Shown here one piece after another: positions 1 through 64,000 of a stretch of 64,000 nt of DNA. How positions within the stretch are numbered: the stretch's first letter is position 1; each line of letters begins with the position of its first letter. The notes beneath the pieces were generated by a model, which saw nothing but the letters and a program-made list of their open reading frames with translations, was not told where the DNA came from and ran no database searches. Origin of the DNA: Janthinobacterium rivuli. GTDB lineage: Bacteria > Pseudomonadota > Gammaproteobacteria > Burkholderiales > Burkholderiaceae_D. The translations under genes and the position numbers were made by a program. The stretch covers positions 5,828,001-5,892,000 of the forward strand of contig NZ_CP121464.1 in assembly GCF_029690045.1 (NCBI RefSeq), in the 5' to 3' direction.

Positions 1-22
1 CGGGTCTGACCCCGGTATCATC

Positions 23-598
23 TTACTTTGCGGCCGCATCGAGCGCCAGATTCAGTTCCAGCACATTCACCCTTGGTTCGCCGAAAAAGCCGATATACGC
101 GGTCTTCTGCACCTTGGCGATGGCGTTTTCCACCTGCGCCAGCGGCACGGCGCGCACGCGGGCCACGCGCGGCGCCTGGTACAGGGCACCCGCCAGGCTG
201 ATTTCCGGATCCAGGCCGCTGCTCGACGCCGTCACCAGGTCGACGGGAATGGCGCGCGTATTGCCCGGGTCAACTTCCTTCAGGGCGGCGATGCGCGCCT
301 TGACGGCGTCCACCAGGGCTGGATTGGTCGGTCCCTGGTTCGAGCCGCCCGAGCCGGCACCGTTATTGGCCATCGGCGCGGTGGCCGATGGCCGGCCCCA
401 GAAATACTTGGGCGAGGTGAATGACTGGCCGATCAGAGTCGAGCCGACGGGCTTGCCACCACGCTCGACGATGCTGCCGTTGACTTCATCGTTGAAAGCC
501 AGCTGCCCGATGCCGGCCGTGGCAAATGGATAGACGACGCCGCAGATCACGGTCAGCGCGGCAAACAGGACCAGGGCGGGACGTACGATAGTGCTCAT
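23..598 (-). CDS. kdpC: Potassium-transporting ATPase subunit KdpC
   Basis: 191 aa, the usual KdpC length. KdpC is the single-span periplasmic subunit of the high-affinity K+ P-type ATPase KdpFABC and helps the KdpB catalytic subunit bind ATP. The N-terminus has one hydrophobic segment (about residues 8-30). After it come the family motifs GQSF (about 57-60), a W-G-R-P-S-A segment, and the C-terminal V-N-V-L-E-L-N-L-A-L stretch. It is the last gene of the minus-strand kdpFABC run, 10 bp downstream of kdpB. A kdpDE sensor pair, often the next genes, would lie outside the window. Identification is firm. Confidence 0.97.
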   Translation of the reverse strand: MSTIVRPALVLFAALTVICGVVYPFATAGIGQLAFNDEVNGSIVERGGKPVGSTLIGQSFTSPKYFWGRPSATAPMANNGAGSGGSNQGPTNPALVDAVKARIAALKEVDPGNTRAIPVDLVTASSSGLDPEISLAGALYQAPRVARVRAVPLAQVENAIAKVQKTAYIGFFGEPRVNVLELNLALDAAAK

Positions 599-608
599 GA
601 TGGTTCCT

Positions 609-2693
609 TTAGACTAAATTGAGTGCGGACAGCAGCATATCGATCAGCTTGATCCCGATGAAGGGCAGGACGATGCCGCCCAGGCCGTAGATCAGCAGGT
701 TGCGGCGCAACAGGCTGGCCGCGCCGATGGCCCGGTATTGCACGCCTTTCAGCGCCAATGGAATCAGCACGACGATGATCAAGGCATTGAAGATCACGGC
801 CGACATGATGGCCGACGCAGGGCTGGCCAGGTGCATGATGTCGAGCGCCTTCAATTGCGGATACGTGCCCACGAAGGCGGCCGGGATGATGGCAAAGTAC
901 TTGGCGATATCGTTCGAAATCGAGAACGTCGTCAGCGAGCCGCGCGTCATCAGCATCTGCTTGCCGATTTCAACGATTTCCAGCAGCTTGGTCGGGTTCG
1001 AATCCAGGTCGACCATATTGCCCGCCTCCTTTGCCGCCTGCGTGCCCGAGTTCATGGCCACGGCCACGTCGGCCTGCGCCAGCGCCGGGGCATCGTTGGT
1101 GCCGTCGCCCGTCATCGCCACCAGCCGGCCTTCGGACTGGTAGCTGCGGATCAGTTTCAGTTTGTCTTCCGGCGTCGCTTCGGCGAGGAAATCGTCCACG
1201 CCCGCCTCGGCCGCAATCGCCGCCGCCGTCAGCTTGTTGTCGCCCGTGATCATGACCGTCTTGATGCCCATGCGGCGCAATTCCGCGAAGCGCTCCTTGA
1301 TGCCGCCCTTGACGATATCCTTCAGCTCCACGGCGCCCATCACGCGGCCGTCGTCGACCACCACCAGCGGCGTGCTGCCGCGGCGCGCGATGTCGTCGAC
1401 GGCGCGCCCCACCTCGGCCGGATACGGCTGGCCCAGCGCTTCCACATACTTTTTCATGGAATCGGCCGCGCCCTTGCGCAGCTGGCGCACCTGCTGCTCG
1501 CCAGGGATATCCACGCCGCTCATGCGCGTTTGCGCCGTGAAGGGCACGAAGGTGGCGTGCAGGCTGGCCATCTCGCGTTCGCGGATGTTGAACTTTTGCT
1601 TGGCCAGCACGACGATGCTGCGCCCTTCCGGCGTTTCATCGGCCAGCGAGGCCAGCTGCGCCGCATCGGCCAGCTGCTGCTCCGTCACGCCGGGCGCCGG
1701 CACGAAGCTCGACGCCTGGCGATTGCCCAGGGTGATGGTGCCCGTTTTATCGAGCAGCAGCACGTCGACGTCGCCGGCCGCTTCCACGGCGCGGCCCGAC
1801 GTGGCGATCACATTGGCCTGCATCATGCGGCTCATGCCGGCCACGCCGATGGCGGACAACAAACCGCCGATGGTGGTCGGAATCAGGCATACGAGCAGCG
1901 CGATCAGCACGGTGATCGTCACCGGCGTGCCAGTGCCGGCCGCCGCCACGGAAAACAGCGAATACGGCAGCAGGGTCACGGTGACGATCAGGAACACGAT
2001 CGACAGGGCCACCAGTAAAATCGTCAGGGCGATCTCATTTGGCGTCTTCTGGCGCTTGGCGCCTTCGACCATGGCGATCATGCGGTCGATGAACGCTTCA
2101 CCGGGGTTGACGGAGACGCGCACCAGCAGCCAGTCCGACAGCACGCGGGTGCCGCCCGTCACAGCCGAAAAATCGCCACCCGATTCGCGGATGACGGGCG
2201 CCGATTCGCCCGTGATGGCGCTTTCGTCGACGGAGGCCACGCCGGCCGTCACTTCGCCGTCGGCCGGAATCACGTCGCCCGCTTCGACCAGCACCGTCAT
2301 GCCCTTGCGCAGGTCGGTGGCCGGCGTGGGCAGCCAGGAAGTGCCGTATTTCGGCGTCTGCATTTTCTTTGCCATCACCGTCTGCTTGAGGGCGCGCAGC
2401 GAGGCCGCCTGCGCCTTGCTGCGGCCTTCGGCCAGCGCTTCGGCGAAGTTCGCGAACAGCACGGTAAACCACAGCCACACGGCGACGGCGGCGATGAAGC
2501 CGAACGGCGCTTCGCCCTGGCCACCGCTGATCCCGGCCTGGGTCGCCAGCAGGCTCGTGATGATGCTGCCCACGTAGACGACGAACATCACGGGGCTGCG
2601 CCACTGCGTGCGGGGGTCGAGTTTTTTGAACGCATCGACGACGGCGGGGCCGATCAGTGCGGAATCGAACAAAGTCAGGCTTGTGCGTGACAT
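609..2693 (-). CDS. kdpB: Potassium-transporting P-type ATPase subunit KdpB
   Basis: 694 aa, full length. This is the catalytic subunit of KdpFABC and couples ATP hydrolysis to K+ uptake at the inner membrane. Visible P-type ATPase signatures are TGES (about 161-164, actuator domain), the phosphorylation site D-K-T-G-T at Asp315, and the hinge [11 protein letters not shown] near residue 525. Membrane pairs lie near residues 35-55, 65-85, 225-245 and 255-285, with a C-terminal group at about 590-690. It sits 9 bp downstream of kdpA and is almost certainly cotranscribed and translated with it. All catalytic residues are present. Confidence 0.98.
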
Positions 2694-2702
2694 GGTAGCC
2701 TC

Positions 2703-4511
2703 TTATTTGATGAAAAGTTGCAGGTGTTCGACGATCGGGCCCAGGGCCAGCGCGGGAACGTAATTCAATACACCGACCAGGACGACGACGCCGATCAGCA
2801 AGCCGATGAACATGGGGCCGTGCGTGGGCATGGTGCCGGCATTGGCCGACAGGCGCTGCTTGGCCGCCAGCGAACCGGCCACCGCCAGCACGGGTACGAT
2901 CACGCCGAAGCGGCCGAACCACATGGCGATCGCCAGCATCACGTTGTAGAAAGGCGTGTTGGCGGACAGGCCAGCAAACGCGCTGCCGTTGTTGTTGGCC
3001 GCCGACGTGAAGGCGTACAGGATTTCCGAGAAACCATGCGCGCCCGGATTGGCCACGCCGATCTTGCCCGGTTCGACCATCACGGCGATCGCCGTGCCCG
3101 TCAAGACGAGGGCTGGCGTGATCAGGATGGCCAGCGAGACCATCTTCATTTCATACGCCTGGATTTTCTTGCCCAGGTATTCAGGCGTGCGGCCGATCAT
3201 CAGGCCGGCGATGAAGACGGCCAGGATGGCGAACATCAGCATGCCGTACAGACCCGTGCCCACGCCGCCGAAGACCACTTCGCCGAACTGCATCAGCAGC
3301 AGCGGCACCATGCCGCCCAGGGGCATGTAGGAGTCGTGCATGGAATTGACGGCGCCGCACGATGCCGCCGTCGTCACCGCCGCGAACAGGGTCGAGGAGC
3401 TGATGCCGAAACGCGTTTCCTTGCCTTCCATATTGCCGCCCGATTGCAGGCTGCTGGCCTGCTGGTCCACGCCCAGCGCTTGCAAGGCGGGATTGGCTTG
3501 CTGCTCGGCGCTCATCACGCCGGCCGTCATGACGACAAAGATCAGGGTCATCGCGGCCAGCACGGCCCAACCCTGGCGCAGGTCGCCCACCATGCGGCCA
3601 AAGGTGAAGCACAGGCCGGCGGGAATGATGAAGATGGCCAGCATCTGCAGGAAGTTCGACAGCGCGGTCGGATTTTCATACGGGTGCGAGGAGTTGGCAT
3701 TGAAGAAACCGCCGCCATTCGTGCCCAGCAGCTTGATCGATTCCTGCGAAGCGACGGGGCCCATGGCAATCGTCTGCGTGGTCGCCACTTGCGCTTCCAT
3801 TACAGGCTTGCCGGCGGTATCGAGCACGGGCTGGCCGTCGGCCGTCACCTTCGGCGTTTCATACGCCACGTGGTCGAGCAGGGTCACTTCCTTGTAGGCG
3901 GAAAAATTCTGGATCATGCCTTCGCCCATGAAGACGACGGACAGGGCCAGCGACAGCGGCAGCAGGATGTACAGGGTAGAGCGCACCAGGTCGACCCAGA
4001 AATTGCCGATCGATTTGCCCGAACGCGAAGCGAAGCCGCGCACCAGCGCGAAGATCACGGCGATGCCGGTGGCCGCCGAGAAGAAGTTCTGGCACGCCAT
4101 GCCCAGCATCTGGGTCAGATAGCTCATGGTCTGTTCGCCGCCATAGCCCTGCCAGTTGGTATTGGCGACGAAGCTGACGGTGGTATTGAACGAGGAATCG
4201 GGGCTGACGGCGCCCAGGCCCTGTGGATTCAACGGTAAAAAGCCCTGCAGGCGCTGCAGGCCGTAGACGAAGACGGCGCCCACGGTATTGAAAACGATCA
4301 GGGCGATGGCATAGCTTTTCCAGCCCATGGCCTTGTCGGCGGGCAGGCCGGACCAGCGGTACAGCAGGTTTTCCAGCTTTTGCAGCCAGCCCAGGCCGCG
4401 CACGGGCGCATCGCCGGCCACTTTGGCCATGTACAGGCCCAGCGGATAGCCGGCGGCCAGCAGCACGGCCAGGAAGGCCACCAATAACAGTATCGATTGC
4501 GTCGTCATCAC
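2703..4511 (-). CDS. kdpA: Potassium-transporting ATPase subunit KdpA
   Basis: 602 aa. KdpA is the channel-like K+-binding subunit, related to the SKT/Trk superfamily, with four pore-loop repeats and about ten membrane spans. The diagnostic motif TNGGGFFNANSSHPYENP is present near residue 265, and GNNNGSAFAGL-type pore sequence (A-A-N-N-N-G-S-A-F-A-G) appears near residue 480. The start overlaps the kdpF stop by 4 bp, which suggests translational coupling. Length and motifs match functional KdpA proteins, and nothing looks broken. Confidence 0.97.
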   Translation of the reverse strand: MMTTQSILLLVAFLAVLLAAGYPLGLYMAKVAGDAPVRGLGWLQKLENLLYRWSGLPADKAMGWKSYAIALIVFNTVGAVFVYGLQRLQGFLPLNPQGLGAVSPDSSFNTTVSFVANTNWQGYGGEQTMSYLTQMLGMACQNFFSAATGIAVIFALVRGFASRSGKSIGNFWVDLVRSTLYILLPLSLALSVVFMGEGMIQNFSAYKEVTLLDHVAYETPKVTADGQPVLDTAGKPVMEAQVATTQTIAMGPVASQESIKLLGTNGGGFFNANSSHPYENPTALSNFLQMLAIFIIPAGLCFTFGRMVGDLRQGWAVLAAMTLIFVVMTAGVMSAEQQANPALQALGVDQQASSLQSGGNMEGKETRFGISSSTLFAAVTTAASCGAVNSMHDSYMPLGGMVPLLLMQFGEVVFGGVGTGLYGMLMFAILAVFIAGLMIGRTPEYLGKKIQAYEMKMVSLAILITPALVLTGTAIAVMVEPGKIGVANPGAHGFSEILYAFTSAANNNGSAFAGLSANTPFYNVMLAIAMWFGRFGVIVPVLAVAGSLAAKQRLSANAGTMPTHGPMFIGLLIGVVVLVGVLNYVPALALGPIVEHLQLFIK

Positions 4512-4597
4512 AGTTCCTCCGCCTTCAGCAGCGCCACCAGCAGGTACACGAGCAGGCCAGCCGAGACGACGGCGCCCAGCACATAAAACGCGTTCAT
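4508..4597 (-). CDS. kdpF: KdpF small membrane subunit
   Basis: A 29-aa peptide that is almost entirely one transmembrane helix (V-L-G-A-V-V-S-A-G-L-L-V-Y-L-L-V-A-L-L-K) and ends in K-A-E-E-L, typical of KdpF. KdpF stabilises the KdpFABC complex in the membrane. Its ATG overlaps the stop of the upstream leader ORF as ATGA, and its own stop overlaps the kdpA start. The same frame is open further upstream, but that extension has no KdpF-like content, so the short form was chosen. Position and sequence make the call secure despite the size. Confidence 0.9.
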   Translation of the reverse strand: MNAFYVLGAVVSAGLLVYLLVALLKAEEL

Positions 4598-4686
4598 TTG
4601 ACGCTCCCTAATTTGTCGCAGGCGACGGCAAAGCCGGCCGCCACGACGAAAAACACGGCAATCAAGCCGAGATACACGAGATCCAT
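4594..4686 (-). CDS. Small membrane leader protein upstream of kdpF
   Basis: A 30-aa ORF, M-D-L-V-Y-L-G-L-I-A-V-F-F-V-V-A-A-G-F-A then a short C-A-C-D-K-L tail. It has one predicted membrane helix with an acidic start. Purine-rich GAGGGTGGGA lies directly before the ATG, and the stop overlaps the kdpF start as ATGA, so the two should be translationally coupled. From memory, similar peptides starting M-D-(W/L)-(I/V)-Y precede kdpF in other proteobacteria and are usually missed or mis-annotated. No function is known. It may be an extra small subunit of the Kdp pump or a leader peptide. Confidence 0.7.
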   Translation of the reverse strand: MDLVYLGLIAVFFVVAAGFAVACDKLGSVK

Positions 4687-4768
4687 TCCCACCCTCACAC
4701 AGGTTTGTTTTGATAGTGAGCAGATTAGCCAAAAGGGTCTAAAAAATTCGTAAAGACTGGGGAGGTGC

Positions 4769-4786
4769 ATGTAAACAAGATGTAAA
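4769..4786 (-). promoter_or_regulatory. Candidate KdpE operator (direct repeat)
   Basis: Read on the minus strand, two identical TTTACAT heptamers are 11 bp apart (TTTACAT-CTTG-TTTACAT), about one helical turn, some 83 bp upstream of the leader ORF. KdpE response regulators bind AT-rich direct repeats of this general kind (TTTATA/TTTACA) upstream of kdpFABC. The repeat is seen directly. Its assignment to KdpE is inference from position and resemblance. Confidence 0.45.
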
Positions 4787-4944
4787 AACGGGAGCTTTAC
4801 CGCATAAAATCCATCACAATTGGCGCAAAACCACGCGCGCGGCGCACTGTTGTTGCCTTGGAGTAGCGCTATTGCTCGCGGGACAAGATAGAATGCGCGA
4901 GCGTCCGCACAAGGACGCCAAGCCTGCCGCACTGCCCTCCCCCA

Positions 4945-4980
4945 GTGACGCTGGACGGGATATACTGTATATTCATACAG
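4945..4980 (+). promoter_or_regulatory. Putative parE promoter overlapped by a LexA (SOS) box
   Basis: CTGT-ATATTCAT-ACAG (4965-4980) is an exact match to the CTGT-N8-ACAG LexA consensus, including the AT-rich centre. A plausible sigma70 promoter on the plus strand is GTGACG (4945-4950), 17-bp spacer, TATATT (4968-4973), so the box would cover the -10. The start of parE lies 80 bp downstream. The palindrome is seen directly. Control of parE is inferred, and the box could also act on a leftward transcript. Confidence 0.65.
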
Positions 4981-5059
4981 TTATCGCCGCCGCTGTCATT
5001 GCGCCCGCAGTGCCCTGGCCTGGCGTTCCAACCACTGTCTTTACTTAGCTTGAACACGT

Positions 5060-7057
5060 ATGGCCACTAAAAAACCAGCATCCGACTACAGCGAATCATC
5101 CATCCGTGTCCTGAAAGGACTGGAACCCGTCAAGCAGCGCCCGGGGATGTACACCCGCACTGAAAATCCGCTGCACATCATTCAGGAAGTGATCGACAAT
5201 GCCTCCGACGAGGCGCTGGGCGGTCATTGCACGCATATCGCCGTCACGCAAAACACGGACGGCAGCATCACCGTCGAAGACAATGGCCGCGGCATTCCCG
5301 TCGGCCTGCACCCGGAAGAAGGCGTGCCGACGGTGGAAATCGTGTTTACACGGCTGCACGCGGGCGGCAAGTTCGACAAGGGTTCGGGCGGCGCCTACGC
5401 GTTCTCGGGCGGTCTGCACGGCGTCGGCGTGTCCGTCACCAATGCGCTGTCGACGCGCCTGGAAATCACCGTCTGGCGCAAGGAAAGCGATGGCAACGGC
5501 TTGCACCACATGGTGTTCGCGAATGGCGACGTGATCGAGCCCTTGACTTCCCGCCCCGCCCCGCGCGACGGCAAAAAATCGGGTACGCGCGTCACGGCCT
5601 GGCCCGATGCGAAATACTTTGATTCGCCGAACATCTCGCAAACGGAGCTGCAACGGCTGCTGCGCTCGAAAGCCGTGCTGCTGCCGGGCGTGACCGTCAC
5701 GCTCACCAACGCGAAAACGGGCGACACGCAGACCTGGCAGTACGCGGAAGGCTTGCGCGGCTACCTGACTGAAACGCTGGCGCAGGTATCGAATGGCGAA
5801 ACCCTGATTCCCCTGTTCGAAGGCGCGCAGTACGCTGGCCCGGATTCGGAAGGCTTTGCCGAAGGCGAAGGCGCGGCCTGGGTGGTCGCGTGGACGGAAG
5901 AAGGCGCCATCGTGCGCGAATCGTATGTCAACCTGATCCCCACCTCGAATGGCGGCACGCACGAATCGGGCTTGCGCGACGGCCTGTTCGGCGCCGTGAA
6001 AAACTTCGTCGAAATGCATTCGCTGCTGCCGAAAGGCGTCAAATTGCTGCCGGAAGACGTGTTCGCGCGCGCCTCGTTCGTGTTGTCGGCCAAGGTGCTG
6101 GACCCGCAATTCCAGGGCCAGATCAAGGAGCGTCTGAATTCGCGCGACGCCGTGCGCCTCGTCTCGACCTTCACCAAGCCGCCGCTGGAACTGTGGCTGA
6201 ACCAGCACGTCGACTACGGCAAGAAGCTGGCCGATCTCGTGATCAAACAGGCGCAGTCGCGCCAGCGCTCGCTGCAAAAAGTGGAAAAGAAAAAATCCTC
6301 AGGCGTCGCCGTCCTTCCCGGCAAGCTGACCGACTGCGAATCGTCGGACATCGCGCGCAATGAACTGTTCCTCGTCGAGGGCGACTCGGCGGGCGGTTCG
6401 GCCAAGATGGGCCGCGACAAGGAATTCCAGGCGATCCTGCCCCTGCGCGGCAAGGTCTTGAATTCGTGGGAAACGGACCGCGACCGCCTGTTCGCCAACA
6501 ACGAGATCCACGACATCGCGGTCGCCATCGGCGTCGATCCGCACAGCGTGGGCGACTCGCCCGACCTGTCCGGCCTGCGCTACGGCAAGATCTGCATCCT
6601 GTCCGACGCGGACGTGGACGGCTCACACATCCAGGTACTGCTGCTGACCCTATTCTTCAAGCACTTCCCGGTCCTGATCAACAAGGGCCACATCTGCATC
6701 GCCCGCCCGCCTTTGTACCGCGTGGACGCGCCAGCGCGCGGCAAGAAGCCGATGCAGAAGATCTATGCGCTCGACGACGGCGAACTGGTCGCCATCGAAG
6801 ACAAGCTGCGCAAGGAAGGCGTGAAACAGGGCGCCTGGTCGATCTCGCGCTTCAAGGGCCTGGGCGAGATGAACGCCGAGCAGCTATGGGAAACGACGAT
6901 GAACCCGGACACGCGCCGCCTGCTGCCCGTGACCTTGGGTGAAGTCGACCACATGGCCTCGGCCTCGCGCTTCAATATGTTGATGGGCAAGGGCGAAGCG
7001 GCCGGACGCCGCGCCTGGATCGAAGAACACGGCAATGAGGCGGAGGCGGATATCTGA
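5060..7057 (+). CDS. parE: DNA topoisomerase IV subunit B
   Basis: 665 aa. ParE is the ATPase half of topoisomerase IV, which decatenates replicated chromosomes. The GHKL ATPase motifs are present: D-N-A-S-D-E-A (near 48), D-N-G-R-G-I-P (near 78) and G-G-L-H-G-V-G (near 120). The TOPRIM acidic residues follow in E-G-D-S-A-G-G (near 439) and D-A-D-V-D-G-S-H (near 515). The C-terminus F-K-G-L-G-E-M then S-R-F-N-M-L-M is typical. It is ParE rather than GyrB because of its length, the lack of the GyrB insert, and parC in the same operon. Its stop overlaps the next start (TGATG). Confidence 0.95.
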   Translation: MATKKPASDYSESSIRVLKGLEPVKQRPGMYTRTENPLHIIQEVIDNASDEALGGHCTHIAVTQNTDGSITVEDNGRGIPVGLHPEEGVPTVEIVFTRLHAGGKFDKGSGGAYAFSGGLHGVGVSVTNALSTRLEITVWRKESDGNGLHHMVFANGDVIEPLTSRPAPRDGKKSGTRVTAWPDAKYFDSPNISQTELQRLLRSKAVLLPGVTVTLTNAKTGDTQTWQYAEGLRGYLTETLAQVSNGETLIPLFEGAQYAGPDSEGFAEGEGAAWVVAWTEEGAIVRESYVNLIPTSNGGTHESGLRDGLFGAVKNFVEMHSLLPKGVKLLPEDVFARASFVLSAKVLDPQFQGQIKERLNSRDAVRLVSTFTKPPLELWLNQHVDYGKKLADLVIKQAQSRQRSLQKVEKKKSSGVAVLPGKLTDCESSDIARNELFLVEGDSAGGSAKMGRDKEFQAILPLRGKVLNSWETDRDRLFANNEIHDIAVAIGVDPHSVGDSPDLSGLRYGKICILSDADVDGSHIQVLLLTLFFKHFPVLINKGHICIARPPLYRVDAPARGKKPMQKIYALDDGELVAIEDKLRKEGVKQGAWSISRFKGLGEMNAEQLWETTMNPDTRRLLPVTLGEVDHMASASRFNMLMGKGEAAGRRAWIEEHGNEAEADI

Positions 7058-8766
7058 TGATCATCGGCATCGACCTGGGCACCACCAACAGCCTGGTCGC
7101 CATCTGGCGCGACGGCAAGGCTTCCATCATCCCGAATGCGCTCGGTGAACACCTGACGCCGTCGTGCGTCAGCATCGATGACGACGGCACCGTGCTGGTG
7201 GGCCGCGCCGCGCGCGAGCGCCTGCAGACGCACCCGCAGCTGACGGCGGCCGTCTTCAAGCGCTACATGGGCAGTGAAAAGAAGATCACCCTCGGCACGC
7301 AGCAATTCCGTCCGGAAGAACTGTCGTCGATGGTGCTGCGCGCGCTGAAGGAAGATGCCGAAGCCTTCCTCGGCCACAAGGTCGAGGAAGCCATCATCAC
7401 CGTGCCCGCGTATTTCAGCGATGCGCAGCGCAAGGCCACGCGCATCGCCGGCCAGCTGGCGGGCCTGCGCGTCGAGCGCCTGCTCAACGAGCCGACGGCC
7501 GCCGCGCTGGCCTACGGCATCCGCGACAAGGAACAGGAAAGCAAATTTCTCGTCTTCGACCTGGGCGGCGGCACCTTCGACGTGTCGATCCTGGAACTGT
7601 TCGAAGGCGTGATGGAAGTGCGGGCCTCGGCCGGCGACAATTTTCTGGGCGGCGAAGACTTCGTCACCGTGCTGGTCGACGCTTTCATGGAAGGCAGCGG
7701 CTTGCGCGACGCCGTCGGCAGCCGCCTGCTCGACCCGCGCCAGCAACAGCTGCTGCGCGATGAAGCCGAGCGCGTCAAGCGCCTGCTGTCGGACCAGCCG
7801 TCCGCGCGCATGGCCACGCGCTACCAGGACAAGGAATACAGCTGGGAGATCGGCGAAGACAAACTGGCGCAGCTGTGCGAGCCCCTGCTGGCCCGCTTGC
7901 GCCTGCCCGTGGAACGGGCGCTGCGCGACGCCACCATCCGCGCCGCGGAATTGAATGAAGTGGTGCTGGCCGGCGGCGCCACGCGCATGCCGCTGGTGCG
8001 CAAACTCGTCTCGCGCATGTTCGGCCGCTTCCCTGCCATCCACCTGGATCCGGATGAAGCCGTGGCGCTGGGCGCCGCCGTGCAGGCTGGCCTCAAGATG
8101 CGCGACGCGGCCCTCGACGAAGTGGTCATGACGGACGTGGCGCCGTATTCGCTGGGCATTTCCATTTCACGCCAGGTCGGCGCGAACCAGTATGAAGGCG
8201 GGCATTACCTGCCCATCATCGAGCGCAACTCCGTGGTGCCCGTCTCGCGCACGGAAAACATCACCACCATCCACGACAACCAGAAGGAAATCAACGTGGC
8301 GATCTTCCAGGGCGAATCGCGCCTGGTGGCCGACAACGTTTTCCTTGGCAAGATCAGCTTCCCGATCCCCGCGAAAAAGGCGGGCGAGATCGGCATCGAC
8401 GTGCGCTTCACCTACGACGTCAGCGGCGTGCTGGAAGCGGAAGTGACGGTGCTGGCCACGCAGGAACGCCACAAGATGATCATCAGCGATAACGCTGGCG
8501 TGATGACGCCGGAGCAGATCGAGCAGCGCTTTGCGGAACTGGCCGACCTGAAGATCCACCCGCGCGAGCAGATGGAAAACCGCACCCTGGTCACGCGCGC
8601 CGACCGCCTGTACGAACAGTCGCTGGGCGACGTGCGCCAGTACCTGGCGGCGCACACGGCCAACTTCCAGGCCGCGCTGGAAACGCAGGACCCGAACACC
8701 ATCCGCAAGGCGCGCCAGGCATTGGATGACGTGCTGCGCCAGGTCGAGAGCGAGAGCTTCCTGTAG
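7057..8766 (+). CDS. hscC: HscC-type Hsp70 family chaperone
   Basis: 569 aa, shorter than DnaK (about 640) and close to Escherichia coli HscC (Hsc62). The nucleotide-binding domain shows G-I-D-L-G-T-T-N-S at residues 4-12, P-A-Y-F-S-D-A-Q-R near 127 and D-L-G-G-G-T-F-D near 168. The substrate domain begins near 380, and the C-terminal lid is short without the DnaK EEVD tail. Its ATG overlaps the parE stop by 1 bp, and its stop directly abuts the next gene, a J-like membrane protein, as expected for a dedicated Hsp70/co-chaperone pair. Clients are unknown. The location inside the parE-parC operon is unusual. Confidence 0.85.
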   Translation: MIIGIDLGTTNSLVAIWRDGKASIIPNALGEHLTPSCVSIDDDGTVLVGRAARERLQTHPQLTAAVFKRYMGSEKKITLGTQQFRPEELSSMVLRALKEDAEAFLGHKVEEAIITVPAYFSDAQRKATRIAGQLAGLRVERLLNEPTAAALAYGIRDKEQESKFLVFDLGGGTFDVSILELFEGVMEVRASAGDNFLGGEDFVTVLVDAFMEGSGLRDAVGSRLLDPRQQQLLRDEAERVKRLLSDQPSARMATRYQDKEYSWEIGEDKLAQLCEPLLARLRLPVERALRDATIRAAELNEVVLAGGATRMPLVRKLVSRMFGRFPAIHLDPDEAVALGAAVQAGLKMRDAALDEVVMTDVAPYSLGISISRQVGANQYEGGHYLPIIERNSVVPVSRTENITTIHDNQKEINVAIFQGESRLVADNVFLGKISFPIPAKKAGEIGIDVRFTYDVSGVLEAEVTVLATQERHKMIISDNAGVMTPEQIEQRFAELADLKIHPREQMENRTLVTRADRLYEQSLGDVRQYLAAHTANFQAALETQDPNTIRKARQALDDVLRQVESESFL

Positions 8767-10584
8767 ATGGACGGCGGCATGGACAACGGACAGCGCAGCC
8801 TGTGGGCCATTCTGGGCACGGAGCCGACCGGCGACGAGCGCGCCCTCAAGCGCGCGTATGCGAAGCGCCTGAAGGTGACGCGTCCCGAAGACGATCCGGC
8901 CGCCTTCCAGGAGCTGCGCGAGGCGTATGAGTACGCGCTGCGCCATGCGCACCTGTTTGCCGAGGAATTCCCGGAAGCGCAAGCGGCAGCGGTAGAAACG
9001 CCGCCCATGGAAACGGCCGAGCTGTGGGGCGTCATCGACGAACCCGCGCGGGAAGCGCAGGAATCGCAGGAACCGCCTGCGGAACTGTGGGGCGTCATTG
9101 CCCAGGAACCCGCACCGCCATCCGAATTATGGGGCGTGGTCGCCATCGATCCGGCGCAGGAAGCGGCCAGCCTGTGGCAGGCATTCCTCGAGCAGTCGCG
9201 GCACGCCGATGCCGGCGAGGTACTGGCCGGCATCCTGCAGGACGACGCCATGCTCAACCTCGACGTGCGCGAGGAATTCGACCTGTGTGCGCTGCGCTAC
9301 TGCGCCAGCGCCGGCTATGAGCTGGCGCTGCGCCAGGCCCTGTTCGAGCAGCTGGGCTGGGACCGCGATTTTTCCTACCTGGCGCGCAGCCATGGGGACC
9401 TGGTGCGCGCTGCCGTGCAGCGCTACCGGGCCGACCGTTCGTTCGCCCATTTCAGCGACAACCGCGACAGCTACCCGGGCCTCGATTGCATCATGTCGCA
9501 GCAATCGCCAAGCGCCTATGCGCGCCAGCTGTTCGACCAAAAATTCACGCTGCAGCTGCGCGAGCTGCTGCACGCGATACGCTGGCAGCACGCCGAGATG
9601 CTGGCCTGGAAGCTCGATACGGACCTGTTCGAGCAATGGGAACACGCCGTCCATGCCAAGCGCTACTTCAAGCAGACGGCGCTGGCCTCGGGCGGCCTCG
9701 GTTTCGTGCTGCACTTCATGCTCGCAGGCGTGCTCGATGCTGCCGGCTTCAAGCTCGGTGACACGGCGGCCTATGCCAGCCTGCTGGGCTTCCAGGCGCT
9801 CGCCTTTGCCTTGCTGGCCATGCATGCCTTGCGCTGGCCGGCGCCGCTGTTCACGCGCCTGGAAGCGCTGCAAGAAACGCTGCAGGACCGCCTGCCCGTG
9901 CTGTGGCAGCGGCCCGGCTTGCGGCAACTGGGCTGGATCGCACCCTACCTCGTGCTGGCACTGCTGTTGTTCCTGCCCGAGCGCAGCGACGGCATGCGCC
10001 TCGTTACCGCCGCCGGCTTGTGCGCGTCGGCCCTGCTCGCGTATGCGATGAACCGCCAACTGCTGCATGGCATGCTGCTGCTCCTGTGTCTGGGCCTGTC
10101 GCTGTTCGCGGCCATGTTCATGAGCGGCAGGGGCCCGTCGGCGCTGGCCATCGGCGAGGCCATGCCATTGATGTTTTGCCTGGCGGCGCTGGCCCTGCGC
10201 TGCGCCACCGGCCTGTATGGCGATTGCGGCTTCCCCGAGGCGCTCTTGCCCCGCCTGCGCGCGGCATGGCTGATCGGCTGCGCGGGCTTGCTGTCGCTAC
10301 TGTATGTGCAGCAGCTGCCGGCCGCCTTGGTCGGCGCCGCGCTGTATGCCTGGTCGTGCGCCGGCTTGCTGTTTTCCCCCACCGATTTCAAATGGAAGAC
10401 GATCTGGCCGGTGGTCCTGGTGCCGTCACTCGCCAGTGTCGTGCTGGCCGGCCACGCCCCGGCCATCCGCGCCATGCCGATGATGCATCACAGCGTCGAA
10501 CTGGCCCTGGCCGTGCTGTATCTGACCCTGCGCTATATCTATCTGTCGTACCGCACATCTGTCACAAAACCCGGGCTGTCATAA
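8767..10584 (+). CDS. J-domain-like multi-pass membrane protein, HscC partner
   Basis: 605 aa. Residues 11-62 resemble the degenerate J domain of DjlB/DjlC proteins that pair with HscC (S-L-W-A-I-L-G then A-L-K-R-A-Y-A-K-R-L-K-V-T-R-P-E-D-D-P and F-Q-E-L-R-E-A-Y). The HPD loop reads RPEDD. Residues 80-130 carry three copies of E-L-W-G-V-(I/V) (85, 106 and 120) in an acidic Pro-rich linker. A soluble alpha-helical part follows to about 300, then about eight to ten hydrophobic spans to the end. An alternative start is Met5. It probably recruits the adjacent Hsp70 to the membrane; this is inference from family and adjacency. Confidence 0.7.
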   Translation: MDGGMDNGQRSLWAILGTEPTGDERALKRAYAKRLKVTRPEDDPAAFQELREAYEYALRHAHLFAEEFPEAQAAAVETPPMETAELWGVIDEPAREAQESQEPPAELWGVIAQEPAPPSELWGVVAIDPAQEAASLWQAFLEQSRHADAGEVLAGILQDDAMLNLDVREEFDLCALRYCASAGYELALRQALFEQLGWDRDFSYLARSHGDLVRAAVQRYRADRSFAHFSDNRDSYPGLDCIMSQQSPSAYARQLFDQKFTLQLRELLHAIRWQHAEMLAWKLDTDLFEQWEHAVHAKRYFKQTALASGGLGFVLHFMLAGVLDAAGFKLGDTAAYASLLGFQALAFALLAMHALRWPAPLFTRLEALQETLQDRLPVLWQRPGLRQLGWIAPYLVLALLLFLPERSDGMRLVTAAGLCASALLAYAMNRQLLHGMLLLLCLGLSLFAAMFMSGRGPSALAIGEAMPLMFCLAALALRCATGLYGDCGFPEALLPRLRAAWLIGCAGLLSLLYVQQLPAALVGAALYAWSCAGLLFSPTDFKWKTIWPVVLVPSLASVVLAGHAPAIRAMPMMHHSVELALAVLYLTLRYIYLSYRTSVTKPGLS

Positions 10585-10632
10585 TCAGCCCCACGAATTC
10601 AACCGCAACCACTTAACACCGAAACAAGCGCC

Positions 10633-12987
<2,355 letters not shown>

Positions 12988-13005
12988 CCGGCATCGCGCC
13001 ACACG

Positions 13006-13033
13006 AAAAGACAGGTTCGCCTGTCTTTTTTTT
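13006..13033 (+). terminator. Rho-independent terminator after parC
   Basis: Perfect 10-bp stem AAAAGACAGG / CCTGTCTTTT with a TTCG tetraloop (13016-13019) and an eight-T run (13026-13033), 19 bp past the parC stop. It ends the parE-hscC-J-parC transcript. Confidence 0.93.
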
Positions 13034-13105
13034 CGCCTGGCGCATCTAGCGGCGGCAGGGATAAATAATTTTACAAATACATCCCCCGATCCCGTTACTC
13101 CTGCA

Positions 13106-13124
13106 GGCATGCCACCGGCATGCC
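13106..13124. repeat. Paired GGCATGCC palindromes before the LuxR-type gene
   Basis: GGCATGCC occurs twice (13106-13113 and 13117-13124), separated by ACC, just upstream of an AGGAGA ribosome-binding site (13135-13140). It can form a hairpin or serve as an operator. Function is not known. Confidence 0.5.
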
Positions 13125-13146
13125 GCCAACTGACAGGAGAACAAGG

Positions 13147-13188
13147 ATGACAAACAAGGTTTCAGGCAGGCTGCCATGCAGCGTCTGA
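13147..13188 (+). CDS. Short upstream ORF overlapping the LuxR-type gene
   Basis: A 13-codon ORF (M-T-N-K-V-S-G-R-L-P-C-S-V) whose ATG has the best Shine-Dalgarno sequence of the region, AGGAGA with 6-bp spacing. It is out of frame with, and overlaps the first codons of, the HTH gene at 13176. It may be a leader that couples translation of the HTH gene, or what is left of a longer regulator after a deletion and frameshift. Confidence 0.35.
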   Translation: MTNKVSGRLPCSV

Positions 13189-13364
13189 CCCCGGCCGAGC
13201 GGCTGGTGGCGGCCATGGCGGCCGAAGGATTGCCGTATAAAAGCATCGCCAGGGAACTGGGCAAGTCGCCAGCCACCGTGCGCAACCAGCTGCATGCGAT
13301 TTACCAGAAACTGGGCGTGGGCAACCGCACGGCGCTCGCGCACAAGCTGCGCGGCCAGCCTTAG
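13176..13364 (+). CDS. LuxR/GerE-type HTH-only regulator
   Basis: A 62-aa protein consisting solely of a LuxR-family DNA-binding domain: L-T-P-A-E-R-L-V at the start, G-L-P-Y-K-S-I-A-R-E-L for the first helices, S-P-A-T-V-R-N-Q-L for the recognition helix and Y-Q-K-L-G-V-G-N-R-T at the end. There is no receiver or autoinducer domain; the frame is closed upstream by a TGA at 13131 with no other start codon. GerE-like stand-alone HTH proteins exist, so it may be functional, but the strong ribosome-binding site upstream belongs to another frame. Its stop overlaps that of the convergent gene by 4 bp. Targets are unknown. Confidence 0.7.
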   Translation: MQRLTPAERLVAAMAAEGLPYKSIARELGKSPATVRNQLHAIYQKLGVGNRTALAHKLRGQP

Positions 13365-13708
13365 CGCCGCGCCAGGCGCAGCACGTCGGGTGTCGCTTCG
13401 ACGATGTCGATCACGTCCTGCGCGCCTGCGCCATCACCGAGCGCATAGCGGCCCATGCCCAGGGGCACCAGCCGGGTCACGGGGCCGGCGCGGGGCCGGT
13501 CGTCGGGGCCGGGCGCCATGGACGTCAAGGTTGCCGCCCCTTGCGCCATGGCGCCGGCCGGCGTGCCGAATTCCAGCACCTTGCGTCCCTTGCGGCTGGG
13601 AGGGAACGCGAACGTGGCCGTGGGCCGGTACACCTCGATACCGTCCGCATCCTCCTCGAACGAGTGCGTCCAGCTGCCGCTGGGCAGTGCCGTTGTCATG
13701 CCGTGCAT
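13361..13708 (-). CDS. Conserved hypothetical protein, downstream partner of M43 protease
   Basis: 115 aa from an ATG preceded by GAGGGAGGAATCGCC, a strong ribosome-binding site. No signal peptide or membrane span. It opens G-S-W-T-H-S-F-E-E-D with V-Y-R-P-T-A and F-P-P-S-R-K-G-R-K-V-L-E-F following. I recall short bacterial proteins with this G-x-W-x-H-S-x-E-E-D / Y-R-P / F-P-P-x-R pattern, but no function is known to me; the fold could be a small lipocalin-like barrel. It begins 13 bp after the stop of the metalloprotease-lectin gene on the same strand, so the two are probably cotranscribed. Confidence 0.65.
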   Translation of the reverse strand: MHGMTTALPSGSWTHSFEEDADGIEVYRPTATFAFPPSRKGRKVLEFGTPAGAMAQGAATLTSMAPGPDDRPRAGPVTRLVPLGMGRYALGDGAGAQDVIDIVEATPDVLRLARR

Positions 13709-13721
13709 GGCGATTCCTCCC

Positions 13722-16037
13722 TCATAAACACGATACCACGCCGCCCAGGCTTTCATAACCGCTCACGGACGGCGACCAGGCCGCGCCGTTCCACGCCTTG
13801 TGGAACAGGGCGCCGTTCGTGCCCGTGACAAACACGTCGAGGCGGTTCGGCGCCCAGGCCGTGGCGCGCGGCCGCGAGGTGCACACGCCGCCCAGGTTGT
13901 CAAAACCCGTCACGGAGGGCGACCAGGCGGATCCATTCCAGGCCTTGTGGTACAGGGCGCTGTCCGTGCCGATGACGAACAGGTCGAGCCGGTTCGGCCC
14001 CCACGACACGGCTTCCACCTCGCCCACGCAAACGCCGCCCAGGCGCTCGAAACCATCGTTGGAAGGCCCCCATTTCGCGCCATCCCACCATTTGTGATAC
14101 AGGGCGCCGTCGGTACCCGTGACGAAAACGTCGAGGCGGTTCGGTCCCCACGCCACGGCTTTCGGCGACGAGGTGCAGATGCCGCCCAGCCGCTCATAGC
14201 CCGTCAGCGACGGTCCCCAGGCCGTGCCGTTCCACCACTTGTGGTACAGGGCCCGGTCCGTGCCGACGACGAACACGTCCAGGCGGTTCGGTCCCCACGC
14301 CACGGCTTCCGGCTGGCCCAGGCAAATACCGCCCATGGCTTCATACCCCGTCAGCGACGGCCCCCAGGCGGCCCCGTTCCACCACTTGTGATACAGGCCG
14401 CGGTCCGTGCCGACGACAAACACGTCGAGGCGGTTCGGTCCCCAGGCCACAGCGCGCGGGTCGCCCACGCACAAGCCGCCCATCGCTTCGTAACCGGTCA
14501 GGGACGGTCCCCAGGCCGTGCCGTTCCACCATTTGTGGAACAAGCCGCTGTCGGTGCCCGTGACGAATACGTCGAGCCGGTTCGGCGCCCACGACACGAC
14601 TTGTGGCGCGCTGGTACAGATGCCGCCCTGCCCCTCGTAGCCGGTGACGGATGGCGCCCAGGCCGTGCCATTCCAGGCCTTGTGGTACAGCGCGCGATCC
14701 GTGCCCACCACGAAGACGTCGAGGCGGTTCGCGCCCCAGGCGACGACGGGAGAAGAGCTCTGGCGCGGCGTGGCGCCTGCGCCCGTTCCGCCCGTGCCGA
14801 TGCTGGCGCGCGGGCCATCGAGGCAAGCCTGCATGCGTGCCACCTGACCGGCCGTGAACATGAACATGGCGGGATCGTCGACGTAATCCATGTAGTTCAT
14901 GAACATGTCGCCATTCGGCCCGTTATTGCACGACACCTGGGGAAACGAGGGCTGGCCCGTGTTCGGCCCGCCCTGGTTCGGCGTGTCGGCCACGTTGTCC
15001 GTGCCCGAGCAACCGGTGCCGTCGTCGCCCCAAATATGGTTCAGATTCAGCCAGTGGCCAATTTCATGCGTGGCCGTGCGCCCCAGGTGGAACGGCGGCG
15101 CCGCCGTGCCCGTCGTGCCAAAGGCCGATTGCAGTATCACCACGCCGTCGGTGGCGGCCGGGCCGCCGGGAAACTGCGCATAGCCGAGCAAGCCGCCGCC
15201 GAGCTGGCAGACCCAGATATTCAGGTAGCTGTCGGCCGGCCAGGCATCCATGCCGCCCGTCGCCTGCGACTTGACGGCATCGTCCGCGCCAAACGAGGCC
15301 ACCGTCGTCTGGCGCCGCTCGATGCCGCTGGTGGCCGCGCCATGCGGATCGGTCGTGGCCAGCGCGAACTCCACGCGCGCATCGGCCGTCAGCGGCAGGA
15401 ATGGCGCTGGCGTACTGTTCACATCCGGGTTGACGCGGCGGAAATCGCGGTTCAGCACATCGATCTGGCTGCCGATCTGCGCATCCGAAATATTCTGCGC
15501 GGCCGTATTCCACACCACGTGCACGACCACCGGGATGTGCGTCACGCCGGCACGCCCCGCAATGCTGGCGTCGCCCTCGTACAACCCGGCCAGGTTTTCG
15601 ATATCGGCGCGCACGTTCGCATACGATGGGTCTTCGGTCAGCAGGCGCCGATGCACGTCCATCGTGGCGCAGGTGCGCGTCTGCGGCGTGCCGCCGCCCT
15701 GCCCCCCATCACCGCCATTGCCTCCGCTATCGCCACCATCGCCGCCCATGCCGCCACCGCCAACCTGCATGCAGCTGGCGCCCGCCATGCCCTGCGGCGC
15801 CTGCTGCATGCCGCCGCCCGGCATGGCGTAGGTATCCGCAGCGGACGCCGCCTGGGTGAGCGCCACCTGGTCGGCATATGACACGCCCAGGCGCAGCCCC
15901 GGCATGGCGTCGCCGCCCGCCGCATCGGCGCCAGCCTGCATGTCGCCCTCGACCGGCATGGACTGCGTGGCGGACATGGCTGGCGCGCCTTCCGCCGACC
16001 CGGTGGCCGGTGATTTTTTCGTTTTAGCGGTGCTCAT
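13722..16037 (-). CDS. M43-type zinc metalloprotease with seven-repeat lectin-like propeller
   Basis: 771 aa from an ATG with GGAGAC upstream. Residues 1-130 are low-complexity (Ala/Met/Gly-rich, poly-Gly-Asp stretch) with no signal peptide. [13 protein letters not shown] opens a pappalysin-type (M43) catalytic domain with zinc site [11 protein letters not shown] (His324, Glu325, His328, His334) and Met-turn M-N-Y-M-D-Y. Residues about 430-771 are seven repeats of about 48 aa built on [25 protein letters not shown], closely resembling the seven-bladed PLL/PHL lectins of Photorhabdus. Likely role: a protease targeted to glycans. Its export route is unclear. Confidence 0.85.
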
Positions 16038-16141
16038 GATGTCTCCTTCGTCTGTTTGCCAGTTCACTATGGCACGGCGAAAAGCGGAGCATTTGCGCCA
16101 GATCAAGACTGGCAAGCGCAAGCAAGGAAAAGTGCTGGACG

Positions 16142-16169
16142 AAAAAAAAGACAGCCGAAGCTGTCTTTT
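16142..16169 (-). terminator. Intrinsic terminator of the Ala/Lys-rich protein gene
   Basis: Minus-strand hairpin AAAAGACAGC / GCTGTCTTTT with a four-base loop (16156-16159), followed by an eight-T run (complement of 16142-16149). It lies 33 bp past the stop of the upstream minus-strand gene and just before the metalloprotease gene, which therefore needs its own promoter. Confidence 0.85.
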
Positions 16170-16201
16170 GGGCTTGCGGGCCGTGGCCCGCAAACAGGGA
16201 A

Positions 16202-16675
16202 TTACTTGGCGGCGGCGGCCTTGACTTCAGCGTCTGCCTTGGCCTTGACTTCTTCCGTCTTGGTGGCGGCGATGGCTTTATCGGCGTTCGCTTCCACTTT
16301 TTCCTTGGCGACCTTGGCGTCCGCTTTCACGGCGGTTTTGCCCGCTTTCGCATCGGCCTTGGCGGCGGCCTTGTCAGCCTTGGCTTGCGCCTTCATCTTG
16401 TCTTCCGGATCGGCATCGACCACTTTGTCGTGGGCCTTGGCCTTGGTTTTGTTCGCCTTGTGCTGGGCGTCGGCTTTCTTTTCGTCAGCCTTCATTTCAG
16501 CCTTGGCGACGTTGGCGTCAGCCTTGGCATCGACTTTGGCTTCCTTGTTGGCAGCCTTGTTGATGTCATGCTGCGCAGACGCCTGGGCGCTGGCAACGGC
16601 TGGGGTAACTGGCGTTTGCGCGATGGCAGCGGTGGCAAACAGGGTAGCGATCAGGGTGGCGAGTAATTTGTTCAT
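16202..16675 (-). CDS. Secreted Ala/Lys-rich coiled-coil protein
   Basis: 157 aa. A clear Sec signal peptide ([20 protein letters not shown], cleavage near residue 20) is followed by a highly charged sequence made almost only of Ala, Lys, Asp and Glu in irregular K-A-D-A-K / K-A-x-A-K blocks, predicted to be one long helix. Such proteins resemble histone-H1-like or periplasmic cell-wall or polyanion-binding proteins, but composition alone does not give a function. A TTG five codons upstream is possible; the ATG was chosen because it starts a standard signal peptide. It is monocistronic, with a terminator downstream. Confidence 0.75.
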
Positions 16676-16890
16676 GATGAGACCTTTCAATATGGTTTAA
16701 TTTTATTCTTACTAAAGGCGGGCAAAATGTTCAAAATTTGCCAGGCATCGCGCTGTTTCTTGATGTAGCGCAATGGCATGACTTCATAGTAAAGATAACG
16801 GGCAAACCACACAGTGCGTTAGCGCACTCAACGGAAAATATGTTCAATTCGGCAAATTTCCCATCGAGCGCGATTTTATGCTTCCAATCC

Positions 16891-18108
16891 TCATGCGCCC
16901 ACGGCCAGCGCCGCATGGCGGGCAGCCACCCACTCCTCGTTGGCCGGCTCCACGCCCACCACGATGCGGCTGGCATCGGTGGAAATACGGCTGGCGTTGC
17001 GCGCATTCGCCTCCCCGTCAAGCAAGGGACCGAGGAATCCCAGCTCGGCGCAGATGCGCTGGCGCAGCTCGGCGCTGTGCTCGCCGATACCGGCCGTAAA
17101 CACCAGCATGTCCAGTCCCCCCAGCACGGCCGTCAGGGCGCCGATCTCGCGCACAATACGGCGGATATATAAAGCCAGCGCGGCGCGGATGCGCTCGCCC
17201 GTGGCGTCCTGCCGGTCCTGCTGCGCCAGCAAGACGGGTGGGTCGGCCGACACGCCCGACACGCCCAGCAAGCCCGACTCGTGGTACAGCACATGCGCCA
17301 CTTTTTCCAGCGACAGCTTTTCGATTTCCATCAGGTAGATGACGGCGCCCGGATCGAGCGAACCGCAGCGCGTGCCCATCATCAGGCCATCGAGCGCGGA
17401 AAAACCCATGGTGGTGGCCACGCTGTGCAAGTTCTCCATGGCGCACAGGCTGGCGCCGCTGCCCAGGTGGGCCACGATGACCTTGCCGCGCGCGACGGCG
17501 CCAAAACGCTGCTTCAGCACCAGCGACTGGTATTCATATGACAGGCCGTGGAAACCATAGCGGCGCAAGCCCCGCTCCCACGCATCGTATGGCAGGGCCA
17601 GCATCTGCTCGACCTGCGGCACCGTGTGGTGGAAGGCCGTGTCGAAGCACGCCACCTGGGCGATGTCGGGCCGCGATTCGAGCAGCACCTCGATCGCTTC
17701 GAGCGCAAACGGCTGGTGCAGGGGCGCCAGCGGCACATAACTTTTCAGGTCGGCCAGCACCTTGAAATCGATGCGCACGGGGGCGAAATACTTGCTGCCG
17801 CCGTGCACCACGCGGTGCGCCACGGCGCGCAAGGAACGCCCGTCCAGCTGCGCCACGACTTGCGCGCGGATGTATTCGAGCGCCGCGTGATGCGGCTGCG
17901 CCGGATCGAGTTGCAAGGCGACTGCCGGCAGGCCGCCGGCCCGGTAGGTGGCGTTTTCACGGCCGATGCCTTCGACCTTGCCGCTCCATTGCGCCTGCTG
18001 CGGCAGCACGCCGCCCGCCTGCTCGAACAGGGCGAACTTGATGCTCGACGAGCCGCAATTGAGCACCAGGATCAGGGTGCCATCGGCATGTTGGACTGCT
18101 GCGTTCAT
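16891..18108 (-). CDS. ackA: Acetate/propionate kinase
   Basis: 405 aa. Interconverts acetyl-phosphate + ADP and acetate + ATP (substrate-level phosphorylation). The N-terminal ASKHA motif V-L-N-C-G-S-S-S-I-K-F is present, with H-R-V-V-H-G-G, A-C-F-D-T-A-F-H and the phosphate-binding H-L-G-S-G-A-S further on and F-T-A-G-I-G-E-H near the end. The start codon overlaps the stop of the MaoC-phosphotransacetylase gene as ATGA, so the two enzymes are translationally coupled. It is the last gene of the FNR-linked cluster. A biosynthetic rather than housekeeping role is suggested by context. Confidence 0.93.
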   Translation of the reverse strand: MNAAVQHADGTLILVLNCGSSSIKFALFEQAGGVLPQQAQWSGKVEGIGRENATYRAGGLPAVALQLDPAQPHHAALEYIRAQVVAQLDGRSLRAVAHRVVHGGSKYFAPVRIDFKVLADLKSYVPLAPLHQPFALEAIEVLLESRPDIAQVACFDTAFHHTVPQVEQMLALPYDAWERGLRRYGFHGLSYEYQSLVLKQRFGAVARGKVIVAHLGSGASLCAMENLHSVATTMGFSALDGLMMGTRCGSLDPGAVIYLMEIEKLSLEKVAHVLYHESGLLGVSGVSADPPVLLAQQDRQDATGERIRAALALYIRRIVREIGALTAVLGGLDMLVFTAGIGEHSAELRQRICAELGFLGPLLDGEANARNASRISTDASRIVVGVEPANEEWVAARHAALAVGA

Positions 18109-19520
18109 GGCGGCGTGCTCCGGTAATGGTTGGCCAGCATCACGGCGATGGCGCACGAGGCGATGCGGCTGGCGCGCGAGTCGGCGCGGCTGGTGAGGAT
18201 GACGGGGATTTTCGCGCCCAGCACGATGCCGGCGCTGTCCGCGTCGCCCATGTATTCGAGCTGCTTGGCCAGCATGTTGCCGCTTTCCAGGTCGGGCACC
18301 AGCAAGATGTCGGCGCGGCCAGCCACTTCCGAGACGATGCCCTTGACGGTGGCGGCGGCGATCGACACGGCGTTGTCAAAAGCCAGCGGACCGTCGAGGA
18401 TCGCACCCGTGATCTGGCCGCGGTCGGCCATCTTGCACAGGGCGGCCGCGTCCAGCGTGGCCGGCATGTCGGCGTTCACCGTTTCCACGGCGGCCAGGAT
18501 GGCCACGCGCGGGCAGGCCACGCCGATCACGTGCGCCAGGTCGATGGCGTTGCGCACGATGTCGGCCTTCATGGCCAGGTTGGGCGCGATATTGATGGCC
18601 GCGTCCGTAATGATGAAGGGGCGCGGATACGCCGGCGTCTGCATCAGGAAGCAGTGGCTGATGCGGCGCTTGGTGCGCAGGCCGGCGCTGGCGGCCAGCA
18701 CGGCCGACATCAGTTCATCCGTGTGCAGGCTGCCCTTCATCAAGGCTTCCACTTCACCCTTGCCCGCCAGTTCGGCGCCGCGCGCGGCGGCGGCATGGCT
18801 ATGCTCGACGTCCTCGATGGCGATGCCTTCCAGGCTCAGGCCCGCTTCCAGCGCCACGGCTTCCAGGCGCGCGCGCGGCGCCACCAGCACGGGCGTGATC
18901 AGGCCGGCCGCATGCGCGTCGAGCGCGCCCGACAGGCTCAGTTCATCGCAAGGGTGGATCACGGCCACCCTGATCGGACCCAGGGTGCGCGCGTGTTCCA
19001 GCAGGCGCCGCGTGCCGTCGCCGTTATGCAGGCGTACTTCGGGGAGGGTGGCGCGCTTGCGTTCGATCTGCTCGGCGGGCGCGATCACCTGCGCCTCGCC
19101 ATCGAGCACCACGGCGCCGTGCTGGTTGACGCAGCGGCAAACCAGGGTCACGTGGCGGCTGCGCGGCTCGAGCGCCGTCACGGTGACGCTGATGGCCAGG
19201 GTATCGCCCACCCGCACTGGCTGCAAAAAGCGCAGGGTCTGGCCCGTGTAGACGGTGCCTGCGCCGGGCAGGCGCGTGCCCAGCACGGCGGAAATGAGGG
19301 CCGCACCCCACATGCCGTGCGCGATCACGCCCTCGTAACGGGTGGCGGCGGCAAATTCCGTATCGAGGTGCTGCGGGTTGTCGTCGCCCGACATCACCGC
19401 GAACAGGGCGATGTCGTCCATGCTCAGGGTGCGCGTGATGCTGGCGGTGTCGCCGATGGCGATCTGGTCGAAGGTGCGGTTGCGTACGATATTCAGATCA
19501 TCGTCTTGGGGAGTAGTCAT
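18105..19520 (-). CDS. Bifunctional MaoC-type hydratase / phosphate acyltransferase
   Basis: 471 aa, two domains. Residues about 15-155 are a MaoC/R-hydratase hot-dog fold with the catalytic Asp/His signature in S-G-D-D-N-P-Q-H, followed by G-V-I-A-H-G-M. Residues about 170-465 are a phosphate acetyl/butyryltransferase (A-L-M-K-G-S-L-H-T-D, I-T-D-A-A-I-N-I-A-P, G-P-L-A-F-D-N-A, P-D-L-E-S-G-N-M). The fusion joins hydration of enoyl-CoA with conversion of acyl-CoA to acyl-phosphate, which the neighbouring kinase can turn into ATP. It lies 9 bp downstream of the DUF3141 gene. Substrate chain length is not evident. Confidence 0.92.
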   Translation of the reverse strand: MTTPQDDDLNIVRNRTFDQIAIGDTASITRTLSMDDIALFAVMSGDDNPQHLDTEFAAATRYEGVIAHGMWGAALISAVLGTRLPGAGTVYTGQTLRFLQPVRVGDTLAISVTVTALEPRSRHVTLVCRCVNQHGAVVLDGEAQVIAPAEQIERKRATLPEVRLHNGDGTRRLLEHARTLGPIRVAVIHPCDELSLSGALDAHAAGLITPVLVAPRARLEAVALEAGLSLEGIAIEDVEHSHAAAARGAELAGKGEVEALMKGSLHTDELMSAVLAASAGLRTKRRISHCFLMQTPAYPRPFIITDAAINIAPNLAMKADIVRNAIDLAHVIGVACPRVAILAAVETVNADMPATLDAAALCKMADRGQITGAILDGPLAFDNAVSIAAATVKGIVSEVAGRADILLVPDLESGNMLAKQLEYMGDADSAGIVLGAKIPVILTSRADSRASRIASCAIAVMLANHYRSTPP

Positions 19521-19529
19521 CGTGGTCTT

Positions 19530-21782
19530 CTAGGCAGGGGTAATGTGTTTGGCCGGTTTGGCTTTCGGTTCAGTCCTGGATGTGCGCACAACCGATTGCT
19601 GCTCCTTGACCGCCCGGTCAAAGACGTCCAGCATCTGCTGCAGGCTCGCTTCCTCGTCCGGCGTCGGCGCCTCGGGCACTTGCAGCACTTGCTGCAGCCA
19701 TTCGGCCAGCGCGCCGATGTCGTCCGGGTCGGCGCGCGACAGCAAGGCCGGCAAGGCGGCGATGGCCGCATCGAAATCATGCAGCATCAAGCGCGCCTGC
19801 TGGCGCACGATACCGCGGAACTCCTCCATGCCGACATCCTGCCGGTATTGCGGCTTGATCAGTTTGAGGGCCAGGTTGACCCTGCGCTCGTCGGCGATCA
19901 TGCGGAAGCGGTAGATGTAGAACAGCGCGCGCACGGCCGCTTCCACCAGGCCGCCCCGCTGCATGTCCTCGTCCATCTTGCGCGTTTCGCAGCGCACGTA
20001 TTCGCAATGCTCGGGCGAGATGCCGGGATGGGGGCGCGGCGGCGTCGTGTCGCCGATGGCTTGTCCCGTCAGCGCCTGCACCAGGGGCGAGCCGTACACC
20101 AGGTCGAAGGTGGTTTCCTGCACGCTGTCGCGCCAGTCGCGCCAGCCGTTCAAGCCGGCCGTGATGGCGCCGGAGATGGCTTCCTGCATGGCCAGCAGCG
20201 GATTGTCGGGCGATACCGGCTGGCGCTGGGCGCGCACTTTTTCCGCCTCTTTGGCCACCAGCCTGGCCAGCGGATTGTGATCCGTCCAGCGCTCGTACGA
20301 CACGCGCAGCGGATGCGCGAGCTGCAGGAAGCGCGCCGTCTGCGGCGTCACCATGGCGCGCACCCACGGCTGCGCAAACGTGCGGTACAGGGCCAGATTC
20401 ACTTCCGACACGCGCGCGGCGGCGGCGAACTTGCGGTCGTTTTCCACGCTCGGCTGCACGATGGCGCGCACGTCGTCGATGCCGCGGTGCTCGACCTGCA
20501 GCACATAATCGCCGCTGGCCAGGTCCGCGTTCGGCGTATCGGGCGTCTTGTCGACAATCCGCGCTTCGTAGATACCGGCCGGCAGCAGGTTGATCAGATC
20601 GATATTGCTGGCGAATTTCTGGTGTTCCTTGTGCCCCACCTTGGCCGACACAAAAATGCCCAGGTGGCCGATGCTGTCATGCACGGCGTAGACGATGGTC
20701 TGGTCGTGCAGCAGCACGTCCTTGTCGTCGCGGTACAGGTCCGTGATCCAGCCCAGCGCCTGCGGCGGCGGCGTGATGTTGTCGCCGTTCGAGCAAAACA
20801 CGACGATGGGCGAACGGATGTTGCGCAAATCCAGGCGCACGCCGTCGGAGGTGATCAATTCGGCCGTGGCCAGGCGGTTGCCGATGAACAGATTGTCGAC
20901 GATATACTGCATCTCGACGTCGTTCAGGAAGACGTGGCCGCCCCAGTATTTTTCAAATTCCAGGTAGCGTGGCGCTTCCGTGTCGATGTTCGCGTACAGA
21001 TTGTACTGCTTGCCCCACAGGGTATTGGCCGGGTTGAGCTTTTCGAAATTTTGCACCAGGCTGGCGCCGTCGAAGCGGCCCTTGCCCAGGTCGCCCGCCA
21101 AGGCCGTGGCCCAGCTGCCGCCCATCAGGCCACCCGCGTAGCGCATCGGATTGCGGCCATGCCAGCCGGCCCAGTACGACACGGGCGCGCCGGCCACGAT
21201 GATGGGGCCGAACAATTCCGGGCGCATGGCCGCCGTCATGAGGATTTGCCAGCCCGCCTGGCAATTGCCGATGACGACGGGTTTACCCTCGCTGAGCGGA
21301 TGCAGGGCGATGACTTTTTCCAGGAAGGCCGCCTCGGCGTGCATCACGTCTTCCACCGTCTGTCCCGGCACGGGATCGGGCAGGAAGCCGATGAAGTAGC
21401 ACGGGTGGCCGGCGCGCAGGGCCACGCCGATCTCGCTCTCGGCCTTGAAACCGCCGATGCCGGGACCGTGTCCCGCGCGCGGATCGACGACGACGAAGGG
21501 GCGCTTCGATGGATCGGGTTCGGGCGCATCGGGCGTCAGGATGCGCGCCAGGCCATAGTTGACGGGGCGCGCCAACTCCAGGCCCGACAGCACCAGTTCG
21601 GCGGGGAAGTCCAGCACGTTCGGCACTTCCTCGGCCATGTGCTCCTGGTACTGGTTGCCGCGCCGGCGCATCACGTCCGCATACAGCACGATGCGCTGCC
21701 ACGAGTCGCGCGCATAGTCGCCCAGCACGCCCAGCGACGGCAAGCCGCCGGTGGAGAAAAATGGTGCAGCTTCGATCTTCAT
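19530..21782 (-). CDS. DUF3141 protein, PHA-synthase-like alpha/beta hydrolase
   Basis: 750 aa from an ATG preceded by AAGGA. The frame runs much further upstream into the permease gene, but that part is antisense-like. The core (residues about 90-390) looks like an alpha/beta hydrolase related to PhaC polyhydroxyalkanoate synthases. The nucleophile elbow is G-N-C-Q-A-G with Cys174, the acid is in C-S-N-G-D (Asp334), and the His is in S-I-G-H-L-G (His373). The remainder is helical and of unknown role. It is followed by the MaoC-PTA and acetate kinase genes, so an acyl-CoA substrate is plausible. No biochemical role is established to my knowledge. Confidence 0.85.
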   Translation of the reverse strand: MKIEAAPFFSTGGLPSLGVLGDYARDSWQRIVLYADVMRRRGNQYQEHMAEEVPNVLDFPAELVLSGLELARPVNYGLARILTPDAPEPDPSKRPFVVVDPRAGHGPGIGGFKAESEIGVALRAGHPCYFIGFLPDPVPGQTVEDVMHAEAAFLEKVIALHPLSEGKPVVIGNCQAGWQILMTAAMRPELFGPIIVAGAPVSYWAGWHGRNPMRYAGGLMGGSWATALAGDLGKGRFDGASLVQNFEKLNPANTLWGKQYNLYANIDTEAPRYLEFEKYWGGHVFLNDVEMQYIVDNLFIGNRLATAELITSDGVRLDLRNIRSPIVVFCSNGDNITPPPQALGWITDLYRDDKDVLLHDQTIVYAVHDSIGHLGIFVSAKVGHKEHQKFASNIDLINLLPAGIYEARIVDKTPDTPNADLASGDYVLQVEHRGIDDVRAIVQPSVENDRKFAAAARVSEVNLALYRTFAQPWVRAMVTPQTARFLQLAHPLRVSYERWTDHNPLARLVAKEAEKVRAQRQPVSPDNPLLAMQEAISGAITAGLNGWRDWRDSVQETTFDLVYGSPLVQALTGQAIGDTTPPRPHPGISPEHCEYVRCETRKMDEDMQRGGLVEAAVRALFYIYRFRMIADERRVNLALKLIKPQYRQDVGMEEFRGIVRQQARLMLHDFDAAIAALPALLSRADPDDIGALAEWLQQVLQVPEAPTPDEEASLQQMLDVFDRAVKEQQSVVRTSRTEPKAKPAKHITPA

Positions 21783-21799
21783 GGCTATCCTTTTCATGC

Positions 21800-21823
21800 A
21801 AAAAACGCCGGACCATTCCGGCG
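21800..21823 (-). terminator. Intrinsic terminator between ABC permease and DUF3141 gene
   Basis: Minus-strand hairpin CGCCGGA / TCCGGCG with a 4-base loop and a six-T tail (complement of 21800-21805). It lies 6 bp past the permease stop and only 18 bp before the DUF3141 start codon, so it splits the cluster into an exporter part and an acyl-metabolism part. Read-through, or a promoter inside the permease gene, would be needed downstream. Confidence 0.85.
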
Positions 21824-21829
21824 CGGGAG

Positions 21830-22954
21830 CTATGCCATCTGACTGATGGTCTTGCGAAAACGGGCAAGGGCAAACGTGAACAGGGCCGTGCCGATGGCCA
21901 GCAGGGCCAGGAACGGCTTCCACACCACGTCGATGCCGGCGCCCCGGTACAGAATCGCCTGGCTCAATTCGACGAAATGCGTGGTCGGCGCGATCAGCAT
22001 GATGTTCTGCACCAGTTCGGGCATGCTTTCGCGCGGCGTGCTGCCGCCCGACAGCATCTGCAGCGGCAGCAGCACGAGGATCAACAGCATGCCGAATTGC
22101 GGCATGCTGCGCGCCACGGTGGCGAGGAAAATGCCCATCGACGTGGTGGCAAACAAGTGCAGGGCCGCGCCGCACAGGAACAGCGCGATCGAGCCTTCGA
22201 TGGGCACGTGCAGCATGCCGCGCACCACCAGGTTCAGCGACAGGGCGGCGGCCAGCAGCACCACCAGGCCCATCGACCATACCTTGCCCAGCATGATTTC
22301 GGCCGGCGTCACGGGCATCACCAGCAAGTGCTCGATGGTGCCGTGTTCGCGCTCGCGTATCAGCGCCGCCCCGGTGAGGATGATCGACAGCATCGTCACC
22401 TGGTTGATGAGCTCCATCAGCGAGCCAAACCACGCCTGGCTCAGCGACGGGTTGAAGCGCGCGCGCATCACCAGTTCCACGGGCGAGACGGTCGCACCGC
22501 GATAACGTTTGGCGAATTCGGATACTTCACCGGCGACGATCTGCTGGATGTAGCCGCTGCCGCTGAAAGCCTGGCTCATGCGCGTGGCGTCCACGTTCAG
22601 CTGCAGCTCCGCGTGGCGTCCGCCCAGTACGTCCGCCTGCAGCTTGGGCGGTATCGTCAGCACGAAGGTGTACTGGCCCGCGTCCAGGCCCGCATCGACC
22701 TGGCTCTGGTTGATCATGGCCGGCGGCGTGAACTGCGGCGGGAAGAAGGCCGAGGCGATGCGCCCGGACAGCGGCGAGCCATCCTCGTCGACGATGGCGA
22801 TCGAGGCCATGTGCAGGGTTTCCGGCTTGGCAGTGGCGGCCACGTAGATCGCCAAAGTAAACGTGTAGAGGATCAGGATCAGCATCATCGGATCGCGGAT
22901 CAGGCTCCAGATTTCCTTCACGCCCAGGCGGTAGATGTTTTCAAGGTGCCGCAT
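21830..22954 (-). CDS. ABC-2 type permease, YhhJ-like
   Basis: 374 aa. Topology of exporter permeases of the ABC-2 family: one N-terminal span (about 20-45), a large extracytoplasmic loop to about residue 175, then five spans (about 180-370) with the family signature R-E-R-E-H-G-T-I-E-H-L-L-V-M-P-V-T-P near 205. The usual partner gene, an RbbA-type fused ATPase-permease, ends 1 bp upstream, and a HlyD-type adaptor and outer-membrane factor precede that. This matches the yhiI-rbbA-yhhJ organisation seen in enterobacteria. Substrate unknown. Confidence 0.9.
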   Translation of the reverse strand: MRHLENIYRLGVKEIWSLIRDPMMLILILYTFTLAIYVAATAKPETLHMASIAIVDEDGSPLSGRIASAFFPPQFTPPAMINQSQVDAGLDAGQYTFVLTIPPKLQADVLGGRHAELQLNVDATRMSQAFSGSGYIQQIVAGEVSEFAKRYRGATVSPVELVMRARFNPSLSQAWFGSLMELINQVTMLSIILTGAALIREREHGTIEHLLVMPVTPAEIMLGKVWSMGLVVLLAAALSLNLVVRGMLHVPIEGSIALFLCGAALHLFATTSMGIFLATVARSMPQFGMLLILVLLPLQMLSGGSTPRESMPELVQNIMLIAPTTHFVELSQAILYRGAGIDVVWKPFLALLAIGTALFTFALARFRKTISQMA

Positions 22955-22955
22955 A

Positions 22956-25706
22956 TCAGCTCTCCTGTTTCTTCAGCAGCGCCACGGTCACGCCGAGGAT
23001 CACGGGGATGGCGATGATCAATGGCCAGAACGAGGCGTGCAGGTCGCCGAATCCCAGCGCCTTGTTGAACACGCCCCGGCTGATATTGAGCATGTGCGTG
23101 GCCGGGTACATCAGGCCGATGGCCTTGCCCACGCCTTCCATCGAGGAAACGGGATTGAGCAGGCCGGAAAACTGGATGGCCGGGATCATGGTGCCGATCA
23201 TCGTCACGAACAGGGCCGCGATCTGGCTGCGCGTAAAGGTCGAGGCGAACAGGCCGATGCCGGTGGCGCAGATATTGAAGATGAAGGTGGCGCCGATCAG
23301 GGTCGCCAGGCTGCCCTTGATCGGCACGCCGAAAGCGGTGACCGCCAGCAGCGCCATGAGGAGGAAGTTGAACATGGCCAGCGCCACATACGGCACCTGC
23401 TTGCCAAGCAAGAATTCCAGGCGCGTGACGGGCGTCACGTACAGGTTGATGATGGAACCGAGTTCCTTTTCGCGCACCACGGACAGCGCCGCCAGCATGG
23501 CCGGCAGCATCAGCAGCAGCAAGGGAATCACGGCCGGCACCATGGCCGGCAGGCTTTTCACGTCGGGGTTGTAGCGGTAGCGGGTCTGGATGGCGACGGG
23601 GTTGTTCATCTTGATGCCATAGCGGTGCAAGGCCTGGTCGGCCAGCCACAGCTGGTGCATGCCCTGCACGTAGCCCTGCACGGTTTCCGCGCGCATCGGC
23701 ATGGCGCCATCGATCCACGCGCCCACCTGTGCCGGCGCGCCGCGCTGCACGTCGCGCGCGAAGCCGGGCGGGATCTCGATGGCCAGCGACAGTTCGCCGC
23801 TGCGCATGCGCTTGTCGATATCGGCATAGTCGCGCAGCGGCGGGCGTTCGACGAAGTAGCGCGAGCCGGCCAGGTTATTCGTGTAATTCTGGCTCAGTGT
23901 CGTCTGGTCGTGGTCGAGCACCGCGTAGCTCAAGTCCTCGACGTCGAGGCTGATGCCGAAGCCGATGACGAACAGCAGCAGCACGGAGCCGCCCAGCGCC
24001 AGGGTCAGGCGCACGGGATCGCGCCGCAGCTCCAGCGTCTCTCGCCACATGTAGCTGAGCATGCGGCCCAGGCTGAAGCGGCTGCGCTGCTGCTTCTGCT
24101 GTGGTGCGGCCGCTTCAGCCTTCTGCACGGGCGCCTCGCTTTCCTGCGTCGCCGCTGCCGTGCCGCCGCCCGCCTCTTCCAGGTAGGCGATGAAGGCCGC
24201 TTCCAGCGATGGCGCACCCTTCTTGCGCACCAGTTCGGCCGGCGCATCGCTGACCAGCACTTTACCCGCGTGCATCAGCGAGATGCGGTCGCAGCGCTCG
24301 GCCTCGTTCATGAAGTGGGTGGAAATGAAAATGGTGACGTGGTCGCGCCGCGCCAGCTCGATCATCAGGCGCCAGAAATTGTCGCGCGCGATGGGGTCGA
24401 CGCCGGACGTCGGCTCATCGAGGATCAGCATTTCCGGCTTGTGCACCATGGCCACGGCCAAGGACAGCCGCTGGCGGATGCCCAGCGGCAGGCTGTCAGG
24501 CAAGTCGTCCATCACCGCGCGCAAATCGAAGCGCTGCGCCATCTCGTCGATGCGCGCCCCTATTTCGCCCTCTGGCACGTGGAACAGGCGCGCGTGCAGC
24601 ACCAGGTTCTGGCGCACCGTCAGCTCGCTGTACAGCGAGAAGGCCTGCGACATGTAGCCGACCCGGCGGCGCGTGTCGATATCGCTGGAGTCGACCTCCT
24701 TGCCGAACAGCCAGGCCTTGCCTTCCGTGGCCGGCAGCAGGCCCGTGAGCATTTTCATGGTGGTCGACTTGCCGCAGCCGTTCGAACCGAGAAAGCCGAA
24801 GATCTCGCCGCGGCCGATGCGGAAATTCACATGGTCGACGGCCGTGAAATCGCCGAAGCGCATGGTCAGATCCTGCGCCTCGATGGCGACGTCCTGCGCG
24901 CTGGCCGCGTCCAGCGGCGTGATCACCACAGGCTGGTGGCCAGCGCGCTTGGCTTCCGGCAGCAGCTTGATGAAGGCCGCTTCCAGGGTATCGCTTTGCG
25001 TGCGCGCCAGCAGTTCGGCCGGCGTGCCCGTATCGAGCACCTTGCCGTCATCCATGGCCACGAGCCAATCGAAGCGCTGCGCCTCGTCCATGTAGGCCGT
25101 GGCCACCATCACGCTCATTTGCGGGCGCTGCACGCGAATGCCGGCGATCAGGTCCCAGAACTGCGCGCGCGCCAGCGGATCGACGCCGGTGGTCGGTTCA
25201 TCGAGAATCAGCAGGTCGGGATCGTGGATCAGCGCGCAGCACAGGCCCAGCTTCTGCTTCATGCCGCCTGACAGCTTGCCGGCCGGACGCGCAAGGAACG
25301 GCTGCAAGCCCGTGCTGCGGGTCAGCTGGTCGATGCGGCGACGGCGCTCGGCCGCGTCGTGGCCGAACAGGCGCGCGAAAAACTGCAGGTTTTCCTCGAC
25401 CGACAGGGTCGGATACAGGTTCTTGCCCAGGCCTTGCGGCATGTAAGCGATACGCGGACAGACCTCGTCGCGGTGGCGCGCATCGCGCATGTCGCCGCCC
25501 AGCGCCATCACTGTGCCCTGCTGCACGGCGCGCGCGCCGGCCACCAGCGACAGCAAGCTCGATTTGCCCACGCCATCGGGGCCGATCAGGCCCACCATGC
25601 GGCCGGCCGGCACGTCCAGGTCGATGCCGTCCAGCGCCACCGTCTTGCCGTAATGCTGGCTGACGCCCTTGATGCTGACGACAATGGAAGTGGAAGCCAC
25701 GGTCAC
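22956..25706 (-). CDS. rbbA: RbbA-type fused double ABC ATPase and permease
   Basis: 916 aa. Two ABC ATPase domains followed by an ABC-2 permease. The first (1-240) has Walker A G-P-D-G-V-G-K-S and signature L-S-G-G-M-K-Q. The second (about 265-490) has Walker A G-S-N-G-C-G-K-S and a degenerate signature L-P-L-G-I-R-Q. The permease (about 530-916) has one span, a large loop, then five spans with the motif [10 protein letters not shown]. coli RbbA was described as ribosome-associated, but its gene context is that of an exporter. Here it sits between a HlyD-type adaptor and a second permease, so export is the likelier role. Confidence 0.9.
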
Positions 25707-26776
25707 TGCGGGACCTTGGCCGTCAGTTCAGCGGGCCATGGCTGCTTCGCATCGAGACGCACCCAGGCCACGCCGGGCAAGCCCACTTTGACGAGGGCCA
25801 GATGCTTTTGCAGCAGCTCGCGGCTGATCTGCGCTTTCACACGGAACATCAGTTTCTGGCGTTCGCTGGCCGTTTCCACGGTCTTCGGCGTGAACTGCGC
25901 GCTGGCGGCGACAAACGAGATCGTCGCGGGAATCACATAGTTCGGCGCCGCGTCGAGGATGATGCGCACTTCGCCGCCCAGCGCCACCTTGCCGGCCGCC
26001 GTCTCGGGCAGGAAGAAGGTCATGTAAACGTCCGACAGGTCGACCAGGTTGAGCACCTTGCCGCCGCCGGCCAGCACTTCACCCTGCTGCGCCACCAGGT
26101 ATTGCACGCGGCCGTCGCGCGGCGCCGCCAGCTGGCCGTCAGCCAGGTCGGCATCGATGCGCGCCGTGGTCGCCTCGGCCGCCACGACGGCGGAGCGGGA
26201 ACCGACCACCTGCGCTTTTGCCGCGTCGATGGCCGCTTGCGCCGCCGTCACTTGCGCCCTGGCCGCATTCAGGGCGGCGGCCACGCTGCGCACGCGGGCG
26301 CGGTCGTCGTCGAGTTCCTGTACCGAGGAAGCGCCCTCTTTCGACAAGGTTTCGGAGCGGGCCAGGCGGCGTTTGGCCGCATCGAGTTCGCTTTCGCGCT
26401 GCGCCACCATGGCCAGCGCGGCCGCCTTGTCGCTTTCGCGCACGGCCACCTGCGCCTGCACGCCGACCACGGCGTCCAGCGCCTGCTGCTGGCGCGCGCG
26501 CGCCTCGTCGCGCTGGGCCGTCAGCGAATCGACCTGCATGCTGGCCAGCGGCTGGCCCGCCTTGACGAAGTCGCCCTCGCGCACGAGGATCTCCTTGACC
26601 CGGCCCGCCAGCTTGGTGGCGACGTCGACTTCCGTCGCTTCGATACGGCCATTGCCGCTGACAAAACCTTCGCCAGGGCCCGTGGGACGCATTTTTTGCC
26701 AGGCCACATAGCCCAGCACGAGAACGGCCACGAGCAGCGCCGCGGGGATGAGTTTTTTCTTCAGTTGAGCATTCAT
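25703..26776 (-). CDS. HlyD-family periplasmic adaptor, YhiI-like
   Basis: 357 aa. An N-terminal membrane anchor (about residues 8-26) is followed by a biotinyl-lipoyl half ([18 protein letters not shown]), a long Ala/Glu/Arg-rich coiled-coil hairpin (about 85-200), the second lipoyl half, and a beta-barrel domain. This is the standard membrane-fusion protein that connects an inner-membrane transporter to an outer-membrane factor. Its stop overlaps the RbbA-type start by 4 bp, and it lies 18 bp downstream of the outer-membrane factor gene. Confidence 0.92.
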
Positions 26777-26794
26777 GGTATCGGGGCGATCAAA

Positions 26795-28246
26795 TTAGTG
26801 GGTGGAAGCGGCGGCGGAGGCGACGGGTGCGCCGCCGCCCAGGGCGGCATACAGGCTGACCTGGCTCGAGAGCAGCGCGCGGCGCGTCTGCACCAGTTGC
26901 TGCTCCACCGTCAGCAAGTCGCGCTGCGCATCGAGCACTTCCAGGTAGGGCGCGGCGCCATTGTCGTAGCGCAGCTTGGCCAGGCGCGCCCGTTCGCTCT
27001 GCGCGGCCAGGGTCGTCTTGCCGATGTCGACCTGCAGCGCCAGCCAGCGCCGGTTCGACAGCGCATCGGCCACTTCGCGGAAGGCGCCCTGCACGCTCTT
27101 TTCATAATTGGCCACGGCCACGTCGCGGCGCACTTCGGCCAGGTCCATATTCGCGCGCAGGCGGCCCGCATCAAAGATCGGCAGCACCAGGCGCGGCGCG
27201 AGATTCCAGGCGCCGCTGCCCGAATCGAACAGGCCGTTCAATTCCGCGCTGGCCGTGCCGTAGGCAGCCGTCAGCGAAATGGTCGGGAAGAAGGCGGCGC
27301 GCGCGGCGCCGATATTGGCTTGCGCGGCGCGCAACTGGTGTTCGGCCGCGATCAGGTCGGGGCGCTGCGTGAGCAAGGCCGAGGGCAAGCCCGCATGCAG
27401 CGGCTGCAGCACGCTGGCGTCGTCGAAGCGACTCACCTCACCAGCCACCGGCGTCAGGTCGACGGGGCCGCCCACCAACTGCGCCAGCGCATGCGCCTGC
27501 ACGGCGCGCGCCTGCTCCAGCTGGGCCGACAGCGAGAGGGCCTGGCTGAGCAGGGTTTCCACCTGCGTCAGGTCCAGCTTGGAAATCGAACCGACTTCAA
27601 AACGGCGCGTGAAGATGCGCAGCGATTCGGCGCGGCTGTCGACCGTGGCACGCGCCAGCGCCACCCTTTCATCGAGTTCGCGCAAACCCAGGTAGCCATT
27701 GGCCACCTGCGCCACCAGGGCCACGCCGACGGCGCGGCGCGCCTCGTCGCTGGCCAGCAGGGTTTGCAGCGCGCTGTCCTTCAGGCTGCGCACCCGGCCC
27801 CAGAAATCAAGCTCCCAGGCGCTCACGTTCAAGCCCGTTTGGTACTGCGCGCTCATCATGGCGCGGCCCGTCGGACTCAGGTCGGCCGGCACGCGCGCGC
27901 GGCTGCCGGAGGCGCCCAGCGCGATGGTGGGAAATTGCTCGGCGCGCACGATGCCATACGCGGCGCGCGCCTCTTCCACGCGCAGGGCGGCGATGCGGAT
28001 GTCGCGGTTGCTGGCCAGCGCCTGCGCAATCATCGCCTGCAGGCGCGGGTCGGCAAAGTAGGCTTGCCAGGCGACGTCGGGCGCGCTTGCGCCGGCCGTA
28101 TCGGTTTCCGGGTACTGCGCCGCCACGGGTAGCGGCGGTGGCGCATACGGCGGCGCCATCGAGGCGCAGCCGGCCAGGGCCAGCGTGGTGGCCAGCGCGG
28201 CCATCCTGGCGCGGTGTGGCAAAGTAAAAACAGCCTTGGTCATCAT
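26795..28246 (-). CDS. NodT-family outer-membrane efflux lipoprotein
   Basis: 483 aa. A lipoprotein signal peptide ends at L-A-L-A-G-C (Cys near 27), after which come the two OEP (TolC-like) repeats with alternating long helices and beta segments. Typical sequence such as A-Y-G-I-V-R-A-E-Q-F-P, L-D-F-W-G-R-V-R and R-P-D-L-I-A-A-E-H-Q-L-R-A-A is present. It would form the outer-membrane channel for the HlyD/RbbA/YhhJ-like exporter encoded immediately downstream, completing a three-part pump across both membranes. Confidence 0.93.
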   Translation of the reverse strand: MMTKAVFTLPHRARMAALATTLALAGCASMAPPYAPPPLPVAAQYPETDTAGASAPDVAWQAYFADPRLQAMIAQALASNRDIRIAALRVEEARAAYGIVRAEQFPTIALGASGSRARVPADLSPTGRAMMSAQYQTGLNVSAWELDFWGRVRSLKDSALQTLLASDEARRAVGVALVAQVANGYLGLRELDERVALARATVDSRAESLRIFTRRFEVGSISKLDLTQVETLLSQALSLSAQLEQARAVQAHALAQLVGGPVDLTPVAGEVSRFDDASVLQPLHAGLPSALLTQRPDLIAAEHQLRAAQANIGAARAAFFPTISLTAAYGTASAELNGLFDSGSGAWNLAPRLVLPIFDAGRLRANMDLAEVRRDVAVANYEKSVQGAFREVADALSNRRWLALQVDIGKTTLAAQSERARLAKLRYDNGAAPYLEVLDAQRDLLTVEQQLVQTRRALLSSQVSLYAALGGGAPVASAAASTH

Positions 28247-28253
28247 CTTCCAG

Positions 28254-29036
28254 TCAATTCAGAATGTTGTAGCCGCCATCGACATACAGGGTGCCGCCCG
28301 TGATGGCGCGTGCGCCGTCGCCGGCGAGGAAGGCGCACAGCGCGCCCACGTCCTCGATGGTGGCCAGGCGCCGCATGGGCGAGCGTTCGATGGCGTCAGC
28401 CATCAGGCGGTCGAAATGGGCGATGCCGGAAGCGGCCCGCGTCTCCAGGGGACCGGGCGAAATGGCGTTCACGCGGATGCCTTGCGGGCCCAGTTCCGCA
28501 GCGAGGTAGCGCACCGACGCTTCCAGCGCCGCTTTTACGGGACCCATCAGGCCATAGTCGGCGATGACTTCCTCGGCGCCCAGGTAACTCATGGTGGTCA
28601 AGCTGCCGCCGTCCGGCATCAGCGGTTCGGCCAGTTTCGCCATGCGCATGAAGGAGTGGCAGGAGACATCCATCGCCTGCGCAAAGCCGTCGGCGGAACT
28701 GTCCGTCACGCGGCCATGCAGGTCCTGCTTCGGCGCGTAGGCGATGGAGTGGACAACGAAATCGAGCCGTCCCCACTGCCGTTCGATCTGCGCGAACAGC
28801 GCTTCCAATTGCCCCGGCACGGCCACGTCGAGCGGCGCCATGATGGCCGCCTGCACTTGCTGCGCCAGCGGCTCCACGTGCGGCCTGGCCTTGTCATTGA
28901 GCCAGGTCACGGCCAGTTCGGCGCCGGCCGCGCGCAGGGCGCTGGCGCAGCCCCAGGCGATGCTTTGCGTGTTGGCGATACCCACCACCAGGCCCCGCTT
29001 GCCCTGCAAAGGCAGCTGCTGCAAGGGGGCCGTCAT
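28254..29036 (-). CDS. FabI-type enoyl-ACP reductase
   Basis: 260 aa. A short-chain dehydrogenase fold of the FabI class: nucleotide-binding G-I-A-N-T-Q-S-I-A-W-G instead of the classical SDR glycine motif, S-I-A-Y-A-P-K, and the catalytic Y-x6-K as Y-G-L-M-G-P-V-K, with R-V-N-A-I-S-P-G-P and G-G-T-L-Y-V-D-G-G-Y at the end. FabI reduces enoyl-ACP with NAD(P)H. Being the head of an exporter and acyl-phosphate cluster, it is likely a second, specialised copy rather than the housekeeping enzyme. The start was chosen because its ATG overlaps the upstream small ORF stop as ATGA. Confidence 0.9.
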   Translation of the reverse strand: MTAPLQQLPLQGKRGLVVGIANTQSIAWGCASALRAAGAELAVTWLNDKARPHVEPLAQQVQAAIMAPLDVAVPGQLEALFAQIERQWGRLDFVVHSIAYAPKQDLHGRVTDSSADGFAQAMDVSCHSFMRMAKLAEPLMPDGGSLTTMSYLGAEEVIADYGLMGPVKAALEASVRYLAAELGPQGIRVNAISPGPLETRAASGIAHFDRLMADAIERSPMRRLATIEDVGALCAFLAGDGARAITGGTLYVDGGYNILN

Positions 29037-29218
29037 GCCTGGACTGGACGCAGGGCGGGCCACGGCGTGGCCGCCTGCACGCAGCGCACGGCGCCGGCGC
29101 GCACGGTGGCGGCGCACGTGGCCAGGGTCACGCCGCCAACGCGCGCATACGGCAAGGCAATCGGAGAGTGGGGGTGTAAGGTACTGCACGCGTCAGGCGC
29201 GGGGGTCTGCATCTTCAT
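29033..29218 (-). CDS. Small hypothetical ORF leading the FNR-linked operon
   Basis: 61 aa, M-K-M-Q-T-P-A-P-D at the start and R-P-V-Q-A at the end, with three cysteines and no signal peptide, membrane span or recognised domain. GGAAG lies 7 bp before the ATG, and its stop overlaps the fabI start as ATGA, arguing for translation and coupling. It is the first gene after the FNR-type promoter at 29363-29405. It may be a true small protein or only a coupling leader; no homologue is recognised. Confidence 0.45.
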   Translation of the reverse strand: MKMQTPAPDACSTLHPHSPIALPYARVGGVTLATCAATVRAGAVRCVQAATPWPALRPVQA

Positions 29219-29362
29219 GAATCGGCTTCCGTCACTGAAATTCGAGGCACGCACCAGTGCATTTTCGGGGAACTGGTGCGGGGCGAAAATTACTCTACAG
29301 CATTTAGATACGTGATTCGCGATGAGGCCGGTCCGCATGCATAACGCTTTTGAGCTAGGTCA

Positions 29363-29405
29363 ACTATAAGTGCGATTGCGGCAATGCAACATTGATATAC
29401 ATCAA
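29363..29405 (-). promoter_or_regulatory. Class II FNR/Anr-type promoter of the fabI-exporter-ack cluster
   Basis: TTGATATACATCAA (29392-29405) is an exact FNR/CRP-family box of the FNR type (TTGAT-N4-ATCAA). On the minus strand a TATAGT -10 hexamer lies at 29368-29363, placing the box centre about 42 bp upstream of the expected start, the classical class II activator position. No good -35 is present, as expected for an activator-dependent promoter. A second TTGATGTA half-site lies just upstream (complement of 29411-29418). Oxygen control is inferred. Confidence 0.75.
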
Positions 29406-29578
29406 ATTCTACATCAATATTATTTAAATGAACTAATTAACAAGCAAGCGAATCGCAGTGCTCATTTGATAGCAACATGGGGCTGGCGTGCGTAAAAGCG
29501 GCCGCGCAAAGGAAGGGGAGATTGCCTGGAAAACAAGCTGTGCTGCGCCATGGCGCGAGGCGCCAGGCGGAAAATGGT

Positions 29579-29617
29579 AAAAAATGGGGGCCATGCTATT
29601 GCGTTGCAACATGGCCC
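29579..29617 (-). terminator. Intrinsic terminator of the M64 peptidase gene
   Basis: Minus-strand stem GGGCCATG / CATGGCCC with a 14-base loop that can pair further, followed by CCATTTTTT. It lies 39 bp past the stop of the peptidase gene and insulates it from the FNR-type promoter downstream. Confidence 0.8.
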
Positions 29618-29655
29618 GCCTTGCCTCACTGCTTATGGGAATGACAGAAGCGGTC

Positions 29656-31098
29656 TTATTTGCCCGATGCCGGGGCGGGACGCGAATACAGGTCGATGAT
29701 GGTGCTGATGCCATCCTGGCACACGGAGCAGAACGTCTCGCTGCGGTCGAACATGATGCACTGCATCTCGGGACGGTAGTAGCCGGACGACTCGTAGTTC
29801 GCGCCTTCAAAGGCGCCCACCGCATGGCGCTGCGGCGCCTTCGAGAACAGCTGCTGCGTGTACGCCAGGTCGGCCTTGAACAAATCGCTCATCTCGCTTT
29901 CGGGACGGTTGGCCGCGCGCAGGGCGGCGCGCTGCTTCTGGTATTCGCGCGCATGGCTGTCGTACGCTTCCTTCGGCCACGGCGTGGGCAGCGGCGTGCC
30001 CGCCTTGACGTGGTTCTTCCATTTCAGCCTGGCTGGATCGCGCAGCGCCGTGGCGTTCGGCTCCCAAGGTTCCTGGCGTTCGCCATTCGACTGATAGGCC
30101 ACGGGCGAGGTGTAGTACTCGTCGGCCAGGCCCGCAAAATGGTGGCCGAATTCATGCACGAACAGGTAATTGGCCCAGTCATTGTTCGCCGCCGCCGTGC
30201 TGAACTGGCCGAAGATGCCGCCGCCGCCATAGGTATCGTTATTGACGAGGATTTCAATGAACTCATACGGCGCGTACTGCGCCAGGTCGCGCAGGGCGCG
30301 GTTGTCCGTCGTCAGCACATAACGCTCGCTGCCGAAAATGTCGTAGCGCGTGCCCAAGGGTGACGCGTGATGCACGCCCGTCGAAGGGCGCGACACGCCC
30401 GATTCCTGGGTCGGTGCGGCCATGGCCCACACATTGAAGTCCTTGGCCCGCTCGCGAAATGGCGAGACGGTGAAAAGATGCTCGGCCAACTTGCGCGCCG
30501 TCGCTTCGAACTTGCCCATTTCGGCCGCCGTGTAGCCATCGCCCATGATCAAGAGGTCGACCTTGTCGCTGGAGGGACCACTGATGCGGATCGGGATCGG
30601 CTTGACGGGCGCAGGCGGCTGCTTGCGGATCACGTCCTGCGCGGCCGGATCGACATCGGTGCTCCACACCACGGAAAACAGGCCGCGCTCATCGCGTTTC
30701 AGGATGCGCACGCGCACGGGATGCTCGGGCTGCGGGAAGCGCACGGATTCCTGGAAGGCGCGCGTCGTGGTTTTCGCTTCATCGGTGCTGGCCCATTCGC
30801 CAAAGATGGTGGAAAAACCGCGCGAGTACAGCACCTTGCCCGACTTGATGTCGACCACTTCCAGCATATTGTTACCGCGGTTGCTGTCGTCGATGGGACG
30901 CGCCAAATTGCCCGGCCATGGCAGGGGTTCGACCAGCACGCGCTCGACTGCATAATGCTCGCCCAGCGCATTGCCGCTGTGCTGGTAATCGAGGCGCATG
31001 GTGGCCGGCTGGGCGACACTGGCAGCGTGCGCGGCAGGGACGATGCCGAAGGCCAGCGCCAGCGCGCAGAGGAAAGATCGAATCGGGGTCTGCTGCAT
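29656..31098 (-). CDS. Exported M64 (IgA-protease-type) metallopeptidase
   Basis: 480 aa from an ATG with AGGAA upstream. A Sec signal peptide (hydrophobic core about residues 8-20, cleavage after A-H-A near 24) is followed by an M64 N-terminal beta domain and the peptidase_M64 domain starting at D-L-L-I-M-G-D-G-Y-T. The zinc site is HEFGHHFAGLADE (His315, Glu316, His319, with Asp326/Glu327). The C-terminus has the family cysteines in M-Q-C-I-M and F-C-S-V-C. The M64 prototype is a Clostridium ramosum IgA protease; most bacterial members have unknown substrates. It is monocistronic. Confidence 0.9.
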   Translation of the reverse strand: MQQTPIRSFLCALALAFGIVPAAHAASVAQPATMRLDYQHSGNALGEHYAVERVLVEPLPWPGNLARPIDDSNRGNNMLEVVDIKSGKVLYSRGFSTIFGEWASTDEAKTTTRAFQESVRFPQPEHPVRVRILKRDERGLFSVVWSTDVDPAAQDVIRKQPPAPVKPIPIRISGPSSDKVDLLIMGDGYTAAEMGKFEATARKLAEHLFTVSPFRERAKDFNVWAMAAPTQESGVSRPSTGVHHASPLGTRYDIFGSERYVLTTDNRALRDLAQYAPYEFIEILVNNDTYGGGGIFGQFSTAAANNDWANYLFVHEFGHHFAGLADEYYTSPVAYQSNGERQEPWEPNATALRDPARLKWKNHVKAGTPLPTPWPKEAYDSHAREYQKQRAALRAANRPESEMSDLFKADLAYTQQLFSKAPQRHAVGAFEGANYESSGYYRPEMQCIMFDRSETFCSVCQDGISTIIDLYSRPAPASGK

Positions 31099-31244
31099 GT
31101 CATTCCTAAAACGGTAGAAAAACAGGTGAATGGATCGGTTTTCCAAACAATCGGCGGGCCTGCCGGCAGGCGCGGGAAAAACCGCTGCGGCACATTGTAG
31201 CGACAGGAAGCAAGCGTGCAAAGCGCCCTTTTCAGCCGATTCGC

Positions 31245-31289
31245 TTGACCAGGCAAGGCAATCGGCCTATATTAGACTGACCAGTCGAT
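31245..31289 (+). promoter_or_regulatory. Promoter and TetR-type operator
   Basis: TTGACC (31245-31250), a 17-bp spacer and TATATT (31268-31273) make a strong sigma70 promoter. The palindrome GACTG-AC-CAGTC (31275-31286) starts directly after the -10 and covers the expected start site, an ideal place for repression by the TetR-family protein encoded next (autoregulation). Confidence 0.75.
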
Positions 31290-31306
31290 TAATTAAAGGC
31301 AAATCC

Positions 31307-31909
31307 ATGCGCACCATCGATCCCGATAAACACGCGGCCCGCCGCGACGCCATTCTCGCCGCCGCGCGCCACTGCTTTGCGCGCAAGGGCTTTCACCAGA
31401 CCAGCACCGCCGCCATCTGCGCGCAAGCGGGCATGAGTCCCGGCAATCTGTTTCATTATTTCCCCAGCAAGCAAGCCATCATCGCCGCCATCGTCGACCA
31501 GGAAGGCAGCGAGACGGCCGCCTACTTCGCCGGCGTGCAAGGCAGCGCCGATGCCTACGGCGCCCTGCTCGACTTCATGGATGTGGTGCTGGCGCTGGCG
31601 GCCGACGCGGATTTTGCGGGACTGGCGCTGGACATTGCCGCCGAAGCGATGCGCGACACGGATATCGCGGCCAGGGTGGCGCGCAACGACGCCAGCCTGC
31701 GCGGCGGCCTGCAAGCCTTGCTGGAAGAGGCGGCCGCAGGAGGCCAGGTCGACGCCGCGCTGGACGCGGCGCAAACTGCCAGCTGGATCGCCGCGCTAAT
31801 CGACGGCATCTTCAACCGGGTCGCCGTCGATCCCGATTATGCACCGTTGGCGCAACGCGCCAGCCTGCACCTGCTGCTGGCGCGCTTCCTGCGCCCTGCC
31901 CTGGCATGA
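31307..31909 (+). CDS. TetR/AcrR-family transcriptional regulator
   Basis: 200 aa. The N-terminal TetR HTH is clear: R-R-D-A-I-L-A-A-A-R-H-C-F-A-R-K-G-F-H-Q-T-S, then A-I-C-A-Q-A-G-M-S-P-G-N-L-F-H-Y-F-P-S-K-Q (residues about 12-60). The C-terminal ligand domain has no recognisable specificity. The ATG at 31307 was chosen over an in-frame upstream start because the promoter and operator lie between them. The stop overlaps the DUF418 start as ATGA, so both are likely controlled by the palindrome at 31275. Confidence 0.92.
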   Translation: MRTIDPDKHAARRDAILAAARHCFARKGFHQTSTAAICAQAGMSPGNLFHYFPSKQAIIAAIVDQEGSETAAYFAGVQGSADAYGALLDFMDVVLALAADADFAGLALDIAAEAMRDTDIAARVARNDASLRGGLQALLEEAAAGGQVDAALDAAQTASWIAALIDGIFNRVAVDPDYAPLAQRASLHLLLARFLRPALA

Positions 31910-33120
31910 GCGCCGTCATGCAAACCCGGCCCACGCGCATCGCCGACGTCGACGCCCTGCGCGGCTGCGCCCTGTTCGGCATTTTGGTCGTCAATATCGG
32001 CGCCTTCGCCACGCCCTGGTTCGGCCTGGGCTTGACCGATCCCGCCTTTCCCGGCGGCGTGGACCGCGCCACCCACTTCCTCGTCGCGCTGCTGTTCGAG
32101 ACCAAATTCTACCTGCTGTTTTCCTTCCTGTTCGGCTACAGCTTCACCTTGCAGATGCAGGCGGCCGCGCGCGCCGAGGCGCCGTTCGTGCCGCGCATGC
32201 TGCGCCGGCAAGCGGGCCTGTGGCTGATCGGCGCCCTGCATGCCGTGCTCCTGTTCCACGGCGACATACTCACGACCTACGCCCTGCTGGGCATCGTGCT
32301 GCTGGCGCTGCACCGCTGCGGCGAACGCCAGGCATTGTCCCTGGCGCTGGTGCTCGTCGCCGTCTGCGTGGCGTTCTGGGCAGGCATGGCCTGGCTGCAA
32401 AGCCTGCAGCCGGAGGGCGACACCGCCGACAACGCCGTGGCGATGGCGCAAAAGGCGGCAAGCGCGCTGGCCGCCTATCGCGCCACGCCGGCCGCCGTCA
32501 TCCATCAGCACCTGCGCGAACTGAATGACATCTGGCTCGTCCTGCTGCTGGTGCAGGCGCCGTGTGCGCTGGCCATGTTCCTGTGCGGCCTGGCCGCCGG
32601 CAAGCGCGAGATGCTGCTGCACGCCAGCGATTATCTGCCGCTGCGCCGCCGCCTGCTGTGGGCCGGCGCGCTGGCGGGGCTGCCCGGCGCCGCCTTCTAT
32701 GCGTGGACGTCCGTGTATGGTGACAGCCAGACATGGCAGGTGGCGGGACTGGCCGTGGGCCTTGCCACCGCGCCGTTGCTGGCGGGCGCCTACCTGGCAT
32801 TGGCGCTATCGCTGTTCGAGCGCCTGCGCGACGGCACGCTGTTTGCGCTGCTGGCCGACACGGGCCGCATGGCCCTGTCGAACTACCTGCTGCAGTCGGC
32901 CATCTGCGCCGTGCTGTTCCTCGCGTATGGCGCGCGGCTGATGGGCAGCGTGTCGCCGCTCGGTGCGCTGACGCTGGCCGCCATCATCTTTTGCGCGCAG
33001 CTGCCACTGAGCCACTGGTGGCTGCGCGGCCATGCGTATGGCCCCGTCGAGTGGCTGCTGCGGGCCCTGACGATCGCCGCGTGGCCGCGCTGGCGGCGAT
33101 CGCGCGCCACTTACTTGTAG
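31906..33120 (+). CDS. DUF418 family membrane protein
   Basis: 404 aa with about ten hydrophobic spans. The family N-terminus R-I-A-D-V-D-A-L-R-G-C-A-L-F-G-I-L-V-V-N is present, and the C-terminal DUF418 segment includes G-R-M-A-L-S-N-Y-L-L-Q-S and P-L-S-H-W-W-L-R. Members (YeiB-like) are inner-membrane proteins distantly related to acyltransferase-3 proteins; none has a firm function. Cotranscribed with the TetR regulator, it is probably its regulated target. The 3' end overlaps that of the convergent cyanophycinase gene by 10 bp. Confidence 0.88.
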   Translation: MSAVMQTRPTRIADVDALRGCALFGILVVNIGAFATPWFGLGLTDPAFPGGVDRATHFLVALLFETKFYLLFSFLFGYSFTLQMQAAARAEAPFVPRMLRRQAGLWLIGALHAVLLFHGDILTTYALLGIVLLALHRCGERQALSLALVLVAVCVAFWAGMAWLQSLQPEGDTADNAVAMAQKAASALAAYRATPAAVIHQHLRELNDIWLVLLLVQAPCALAMFLCGLAAGKREMLLHASDYLPLRRRLLWAGALAGLPGAAFYAWTSVYGDSQTWQVAGLAVGLATAPLLAGAYLALALSLFERLRDGTLFALLADTGRMALSNYLLQSAICAVLFLAYGARLMGSVSPLGALTLAAIIFCAQLPLSHWWLRGHAYGPVEWLLRALTIAAWPRWRRSRATYL

Positions 33121-34364
33121 CGGTACAGCGGCTGGCGCAGCTGGATGGGGCGGATGTCGAGGCGCAGCTTCAGCACCGAATACGCTTCCGCCTCGGTCGA
33201 GCTGTAGCCGACGCTGTTGACCGTTTTACTGAAGCGGAACTCGAAGCCCAGGTCCGGGTACGGGTCGCGCGGGTTACCGAAGGCGATGCCGATGGCTTCC
33301 TGCTGCGCGTTGTCGATCAAATTGCCCATCAGGTCGAGCACGGCGTTGTTGCCGAGGATATCGTTGGTAAACACGGGCTCGCGCATGTCTGGCTGGTTCG
33401 GATCGAGCTTGTTGTCGGCCTTGTCCGGCGACGGCGTAAACACGCGCGTGACGAGGTTGAATTTATCGCCCCGGTCCAGGTAGCTGATGGCGGCATTGCT
33501 GATATTGAAATTTTTCACGCCACGGTCGCTGATGGCGCCCGACAGGTCGATCAGCAAGGCGCCGCTGTAGCCGATGACTTCCACGTCGCGCATGGCGTCG
33601 ACCACCATGGCGCTGTTTTCATCGATGCCCAGTCCCAGGTGATAGCCTTTTTTCAGCATCACGGGGATCATGCGCGCAAAGCGCCCGCGCACCAGCAAAT
33701 GCTGGTCTACGAAGACATCGCTGCCGATGAAGCCGAGGCCAGGCGCGATCTCGCGGCCGTCCGTCACGCCCATCTTGAGCATGTCGAGCACGGGCTTGGC
33801 GTCGTAAAACATGGTGGTGCTCATGATGGCGGCGCCGGCGCTGGAACCGGCGATCACGCCGCCGTTGCGGTAGACCGACCAGATGGCTTCCAGCGCGGCC
33901 GTGCGGCTGCCGTCCGGACGCAGCAAGGCTTGCGTGATGCGTCCCTGGTCGCCGCCGGCAAAATAAATGCCGCTGGCCGACTTGATCTGCGTGACGATGG
34001 CCGGGTCTTCGGCCGCCTTGCGGTAATCCCTGTTCGCCAGCTTGACGGCCAGCGGCACGAAAAAGGCGTCGGCGCCGTACTGGTTCAGCTTTTTGATGAT
34101 GCTTTCGCCCGATTTTTCCGGGTTCATCGCGGCCGAGGCCAGCACGGCGATGCGCGCGCCTGGCCCGCCCGACAGCTTGACGATGCGCTGCCAGACTTCG
34201 GCATTGTCGGCGCGCAGGCCGCCGCCGATGATGACGAGCGTGCCCTGCGGCGCGCTGCCGATGGCGCTGCCGCCCGGCGCCGCCACGGCATGGATGCTGC
34301 ACAATGCCAGCGCGAACAGCAGCGCGGCGCGGAAGGTGTGATACAGGCTTGCGGATGATTTCAT
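33111..34364 (-). CDS. Secreted cyanophycinase-type S51 peptidase
   Basis: 417 aa. A signal peptide (F-R-A-A-L-L-F-A-L-A-L-C-S-I-H-A-V-A-A, cleavage near residue 29) is followed by a cyanophycinase-like S51 domain: T-L-V-I-I-G-G-G-L, the G-I-Y-F-A-G-G-D-Q-G-R loop, the nucleophile elbow I-A-G-S-S-A-G-A (Ser near 174) and D-Q-H-L-L-V-R-G-R-F-A-R. Cyanophycinases cut the Asp-Arg polymer cyanophycin to beta-Asp-Arg dipeptides; exported forms such as CphE act outside the cell. The C-terminal extension (about 300-417) is longer than in cytoplasmic CphB. It lies next to a TonB receptor gene on the same strand. Confidence 0.85.
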   Translation of the reverse strand: MKSSASLYHTFRAALLFALALCSIHAVAAPGGSAIGSAPQGTLVIIGGGLRADNAEVWQRIVKLSGGPGARIAVLASAAMNPEKSGESIIKKLNQYGADAFFVPLAVKLANRDYRKAAEDPAIVTQIKSASGIYFAGGDQGRITQALLRPDGSRTAALEAIWSVYRNGGVIAGSSAGAAIMSTTMFYDAKPVLDMLKMGVTDGREIAPGLGFIGSDVFVDQHLLVRGRFARMIPVMLKKGYHLGLGIDENSAMVVDAMRDVEVIGYSGALLIDLSGAISDRGVKNFNISNAAISYLDRGDKFNLVTRVFTPSPDKADNKLDPNQPDMREPVFTNDILGNNAVLDLMGNLIDNAQQEAIGIAFGNPRDPYPDLGFEFRFSKTVNSVGYSSTEAEAYSVLKLRLDIRPIQLRQPLYRYK

Positions 34365-34518
34365 GGTGCCTTTCGAATACAAGGAAAGTGGCGCGCACTT
34401 GTTGATACAGGCACGCGCCCTTGCTGCCAATACTGCTGCTTGCAACCCAACTGCATCAAACTGCAATACTACTTGCTGCATATGACAGCGCTGTTGCGGT
34501 ATCTCCTGCTTTTCCGCC

Positions 34519-37323
34519 TTATTTGAAGCTGTAATTGGCGCTCGCATAAAAGCGCCGGCCACGCGGGTCCGAATAAGTAGGGTCATAGCCGGACAGGAAG
34601 TAGTACGCCTGGTTCGAGTATGGCGGGCTGGTATTGAACAGATTCTGTATGCCCGCGCGCAGCTTGAACTGCTTGCTGACGGCGTACGCGCCCGACATGT
34701 CCCACAAGGTGTAGGCCTTCACCCGGTTCGGCTTGACGACGCTGCCATCGTCCGTGTTGATGGCCGAATTCTGGTCATCGTAGCCGCTCGAATACGTGTT
34801 CGACAGGCTGGCCGAATACGGGCCGTTGTCCCAATCGAGCGTGATCGTATGGCGCCAGCGCTGCACCACGCCTTCCGTGACGAATTTATTGAGGTTGCTG
34901 ATAAAGACTTCGCCAGGGCTGGTCTGGATAGTCGAATCGAGCACATATGTGCCGCTCAGGTGCGCGCCAAAGCGTCCCCACGCCGTTTTCACGCCATGCA
35001 GGTCGGCCGTGATATCGATGCCCGCCGCCTTTTGCGCGCCGCGGTTTTCCTTGCGCAGCTCGATGTAGTCGATCAAGCCGTCTTCATCGCGGTGCACCAG
35101 ATCGCCGTACTTGGCCAGATTGCCGAGGATGATGTCGTCGCCGATTTCGCTGATCAGGTCCGTGCGCTTGATGTTCCAGTAGTCGGCACTGAAGGTCCAG
35201 TGCTGGCTCGGTTCGAGCACCAGGCCGGCCGTGAACTGGCGGCTGCGCTCCGGTTTCAGCTTGTCGTTGCTGTAGCGGCGCGTATCCCAGTTATCGGCGC
35301 AGACGGAATAATCATTGTTCTCGCTCGCGCAATATACGGGATCGGGCAAGGTCGCCGTGCTGCTGTAGGCAGTGGGCCGGTGCAGGTCGGACATCGATGG
35401 CGCGCGAAAGCCCTTGCCGGCCGAAGCGCGCAGCAGCACCTGCTTGCTGGGCATGTAGGTCAGGCCGATCTTCGGACTGAGGGCGCCGCCCACCTGCTGG
35501 TAATGGTCATAACGGCCCGACAACTGCGCCTGCCACTGCTTGGTAAACGGCAGCAGCAATTCGCTGTAAATCGCTTGCACCTTGCGGCTGTCGCTGGTGG
35601 CCACACCGCCTTCGGGCGCCGCGTCGTTGTTGATGTTGTCGCTCATCAGCAACGCCGACGGACGGAACTCGGTGCGTTCGCGCCGCACTTCGCCACCCAC
35701 GGCCAGCGCCATGTCGCCGCCCTCCAAGGCCATCAGCGCGCGCGATGCCTTGAAGTCGAGCGCATCCATGGTGCCGCGCGCATGCCGCACTTCGTCATTG
35801 ACCTGGATGCTGTCGAGCAGCGCCTTGCCCTTCGCGCCCGATGGGCCAAACGGGTTGATGTCGCCGGAGGCGATGCCTTCCAACAGCTTGTCGTACAGGA
35901 CATAACCATGCGTGTCGCGGTCCTTCACGACGTTGACGCTGTGATTGAAGCCCACGTCATAATCCCAGCCGCCGAGCGTGCCGCTGGCGCCCACCACGAA
36001 GCGCTGGCTCTCGCTGGTCAACTGGCTGGTGCGCATGCCCGCCTCGTTCAGCCGCATGCGCAGCTCCAGTTCGCGCGCAGTCGGATTGCCGTCTTCGTCG
36101 ACGATGCTATCGAGGCCGGTATTGGCCAGCTGCGGCACCTTGCTGTAATCGAGATAGCCGATCACGCGCGCCGACGAGCCCACGTAATAGCTGCGCGAGC
36201 GGCTCAGCGCCACTTCCGCATACAGCTGGTGGTCATTACTCAGTTTCAGCACGCCGCGCGTGAGCAGGTTCTGCTTGTCCGTCTTCGGATACAGCTCCGT
36301 GTCGCCCATGTAGTCATAGGTACAGGCATCAACACCACCCGTTCCCGCCGGCAGGTACAGGTTGGCCGGCGGCGAACAGTTCGGGATCGACGGATTGATC
36401 TGGCGATTGGTAATCGGCTGGCCATTGAGCAGGAAGCCATTCTCTTGCAAATAGTCGCGCTGCTCCCCCGACAGGCGGATATTCGCCGGGCTGGTAAAAC
36501 TCGACAGCAAATGCCCGAGGCGCTGCGGCACCTGCAGGTTCGGAATGAACTTGCGCTGCGAGGAACTGAGGCGGTCCGTTTTTTGCAGGTCGACCACAGC
36601 GAAGATATTGTAGCCATCCGTGGCCAGGTCGCCCGTGCCTGCCGTGATGCTGGCCGTGCGCTTGCCCGCGCCGCCTTCATCGGTGCGGCTGCCGTAGACG
36701 TTCAGCTCCACGCCCTGGTAATCCTTGCGCGTAATAAAATTGATGACGCCGCCGATGGCGTCCGTGCCGTACAGGGCCGAGGCGCCGTCGAGCAGCACTT
36801 CCACGCGCTGCAGGGCGGCGGCGGGAATGTTATTCAGGTCCACGCCCGCGTCGTCGCCGGGCGAGGCAAAGTTGGCCATGCGCCGTCCATTGAGCAGCAC
36901 CAGGGTCGACGACGTGCCCACGCCGCGCAGGTTGGCGCTGTTGAAGCCGCGCTGGTCGCCGCCGATATTGATGCTGGCGCCATCGGTCAGGCCACCCACG
37001 TTGGCCGACACGCGCGCCATCAGCTCGGCCGCCGTCGTCACGCCCGCCTTTTCGATCTCGGCGCGCGTGATGACCTGCACCGGCAGCGCCGTCTCCGACT
37101 CCAGCCGCTTGATGGCCGACCCCGTGATCTCCACGCGCTGCATTTTTTTCGGCGCAGGCTCTTCATCCCGCACCGGCTCCTGTTTCTGCTCTTGCGCCTG
37201 CGCGCCGCCGGCCAGCATGCCCAGCGCCGCCGACACGCTCAGGGCGCCCAGCGCGAGGCGCACGCCTTGCGCCAGCGCCGACTCGCGCGGCAAGGAGCCA
37301 CCGTCCTGTCTTTTCATCTGCAT
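34519..37323 (-). CDS. TonB-dependent outer-membrane receptor
   Basis: 934 aa from an ATG with GGGGAG upstream. A long signal peptide ends near A-Q-A (about residue 42). A plug domain starts at M-Q-R-V-E-I-T-G-S-A-I-K-R, with V-L-L-N-G-R-R-M and D-G-A-S-A-L-Y-G-T-D-A-I-G-G-V-I-N-F, and a 22-strand barrel ends in Y-A-S-A-N-Y-S-F-K. It belongs to the Oar/peptide-type receptors often used for peptides or sugars rather than siderophores. It is 154 bp upstream of the secreted cyanophycinase gene and likely takes up the products of that enzyme or an acylated relative. Ligand unproven. Confidence 0.92.
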   Translation of the reverse strand: MQMKRQDGGSLPRESALAQGVRLALGALSVSAALGMLAGGAQAQEQKQEPVRDEEPAPKKMQRVEITGSAIKRLESETALPVQVITRAEIEKAGVTTAAELMARVSANVGGLTDGASINIGGDQRGFNSANLRGVGTSSTLVLLNGRRMANFASPGDDAGVDLNNIPAAALQRVEVLLDGASALYGTDAIGGVINFITRKDYQGVELNVYGSRTDEGGAGKRTASITAGTGDLATDGYNIFAVVDLQKTDRLSSSQRKFIPNLQVPQRLGHLLSSFTSPANIRLSGEQRDYLQENGFLLNGQPITNRQINPSIPNCSPPANLYLPAGTGGVDACTYDYMGDTELYPKTDKQNLLTRGVLKLSNDHQLYAEVALSRSRSYYVGSSARVIGYLDYSKVPQLANTGLDSIVDEDGNPTARELELRMRLNEAGMRTSQLTSESQRFVVGASGTLGGWDYDVGFNHSVNVVKDRDTHGYVLYDKLLEGIASGDINPFGPSGAKGKALLDSIQVNDEVRHARGTMDALDFKASRALMALEGGDMALAVGGEVRRERTEFRPSALLMSDNINNDAAPEGGVATSDSRKVQAIYSELLLPFTKQWQAQLSGRYDHYQQVGGALSPKIGLTYMPSKQVLLRASAGKGFRAPSMSDLHRPTAYSSTATLPDPVYCASENNDYSVCADNWDTRRYSNDKLKPERSRQFTAGLVLEPSQHWTFSADYWNIKRTDLISEIGDDIILGNLAKYGDLVHRDEDGLIDYIELRKENRGAQKAAGIDITADLHGVKTAWGRFGAHLSGTYVLDSTIQTSPGEVFISNLNKFVTEGVVQRWRHTITLDWDNGPYSASLSNTYSSGYDDQNSAINTDDGSVVKPNRVKAYTLWDMSGAYAVSKQFKLRAGIQNLFNTSPPYSNQAYYFLSGYDPTYSDPRGRRFYASANYSFK

Positions 37324-37354
37324 TGCCACTCTCCCCAATAATGATGCCTGATTT

Positions 37355-38437
37355 TTATAATGATTTTGCGACTGCCTTGCGTTGCTTTGAAGCTGTTTTC
37401 CGGGAGCCCTGCACACCATGCTCGCCGCCGTACAGATAGGCGGCGATGACGTCGCTCAGGCGGGCCGCTTTTTCAACGTTCTTTTTGTTCGATACCATCA
37501 GTGCCACGGCCAGCGCCTCGATCATGGCCAGCGCCGTGCTGGCGCTGCTGGGCAGGACGGGATGCGTGCTTTGCGCATACAGCGCGTGGTCGGCCAGTTC
37601 GGCCAGCGGTGAGGCGGGAGAATCGGTGAGCGCCACGATGCAGGCGCCGCGGTCGCGCGCGAAGCTGGCCAGGCCGATGCAGTCGAGCGTGTAGCGGGGG
37701 AACGAGATCACCACCAGCACGTCGTGCGCCGTCAGGTTGACCAGATGGCCGGCCGCCACTTCCGAGCCGCCGATGCCCACCACTTCCACCACATGCGGGC
37801 AAAACGGCTGCAGGTGCTGCACCAGCATGCCGGCCAGGTTGGCCGACAGGCCGAAACCCATCACATACACGACCCTGGCGCGCGTCAGGCGGCGCACCAC
37901 GGCCTGCATGGCCTGCGGCGACAGGGCATCGGACGTGGCGGCGATGTTCGCGGCCGCATATTCCAGGCTTTGCGTGACAGGCGAGGTGGCGCGCGCGCGC
38001 CGCTCTATGGTGCGGCGCAGTTTGTCGACCGGCTGCAACAGCGATTGCAGGGTTTCGGCCATGGCGCCGCGCATGGCCGAATAATTCTTCTGGCCGATGT
38101 CGCGCGCGAAGCGGCTGATGGTGGCTGTCGATACCTGGCAGCTGTCGGCCAGTTCCTCGATGCCCAGCGCCGTCACCCGCATCTGGTTGCGCAGCAGGTA
38201 GTCGGCGATCTGCCGCTGCGAAGCCGAGCCGCCGGCCAGCACGTGCATCAGCGCCTGCCCCAGCGGCGATTGCGCGAAGGCGGCGTCGGGCGACGCCAGC
38301 GCGGTGGCAAGTGGCTTGGGGACGCTGCTTCTGGCAGGACTGGCGGATGCTCTCATATCACTGGCGGCCTGTATTCTTGGGCACTGCGGATCACTGGCGG
38401 AAGGCGAAATCGGGTCGCTGGAACTTACTGTACTCAT
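37355..38437 (-). CDS. RpiR/MurR-family transcriptional regulator
   Basis: About 360 aa. A non-conserved Ser/Ala/Pro-rich N-terminus (about 1-60) is followed by the RpiR HTH (S-C-Q-V-S-T-A-T-I-S-R-F-A-R-D-I-G near 100) and a SIS sugar-isomerase-type ligand domain (about 165-320; V-Y-V-M-G-F-G-L-S-A-N, V-L-V-V-I-S-F-P-R-Y-T). The C-terminal tail is Lys-rich. Start choice is uncertain: no clear ribosome-binding site is visible, and Met at 38356 is possible. It lies between the receptor gene and the divergent M14-carrier pair, and probably regulates both through palindromes at 38455-38498. Confidence 0.88.
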   Translation of the reverse strand: MSTVSSSDPISPSASDPQCPRIQAASDMRASASPARSSVPKPLATALASPDAAFAQSPLGQALMHVLAGGSASQRQIADYLLRNQMRVTALGIEELADSCQVSTATISRFARDIGQKNYSAMRGAMAETLQSLLQPVDKLRRTIERRARATSPVTQSLEYAAANIAATSDALSPQAMQAVVRRLTRARVVYVMGFGLSANLAGMLVQHLQPFCPHVVEVVGIGGSEVAAGHLVNLTAHDVLVVISFPRYTLDCIGLASFARDRGACIVALTDSPASPLAELADHALYAQSTHPVLPSSASTALAMIEALAVALMVSNKKNVEKAARLSDVIAAYLYGGEHGVQGSRKTASKQRKAVAKSL

Positions 38438-38454
38438 ATCAAAAAGAAAACTCA

Positions 38455-38498
38455 ACAAATATTTGTAAAAGGATTTTCATTGATTTACTTCGTGAAAA
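38455..38498. promoter_or_regulatory. RpiR-type operators and divergent promoter region
   Basis: A perfect 12-bp palindrome ACAAATATTTGT (38455-38466) and an inverted repeat TTTTCA-N13-TGAAAA (38474-38479 / 38493-38498) lie between the divergent regulator and M14 gene. A plausible plus-strand promoter is TTTACT (38484-38489), 17 bp, CATAAT (38507-38512), so the second repeat would overlap the -35. Assignment to the neighbouring RpiR protein is inference. Confidence 0.5.
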
Positions 38499-38531
38499 TA
38501 TTGCTACATAATCGACCGGAATCCATCAACC

Positions 38532-39692
38532 ATGCACCTTTTCGGGGCACCCACCATGCAAGTACACCAGCATCCCATCTCCACCGCACACGCCAGCGTA
38601 GCGTGCCAATTGAGCAGTTTCCACTTCGGCGCCGCGGCCGCCACCAGCCGCAGCGGCAAAAAGGTGTACATCCAGGCGGCGCTGCACGCGGACGAGGTGC
38701 CGGGCATGCTGGTGTCGCAATTTTTGCGCCGTGAACTGCTGGCGCTGGAAGCGGCCGGCAAGATCCACGGCGAAATCATCCTGGTGCCGGCCGCCAACCC
38801 GATCGGCCTGGCGCAAGCCATCCATGGCGCGCCGTTCGGCCGCTTCGACCTGACCACCGGCATCAACTTCAACCGCGCCTACCGCCACGTGGCCGATGAA
38901 CTGAAAACCACGCTGGCTGGCCTGCTGGGACAGGATGCGCAAGCCAACGTGGCCCTGATACGCGAGCATGCGCGCGCCGCCGTCGCCGCCTGGCGGCCGG
39001 GCACGGATGCGGAGACCTTGAAGAAGACCCTGCTGGGCATGGCCATCGACGCCGACATCGTGCTCGATCTGCATTGCGATAACGAGGCGGCCCTGCACAT
39101 CTACACGGGCACGCCGCTGGCGGCGCAGATCGCGCCCCTGTCCGCGCTGCTGGGCGCGCGCGCCGTGCTGCTGGAACTGGCGGCCGGCGAAGAGCCGTTC
39201 GACGAAGCCTGCAGCCGCTTGTGGTGGGATCTCGACGCGCACTTCGGCGGACGCTATCCGATTCCCGCCGCCTGCCTGTCGACCACCGTCGAGTTGCGCG
39301 GCGAAGTGGAAGTGAGCTACGCCCTGGCCGAACGCGACGCCGCCGCCCTGCTGCGTTTTCTCGCCATCGAGGGCGTGCTGGAGATAGCCGGCGCCGGCGA
39401 CGACCTGCCCGCGCCGCAATGCGAGCCCACGCCGCTGGCCGGCGTGGAACCGATCCTCGCGCCGCATCACGGCGTGCTGGTCTACCTGCGCGAAATGGGC
39501 GAGGTGCTGGCCGCCGGCGACGCCGTGGCCGACCTGATCGATCCCGTCAGCGGCGAGACGACGACCTTGCGCTGCACGGTCGCCGGCGTCTTTTTTGCGC
39601 GCAGCGCCCACCGCCACGTTTTGCGCGGCATGAACGTTGGCAAGGTCGCAGGCGCCGTCGCCTTCCGCGGCGGCAGCCTGCTGAGCCAATAA
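38532..39692 (+). CDS. M14-family succinylglutamate desuccinylase/aspartoacylase-type deacylase
   Basis: 386 aa. Zinc-dependent deacylase/carboxypeptidase fold, with the first metal ligands in A-L-H-A-D-E (His and Glu near 52-55), the third in V-L-D-L-H-C-D-N (near 180) and the catalytic Glu in T-V-E-L-R-G-E-V-E. The C-terminal part has a lipoyl/barrel-like domain (P-H-H-G-V-L-V-Y) as in AstE/ASPA-like proteins. It could deacylate an N-acyl amino acid or hydrolyse a peptide. A second start at 38556 is equally good. It is followed directly by the carrier gene (stop and start abut) and divergent from the RpiR regulator. Confidence 0.87.
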   Translation: MHLFGAPTMQVHQHPISTAHASVACQLSSFHFGAAAATSRSGKKVYIQAALHADEVPGMLVSQFLRRELLALEAAGKIHGEIILVPAANPIGLAQAIHGAPFGRFDLTTGINFNRAYRHVADELKTTLAGLLGQDAQANVALIREHARAAVAAWRPGTDAETLKKTLLGMAIDADIVLDLHCDNEAALHIYTGTPLAAQIAPLSALLGARAVLLELAAGEEPFDEACSRLWWDLDAHFGGRYPIPAACLSTTVELRGEVEVSYALAERDAAALLRFLAIEGVLEIAGAGDDLPAPQCEPTPLAGVEPILAPHHGVLVYLREMGEVLAAGDAVADLIDPVSGETTTLRCTVAGVFFARSAHRHVLRGMNVGKVAGAVAFRGGSLLSQ

Positions 39693-41090
39693 ATGACACC
39701 CATGAGAAAATTCAAGCTCCCCAATACCTTCGTCCTGCTGTGCGGCATTCTGGCCATGATCGCCCTGGCGACGTGGCTGGTGCCAGGCGGGAAATTCGAC
39801 ACCCAACTGGTCAATGGCAAACAGCTGATCATCCCCGGCACGTTTCATTACGTCGACAACAAGCCGCAGGGACTCGCCGCGCTGATGATGGCGCCCATCA
39901 AGGGCTTTGTCGACGCCAGCCTGATCATCGGCTTCGTGCTGATCGTCGGCGGCGCCTTCGCCGTGCTGCAAAAAACGGAAGCCTTCGATTCGCTGATCAA
40001 GGCCATCGCCAAGGCGCACACCAGTTCGCGCTTCGTGCGCGCCGCCATCATCCCCGTGTTCTTCACCATGTTTTCGCTGGGCGGCGCCACCTTCGGCATG
40101 AACGAGGAAGCGATTCCCTTCATCCTGATCTTCGTGCCGCTGGCCCTGGCTCTGGGCTATGACACCATCACGGGCGTGTCGATTCCCTTCATCGGCTCGC
40201 AAGTGGGATTTTCCGCCGCCTTTTTGAATCCGTTCAACGTCGGCATCGCGCAGGGTATCGCCGGCGTGCCGATCTTTTCCGGCATCGGCTACCGCCTGAT
40301 CGTGTGGGCCATCGCCACGGCGGTCAGCATCGTGTTCTTGATGTGGTACGCAGCGCGCATCAAGCGCCATCCGGAAAAAAGCCCCACTTACCTGCTCGAC
40401 ATCGAAAAGCGCAGCGAGCACACACTGGACCTGAGCAGCTTTGCCGGCATGACGCGCACGCATCGCGCGGTACTGTGGATTTTCATGGCGACCCTGCTGA
40501 CGATGGTCGTCGGCGTCGTCAAGTACGACTGGTTCATCGATGAAATCGCCGCCCTGTTCCTGGTGATGGCCATCGTCGTCGGCCTGGTCGGCCGGCTCGA
40601 CATGGACAGCCTGGTGGCGTCGTTCGTGCAGGGCGCGCGCGACATGGTCAGCGTGGCGCTGGTCATCGCGCTGGCGCGCGGCACCATGATCCTGGCGCGC
40701 GACGCGCAGATCATCGACACCATGCTGCATGCATTGACGCCCCTGGTGGCGTCGTCGAGCCCCGTCTTCGCCGCGCAAAAGATGTTCTTCATGCAGTCGG
40801 TGATCAACTTCTTCATCCACTCGGGCAGCGGGCAGGCGGCTCTCACCATGCCGATCATGGCGCCGCTGGCCGACCTGGTGGGTGTGACGCGCCAGACCGC
40901 CATCCTGGCCTTCCAGTTCGGCGAATTCACCACGCCGATGATCCCCACGTCCGGCATCACCGTCGGCGTGCTGGCGCTGGCGCGCGTGCCCTGGATTACG
41001 TGGGCCAAGTGGATGATTCCGCTGCAGCTGATTTACCTGGTGCTGGCGCTGCTGCTGCTGATTCCGCCCTGCCTGATGCACTGGCAGTAA
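39693..41090 (+). CDS. YfcC-family (DcuC/ArcD-like) carrier
   Basis: 465 aa, about twelve membrane spans. It has typical YfcC family sequence: T-F-V-L-L-C-G-I-L near the start, S-L-G-G-A-T-F-G-M-N-E-E-A-I-P-F near 130, and V-N-F-F-I-H-S-G-S-G-Q-A-like and P-M-I-P-T-S-G-I-T-V-G motifs in the second half. The family includes C4-dicarboxylate and basic amino-acid carriers. Start may be this ATG or the next Met at 39702. As the second gene after the M14 deacylase it presumably imports that enzyme's substrate across the inner membrane. Confidence 0.9.
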   Translation: MTPMRKFKLPNTFVLLCGILAMIALATWLVPGGKFDTQLVNGKQLIIPGTFHYVDNKPQGLAALMMAPIKGFVDASLIIGFVLIVGGAFAVLQKTEAFDSLIKAIAKAHTSSRFVRAAIIPVFFTMFSLGGATFGMNEEAIPFILIFVPLALALGYDTITGVSIPFIGSQVGFSAAFLNPFNVGIAQGIAGVPIFSGIGYRLIVWAIATAVSIVFLMWYAARIKRHPEKSPTYLLDIEKRSEHTLDLSSFAGMTRTHRAVLWIFMATLLTMVVGVVKYDWFIDEIAALFLVMAIVVGLVGRLDMDSLVASFVQGARDMVSVALVIALARGTMILARDAQIIDTMLHALTPLVASSSPVFAAQKMFFMQSVINFFIHSGSGQAALTMPIMAPLADLVGVTRQTAILAFQFGEFTTPMIPTSGITVGVLALARVPWITWAKWMIPLQLIYLVLALLLLIPPCLMHWQ

Positions 41091-41091
41091 G

Positions 41092-41120
41092 CACGGCGGC
41101 ACCATCGCCGTGGCTTTCTT
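41092..41120 (+). terminator. Probable terminator after the carrier gene
   Basis: Stem CACGGCG / CGCCGTG with a 7-base loop, followed by GCTTTCTTATTT. It lies immediately past the carrier stop and in front of the convergent hydrolase stop. The T tract is interrupted, so strength is moderate. Confidence 0.6.
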
Positions 41121-42384
41121 ATTTGCGGTACGCCTGTCCGTAGGCGCCATGGATGCCGCCCTTTGCCCAGTCGGCCATCAGGTCGTAAAACCCGGGCGTG
41201 ATGACAGTGGACTTGCGCGTTCCATCCGGCGCCTGAACGTAGCCGCGCATGCCGTGATCGGCCTGCGGGAAAACGTAGACAGAGATGGCCTGGCCCTGGC
41301 CACGTAACGCCGTCAGGCGCTCCACGGTGACAGCCGGCGGTGCCTGGCGGTCGTCCTCCGCCAGGGCCCATAACTGCGGCGCCGTGACTTGACTGACAAC
41401 CTGCACGGGATCGAGCGACCAGTCGATATCGAGCTTGTCGAACCGCGGTATGCCATGCTTGCGCAACTCCTCGGCCGGCATGCCCAGCAACACCCCCGTG
41501 TAGCCTCCCTTGATGAGGCCAAACCACGCTTCCTTGCCAAACTGCTGCTGGAATGCCGACAGGTCGTCCAGTCCATCCTGGTAGCTGGATTTGACGATTC
41601 TGGCCGTGATATCCGTCACCGTCCTGGCCTTGGCGATGACGTCGTCGCCATAGCCCTTATCCTGCAATTCCCTGGCGACCTGCGCCGCATCCTGTTCCGT
41701 GATATCGGCCACCAGGCCATAGCCAATGCCGAGAAATTGCGCCTTGGCGCGCGCCTGCGCCAGCGGGGCGATCCAGCCACCCTGGCTCACGCCCATCAGG
41801 CCGAAGCGGCCGTAGCGCCCTTGCGCCAGCCGTTTTGCTTCACGCGACGCAGCCACCAGGTCATCGGCCAGGCGTGGGAAATTCTGCGTATATTCGCCTT
41901 CGGACAGCCCCGTACCGCGCTTGTCATACACGAAAACGGACACGCCCCGTCCAACCATCTGGTAAGGGTCGCGCGCGCGGTCTATCCAGCCGCTGCTTTC
42001 GGAACCATGGGCATACACGACCAGCGGCGTATCCTTGCCGGCGCCCGGCGCTTCCAGCAAACGGCCCGCGAGCATGATGCCATGCGATTCAAAACGCGTA
42101 TCCGCTTCGGCCAATGCCACTTTCGGCCAGCGTTCCTTGCCGTTGACAAGCACGGCGTCCTTTCCGCACGCGAGCAACGCGCCGGCATCCTGCGTGTTGC
42201 CGACGGTCCCGTCGCTGAAGGTATAGGCGTACCCTTTTCCCCCTTGGGTGAGGGCGACGAAGCCCGTCTGGTCCTGGCGAAAAATACCCGTCTCGCAAGG
42301 CGCCGGACTGAATGCCTCCGGCATCGGTGCGGCAGTCGCCGTGAGCGATGCGACAAGGAGAGGCCAGAGAAAATAAGGAGTCAT
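41119..42384 (-). CDS. Exported alpha/beta hydrolase
   Basis: 421 aa. A signal peptide (cleavage near T-A-A-P, about residue 19) is followed by a beta-strand-rich region and an alpha/beta hydrolase fold: oxyanion region V-Y-A-H-G-S-E-S-S-G-W, V-Y-D-K-R-G-T-G-L-S, nucleophile elbow G-V-S-Q-G-G (Ser near 196), the acid in A-E-D-D-R, and the His in Q-A-D-H-G-M-R. Similar exported esterase/peptidase-like proteins are widespread with unknown substrates. It is transcribed convergently to the carrier gene and appears monocistronic. Confidence 0.85.
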   Translation of the reverse strand: MTPYFLWPLLVASLTATAAPMPEAFSPAPCETGIFRQDQTGFVALTQGGKGYAYTFSDGTVGNTQDAGALLACGKDAVLVNGKERWPKVALAEADTRFESHGIMLAGRLLEAPGAGKDTPLVVYAHGSESSGWIDRARDPYQMVGRGVSVFVYDKRGTGLSEGEYTQNFPRLADDLVAASREAKRLAQGRYGRFGLMGVSQGGWIAPLAQARAKAQFLGIGYGLVADITEQDAAQVARELQDKGYGDDVIAKARTVTDITARIVKSSYQDGLDDLSAFQQQFGKEAWFGLIKGGYTGVLLGMPAEELRKHGIPRFDKLDIDWSLDPVQVVSQVTAPQLWALAEDDRQAPPAVTVERLTALRGQGQAISVYVFPQADHGMRGYVQAPDGTRKSTVITPGFYDLMADWAKGGIHGAYGQAYRK

Positions 42385-42479
42385 GGAGTCAGTATCCGCT
42401 AGGGAGCTGTCGCGTTGTTGATCAGGAAAATGGCGATATCAGGCCAAGACTGGGGGCGCGCACAAACCGCGTCAGCTGT

Positions 42480-42905
42480 TCAACGCCGATAAATATCGGG
42501 AAAATACCGCTCCATCAGCGTCTCCGGCCTGAGTGGCGCCGTAAAGCCGTGACGCGCATACAAGCCATGCGCCGTGCTGGTGGCCAGCATGAAACGGCGC
42601 AAACCCTGCAAGTCGGGATGCGCCATCACGGCCTCCATCAGGCGCTTGCTGTAGCCGCGGCCGCGGCACTCTTCCAGCACATACACGTCGACCAGATAGG
42701 CAAACGTGGCGTAGTCGCTGACCACGCGGGCGAACGCCACTTGACGGCCGTCCAGCGTGCCGCCGAAGCATAGCGAATGGTCAATGGCACGCTGTACGGT
42801 GGCCTGCGCGATGCCGATGGCCCATGTCGATTGCGTACTGAGAAAATGGTGAATGGCCGGAACGTCAAGTTCCGCCCTGTCGCTACTGATCTTCAAGTGT
42901 GGCAT
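42480..42905 (-). CDS. GNAT-family N-acetyltransferase
   Basis: 141 aa. A single acetyltransferase domain with motif A as V-Y-V-L-E-E-C-R-G-R-G-Y-S-K-R-L-M (acetyl-CoA-binding R-G-R-G-Y) and L-A-T-S-T-A-H-G-L-Y-A-R-H-G-F for the C-terminal part. Acceptor substrate unknown. The start ATG has GGAC upstream; an N-terminal extension of the frame overlaps a duplicated non-coding segment and was rejected. Confidence 0.88.
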   Translation of the reverse strand: MPHLKISSDRAELDVPAIHHFLSTQSTWAIGIAQATVQRAIDHSLCFGGTLDGRQVAFARVVSDYATFAYLVDVYVLEECRGRGYSKRLMEAVMAHPDLQGLRRFMLATSTAHGLYARHGFTAPLRPETLMERYFPDIYRR

Positions 42906-42953
42906 CACGCTGTCCGCCTGTCGTGGGAAAAACTGATCATCGGCGATTTGCGC

Positions 42954-43384
42954 GCTGCTGTCACCTGGGCAGGAAAGAATCGGGCTGCCTCCCCTTCTGA
43001 CTGCTGATGACGGGGGTACTCTGCCTGCTGCTGCCGTAGCTGCGACTGGCACGCTGCCGCCATGCTTACAGCGCGGCTTTTTCTTCGGCGTTCAGACGCT
43101 TGGCGCTGACATACACGGTATGCATGGTGGCTTGATCGGCGCTGGCAACGAGGGCGGCGGAAGCGGCTGGCGCGGCGCGGAACTTCGGCACGGCGGCGGT
43201 GGCCAGGCTGGTGGCAGCGGCGATGGCGATGATGGCGACGAAGATGGCTTCCATATTTTTAGCGATGTTCATGATGGTGTCCTTTGGATGGCTGGTTGTC
43301 TGCTGCGATGATGGAACTGTAGGCGCATCGGCCCACCATCTCCACCGGATTGCGACAAACCGCCCAAAAGAAGGGACAGAATAC
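42954..43384. repeat. Duplicated segment, copy A (with small gene)
   Basis: Copy A of a diverged tandem duplication. It starts at GCTGCTGTCACCTGGGC, contains the small membrane-protein gene at 43066-43272, and ends with the shared GGGACAGAATAC motif. Copy B is 43718-44161. The coding and promoter parts are most alike; the downstream flank is more diverged. Confidence 0.8.
43066..43272 (-). CDS. Small membrane protein, copy A
   Basis: 68 aa. One N-terminal hydrophobic stretch (A-I-F-V-A-I-I-A-I-A-A-A-T-S-L-A) that could be an anchor or uncleaved signal, an Ala-rich linker, and a conserved C-terminal motif V-Y-V-S-A-K-R-L-N-A-E-E-K. GGACACCATC lies before the ATG. The first 36 residues are identical to those of copy B at 43852-44049; this copy has three extra residues in the linker. 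From memory, small Burkholderiales proteins often end with this V-x-V-(T/S)-x-K-R-L signature. Function unknown. Confidence 0.75.
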   Translation of the reverse strand: MNIAKNMEAIFVAIIAIAAATSLATAAVPKFRAAPAASAALVASADQATMHTVYVSAKRLNAEEKAAL

Positions 43385-43391
43385 CAAGTGA

Positions 43392-43590
43392 CCCGATGAA
43401 AGGCAGGAAGCGGCGCTGGCCGCGCTGCTGCTGGCCTTGCTCGACCCGCAGCCTGTCGTGCGCCAGCTTGCCGTCTGGGCCTTCAGTGAAATGCGTTTTC
43501 CCGAAATGGCTCCCGCCGCGGCGGCGCTGCTGGCCGATCACGACGCCTCGGTGCGCGCCGAGGCTGCCGCTGCGCTGGGCATTGAACGAA
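43392..43590 (+). pseudogene. HEAT-repeat protein remnant
   Basis: An open stretch reads D-E-R-Q-E-A-A-L-A-A-L-L-L-A-L-L-D then V-V-R-Q-L-A-V-W-A-F-S-E-M and A-D-H-D-A-S-V-R-A-E-A-A-A-A-L, two characteristic HEAT/PBS-lyase-type helical repeats. It starts right after an in-frame TGA with no start codon or ribosome-binding site and degrades into non-repeat sequence after about residue 66. It looks like the interior of a larger gene left between the two copies of the small membrane-protein locus. Confidence 0.6.
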
Positions 43591-43717
43591 ATGCGCCAGG
43601 GCGTGGCTGTCCACTGCCGCCGGCGCGATGCCGATGGTCACTGAGGGCTGTCTGGTGAAAATAAGCTGCCTGGCTGGAAGCGCGCGTTCTGCCTGCGGCT
43701 ACTGTGTGTTGGGTATT

Positions 43718-44161
43718 GCTGCTGTCACCTGGGCTGGAAAGAACCGGGGGCGCCGCCCGTTCCGATTGCCCATGATGGGATACTGCAAGGTGCTGCAAGA
43801 TGCGGTGCGGCTACTGCTGTTACTGATACTGCCTGCATGGCATTGCCGCGCTTACAGGGCAGCTTTTTCTTCGGCGCTCAGGCGCTTGGCGCTGACGTAC
43901 ACGGTATGCATGGTGACTTGCTCGGCACTGGCGACGATCGGTGCCGGCGCGGCGCGGAACTTCGGCACGGCGGCGGTGGCCAGGCTGGTGGCGGCGGCGA
44001 TGGCGATGATGGCGACGAAGATGGCTTCCATGTTTTTAGCGATGTTCATGATGATGTCCTTTGAGTGGCGGGTTGTGTGCTGCGATGATTGAACTGTAGG
44101 CCGATCCCCCCTGAACTGCCATCGGATTGCGACCAAACGCACGATTCGCGGGACAGAATAC
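43718..44161. repeat. Duplicated segment, copy B (with small gene)
   Basis: Copy B of the diverged tandem duplication (copy A 42954-43384). It shares GCTGCTGTCACCTGGGC at one end, the small gene at 43852-44049 in the middle, and a promoter flank with ATCGGATTGCGAC and GGGACAGAATAC at the other end. Confidence 0.8.
43852..44049 (-). CDS. Small membrane protein, copy B
   Basis: 65 aa, a paralogue of the 43066-43272 product with the same hydrophobic N-terminus and C-terminal V-Y-V-S-A-K-R-L-S-A-E-E-K motif. It has three linker residues fewer and only a few substitutions, so both copies have stayed intact under constraint. GGACATCATC precedes the ATG. Function unknown; likely a small inner-membrane or exported protein. 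Confidence 0.75.
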   Translation of the reverse strand: MNIAKNMEAIFVAIIAIAAATSLATAAVPKFRAAPAPIVASAEQVTMHTVYVSAKRLSAEEKAAL

Positions 44162-44314
44162 AAAAAGCCGGGATGGAACGCACAACCTACCCGCGCCGTG
44201 GCATTTGAGGCTTGCCAGCCCCATTCCTGGCCATTTCAGCGCCCTGCAAGCCCCTAAAAGCCCTACCGCCGGCCAACCTTGTTTATAATCGCCCTACACT
44301 AAAGGACTTCTTTC

Positions 44315-45712
44315 ATGACTGATCAATTCTCCAAAAAGGGCGAAGCCTGGTCGGCCCGGTTTTCCGAACCGGTCTCGGACCTCGTCAAGCGCTACACAGC
44401 TTCTGTATTTTTTGACAAGCGCCTGGCGCTGTTCGACATCGAAGGTTCGCTGGCCCATGCGGAAATGCTGCATGCGCAAGCCATCATCAGCCCAGCCGAC
44501 TACGCGGAAATCCAGCGCGGCATGGCGCAAATCTCGCAGGAAATCGCCGCCGGCCAGTTCGAATGGCTGCTGGACCTGGAAGATGTCCACCTGAATATTG
44601 AAAAGCGCCTGACCGAACTGGTAGGCGATGCGGGCAAGCGCCTGCACACGGGCCGTTCGCGCAACGACCAGGTGGCAACCGACATCCGCCTGTACGTGCG
44701 TTCCGCCATCGACGACATCACCGCCCTGCTGGCGACGTTCCGCAGCGCGCTGACGGACCTGGCCGAGCAGCATGCCGACACCATCATGCCCGGCTTTACG
44801 CACATGCAGGTGGCCCAGCCGATCACCTTCGGCCACCACATGCTGGCGTATGTCGAAATGTTCGGCCGCGACGCCGAGCGCATGGCCGACTGCCGCAAGC
44901 GCGTCAACCGCCTGCCGCTGGGCGCCGCCGCCCTGGCCGGCACCACCTTCCCCATCGACCGCCTGCGCGTGGCAAAAACGCTGGGCTTTGACGACGTCTG
45001 CCACAACTCGCTCGACGCCGTCTCGGACCGCGATTTCGCCATCGAATTTTGCGCCGCCTCCGCCGTGCTGATGATGCACGTGTCGCGCATGGCCGAAGAA
45101 CTGGTGATCTGGATGAGCCCACGCATCGGCTTCATCGACATCGCCGACCGCTTCTGCACCGGCTCGTCGATCATGCCGCAAAAGAAAAACCCGGACGTGC
45201 CGGAACTGGCGCGTGGCAAGACGGGCCGCGTCTACGGCCACCTGATTGGCCTGTTGACCCTGATGAAAGGCCAGCCGCTGGCCTACAACAAGGACAACCA
45301 GGAAGACAAGGAACCGCTGTTCGACACCGTCGACACCGTTATCGACACCCTGCGCATCTTCGCCGACATGGCCGGCGGCATCACGGTGAAACCGGAAGCG
45401 ATGCGCGCGGCGGCCCTGCAGGGCTATGCCACGGCGACCGACCTGGCCGACTACCTGGTCAAAAAGGGCTTGCCGTTCCGCGACGCGCATGAAGCGGTGG
45501 CCCTGGCCGTGCGCGCCTGCGTCGACGCCGGCTGCGACCTGGCCGACCTGTCGCTAGAGCAGCTGCGTGCGTTTTCCCCGTTGACGGACGACGACGTGTT
45601 TGCCGTGCTGACCCTGGAAGGCTCCGTTGCCGCGCGCGACCACGTGGGCGGCACGGCGCCACGCCAGGTCCGCGCCGCGATCGCCCGCGTGCGTACACAG
45701 CTGGAAAAATAA
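44315..45712 (+). CDS. argH: Argininosuccinate lyase
   Basis: 465 aa. Cleaves argininosuccinate to arginine and fumarate, the last step of arginine synthesis. The fumarase/aspartase superfamily signature [12 protein letters not shown] is present near residue 285, with [10 protein letters not shown] near 110 and the catalytic His in P-G-F-T-H-M-Q near 158. It is a stand-alone gene with a strong terminator just downstream. Confidence 0.97.
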
Positions 45713-45732
45713 GCAGCGACTACTCTGCCTGA

Positions 45733-45765
45733 CGCCCCGCTGCATTGCTGCAGCGGGGCGTTTTT
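45733..45765 (+). terminator. Rho-independent terminator after argH
   Basis: Perfect 12-bp stem CGCCCCGCTGCA / TGCAGCGGGGCG with TTGC loop and a TTTTT tail, 20 bp past the argH stop. The T tail abuts the stop codon of the convergent ACT-like gene. Confidence 0.93.
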
Positions 45766-46421
45766 CATTGGGCGACGATTTTCGACAGCACGGAAAAGGC
45801 GGCCCCCGTCTGCGACGCTTCCAGCAGCAAGGTCAGCTCCGTATACGTGCAGATGATGTTGATCAGGTTGATGCGCTCCCAGGCCAGGCGCTTGAGGATG
45901 GCGTGATACACGCCCGGCGTATAGCAGGTTTCGGGCGCCAGGTGCAGGGTCACGGCCGTCACCCGCTCCAGGCGCGCCAGTTCCTGCTCGCCGCCAAAGA
46001 CCTCGTCCACCAGCGCATGCAGCGAACGGCTGCAGATCACCATCACCTCGTTGACGCCGCGCGTGACGGTGATGAAAGTGCCGCGCTGGGGCGCGGCTAG
46101 CGCCAGCAACTGGCGCTGGCAGTCATAGGTCTGGTCGGAATAACGGTAGGTAAAAATCATCAATTCACTGCGCGTGGACAGTTCTCCCGCGCGGTGCGCC
46201 AGCACGATCTCGCCGCTTTTCTGCTGCGGCATCCGTTCGGCCAGGCGGCGCAGCGCCATCACCACGGCGGCCTGCCCCACCGGTTTCCATAAGTCGCTCT
46301 GCAATTGCGGCTGCAACTGGCGCGCCAGTTCCGACAGGTTCAGCAAGCCCCGGCCCAATCCCTCGCTGAGAAAGGCCGATTCCATCACGATCTGTTCCAC
46401 TTTGGTCGCTATCGAAAGCAT
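45765..46421 (-). CDS. ACT-domain-like protein
   Basis: 218 aa, no signal peptide or membrane span. The C-terminal part (about 125-215) resembles an ACT regulatory fold: Y-H-A-I-L-K-R-L-A-W-E-R-I-N-L-I-N-I-I-C-T-Y-T-E-L-T-L-L-L, then A-F-S-V-L-S-K-I-V. ACT domains bind amino acids, but no enzyme or DNA-binding domain is attached. The N-terminal half is helical with L-A-R-Q-L-Q-P-Q-L and A-L-R-R-L-A-E-R, possibly a winged-helix region. It is convergent with argH. Function unknown; an amino-acid-responsive regulator is one guess. Confidence 0.65.
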   Translation of the reverse strand: MLSIATKVEQIVMESAFLSEGLGRGLLNLSELARQLQPQLQSDLWKPVGQAAVVMALRRLAERMPQQKSGEIVLAHRAGELSTRSELMIFTYRYSDQTYDCQRQLLALAAPQRGTFITVTRGVNEVMVICSRSLHALVDEVFGGEQELARLERVTAVTLHLAPETCYTPGVYHAILKRLAWERINLINIICTYTELTLLLEASQTGAAFSVLSKIVAQ

Positions 46422-47090
46422 AGTTCGTCAGGCCGGTGATTCCGGTGCACGCACCAGGAGCCGGCAACCCTTCCTGAAAAAAAGATGCACTGCGCCAGCG
46501 GCCGCGCCGGGCGGCGCGGTCGGACTCACTGAAAAGCCCCCCTCGCGGGGGAAGAGCCGGCTGGCGGCGGCTAGGAAGGCGGATGCAGCATGAATGCCGC
46601 TCCAGAGGGGAAATGGCTGAAACCAACAGCAGAAAACAGAACTGACGTCATGTGAAACTCCCGATTTTTTTCCCGATGCGCTGTATCTGGACGCGGTCAT
46701 TGCCGCGTGCGCTTTTTTTGTCGTCGCCTGGTCCACTGGGGACAATGCGAAGAGCTAGTGTAGATCGCAACATTTAGAAAATGCAACAGTGTTTTTCCAA
46801 CAGAGCGCGCCATTAGGGGAAGTAGTCCAAAACAAAAGTTACAGCTTGTGGTAGATCAAACTTTCCGATGATGCAGCGTCGATAAATGTTCAATTCTTAA
46901 CAAAAATTCGCCTGGTGACCCATTTCTTGAATTTTTTGACATGGCGATCTCGACAAGTTTAGTGTCCCCCTACCCGGCGTCACGCCACCACAAAACGGCA
47001 GGCTATCCGCCTGCCAGGCACGCCGGGGTGGCCATCAGGCATCGCGGCCAGCTCATTCACCATTTCCTTAACCGATACCATGGAGCAGAA
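46422..47090. other. Long intergenic region upstream of the M4 protease gene
   Basis: About 670 bp without a credible gene. The half nearer the ACT-like gene is GC-rich with two dyads: CCCCC-TCGC-GGGGG near 46544-46557 and a GC-rich palindrome near 46500-46520. The half nearer the protease gene is AT-rich (46760-46950) and holds a TTGACA (46936-46941) with a weak TTTAGT -10 16 bp further, a possible promoter for the protease gene with a long leader. Confidence 0.5.
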
Positions 47091-49622
47091 ATGAATTTAC
47101 GTTTGACGATAGTTGCCGCATCCATCGCCGCCCTGCCGCTGATGGCCACCACGGCGGACGCCGCCACGCCGCTGCCACAGACCCTGATGGCTGCCCCGGT
47201 GCCCCTGGCCTCTCCACAAGAGAACGCCGGCCTGGTCAACAAGCTGGCCGCACAGGCACGCAGCCGCGGCTTGAATACCGAGCATGGCTTTGCCGTCGGC
47301 GCCCAGCATCCGGGCGTCAGCGGCACGCGCGTGAGCCGCGTGCAGCACACCTACAAGGGCTTGCCCGTCTTCGGTTCCGAGACGGTCGTGGTCAGCAACA
47401 GCGCCGGCGACATCGTCAGCGAATCCGTGTCGGACCGCGCTTCCGGCCTCGGTAGCGGCGGCGTCAATTCCGTCACCCGCAGCGCCACCACCGATATCGA
47501 CACCACGCCGGCCGTCAGCGCCGCCGCCGCCATCGCCGCCGCCGTGAAAAGCATCGGCGTGCAGGCCGTCGACCACGTGCCGCCGCATGCGCAGCTGCTG
47601 ATCTACCCTGTCATGAAAACCGTGCGCATAGCCGGCGCCGAGAACAAGTCAGAAGCCGCGCTGAACGCCCTCGACGTGCAGGACGTGGTCGACCACTACG
47701 AGCTGGCCTACCTGGTGCAAACGCGCATGATCAGCGGTAGCAAACCGGTCTACTACGACACCGTCGTCAGCGCCAAGGATGGCCGCATCCTGCGTCAATG
47801 GAAAGCCCTGAAAACCGTGGCCGGCATCGGCAACAGCCAGTACAACGGCCAGGTACCGCTCAACACCACGCTCACGGGCAGCACCTACACCATGAAGGAC
47901 CCGAGCCGCGGCACGGGCGGCAGCTTCGGCGGCATGGCCATCACGAATGCCAACCACGGCACCACCTCGGGCAGCGTGTACAGCAGCACCAGCAACACCT
48001 GGGGCGACGGCCAGCAATACATCAACGGCGGCAGCACCACCAACGCCAACGGCCAGACGGCGGCCGTGAACGCGATGTGGGGTCTGATGAACACCTACGA
48101 CACGCACAAGAATGTGCTGGGCTGGTCCAGCCTGGATGGCAACAACACGGCCACCCACATCGCCGCCCACGTCAACACGGCCTACGACAACGCCTATTAC
48201 GACAGCAGCTGCAAGTGCATGTACATCGGCGACGGCGGCAGCTCGTTCAACAACCTCGGCTCCATCGACGTGATCGGCCACGAAATGGGCCACGGCATCA
48301 CGGACGCCACCTCGGGCCTGATCTACTCGCAAGAATCGGGCGGCTTGAACGAATCGAGCTCGGACATCGCCGGTGAAATGGTGGAAGCGTATGCGCGCGC
48401 CGGCGGCACGGGCACGACGATCCCCAACACGGGCAACGATTGGATGACGGGCAAGGAAATCGCCAAGAATGGCCAGCCGCTGCGCTGGCTGTACAAGCCA
48501 AGCAAGGATGGCAGCAGCCCGAATGCGTGGAGCAGCACCATCAAGAACCTCGACGTCCACTACAGCAGCGGTCCGAACAACCGCATGTTCTACTTCCTGT
48601 CGCAAGGTTCGAACTCCACGTCCAGCAGCGACTACTACAGCTCCTACCTGAACAAAAGCCCGCTGGCCATGACCGGTATCGGCAGCGACAAGGCTTACCG
48701 CATCTGGTTCAAGGCCGCCACCACCAAGTTCACCTCGTCGACCAACTACGCCGACGCGCGCAACAAAGTGCTGCAGGCAGCCGAGGAACTGTATGGCGTG
48801 GGCAGCGCCGAATCGATCGCGGTCAAACGCGCGTATGCGGCCATCAACGTGGGCGCCGACGTCGATGAATCGACGACGGGCGGCGCGGTGACGATCACCA
48901 GCCAGCCAGCCAGCATCACCGTCGCACCGGGCGCCACCGCCTCGTTCGCCGTGGGCGCGGGCGGCGGCACGGCACCGTACACCTACAAGTGGTTCCGCAA
49001 CGGCGCCGTGATCAGCGGCGCCACGTCGCCAGCCTACAGCTTCACGGCCGTGGCGGCCGACAGCGGCGCCGTGTTCAAGGCAACGGTGACGGATTCGTCC
49101 TCGCCTGCCGTGACGGCCACGTCGAACAACGCCACGCTGACGGTGGGTACGAGCAGCGCTACCGAGCGCGTGACGAACGGCGGATTCGAGTCCGGCGCCA
49201 CGGGCTGGAGCGGCACCACGGGCGCCATCGGCACCTTCACGGGCCAAACCGCGTACGAAGGCACGAAGTACGCCTGGCTGGGCGGCAATGGCGCCACGGC
49301 CAGCGAATCGCTGACGCAAAGCGTGGCCATTCCGGCCGCCGCCACCTCGGCCAGCTTGAGCTTCGCGCTGCATATCGACACGGCTGAAACAGGCAATACC
49401 GTGTACGACAAGCTGGTCGTCACCGTGAAGAACAGCGCCGGCACGGTGCTGGGCACCCTGGCCTCGTACTCGAACGTGAACAAGGCGGCCGGCTACCAGA
49501 TCCGCACCTTCGACCTGATCGCCTACAAGGGCCAGACCGTGCAGATCTCGTTTGCCGCAACCGAGGACGCATCGCTGCAAACCTCGTTCGTGATCGACAA
49601 GGTCAGCCTGGTTACCCAGTAA
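47091..49622 (+). CDS. Secreted M4 (thermolysin-type) metalloprotease with C-terminal Ig-like and binding domains
   Basis: 843 aa from an ATG with GGAG upstream. Signal peptide (about 1-25), an FTP/PepSY propeptide (about 30-230), and an M4 catalytic domain (about 260-600) with zinc site HEMGH (His397, Glu398, His401), third ligand Glu421 in G-G-L-N-E-S-S-S-D, and a later catalytic His in H-Y-S-S-G. An Ig-like domain follows (about 605-690; V-A-P-G-A-T-A-S-F-A-V, Y-K-W-F-R-N-G), then a jelly-roll domain starting N-G-G-F-E-S-G-A-T-G-W. The enzyme is autoprocessed and secreted, and could be a substrate of the T2SS-like operon starting 250 bp downstream. Confidence 0.93.
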   Translation: MNLRLTIVAASIAALPLMATTADAATPLPQTLMAAPVPLASPQENAGLVNKLAAQARSRGLNTEHGFAVGAQHPGVSGTRVSRVQHTYKGLPVFGSETVVVSNSAGDIVSESVSDRASGLGSGGVNSVTRSATTDIDTTPAVSAAAAIAAAVKSIGVQAVDHVPPHAQLLIYPVMKTVRIAGAENKSEAALNALDVQDVVDHYELAYLVQTRMISGSKPVYYDTVVSAKDGRILRQWKALKTVAGIGNSQYNGQVPLNTTLTGSTYTMKDPSRGTGGSFGGMAITNANHGTTSGSVYSSTSNTWGDGQQYINGGSTTNANGQTAAVNAMWGLMNTYDTHKNVLGWSSLDGNNTATHIAAHVNTAYDNAYYDSSCKCMYIGDGGSSFNNLGSIDVIGHEMGHGITDATSGLIYSQESGGLNESSSDIAGEMVEAYARAGGTGTTIPNTGNDWMTGKEIAKNGQPLRWLYKPSKDGSSPNAWSSTIKNLDVHYSSGPNNRMFYFLSQGSNSTSSSDYYSSYLNKSPLAMTGIGSDKAYRIWFKAATTKFTSSTNYADARNKVLQAAEELYGVGSAESIAVKRAYAAINVGADVDESTTGGAVTITSQPASITVAPGATASFAVGAGGGTAPYTYKWFRNGAVISGATSPAYSFTAVAADSGAVFKATVTDSSSPAVTATSNNATLTVGTSSATERVTNGGFESGATGWSGTTGAIGTFTGQTAYEGTKYAWLGGNGATASESLTQSVAIPAAATSASLSFALHIDTAETGNTVYDKLVVTVKNSAGTVLGTLASYSNVNKAAGYQIRTFDLIAYKGQTVQISFAATEDASLQTSFVIDKVSLVTQ

Positions 49623-49633
49623 GCGGCTGAATT

Positions 49634-49665
49634 GCGGGCAAGCCATCGATGCAAGGCTTGCCCGC
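49634..49665 (+). terminator. Hairpin after the M4 protease gene
   Basis: Perfect 11-bp stem GCGGGCAAGCC / GGCTTGCCCGC with a 10-base loop, 12 bp past the stop. No T tract follows, so it is either a Rho-assisted terminator or an mRNA-stabilising hairpin. Confidence 0.55.
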
Positions 49666-49869
49666 ACGGCACGATTGATTTCCTGGCAATTCCAGTCTAC
49701 CCTGAGGCAGTGATTGCCTCTTGCCTGCTGCCGGTACCCGCGACGAATTGAACTTTTTTGGATTGTTCCTGACCGATGCCTACTTCGACCTTGTCCGCAC
49801 GCGCTTTCCCCTTTTCACTTCACCCCATTTTCACGCCCCAGGCCCTCGCCATGCTCGCCTGAGCCGACG

Positions 49870-51063
49870 ATGCAGTTCCACCTCCAGGTGCAGGGCCCGG
49901 CGGGCAGCCAGGCGCTGGCCATCGACGCCGCCAGCGAGGCCGAGGCGATCCGCGCAGCCGTGCGCGGCGGCTGGCGCGTGCTGGCCGTCGACGCCGGCGC
50001 CGCGCCGGACGCGGGCGCCGCGCCGCGTCCCGGCAAACAGGGCCTGCCACTGCTGCAATTCAGCCAGGAACTGCTGGCCCTGCTCGAAGCGGGCCTGAAC
50101 CTGGGTGAGGCCATGGCCACCCTGCACAACAAGGAAACGCGCGCGGGCGCCAGGGCCACGCTGGCCGCCATCGTGCTGACCCTGCAGCAAGGGCAAAGCT
50201 TCTCCGACACCCTGGCCGATTTTCCCGACATCTTCCCCGACATTTACATCGCCACCGTGCATGCGGCCGAACGCTCGGGCAACCTGCCCGAGGCGCTGGC
50301 CCGCTTCGTCGGCTACCAGCTGCAGTTCGACGCCATCCGCAAAAAACTCATTTCCGCCGCCATCTACCCGTGCATGCTGCTCGTCGTCGGCGGCCTGGTG
50401 ACGCTGTTCCTGCTCGGCTACGTGGTGCCCAAATTCAGCGTCGTCTACGAAAGTTCGGGGCGCGAGATTCCGTGGATGTCGCAAATGCTGCTGGGCTTTG
50501 GCCAGACCCTGGCCGCGCATCCACTGCTGTGCGCCAGCGCGCTGGCCGCCGTGGTGGCCGCCGTGGTGTTCGGTATCGCCAACCGCAGCATGCGCATGGC
50601 GCTGGTGCTGCGCCTCTTGCGTCTGCCCGTGCTGGCCGCGAAGGCGGCGGAATTTCGCCTGGCGCGCTTCTACCGTGCCCTCAGCCTGCTGCTGCACGCC
50701 GGCATCCCCCTGCACAAGGCGCTGGCCATGGTGGCGCCCATGCTGCTGCCGGCGCAGCAGGAGCCGCTGGCGCAGGCGCGCCGCGCGGTGCAGGAAGGCA
50801 TGCCGTTTTCCACCGCGCTGGAACAGGCCGGCATGGCCACGCCGGTGGCGCAATCGCTGCTGAAAGTGGGCGAGAACACGGGCCGCCTGGGCGACATGCT
50901 GGAACGCTCGGCCAAGTTCCACGACGAGGAATTCGCCCGCTGGGTGGACTGGGCGTCGCGCCTGCTCGAACCGCTCTTGATGACCATCATCGGCGTGGTG
51001 ATTGGCGGCGTGGTGGTGCTGATGTACATGCCGATCTTTGAACTGGCGGGGAGCTTATCGTGA
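49870..51063 (+). CDS. GspF/PilC/MshG-like inner-membrane platform protein
   Basis: 397 aa. Two T2SSF domains (about 70-190 and 270-390), each with the family pattern (L-L-E-A-G-L-N-L-G-E-A and L-L-H-A-G-I-P-L-H-K-A). Three membrane spans lie near 170-195, 215-240 and 370-395. The N-terminal about 60 residues form a short cytoplasmic domain. It is the membrane platform on which the assembly ATPase acts. First gene of a ten-gene plus-strand operon of the MSHA/T2SS type. Confidence 0.92.
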   Translation: MQFHLQVQGPAGSQALAIDAASEAEAIRAAVRGGWRVLAVDAGAAPDAGAAPRPGKQGLPLLQFSQELLALLEAGLNLGEAMATLHNKETRAGARATLAAIVLTLQQGQSFSDTLADFPDIFPDIYIATVHAAERSGNLPEALARFVGYQLQFDAIRKKLISAAIYPCMLLVVGGLVTLFLLGYVVPKFSVVYESSGREIPWMSQMLLGFGQTLAAHPLLCASALAAVVAAVVFGIANRSMRMALVLRLLRLPVLAAKAAEFRLARFYRALSLLLHAGIPLHKALAMVAPMLLPAQQEPLAQARRAVQEGMPFSTALEQAGMATPVAQSLLKVGENTGRLGDMLERSAKFHDEEFARWVDWASRLLEPLLMTIIGVVIGGVVVLMYMPIFELAGSLS

Positions 51064-51088
51064 CGGTTTTTACCATGTGGTGCATGAC

Positions 51089-52786
51089 ATGAACGCGCGC
51101 GACGAAGAACGGGCCGTGCTCGATGCGGCCATGCTGCGCCGGGCCCACGCCAGCGCAATGGAACAGGGCCGCCCGCAAATGACCGTGCTGCAGGAAACGG
51201 CAGCCCTGCCGCCTGAAGTCTTCTTGCGCCAGCTGGCCGCCCTGTTCCGCTACCCGGCCTGGACGATGGCCGAGCTGCAGGCGGCCTTGCCCGCCTTCGG
51301 CCTGCTGCCCTACACGGATTGCGCCCAGCGCGACTGCGTGTTGCTGCACCCAAGCGTTCCCGGCGCGCCGCCCGTGCTCGTCATCGGCAACCCGTTTGCC
51401 GAAGACTTGCTGCAGTGGGCCGACTTCGCCTTGTCCACACCCTTCACGGTGGGGCTGGCGCATCCGGACGATCTGGCCGCCTATCTGCTGCAGCAGGAAA
51501 GCGTGCAGCAGGCGATGCAGGAAATGCAGCATGGGGATGACATTCCAGGGCTCGACCAGAGCATCGAGGATATCTCGCTGATTCGCATCAGCGAGGACAG
51601 CAGCCCGGTGGTGAAACTGGTGAACTCCACCATCTACGACGCCCTGAAATTCCAGGCCAGCGACATCCACCTCGAATGCGACGTGGCCAGCTTGGTCATC
51701 AAGTACCGCGTCGACGGCGTGCTGGTACAGGCGGGCCAGGTGCAGGGATTACAAATGGCCGAACAGATCATCTCGCGCATCAAGGTGATGGCCGATCTCG
51801 ACATCGCCGAGCGCCGCATCCCGCAGGATGGCCGTTTCAAGGTGCGCGTGAAAGGGGCGGAGATCGATTTCCGTGTCTCCATCATGCCCAATATCTTTGG
51901 CGAGGATGCCGTGCTGCGCCTGCTGGACCGGCGCGCGCTGACGGAAGCGGCGCAGGCGCTGCGCCTGGAAAGCCTGGGCCTGAACGAGGACGCCATCGAG
52001 CAGATACGCCGCCTGGCCGCCAAGCCGCACGGCATGCTGCTGGTGACGGGGCCCACGGGTTCCGGCAAGACCACCACCCTGTACGCGGCCATCACGGAAA
52101 TCAATACGGGGCGCGACAAGATCGTCACCATCGAAGACCCCGTCGAATACCGCTTGCCGCGCGTGCTGCAGATCCCCGTCAACGAAAAAAAGGGGCTGAC
52201 GTTCGCGCGCGGCCTGCGCTCCATCCTGCGCCACGATCCCGACAAAATCATGATCGGCGAAATACGCGACGATGAAACGGCGCAGATCGCCGTGCAGGCC
52301 GCGCTCACGGGCCACCTGGTGTTTACCACCGTGCACGCGAATAACGTCTTTGATGTGGTCGGCCGCTTCCTGCACATGGGTGTCGATGCCTACAGCTTTG
52401 CGGCGGCCCTGAACGGCATCGTGGCGCAACGCCTGCTGCGCCTCAATTGCGCCCATTGCGCCGTCGACGCCAGCGCCGAGGTGCTGGCCGATGCGCAGCA
52501 ATTGCGCGATAGCGGCCTGGCCCTGCACCAGGTGCAGGACTGGCAGTTCATGGCTGGCAAGGGCTGTGGCCATTGCCGCGGCACCGGCTACAAGGGCCGC
52601 AAGGCCGTCGCCGAAGTGCTGATGCTCAGCGACGCGATGCGCGAAATGATCTGCACGCGCGCGCCCCTGAGCCAGATGAAGGAAGAAGCGGCGCGCAACG
52701 GTTTCCGCCTGGCGCGCGAAGCGGGCCTGGACCTGGTGCGGCGCGGCGAAACCACGTTAGCGGAGCTCAATCGTGTCACTTATTGA
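51089..52786 (+). CDS. GspE/PilB/MshE-like assembly ATPase
   Basis: 565 aa; GTG starts at 51077 or 51080 are possible. An N-terminal GspE_N-like domain (about 15-130) is followed by the secretion ATPase core with Walker A G-P-T-G-S-G-K-T (near 321), Asp box T-I-E-D-P-V-E-Y, Walker B I-M-I-G-E-I-R-D-D-E-T and His box. The tetracysteine zinc motif C-A-H-C / C-G-H-C lies at about 450-492. It powers pseudopilus or pilus assembly. It starts 25 bp after the platform gene and overlaps the next gene by 14 bp. Confidence 0.93.
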   Translation: MNARDEERAVLDAAMLRRAHASAMEQGRPQMTVLQETAALPPEVFLRQLAALFRYPAWTMAELQAALPAFGLLPYTDCAQRDCVLLHPSVPGAPPVLVIGNPFAEDLLQWADFALSTPFTVGLAHPDDLAAYLLQQESVQQAMQEMQHGDDIPGLDQSIEDISLIRISEDSSPVVKLVNSTIYDALKFQASDIHLECDVASLVIKYRVDGVLVQAGQVQGLQMAEQIISRIKVMADLDIAERRIPQDGRFKVRVKGAEIDFRVSIMPNIFGEDAVLRLLDRRALTEAAQALRLESLGLNEDAIEQIRRLAAKPHGMLLVTGPTGSGKTTTLYAAITEINTGRDKIVTIEDPVEYRLPRVLQIPVNEKKGLTFARGLRSILRHDPDKIMIGEIRDDETAQIAVQAALTGHLVFTTVHANNVFDVVGRFLHMGVDAYSFAAALNGIVAQRLLRLNCAHCAVDASAEVLADAQQLRDSGLALHQVQDWQFMAGKGCGHCRGTGYKGRKAVAEVLMLSDAMREMICTRAPLSQMKEEAARNGFRLAREAGLDLVRRGETTLAELNRVTY

Positions 52787-53561
52787 ACGCCTTGCCCGCG
52801 CCACCGTCTGCCTGCACCTGGCGCCGCACGGATTGCACGGCGTGCTGCGCCGCGCCGGCCGTCCCGTGGCGGACAGCGCCTTCCACCTGCCGATTGCGAA
52901 CCCCGACGCCAGCCGGGAAGTGGCGCTGACCGCCCTGCGCGGCTGGCTCGAACAGGATGGCGGCAAAAAACTGCCGCTGGCCGTCAGCCTGGCCAGCCGC
53001 TGGTGCGCCATGCTGATGGTGCCGTGGAGCGGCGCCCTGCTCGATGCGGCCAGCGCCCAGCGCTTCCTGCACAGCCAGTTCGCCGCCGTCTACGGCGATG
53101 GCGCGCGCGCCTGGCGCCTGGCCGCCGACGATGCGCCCTATGGCAAGCCGCGCCTGGCCTGCGGCATCGATGCGGCCCTGCTGCAAGGCGTGCAGGAGGC
53201 GGCGGCCGCGCATGGCCGGCGCTGCCTGTCCATCGAACCCATTGTCGGACCGGCCTGGCGCAGCATCGCCGGCGGCAAACCGGCCGCCTTCGCCCTGGTG
53301 GAAGCGGGACGACTGCTGCTGGCAACGACGGTCGCCGGGCGCATCACGGCCCTGCACAGCCAGTCTTGCGACGCCGCCTGGGGCGATGAACTGGAGCGGG
53401 CGTGGCGGCGCTGGAACTTGCGCGCGCCGCAACTGGACGCCATCGAACAGGTGGCGCTGCTCGACCTGAGCGGCGTGCCGCAAGCCAACGTGCCGGAGCG
53501 CTTCGTGCCCATCGCCGTGGCCAGCGGCGCCCACCTGATGCGGGAGGCCGCATGGGCCTGA
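52773..53561 (+). CDS. PilM/GspL-like cytoplasmic scaffold protein
   Basis: 262 aa from a GTG that overlaps the ATPase gene by 14 bp. It has no membrane span. The sequence is diverged but position (between the ATPase and a PilN-like protein), size and pattern (L-A-P-H-G-L-H-G-V-L-R, C-G-I-D-A-A-L-L-Q-G-V) suit an actin-fold PilM/MshI or the cytoplasmic part of GspL. In related systems this protein binds the PilN N-terminus and couples it to the ATPase. Assigned mainly by gene order. Confidence 0.65.
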   Translation: MSLIERLARATVCLHLAPHGLHGVLRRAGRPVADSAFHLPIANPDASREVALTALRGWLEQDGGKKLPLAVSLASRWCAMLMVPWSGALLDAASAQRFLHSQFAAVYGDGARAWRLAADDAPYGKPRLACGIDAALLQGVQEAAAAHGRRCLSIEPIVGPAWRSIAGGKPAAFALVEAGRLLLATTVAGRITALHSQSCDAAWGDELERAWRRWNLRAPQLDAIEQVALLDLSGVPQANVPERFVPIAVASGAHLMREAAWA

Positions 53562-54094
53562 GCCGCCTGGAATTCCTGCCGCCCGGCGTGGCACAGACCT
53601 TCAAGGGCTGGCGCCTGGCCCTGTGCCTGGCGGGCGGCCTGATGCTGCTGCCGGCCGCCGGATATTGGCTGGTGCAGGCACAGGAAACGCGGCGCCTGGA
53701 AACGCAACTGGCGCAGCTGCAGCCCGCGCGTCCCGTGCGCGCGCCCCTGTCGGCGAGCCAGCAACGCGAACGCGACCTCGAACTGAAACAGGTGGCCGCC
53801 GCCGTGCGCCAGCTCAACTTGCCCGTCACGCGCCTGGTCAAGACGGTGCAGGCGCCGCGCGACGTGCGCGTGGCCTTGCTGGGACTGGACCTGAACGCGC
53901 AGCAGGGACAGGATGGCGCCAGCGTCCTGAAAATCGCCGCCGAAGCGGAGACGCCGCAGGACATGCTCAACTACCTGGCCTTCCTGAACCAGCAGCCCAT
54001 GTTCAGTTCCGTGTACTTGCTCAAACATGAGATGAATGCGAACGCCCCCGAACACCCTTACCGTTTTCAGCTGGAGGCGCAATGGCGGCAATAA
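53552..54094 (+). CDS. PilN-like inner-membrane protein
   Basis: 180 aa; overlaps the preceding gene by 10 bp. A short cytoplasmic N-terminus (L-S-R-L-E-F-L-P-P-G) of the kind that docks onto PilM, one membrane span (about residues 22-42), a coiled-coil (about 45-90) and a periplasmic ferredoxin-like domain. Together with the PilO-like product it would form the inner-membrane alignment complex. Identified from topology and gene order. Confidence 0.72.
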   Translation: MGLSRLEFLPPGVAQTFKGWRLALCLAGGLMLLPAAGYWLVQAQETRRLETQLAQLQPARPVRAPLSASQQRERDLELKQVAAAVRQLNLPVTRLVKTVQAPRDVRVALLGLDLNAQQGQDGASVLKIAAEAETPQDMLNYLAFLNQQPMFSSVYLLKHEMNANAPEHPYRFQLEAQWRQ

Positions 54095-54702
54095 AACCCG
54101 TATTCAAAGCCGGCACGCCCGTGGCCCGTCCACGCCTGCAACTGCGCATGCCGCCGCGCCTGGCGTGGGAAGTGCAGCGGTTGGGGCGCACCCTGGGCTG
54201 GCCCAGCGCGCTCGGTGCGGCCTGCCTGGCGCTGGCTGCTTTCGCCATGCAGCAGGGCGATGCGCTGGCCCGACACCAGCAACAATTGCGCGCCCAGCTG
54301 GCCATAATGGCGAAACAGGCGGCGCTGCCGCCGGCACACATCACGCTCGATGCGGATGCCGACAGCCTGGCCGCCTTTCACGCCTACCTGCCCGCGCATG
54401 ACAGCATTCCCGACCAGTTGAAAGCTTTGCTGGAAGTGGCGCAAAAGAGCGGCGTCACCCTGGCCAAGGCCGACTACAAGCCGCAGGAAGATGGCAACAC
54501 GGCCTTCCTGCGCTACCAGATCACCCTGCCGGTAAAAGCCGAATACGCGCAGCTGCAAACCTTTATCGTCGACGCCCTGCAGGCGCTGCCGACCCTGACG
54601 CTCGACTCCGTGCTCTTCAAGCGCGAGCAGATCGAGGCGGGCGAGATCGACGCGCGCATCCAGTTCATCCTGCTGGTGAAAAAAGCGGAGGTGCGCCGAT
54701 GA
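54082..54702 (+). CDS. PilO-like inner-membrane protein
   Basis: 206 aa, overlapping the PilN-like gene by 13 bp. One membrane span (about residues 40-60, G-A-A-C-L-A-L-A-A-F-A), a short coiled coil, and a periplasmic domain with L-K-A-L-L-E-V-A-Q-K-S-G-V-T-L and Y-Q-I-T-L-P-V-K-A-E-Y matching PilO/GspM-type ferredoxin folds. Predicted partner of the PilN-like protein. Confidence 0.75.
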   Translation: MAAIKPVFKAGTPVARPRLQLRMPPRLAWEVQRLGRTLGWPSALGAACLALAAFAMQQGDALARHQQQLRAQLAIMAKQAALPPAHITLDADADSLAAFHAYLPAHDSIPDQLKALLEVAQKSGVTLAKADYKPQEDGNTAFLRYQITLPVKAEYAQLQTFIVDALQALPTLTLDSVLFKREQIEAGEIDARIQFILLVKKAEVRR

Positions 54703-55235
54703 AAAAAGCCGTATTGGCAGGCGCCGCCGTGGCGACCTTGCTGGCCGCCCTCTTCGCCCCCGAGGATGAAGGCAGCATCGTGGGGCCGGCCACGGCCACC
54801 ACGCGCCAGGTGGAGCGGGTGGCGGTCGCGCCGCTCGCCGCAGTCGCCGCGCCGCCAACCCATCGCGCGCTGGCCATCGAACCGCGCCGGGCGCTGGAAG
54901 ACGAGGAAGCGGCCACCCTGTTCGCCAAGCAAAGCTGGCAGCCGGAGACGCCGAAAAAAATCATGCTCGACCAGCAGGCAGCCCAGGCCGCGCTGCCCGC
55001 GGCCCGCGTGGATGCAAACGCGCCGCCACCGCTGCCCTTTCAATTCCTGGGCCGCTTCGTCGACGAAGGCAAGGCGGCCTACTTCCTGCAAGCGGGTGAA
55101 CGCAATGTCGTGGCGCGCCCAGGCGACACGCTCGAAGAACGTTACCGCTTCGACGGCGTGGTGCAAGGCGCCCTGCAATTTACCTATCTGCCTCTCAACC
55201 TGAAACAGACACTCGCCGTAGGGGACCTCAATTGA
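54699..55235 (+). CDS. PilP/GspC-like periplasmic connector
   Basis: 178 aa; its ATG overlaps the PilO-like stop as ATGA. An N-terminal hydrophobic segment (about 4-18) is followed by an Ala/Arg-rich linker and a C-terminal beta domain (about 105-178: F-Q-F-L-G-R-F-V-D-E-G-K, A-Y-F-L-Q-A-G-E-R, R-P-G-D-T-L-E-E-R-Y-R). This resembles the homology region of PilP/GspC that contacts the secretin N0 domain. No lipobox is visible, which fits GspC better than PilP. Confidence 0.7.
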   Translation: MKKAVLAGAAVATLLAALFAPEDEGSIVGPATATTRQVERVAVAPLAAVAAPPTHRALAIEPRRALEDEEAATLFAKQSWQPETPKKIMLDQQAAQAALPAARVDANAPPPLPFQFLGRFVDEGKAAYFLQAGERNVVARPGDTLEERYRFDGVVQGALQFTYLPLNLKQTLAVGDLN

Positions 55236-57133
55236 AACGATGCGCCGCATGTATGTCTCGTAATCTCATCACCCTGCTGCCGATGCTGTCCCTGCTGGCC
55301 GCCTGCGCCGGCAACCAGGCCTACAACGATGGCCAGGCCATGCTGGGCGCGGGCCGCACGGAACAGGGCCTGGCCCTGCTGGAACAGGCGGCGCAAGCCG
55401 AGCCGACCAACGCCAAGTACCGTATCGCCGTTACCAACGGCAGGATGCGCGCGCTGAACAAGCTGAATGGCGCTGCGGAAGCGCTGCGCCAGCAGGGCAA
55501 GCTGCCCGAAGCGCAAGCGCTGTACCAGCAGGCCTTGGCGCTGGACGCCAGCAACGACGTGGCGCAGCGGGGCCTAGCCGGCGTGGCGCAGGATGAACGG
55601 CACCGCAAGCTGGTGCAGGAAGCGCAGGCCAGCTACCAGCGCGGCGGCGAGGCGAATATCGCGCAAGCGCAGGAAGCCTTGCGCCAGGTGCTGCAGGAGC
55701 GCCCCGCGCAGCGCGAGGCCCTGGCCCTGAAAAGCCGCATCGGCGAATCGCAATCGAAAAGCCTGCCGGCCGGCGGCAAGCTGGCGGCCGCCTACCGCAA
55801 ACCCGTGACCCTCGAATTTCGCGACGCGCCGCTGCGTTCCGTGTTCGACTTCATCAGCAAGGTCTCGGGCCTGAACTTCGTCTTCGACAAGGAAGTCGAC
55901 CCGGCCCTGCGCGCCACCATTTCCGTGCGCGACACCAGCATCGAAGAGGCGATTGCCATGCTGCTGGGCGCCAACCAGCTGGAACAAAGCGTCACCAACG
56001 ACAAATCGATCACGATCTATCCGAACACGCCGCAAAAGGTGAAGGATTACCAGCAGCTCGTGGTGCGCACTTTTTTCCTCGCCAATGCCGACGTCAAGAC
56101 GGTGGCGTTTTCCATCAAGACCCTGCTCAAGGCCAAGGACGTCGTCACCGATGAACGCCTGGGCATCATCATGCTGCGCGATACGCCGGAAATGGTGCGC
56201 ATGGCCGAGCGCATCATCAACGTGCAAGACCTGGCCGATCCGGAAGTGATGCTGGAAGTCGAGGTGCTGGAAGTCAAACGCACGCGCCTGATGGAGCTGG
56301 GCGTGCGCTGGCCGGACCAGGCCAGCCTGACACTGGCCGGTGCTGCAGGTATTACGGGAGGCCTGGGCGGCCTGAAAGTGGCGGACCTGCACCGCATCAA
56401 TGGCGACAATATCAACCTGGGCATCGGCGGCGTCACCCTGAACGCCAACAAGACGGACAGCGACAGCAATATTCTGGCCAATCCGCGCATCCGCGTGCGC
56501 AACAAGGAAAAAGCCAAGATCCTCATCGGCGACCGTGTGCCCGTCATTACCGTCACGACGAATAACGGCGTCAGTTCCGACAGCGTCAACTACATCGACG
56601 TGGGCCTGAAACTCGACGTGGAACCGAATGTCTACCTGGACGACGAAGTGGCCATCAAGATCAACCTGGAAGTGTCGAACGTCGTCAAGGAAGTCATCAG
56701 CAAGACGGGCACGCAGGCTTACCAGATCGGCACGCGCAGCGCCTCGACGGTCCTGCGCCTGAAGGATGGCGAGACGCAGGTGCTGGCTGGCCTGATCAGC
56801 GACGAAGACCGGGGCACGGCCAACAAGGTGCCGGGTGTGGGCGAGCTGCCCGTGCTGAACCGTTTGTTCGGCAGCCAGAAGGACGACGCCATGCGCAGCG
56901 AGATCGTGCTGTCGATCACGCCGCGCCTGCTGCGCAGCATCCGCCGCCCGGACCTGACGACGGCCGAATTCAACTCGGGCACCGAAGCCTCCGTGGGAGG
57001 CCGCGCCAGCGTGGGCGGCTCCCCAGAGGCTATCGCCGCGCCGGAGCAAGCCCCGGCGCGCACCGGCTCGCCCATGACGGGCGGCGACGAGGCTCCGGCC
57101 GCCGGCGAAAAATCAGGCAAGGGTGGCCAGTGA
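55232..57133 (+). CDS. Secretin (GspD/PilQ/MshL-like) with N-terminal TPR
   Basis: 633 aa from a TTG with AGGGGA upstream (ATG at 55253 is the alternative). A lipoprotein signal ends L-L-A-A-C (Cys25). Residues about 30-170 contain TPR-like helices (A-L-Y-Q-Q-A-L-A-L-D-A-S). A secretin-TonB short domain and N-domain follow (V-T-L-E-F-R-D-A-P-L-R-S-V-F, near 190-330), then the secretin pore domain (about 390-590; L-A-N-P-R-I-R-V, V-P-G-V-G-E-L-P-V-L-N-R-L-F-G) and a Ser/Gly/Ala-rich tail. The TPR-secretin fusion is like MshN+MshL joined. It forms the outer-membrane channel. Confidence 0.93.
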   Translation: MKRCAACMSRNLITLLPMLSLLAACAGNQAYNDGQAMLGAGRTEQGLALLEQAAQAEPTNAKYRIAVTNGRMRALNKLNGAAEALRQQGKLPEAQALYQQALALDASNDVAQRGLAGVAQDERHRKLVQEAQASYQRGGEANIAQAQEALRQVLQERPAQREALALKSRIGESQSKSLPAGGKLAAAYRKPVTLEFRDAPLRSVFDFISKVSGLNFVFDKEVDPALRATISVRDTSIEEAIAMLLGANQLEQSVTNDKSITIYPNTPQKVKDYQQLVVRTFFLANADVKTVAFSIKTLLKAKDVVTDERLGIIMLRDTPEMVRMAERIINVQDLADPEVMLEVEVLEVKRTRLMELGVRWPDQASLTLAGAAGITGGLGGLKVADLHRINGDNINLGIGGVTLNANKTDSDSNILANPRIRVRNKEKAKILIGDRVPVITVTTNNGVSSDSVNYIDVGLKLDVEPNVYLDDEVAIKINLEVSNVVKEVISKTGTQAYQIGTRSASTVLRLKDGETQVLAGLISDEDRGTANKVPGVGELPVLNRLFGSQKDDAMRSEIVLSITPRLLRSIRRPDLTTAEFNSGTEASVGGRASVGGSPEAIAAPEQAPARTGSPMTGGDEAPAAGEKSGKGGQ

Positions 57134-57600
57134 AAGAGCGGGGCTTTACCTTCATCGAGCTGATGATCACCCTGGCCATCATGGCGACCCTGGCCACGGT
57201 GGCCGTGCCGATGGCGCAGGTGGCATTGCAACGGTCCAAGGAACAGCAATTGCGCAGCGCCCTGATCGAAATGCGCGAAGCGATCGACGCCTACAAGCGC
57301 GCTTCGGACAATGGCCGCATCAAGCTGTCGCTGGGCGCCTCCGGCTATCCGAAAAAACTCGATGAACTGGTCGAGGGCGTGCCCGACCAGCGCAGCCCGT
57401 CCAAGCAGAACATCTATTTCCTTCGCCGCCTGCCGCGCGACCCGTTCCAGCCCGGGGAAGAAGGCAGCGCCGCCGACAGCTGGAGCAAGCGCGCCTATGC
57501 CTCGCCGCCCGACAATCCCAGCGAAGGCGAGGACGTGTTCGATGTCGCCTCGCGCTCGACCAAGGTGGGCCTGAACGGCGTGCCGCTCAATCAATGGTGA
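57130..57600 (+). CDS. GspG-like major pseudopilin
   Basis: 156 aa from a GTG overlapping the secretin stop. A very short leader M-K-E-R-G is cleaved before F-T-F-I-E-L-M-I-T-L (Glu5 present), followed by the N-terminal hydrophobic helix and a soluble domain with a GspG-like end (L-R-R-L-P-R-D-P-F, D-V-A-S-R-S). It belongs to the pilin class processed by PilD/GspO; no peptidase gene is in the operon, so the housekeeping PilD would be needed. Confidence 0.88.
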   Translation: MKERGFTFIELMITLAIMATLATVAVPMAQVALQRSKEQQLRSALIEMREAIDAYKRASDNGRIKLSLGASGYPKKLDELVEGVPDQRSPSKQNIYFLRRLPRDPFQPGEEGSAADSWSKRAYASPPDNPSEGEDVFDVASRSTKVGLNGVPLNQW

Positions 57601-57989
57601 ACCCGATGCCAGCCTCTTCTCCTCGCCGCGGCTTTACCCTGGTCGAACTGCTGGTGGTGCTGGCGATCATCTCGCTGCTGTTGACGATCGCCATTCCCCG
57701 CTATTTCGGCTCGGTGGAAAAATCGAAGGAGGTCGCGCTGAAGGAAAACCTGCAGGTGCTCAGGAGCGGCCTGGATAAATACTATGCCGACAAGGGCGAG
57801 TATCCGGCCGCGCTGGCCGACCTGGTGACCCACCATTACTTCCGCAGCGTGCCGCTGGACCCCGTCACCGAGTCCGCCGCCACCTGGCAGCTGATCCCTT
57901 CGCCGAATGGCGAGATCGGCGGCGTGGCCGACGTGCGCAGCGGCGCCAAGGGCAAGACGCGCGAGGGCATCCCCTTTGAGCAGCTCTGA
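57594..57989 (+). CDS. Second GspG/PilE-like pseudopilin
   Basis: 131 aa; overlaps the preceding pseudopilin gene by 7 bp. Leader M-V-N-P-M-P-A-S-S-P-R-R-G, cleavage before F-T-L-V-E-L-L-V-V-L (Glu5 present), hydrophobic helix, then D-K-Y-Y-A-D-K-G-E-Y-P and P-L-D-P-V-T typical of GspG. Having two GspG-like subunits side by side suggests one forms the shaft and the other a tip or specialised role. Confidence 0.87.
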   Translation: MVNPMPASSPRRGFTLVELLVVLAIISLLLTIAIPRYFGSVEKSKEVALKENLQVLRSGLDKYYADKGEYPAALADLVTHHYFRSVPLDPVTESAATWQLIPSPNGEIGGVADVRSGAKGKTREGIPFEQL

Positions 57990-58512
57990 TTTTCGACGCC
58001 GCGCACGGGGCTTCGCATATATCTGGACCCTCATGCTGGTCGCCTTCATGGGCGTGGGCCTGGTGCTGGCCAGCGAATTGCATGCCACGGCCGCGCGGCG
58101 CGAGAAAGAGCGCGAGCTGCTGTTCATCGGCCATGAATTTCGCAATGCGCTGGGCCGCTACTACGACAGCACGCCGGGCGACGGGCGGCCCCGCTATCCA
58201 TTGACCCTGCAGGAATTGCTGCGCGACCCGCGCTTTGCCAACGCCCGGCGGCACTTGCGCCGCCTGTATGCGGACCCCGTCACGGGCAAGACGGAATGGG
58301 GCGTGCTGCGGCAGGAGGGACGCATCGTCGGCATCCATTCGCTGTCGCCGCAGCTGCCCATCAAGCAGGACAATTTTCTCGATGAAGATGCCAGCCTGCG
58401 CCGCAAGCAACGCTATGCGGACTGGCACTTCACCTATCCGCACGACCTGGTGCTGGCACCGCCCGATGCGGCCGGCGGCGCGCCCGGGCTCAAGCCGAAA
58501 GGCGCGAACTGA
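57976..58512 (+). CDS. Atypical third pseudopilin
   Basis: 178 aa from a TTG that overlaps the second pseudopilin gene by 14 bp; no ATG exists near the conserved N-terminus. The processing-like site reads R-A-R-G then F-A-Y-I-W-T-L-M, with Trp where Glu5 normally sits, followed by a hydrophobic helix. The soluble part (A-R-R-E-K-E-R-E-L-L-F-I-G-H-E-F-R-N-A-L, Y-P-L-T-L-Q-E-L-L) matches a family of T2SS-associated proteins in betaproteobacteria. Missing Glu5 resembles GspK-type tip subunits. Last gene of the operon. Confidence 0.78.
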   Translation: MSSSDFRRRARGFAYIWTLMLVAFMGVGLVLASELHATAARREKERELLFIGHEFRNALGRYYDSTPGDGRPRYPLTLQELLRDPRFANARRHLRRLYADPVTGKTEWGVLRQEGRIVGIHSLSPQLPIKQDNFLDEDASLRRKQRYADWHFTYPHDLVLAPPDAAGGAPGLKPKGAN

Positions 58513-58557
58513 TATCATGCCCGCATTCCATATTCAGCATCGAGCAAAGGAGCAGGC

Positions 58558-59781
58558 ATGAGCATAGGTGGCACTTCCATCGAACAGGCATTGGCATCGC
58601 TGTCGGACATGACGGGCGGCATGGTTGCCATCGGCAAGGACGAACATGCGCAACGCATCGCCAAGGCGCAAGCGTTCATGCGCCAGCAGGGCATCGCCGC
58701 CATCTACCTGAACGCGGGCGCCAACCTCACCTATTTCACGGGCACCAAATGGTATGCCAGCGAACGCATGGTGGGCGCCATCCTGCCGGCCAGCGGCGAC
58801 ATCGAATACATCGCCCCCGCGTTCGAGGAAAGCACCTTGCAAGGATTCATGCTCATCGAAGGCAAGGTCAATTGCTGGGAAGAGCATGAAAGCCCGTACC
58901 AGCTGTTCGTCGACGTGCTGGCGCGCATGGGGATAGCCCAGGATGCGGCTGCGCCGCCGCGCGTGGGCATCTGCGAAAGCGCCGCCTACTTCATCTACGA
59001 CGGCATCAAACCGCTGGCCCCCGGCTATGCGCTGGAAAACGCGCGCGCCGTCACGGCGTACTGCCGCAGCCGCAAGTCGCAGGCGGAAATCGCCCTGATG
59101 CAGCGCGTGATGGACATGACACTGGCCGTGCACGTGGCCACGGCCAGCATGCTGGTCGAAGGCATCACGACGGTGGAAGTGGAAGAATTCATTCAGCGCG
59201 CGCACCGCAAGGTAGGGGCGCCCCGCTCGTATTTCTGCATCGTGCTGTTCGGCGAGGCGACGGCCTATCCGCATGGCGTCAATTACGTGCAAACCCTGAA
59301 GGCGGGCGACACGGTGCTGATCGACACGGGTTGCCAGGTGATGAACTACATCTCCGACATCACGCGCACCTATGTGTTTGGCGACATCAGCGAGCGCCAG
59401 CGCAGCGTGTGGAACAGCGAAAAGGCCGCGCAAGCCGCCGCGTTTTCCGCCGCCCGGCTGGGCGTGCCCTGCGGCGACGTGGACCGTGCCGCGCGCGTCT
59501 CGCTGGAAGCCGACGGCTTTGGCCCCGGCTACAAATTACCAGGCCTGCCGCACCGCACGGGCCACGGCATCGGTCTCGATATCCACGAGTGGCCTTACCT
59601 TGTGGGCAATGACACGACGCCGCTCGACGTGGGCATGTGCTTCTCGAACGAGCCGATGATCTGCATCCCCGGCGAATTCGGCATCCGCCACGAAGACCAT
59701 TTTTACATGACGGCAGACGGTCCGCGCTGGTTCACGCAGCCGGCGCACAGCATCGACGATCCGTTCGGGCTGCGGGCGTAG
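58558..59781 (+). CDS. M24-family Xaa-Pro aminopeptidase-like protein
   Basis: 407 aa. A creatinase-type N-terminal domain (about 30-170; Y-L-N-A-G-A-N-L-T-Y-F-T-G) precedes a pita-bread M24 domain with the metal ligands in D-T-G-C-Q and I-S-D-I-T-R-T, H-R-T-G-H-G-I-G, S-N-E-P-M and R-H-E-D-H. Removes N-terminal residues from Xaa-Pro peptides or acts on related substrates. It starts 46 bp after the pseudopilin operon; GGAG precedes the ATG. Cytoplasmic, no signal. Confidence 0.93.
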   Translation: MSIGGTSIEQALASLSDMTGGMVAIGKDEHAQRIAKAQAFMRQQGIAAIYLNAGANLTYFTGTKWYASERMVGAILPASGDIEYIAPAFEESTLQGFMLIEGKVNCWEEHESPYQLFVDVLARMGIAQDAAAPPRVGICESAAYFIYDGIKPLAPGYALENARAVTAYCRSRKSQAEIALMQRVMDMTLAVHVATASMLVEGITTVEVEEFIQRAHRKVGAPRSYFCIVLFGEATAYPHGVNYVQTLKAGDTVLIDTGCQVMNYISDITRTYVFGDISERQRSVWNSEKAAQAAAFSAARLGVPCGDVDRAARVSLEADGFGPGYKLPGLPHRTGHGIGLDIHEWPYLVGNDTTPLDVGMCFSNEPMICIPGEFGIRHEDHFYMTADGPRWFTQPAHSIDDPFGLRA

Positions 59782-59795
59782 CGTGACGCCCTTGT

Positions 59796-59876
59796 GTTGG
59801 ATTACGCTGCGCTAATCCAACCTACGCACACACCAATGTCAGGTAGGTCGGATTAGCGCCTTGCGCGTAATCCGAC
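59796..59876. repeat. Pair of inverted REP-like elements (BIME)
   Basis: Two hairpins with opposite orientation: GTTGGATTA...TAATCCAAC (59796-59821) and GTCGGATTA...TAATCCGAC (59847-59876). Each is flanked by GTAGGT on its 5' side when read in its own direction. This GTAGG(T/C)(T/C)GGATTA-type palindrome is a familiar dispersed REP sequence in proteobacteria. Placed between two convergent genes (M24 peptidase and chemoreceptor), it can also act as a bidirectional end signal. Confidence 0.85.
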
Positions 59877-59877
59877 A

Positions 59878-61425
59878 TCACCGCAACGCCAGGTAAGCCG
59901 CAGGAGCGCCCTGCGCCAGCTTGAACACGGCCAGCGCCGTGCCCAGTTGCACGGCTTGCTCCTGCAGCGATTCGGCGGCCGCCGACGCTTCTTCCACCAG
60001 CGCGGAATTTTGCTGCGTCATCTGGTCCATGCTGCCGATGGCCACGCCGATATCGCCGATGCCGGCACTTTGCGCCTGGCTCGCCGCGCTGATCTCGGCC
60101 ATGATGTCGGCCACCTTTTTCACGGAGTCGACGATCTGGCCCATGGTCAGCCCCGCCTCGTCGACCAGCTTCGAACCCACGTTGACCTTGGCCACCGAAT
60201 CGCCGATCAATTGCTTGATTTCGCGCGCCGCAGCCGCGCTGCGCTGCGCCAGGTTGCGCACTTCGGACGCCACCACGGCAAAGCCCCGTCCCTGTTCACC
60301 GGCGCGAGCCGCTTCCACGGCCGCATTCAAGGCCAGGATATTCGTCTGGAAGGCGATGCCGTCGATGACGCCGATGATGTCGACGATGCGTTTGGACGAG
60401 TCGTTGATCTCGCCCATGGTGGTGACCACCTGGCTGACCACTTGCCCGCCTTTGACTGCCACGGACGATGCCGACACCACCAGTTCGTGCGCCTGGCCCG
60501 CGTTGGCGGCGTTGTCGCGCACGGTGGAAGTCAGGCTGTCCATGCTGCGCGCCGTCTGATCCAGGCTGCCCGCCTGCGATTCCGTGCGCGCGGCCAGGTC
60601 CGCATTGCCCTGGGCGATTTCGGCGCTGGCCACCTGGATGGTTTCGGCCGACGCCTTGATACCAGACACCATGCCGGCCAGCCGGCCGCGCATTTCTTTC
60701 AATGCCGCCAGCAGGCTGGCCTGGTCGCCCGCCTCGGTGGCGATCTCCATCGAGAGGTCGCCATCGGCCACGGCGCGCGCGATCTGGCGCGCGTATTCGG
60801 GTTCACCACCGAGCTGCTGCCAGATGGCGCGCCCGACGAAATGCGACACGGCCACCAGGCAGACGATGACGGCCAGCGCCACGGCAATGCTGGTATTGAG
60901 CGCATTGCGCACATTGGCCGCGCTGCGTTCGATGCCCTGCTTGAATTGCAATTGCGCCTGTTCGTTGGTCTTGGCCAGGTCCGTGTTGAGCACTGCCAGC
61001 GCGCTCTGCATGCGGGTCACGGTCGCTTGCGGGTCGCCCTCTTCCATTTCCAGCATGATGCGCGCCGCGCTCAGGGCCGGCGCGTAATAGGCATCGAATT
61101 CCCTGGCCAGCCGCTGGCCCTGCTCGCGCTGGCCGGGGATCGCCGCGAAGGCGGTCAGTTTTTCGCGCAGCTTGACTGCCTGGCCGCCAACTTGCCCGAT
61201 ACGCTCCTTGTCGCCTTCGCTGACGGCGTCGCGCAAGGCGTCGCCGACGGCCGCCACGTCCAGAGTCAGCGACTTGGCCATGTCGAGCACGGGATAGTCG
61301 GCGCTTTCCGTCGCGTGGATGGAATTGAGCGTGGCCGTGGACAGATAGGCGCTAACGGCCAGCCCCAGCCCGAAAATCACGGCCGAGACGACAGGCAGCG
61401 CCCATATCTTGCGTTTGATGCTCAT
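59878..61425 (-). CDS. Methyl-accepting chemotaxis protein
   Basis: 515 aa. N-terminal span (about 9-29), a periplasmic four-helix-bundle sensor (about 30-185), a second span (about 186-206), HAMP (about 207-260) and a signalling domain. The hairpin tip is [33 protein letters not shown]. The C-terminus lacks the CheR/CheB tethering pentapeptide. Third gene of an operon with a porin and a small phosphate-binding-like protein, suggesting it senses the ligand handled by these. Confidence 0.95.
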
Positions 61426-61483
61426 TGCTGTCTCCTGATGTATGTGTACCGGGCCGCCGCATGGCGCGCGGCCCGGGCCGGCT

Positions 61484-61891
61484 TTATGGCGCCGTCAGCA
61501 CCACTTTGACGCTGGCGTCGACGGCACTTTTTTCGATATAGCCGATGGCTTTCGGATCGGCGGCCACGGCCTTCTTCACGTCGGCGCTATTGGCCACTTC
61601 CTTCGGCAAGGTCGCCTTGCCCGTGAAGACCAGTTTGGACCACAGGGCCTTCGCCTGCGACGGCTCCTTGTCCGTCACCTTCTTGTAGAACTCGGCGCGC
61701 ACGGGAGCGCTTTCCGGCTGGTCGATCGGCGTCATGGCCGTCGATTTACCGAGGAAAAACTGCGCCACCTGTTCATTCGTCATGGCGCCCGCAGCGTTCT
61801 TCGGATTGACCACCACGACCACTTCGGCCATGGCGGGAACAGCGGTCGACAAGGCCAGCAAGGCAGCCACATTCAAGATCAATGGTTTCAT
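61484..61891 (-). CDS. Small periplasmic phosphate-binding-like protein (one lobe)
   Basis: 135 aa with a Sec signal peptide (cleavage after A-M-A, about residue 22) and AGGAG before the ATG. The mature part ([45 protein letters not shown]) corresponds to about one half of a PstS-type substrate-binding protein. Such short PBP-like proteins are often labelled phosphate ABC transporter binding proteins but have no permease nearby. Between the porin and chemoreceptor genes it may be a ligand-presenting partner. Confidence 0.8.
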
Positions 61892-61901
61892 GCGGCGCTC
61901 C

Positions 61902-63164
61902 TTAGAAAACGAAATCGATGGCGGCGGCAGCCACCGTGACGGAGCCATGGGAACCCGGCTTGGCTTGCACGAACAGGCCAGGGCCATTCTTCGGCTTGAT
62001 GCGGTCGATCTGCACCTTCAGCGCGGCCGAACGGTGGAAGTCCCAGCGCACGCCGATGCTGTCCGTCGATTGCTCGAGCTGGTTGCGCGTATAAGCCAGG
62101 GTGTCGACGCCCGCCGACAGGGCGCGCAGGGTCGGCGTGCAGGCGGCCGGATAGCCGGCCGGGCAGGATGCGGGCACCGTGTTGTTCACGCGGCCATCGG
62201 CCTTCAGGCTGGCGTGGCTGTAGTACGGCAAAAAGGCGCCGATGCGATAGCCGCCCATCACGTACCACGAGGTGCTGTCGCTGACATAGCTGTCCGTCTT
62301 GCGCTTCGCATATTCCGACTGCACCAGCACATTGTTCCAGTCCAGGCCCAGGCCCACGGAGGTGAACGACGCCTTCTTGTCCTCCACTTCCAGCGCATCG
62401 GCCAGGGCGCCCAGCTGGGCGATCCTGTAGCCGCCGCCGGCCGCGCGCAAGCTGCCCATCAGGGTGTTCAGGCTCGGCGAATCGTTGATCGTCAGCTTGG
62501 TCTCGGCACGGCCGAAGCGCACGGTGACGGGGCCATGTTCGGCCACCACGTTGAGGGCGACGATGGACTTGCCTTCCACCTGCACGGTCGAAGCGGGACC
62601 CGTGGCCAGGGTGGCCTTGGTGCGTCCCAGCGCCAGCTGCGTGGTGATGCTGGTGTCGCCCGCGCTGAACTGGTAAGTGCCGTCGATGCCATCGATGCTG
62701 TTGAGGGGAACCTGCGAATACATTTCGCCGGGCGGGCGCAGCATGGTGTTGGCATAGCCGACGTTGCGGTAATCGGAAATCATGAAGACGGGCAGGCCCA
62801 TGCGGCCAACGCGCACGCTGAAGCTGTCCGATACCTTGGCCTTGGCGAAGGCCCACGCCAGTTCGGCGCCGAAGTCGTCCTCGCCATCCTTGCGCGCCAG
62901 GCCCTGCACGGTGGCCGACAACCACTGGTTGACGGTGACATTGGCTTGCAGCCCCAGGTTGGAATCGACGCCCGTGCGGGCGGTGCGGCCTGCGCCAGCC
63001 GCCTGGTTCGGGCGCGCGAACTGCGCGCTGTCGGTATCGGCCATGGTCAGGGCGGCGGTGCCGTAACCGCTGATCTTGACGGCGGGGCCAGTGGCCTCTT
63101 CGGCATAAGCATGGCTGATGGCCAAGGGCATGGCCAGCAGGAAAATCAGGACGTGTTTATTCAT
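61902..63164 (-). CDS. Outer-membrane porin-like protein
   Basis: 420 aa. A signal peptide (cleavage after A-Y-A near residue 21) and an amphipathic beta-rich sequence with alternating hydrophobic strands, ending in the outer-membrane signature A-A-A-I-D-F-V-F. The strand pattern (I-S-G-Y-G-T-A-A-L-T, V-R-V-G-R-M-G-L-P, V-T-V-R-F-G-R-A-E) fits a 16-18-strand porin. First gene of the porin / phosphate-binding-like / chemoreceptor operon; 10 bp to the next gene. Substrate unknown, anions possible. Confidence 0.82.
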   Translation of the reverse strand: MNKHVLIFLLAMPLAISHAYAEEATGPAVKISGYGTAALTMADTDSAQFARPNQAAGAGRTARTGVDSNLGLQANVTVNQWLSATVQGLARKDGEDDFGAELAWAFAKAKVSDSFSVRVGRMGLPVFMISDYRNVGYANTMLRPPGEMYSQVPLNSIDGIDGTYQFSAGDTSITTQLALGRTKATLATGPASTVQVEGKSIVALNVVAEHGPVTVRFGRAETKLTINDSPSLNTLMGSLRAAGGGYRIAQLGALADALEVEDKKASFTSVGLGLDWNNVLVQSEYAKRKTDSYVSDSTSWYVMGGYRIGAFLPYYSHASLKADGRVNNTVPASCPAGYPAACTPTLRALSAGVDTLAYTRNQLEQSTDSIGVRWDFHRSAALKVQIDRIKPKNGPGLFVQAKPGSHGSVTVAAAAIDFVF

Positions 63165-63488
63165 AGTAATTAAATACCCGTAGCGGTGAACGTGGAGTTG
63201 GACTCGCGGTCGATGGCTCACCGGCCGTAAAAGGCCGGGTCCGTTTTTTTCGCGCCGCCATCGCGTCGAGGAGCGTGCATGGCGGCGTGACCAGTGAGTA
63301 AAACAATGCTACAGAGAAAAAGTTTTACGTTGGAAAGTTTTCTTGAGGCAATGAGTGAATTCGCCCCTTTTCACGAAAAAAGCACGCGTTCTAGAGGGGT
63401 TTATCTAAATAGCACGCCGTGCAAAACCACACTTACGCTATATTTTTCATACACTTATGGATAATTCAAGACCAAAAGAAATCGGAAT
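63165..63488. other. Intergenic region upstream of the porin operon
   Basis: About 324 bp, AT-rich from 63300 to 63490. It holds a CCGGCC / GGCCGG hairpin (63221-63238) followed on the plus strand by CGGGTCCG and T7 (63244-63250). No plus-strand gene precedes it, so it may lie in the porin 5' leader or end an antisense transcript. Otherwise it presumably holds the porin promoter. No coding sequence seen. Confidence 0.5.
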
Positions 63489-63525
63489 AAAAAAGCGCCA
63501 CCCGCGCGAAGATCGCGGCTGGCGC
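63489..63525 (-). terminator. Intrinsic terminator after paaZ
   Basis: Minus-strand hairpin GCGCCA-x-CCGCG / CGCGG-x-TGGCGC (one internal mismatch) with a six-T tail (complement of 63489-63494), 27 bp past the paaZ stop. Confidence 0.85.
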
Positions 63526-63552
63526 CGTTCACACCAGTGCTGCAGCAGACGC

Positions 63553-64000
63553 TTATTCGCGCTTCGACACCAGGGTCAGAATGTCGTAGCTGGCCACCAG
63601 TTCCTCGTTCTGGTTCGTCACTTGCACGTCCCACGCGACCACGCCCTGGCCGACGCCAAAGACGTCCTTGCGGTTGCGGTCGACCTTGCGCTTGCACGTC
63701 AGGCGTGCGCGGATGGTGTCGCCAATCGCCACCGGCGCGACGAAGCGCAGGTTGTCCAGGCCATAGTTGGCCAGCACGGGACCGACGCCAGGCGAGACGA
63801 ACAGGCCGGCGGCGGCCGACAGCACGAAGTAGCCGTGGGCGATGCGCTTGCCGAACTGCGATTCCTTGGCCGCGATTTCGTCGAAGTGCATGTAGAAGAA
63901 GTCGCCCGAGATGCCGCCGAAGGCGACGATGTCCGCTTCGCTGACGGTGCGGCGGTGCGTGAGCAGCGAGTCGCCCGTCTTCAAGTCCTCGAAGTGCTTA
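63553..64000 (-). CDS. paaZ: PaaZ C-terminal hydratase domain (partial, runs off the window)
   Basis: The frame is open to the window edge (…[19 protein letters not shown]), so this is the 3' end of a longer gene. The internal TTG is not a true start. The visible about 149 residues are a MaoC-type hot-dog domain with the catalytic motif G-D-F-F-Y-M-H-F-D and [18 protein letters not shown]. They match the C-terminal oxepin-CoA hydrolase domain of PaaZ of aerobic phenylacetate degradation. The N-terminal aldehyde dehydrogenase domain would lie beyond 64000. A stand-alone MaoC protein is less likely because of the upstream continuation. Confidence 0.85.

Follow-up and report, generated by a model that had tools for sequence, protein, structure and literature searches.

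What might Janthinobacterium rivuli gain by placing an exporter, a PHA-synthase-like protein and enzymes of acyl-phosphate metabolism behind one promoter of the kind associated with low oxygen? In the window, by which we mean the whole stretch of 64,000 nucleotides analysed, an exact FNR box is followed downstream by a nearly gapless minus-strand run of nine genes: a small ORF, FabI, an outer-membrane factor (OMF), HlyD, RbbA, an ABC-2 permease, DUF3141, a MaoC-PTA fusion and AckA. With the starts adopted here, neighbouring genes overlap by at most 4 bases and are nowhere more than 32 bases apart. Gene identities were assigned from Pfam and NCBIfam profile matches, which together with the coordinates confirm the original prediction of this run, from small ORF to acetate kinase, with the box centred about 42 bp upstream of the predicted transcription start. 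The small ORF (29033-29218, minus strand, 61 amino acids) has a stop that overlaps the FabI start (ATGA). Because it appears weakly constrained (10 comparisons together gave 98 nonsynonymous and 79 synonymous codon changes; the parallel FabI comparison was usable for L096, L098 and L108 alone, with 7 of the 10 loci out of register) and is unmatched in 5 of the 20 named Janthinobacterium loci (L109, L110, L111, L113 and L115), it is doubtful as a gene, and we rejected it as a functional peptide.

The FNR box, TTGATGTATATCAA, occupies 29392-29405 on the minus strand, and TTGATATACATCAA at exactly 29392-29405 is the sole exact match within the window. Since a minus-strand -10 element, TATAGT, sits at 29363-29368, with transcription predicted to start near 29356, the box is centred at about -42, the layout of a class II FNR promoter (TTGAT-N4-ATCAA near -41.5 of a sigma-70 -10). 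When one mismatch was allowed, the window held 3 FNR-box matches; 100 shuffles averaged 0.68, and only 1 of them reached at least 3. Genome-wide there are 49 exact sites with the N4 spacer and 6 with N3, N5 and N6 together (55 for N3-N6), and the N4 class therefore stands far above the spacer controls; these variants replaced the reversed pattern, which gave 0 matches and was set aside as a poor control, TAG being presumably rare in this genome. Among 22 Janthinobacterium promoters the box is exact in 20 and has one mismatch in 2, with varying N4 letters, and TATAGT lies 37 nt from the box start in all 22. The genome has three matches to the FNR profile, one of which (267.8 bits) exceeds the cut-off of 228 and, in translation, shows CxxCx5C plus a fourth Cys, giving four cluster cysteines. 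At loci of distant orthologues, N4 FNR-type boxes were found in 24 of 89 cases and in 9 of 58 taxonomic groups, where other spacers gave 0 to 5 loci and 0 to 4 groups, respectively; the other 65 loci had no N4 box at up to one mismatch in the 500 bp examined. Low-oxygen control by FNR, as proposed originally, is thus supported by sequence from three sides: the box, conserved with its spacing in all 22 Janthinobacterium promoters, the cysteine set of the genomic FNR, and the boxes of distant orthologues. FNR would presumably bind at this site.

Between the FNR box and the -10 lies an element absent from the original prediction, a PhaR/PhbF-like operator, TGCGGC-AAT-GCAA (29377-29389, plus strand). 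It is one mismatch off the H. seropedicae PhbF motif, TG[N]TGC[N]3GCAA, for which parts of PMC3206438 describe the motif and a DNase I footprint. All 22 Janthinobacterium promoters carry the pattern TGCGGC-N3-GCA[A/G], in which the N3 letters vary and the end is GCAA in 18 and GCAG in 4; it differs from the PhbF motif at one position, but at two in 4 of the 22. In the window such a pattern is no commoner than chance (4 matches, 4.09 expected), and TGCGGC-N3-GCA is not unusual in the genus, as 451 kb of Janthinobacterium DNA contain 49 copies, and 5 to 41 with other spacers; the argument for a PhaR-like operator in Janthinobacterium is one of position and conservation. The exact PhbF motif lies upstream of DUF3141 in 22 of 22 core-type Achromobacter loci, in 17 of them beside an FNR-like box (up to two mismatches), and also at one Delftia locus (L146) and in one Burkholderiaceae MAG (L166); it was absent upstream at two other Delftia loci (L167 and L172). 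Altogether it marks 32 of 89 upstream regions, while the remaining 1.73 Mb of these loci hold 35 sites. PhaR itself (PF07879) has a single match in the genome, of 104.9 bits, near a canonical phaC. The adjoining sites suggest a two-input switch, in which predicted binding of FNR and PhaR would report low oxygen and stored PHB, respectively.

Also new relative to the original prediction are direct PHB neighbours. Among 60 loci, with family models scored on representatives only, the phasin family was found at 9, PhaC at 10 and the PhaB-like SDR family at 13, and at L115 phaC is the first gene behind the FNR box. Within the operon, the link to PHA is DUF3141 (19530-21797, minus strand; start revised from 22433 to about 21797), an alpha/beta hydrolase with a Pfam score of 954.1 bits. 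Its candidate Cys-Asp-His triad, C179-D339-H378, is invariant in 61 of 61 cases, with a lipase-like box around the Cys, and HHalign sets these residues in register on PhaC C316/D471/H499 (probability 27%, E 6.5e-4). This aligned, invariant triad supports the PHA-synthase-like nature first proposed for the protein. It matched neither the PhaC_N domain nor the class I-IV PhaC profiles (Pfam, DUF3141 alone; NCBIfam, none), and we therefore describe it as PhaC-like and do not file it as PhaC.

The MaoC-PTA fusion (18105-19520, minus strand) joins an (R)-specific enoyl-CoA hydratase of MaoC/PhaJ type, with DDNPQH kept, to a phosphotransacylase, and scores 741.5 bits (cut-off 282) as a bifunctional enoyl-CoA hydratase/phosphate acetyltransferase in NCBIfam. 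Its PTA domain is nearest to phosphate butyryltransferase: the closest solved relative is Ptb 7vg9 (3e-64), the best acetate-type Pta being much weaker (5.9e-14), although the domain falls below curated Ptb cut-offs (for example, 291.2 against 410.5). The kinase, AckA (16891-18108, minus strand), belongs to the acetate/propionate family and reached 43.9 bits with the butyrate kinase profile TIGR02707, under its cut-off of 289.1. At a position near the active site where Asn presumably acts, 18 of 26 kinases have Ser, 7 have Asn and 1 has Gly. FabI (28254-29036, minus strand, start at 29036), an enoyl reductase of the PRK07533 type, is the second copy in the genome, with 44% identity to the other. 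Loss of its ACP-binding patch (A..DR, where we take the E. coli type to be KxxRK) was considered as proof of a CoA substrate and found weak, as other FabI proteins vary there too.

We propose that these genes form a PHB-linked operon for substrate-level phosphorylation at low oxygen, a reading to which we give about an even chance. When oxygen drops, FNR would bind at about -42 and activate the operon; PHB granules, once formed, would titrate the PHA-sensing repressor PhaR off its operator next to the FNR box; and both conditions would be needed for the operon to fire. DUF3141 could then act at the interface of polymer and 3-hydroxyacyl-CoA, as a synthase or a thiolytic depolymerase, and the MaoC-PTA fusion, FabI and AckA would take acyl-CoA to acyl-phosphate and ATP, with FabI possibly disposing of NADH and the RbbA tripartite exporter serving as an accessory unit that removes some product. 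We infer this direction of flux, the chain length of the substrate and the cargo of the exporter.

The same enzymes might instead run towards storage, with AckA and PTA activating acetate or another short acid and DUF3141 or PhaC polymerizing it to PHA as a low-oxygen electron sink, which is possible although we doubt it. The Val of HR[VI]VHGG, which we take to be typical of acetate kinases, is present in each of the 26 kinases examined, and some of the loci contain phaC and phaB. Storage is also close to how phaC/phaJ-pta-ackA clusters have been interpreted in print, with acetate serving for PHA synthesis, opposite in direction to ours (parts of PMC8231600), and resembles the Fnr-dependent PHB synthesis that passages of PMC5862806 describe as a redox sink in Herbaspirillum. 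Against it, acetate uptake would carry a high ATP cost under oxygen limitation, two canonical PhaC proteins are already encoded elsewhere in the genome, and FabI would be left with no evident role.

A fuller scheme, polyester fermentation in aerobes, gated by oxygen and polymer through the adjacent FNR and PhaR sites, with an RbbA pump for the product and an island mobile between proteobacterial classes, is in our view unlikely as a whole. DUF3141 would be a thiolytic PHB depolymerase releasing 3-hydroxybutyryl-CoA, PhaJ (MaoC) would form crotonyl-CoA, FabI with NADH would give butyryl-CoA, and the Ptb-like domain and kinase would yield butyrate and ATP, the remaining 3HB going to acetate; two 3HB units would thus give 2 acetate, 1 butyrate and 3 ATP in redox balance. 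Of 16 long PTA proteins, 4 retain the DxNPxH hydratase motif (three from Janthinobacterium and one from Microvirga), the motif being degraded or absent in the other 12, and other clusters, judged by protein length, carry PTA without MaoC; the crotonyl step is therefore not core to the module. Butyrate as a settled product was dropped as a main claim, since the kinase is not a butyrate kinase, its Val is acetate-kinase-like and the MaoC motif is mostly lost.

The exporter genes, all on the minus strand, encode an OMF of the NodT family (26795-28246), a YhiI-like HlyD-type periplasmic adaptor (25703-26776), an RbbA-type ABC protein with two ATPase domains and an ABC-2 membrane domain (22956-25706; 1604.7 bits with the equivalog NF033858, above the cut-off of 1050), and a YhhJ-like ABC-2 permease as the second membrane half (21830-22954). 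They could point to remodelling of membrane lipids and lipid export at low oxygen, with FabI and DUF3141 altering acyl chains, RbbA exporting them and PTA-AckA only recycling CoA, an account we consider very unlikely. In its favour, RbbA and an ABC-2 permease occur together on the DUF3141 strand within 9 kb at 23 of 89 loci, as does HlyD at 23; at three Microvirga loci they lie on the opposite strand, and an LpxR-family protein is present at 6 of 60 loci. However, the phasin, PhaB and PhaC neighbours indicate PHA, RbbA was seen in none of the 22 Achromobacter core loci, a number of which are truncated, and of 20 Janthinobacterium loci 2 do not carry the exporter. One of these two, in J. psychrotolerans, keeps the box, FabI, DUF3141, PTA and AckA, and no RbbA above cut-off was found in that genome. 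The original prediction had inferred that all parts belong to one pathway; as written this is not supported, given the loci without the exporter. The exporter is recurrent yet, by its distribution, separable from the DUF3141-PTA-AckA-FabI core, and we know of no report of RbbA exporter cargo. Least probable of all is a general stress or persistence cassette, in which DUF3141 and the kinase module would serve a broad low-oxygen or stress island with PHB incidental: USP and Hsp20 neighbours, DUF3141 beside other genes without PTA/AckA (for example at L068, L071, L074 and L075, and on R. etli p42d) and known low-oxygen loci such as lxa of B. cenocepacia (in parts of PMC4505428) fit it, but the PhaR-type operator and the linkage to phasin and phaC/phaB are specific to PHA.

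The proposed reading gives DUF3141 a testable role and ties a recurrent, unexplained DUF3141-PTA-AckA-FabI group, by way of a single short promoter, to the sensing of oxygen and polymer. This DUF3141/PTA/Ack/FabI grouping, mentioned in the original prediction, is indeed found in other proteobacteria. Near-identical islands of 14–24 kb occur across proteobacterial classes, which suggests that one version of the trait is passed on as a whole; E. coli was dropped as an island holder, one 3.9-kb piece of L132 giving no megablast match there. The RbbA exporter is likewise placed in a metabolic context, and the two-input switch, if true, would explain how aerobes could draw energy from storage polymer when respiration stalls.

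Several known systems share parts of this arrangement. The exporter resembles that of E. coli, whose gene order we take to be yhiI-rbbA-yhhJ, in its RbbA above the equivalog cut-off, HlyD adaptor and ABC-2 permease; unlike the E. coli set, it forms part of a PHA/acyl-phosphate operon and has an OMF of its own. For the core, Summers et al. in 1999 reportedly described an orfA-pta-ackA-fabI operon in S. meliloti. On pSymA we find the order DUF3141-PTA-AckA-FabI, about 12 kb from a ccoNOQP cluster, which we infer to be that operon; it differs in a PTA without a MaoC domain, and no exporter is annotated within 14 kb on each side. Group D1 clusters of Burkholderia sensu lato share a PHA-synthase-like gene, fused phaJ-pta, ackA and fabI, and the part of section 11 of PMC8231600 that treats them mentions no exporter, FNR box or PhaR operator; DUF3141 is a candidate identity for their phaC. 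Those authors note the likeness of D1 clusters to S. meliloti ORF-pta-ack-fabI, and cite PhoB control of a related S. meliloti operon (parts of PMC8231600). Low-oxygen control by the FNR family is shared with the Anr/Fnr-controlled PHB genes of P. extremaustralis and H. seropedicae, for which passages of PMC9049629, PMC5862806 and PMC6588701 describe control of phaC/phaR genes and not of a PTA-AckA-FabI-exporter operon. Finally, in Bradyrhizobium diazoefficiens, blr3456-blr3459 is a predicted operon that includes pta and ackA, predicted PhaR motifs are listed, and blr3456 rises 7.2-fold in a phaR mutant at 0.5% O2 (parts of PMC10888616). The PhaR motif there is alphaproteobacterial, in which the two systems differ. 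What they have in common is an operon with pta and ackA, predicted in Bradyrhizobium and repressed there by PhaR when oxygen is scarce; with blr3456 read as DUF3141 from operon order, the Bradyrhizobium operon is likely an orthologue of the Janthinobacterium one.

The gene run named in the original prediction, a small ORF followed by genes for FabI, an outer-membrane factor (OMF), HlyD, an RbbA-type ABC protein, an ABC-2 permease, DUF3141, a MaoC-PTA fusion and AckA, was found in the same order on the minus strand (16891..29218) of a genome that is a single contig of 6.33 Mb. With the starts chosen in our analysis, neighbouring genes overlap by at most 4 bases and stand at most 32 bases apart, and because the gaps are this small the genes are likely to be coupled in one transcript. 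An M64 (IgA-peptidase-type) metallopeptidase gene (29656-31221, minus strand) lies immediately upstream, and one gene family stands upstream of the operon in the Janthinobacterium loci L098 (521 aa, the same length as the M64 gene of the window), L110 and L115. Downstream of AckA is an M43-type metallopeptidase gene with DUF346 repeats (13722-16193, minus strand).

The predicted FNR box, TTGAT-N4-ATCAA, is also present as an exact match at the operon promoter (29392..29405, centred near -42), with a TATAGT -10 element at 29363..29368. Exact sites with the N4 spacer number 49 genome-wide, as against only 6 for N3, N5 and N6 combined. The FNR model has three matches in the genome, one above the curated cut-off (267.8 bits); read by eye, the translation of this top protein carries C-x2-C-x5-C and one further cysteine, making four, and its gene is adjoined by a CcoG/FixG-like ferredoxin frame. 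Judged by the DUF3141 gene, the closest named relatives (L096-L115, which come first among the 80 retained loci) are all Janthinobacterium, and the host is therefore taken to be a Janthinobacterium. Together with the window and L060, these 20 loci gave 22 promoters. Twenty of the promoters carry an exact box and two a box with a single mismatch, its arms being almost invariant and its spacer bases variable. All 22 have TATAGT at 37 nt from the start of the box, in a comparison whose script favoured sites with TAT at that offset. A previous scan that had no such bias paired box and TATAGT in the same way in 26 of 27 rows (with some genomes counted twice), the exception being L115, in which phaC is the first gene and the FNR box lies upstream of it. 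Among promoters whose first gene is FabI or the small ORF, 99-399 bases separate the box from FabI.

Conservation extends in part to distant loci. In the 500 bases that precede the first operon gene located in each, 24 of 89 loci (L116-L175 and L067-L095, 60 and 29 loci) carry an N4 site of at most one mismatch, compared with 0-5 for the other spacers from N1 to N9; 13 of the 24 are Achromobacter, and counted by taxonomic group the figures are 9/58 and 0-4. The remaining 65 have no such site in these 500 bases, and some of them carry TTGAC-N4-GTCAA-like sites with two mismatches.

A second putative operator (29377..29389) lies between the FNR box and the -10 element. Herbaspirillum seropedicae is another member of the Oxalobacteraceae. 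Its PhbF/PhaR motif, TG[N]TGC[N]3GCAA, is described with a DNase I footprint in the available part of PMC3206438. On the reverse strand of the operon, TGCGGC-N3-GCA occupies this position in 22/22 Janthinobacterium promoters with six different N3 sequences, followed by A in 18 (one mismatch to the motif) or G in four (two mismatches). Its 49 occurrences in 451 kb of Janthinobacterium loci include about 20 that are the promoters themselves, and other spacers give 5-41; within the window, matches to the degenerate pattern number 4, as expected by chance (4.09). The exact motif is found in 22/22 core-type Achromobacter loci, and not in the 23rd, island-type locus L137. In 17 of the 22 it starts 23-25 bases after the first base of an FNR-like box of at most two mismatches; the other five have no box at that threshold. 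In L146 (Delftia) and L166 (a Burkholderiaceae MAG) the motif precedes an exact FNR box by 58 bases, and it is missing from the upstream regions of Delftia L167 and L172. Overall, 32 of the 89 upstream regions (43.6 kb) carry it, compared with 35 sites in the other 1.73 Mb of these loci and with 0-8 regions for other spacers, but the 32 are not independent events, because the loci are related (22 are Achromobacter, and seven of one group have a common site near -400). A single PhaR match was obtained genome-wide; a canonical phaC match lies some 1.3 kb from it.

DUF3141 is found above cut-off in 8/8 genomes of the genus, including its own, in 35/145 of the sampled family and in 15/274 of the sampled class, the family and class counts including partial alpha/beta hydrolase matches. 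Its Cys179, Asp339 and His378 are invariant in 61/61 sequences, and in 46/46 of set A1. HHalign places these residues on the Cys/Asp/His of a cluster-associated PhaC (probability 27%, E 6.5e-4), and phmmer against solved structures finds a PHA synthase match that is no more than weak (5xav, E 0.067). Judged by sequence, the protein is PhaC-like rather than a PhaC, since an NCBIfam search gave no match; canonical PhaC_N has two matches elsewhere in the genome. A 2024 classification, in the part available, groups DUF3141 with C-D-H PHA synthases (PMC11878206).

The MaoC half of the fusion retains DDNPQH; among solved proteins its nearest relatives are (R)-specific enoyl-CoA hydratases. The PTA half is closest to phosphate butyryltransferase 7vg9 (3e-64), the best acetate-type Pta being far weaker (5.9e-14), and the kinase belongs to the acetate/propionate family. 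Eight loci keep the fusion without DxNPxH (L131, L132, L136, L141, L146, L166, L172, L173), which we read as a decayed or repurposed domain. Two aligned solved kinases have an Asn within their GNG(A/C)S stretch; among 26 AckA proteins of these clusters (the gene in the window is 16891-18108), 18 have Ser there, a possible specificity change.

Among 60 chosen loci, with families defined by ORF clustering and models scored on representatives only, PHA-related neighbours include phasin (9), PhaC (10) and an SDR family (13), one member of which, at 351.5 bits, exceeds the acetoacetyl-CoA reductase cut-off of 302.1; USP (7), a Na/glutamate symporter (8) and LpxR (6) also recur. Within 9 kb on the DUF3141 strand of the 89 distant loci, PTA occurs in 43, AckA in 40, PTA, AckA and FabI together in 25, RbbA with the permease in 23 and HlyD also in 23, loci ending at contig edges being scored as misses. 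The exporter is present in 18/20 of L096-L115 and missing from L110 and L113, and RbbA is above cut-off in 7 of 8 genomes searched. In the eighth, J. psychrotolerans (L113), where 41 of 114 first-look candidates were scored, the best RbbA match has 192.5 bits against a cut-off of 1050. Because this genome keeps the promoter and the other operon genes, the exporter looks separable and accessory. Four loci (L068, L071, L074, L075) have DUF3141 without PTA/AckA in a shared neighbourhood including RbfA and an MCP chemotaxis receptor; on the conjugative plasmids of B. ottawaense (L200, with an Hsp20 gene nearby) and R. etli (p42d, L199), no annotated PTA, AckA or FabI adjoins it.

Ten loci (L131-L133, L135-L137, L140, L141, L147, L173), filed under alpha-, beta- and gammaproteobacteria, have 14.5-24.2 kb in common at 89.6-97.9% DNA identity. 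P. putida 31753 matches Malikia granosa at 96.8% over 22,400 bp, and P. putida matches Thalassospira at 91.6% over 14,595 bp; several of the ten are MAGs or short contigs, with contamination possible in single cases, and the P. putida locus lies on a contig of 2.2 Mb. Such near-identity across classes points to horizontal transfer. In L131/L132 the gene order is OMF-HlyD-RbbA-permease-phasin-SDR-DUF3141-PTA-SDR-AckA-symporter-PhaC-USP-LpxR.

In the scheme that we propose, the promoter would act as a two-input switch that reads oxygen shortage together with PHB, the pathway would start from polymer or 3-hydroxyacyl-CoA, acyl-phosphate would yield ATP, and FabI may dispose of NADH. Our literature search, which covered mainly non-subscription journals, brought up no report linking DUF3141 or the operon with RbbA, an FNR box or a combined FNR/PhaR promoter. 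One P. veronii plasmid stretch contains a DUF3141 match, pta, ackA, fabI, phbB, phbC, an RND-type OMF, yhiI, rbbA and yhhJ. In the portions of the sources available, PHA genes under FNR-family control are already known (PMC9049629, PMC5862806, PMC6588701), as is a fused phaJ-pta with ackA and fabI adjoining phaC (PMC8231600, section 11, which cites an S. meliloti operon under PhoB control). In a B. diazoefficiens phaR mutant at 0.5% O2, blr3456 is up 7.2-fold; PhaR motifs are predicted for it at -97 and -92, and it belongs to the predicted operon blr3456-blr3459, with pta as blr3457 and ackA as blr3458 (PMC10888616, likewise in part). By analogy with the S. meliloti gene order, blr3456 would be the DUF3141 gene.
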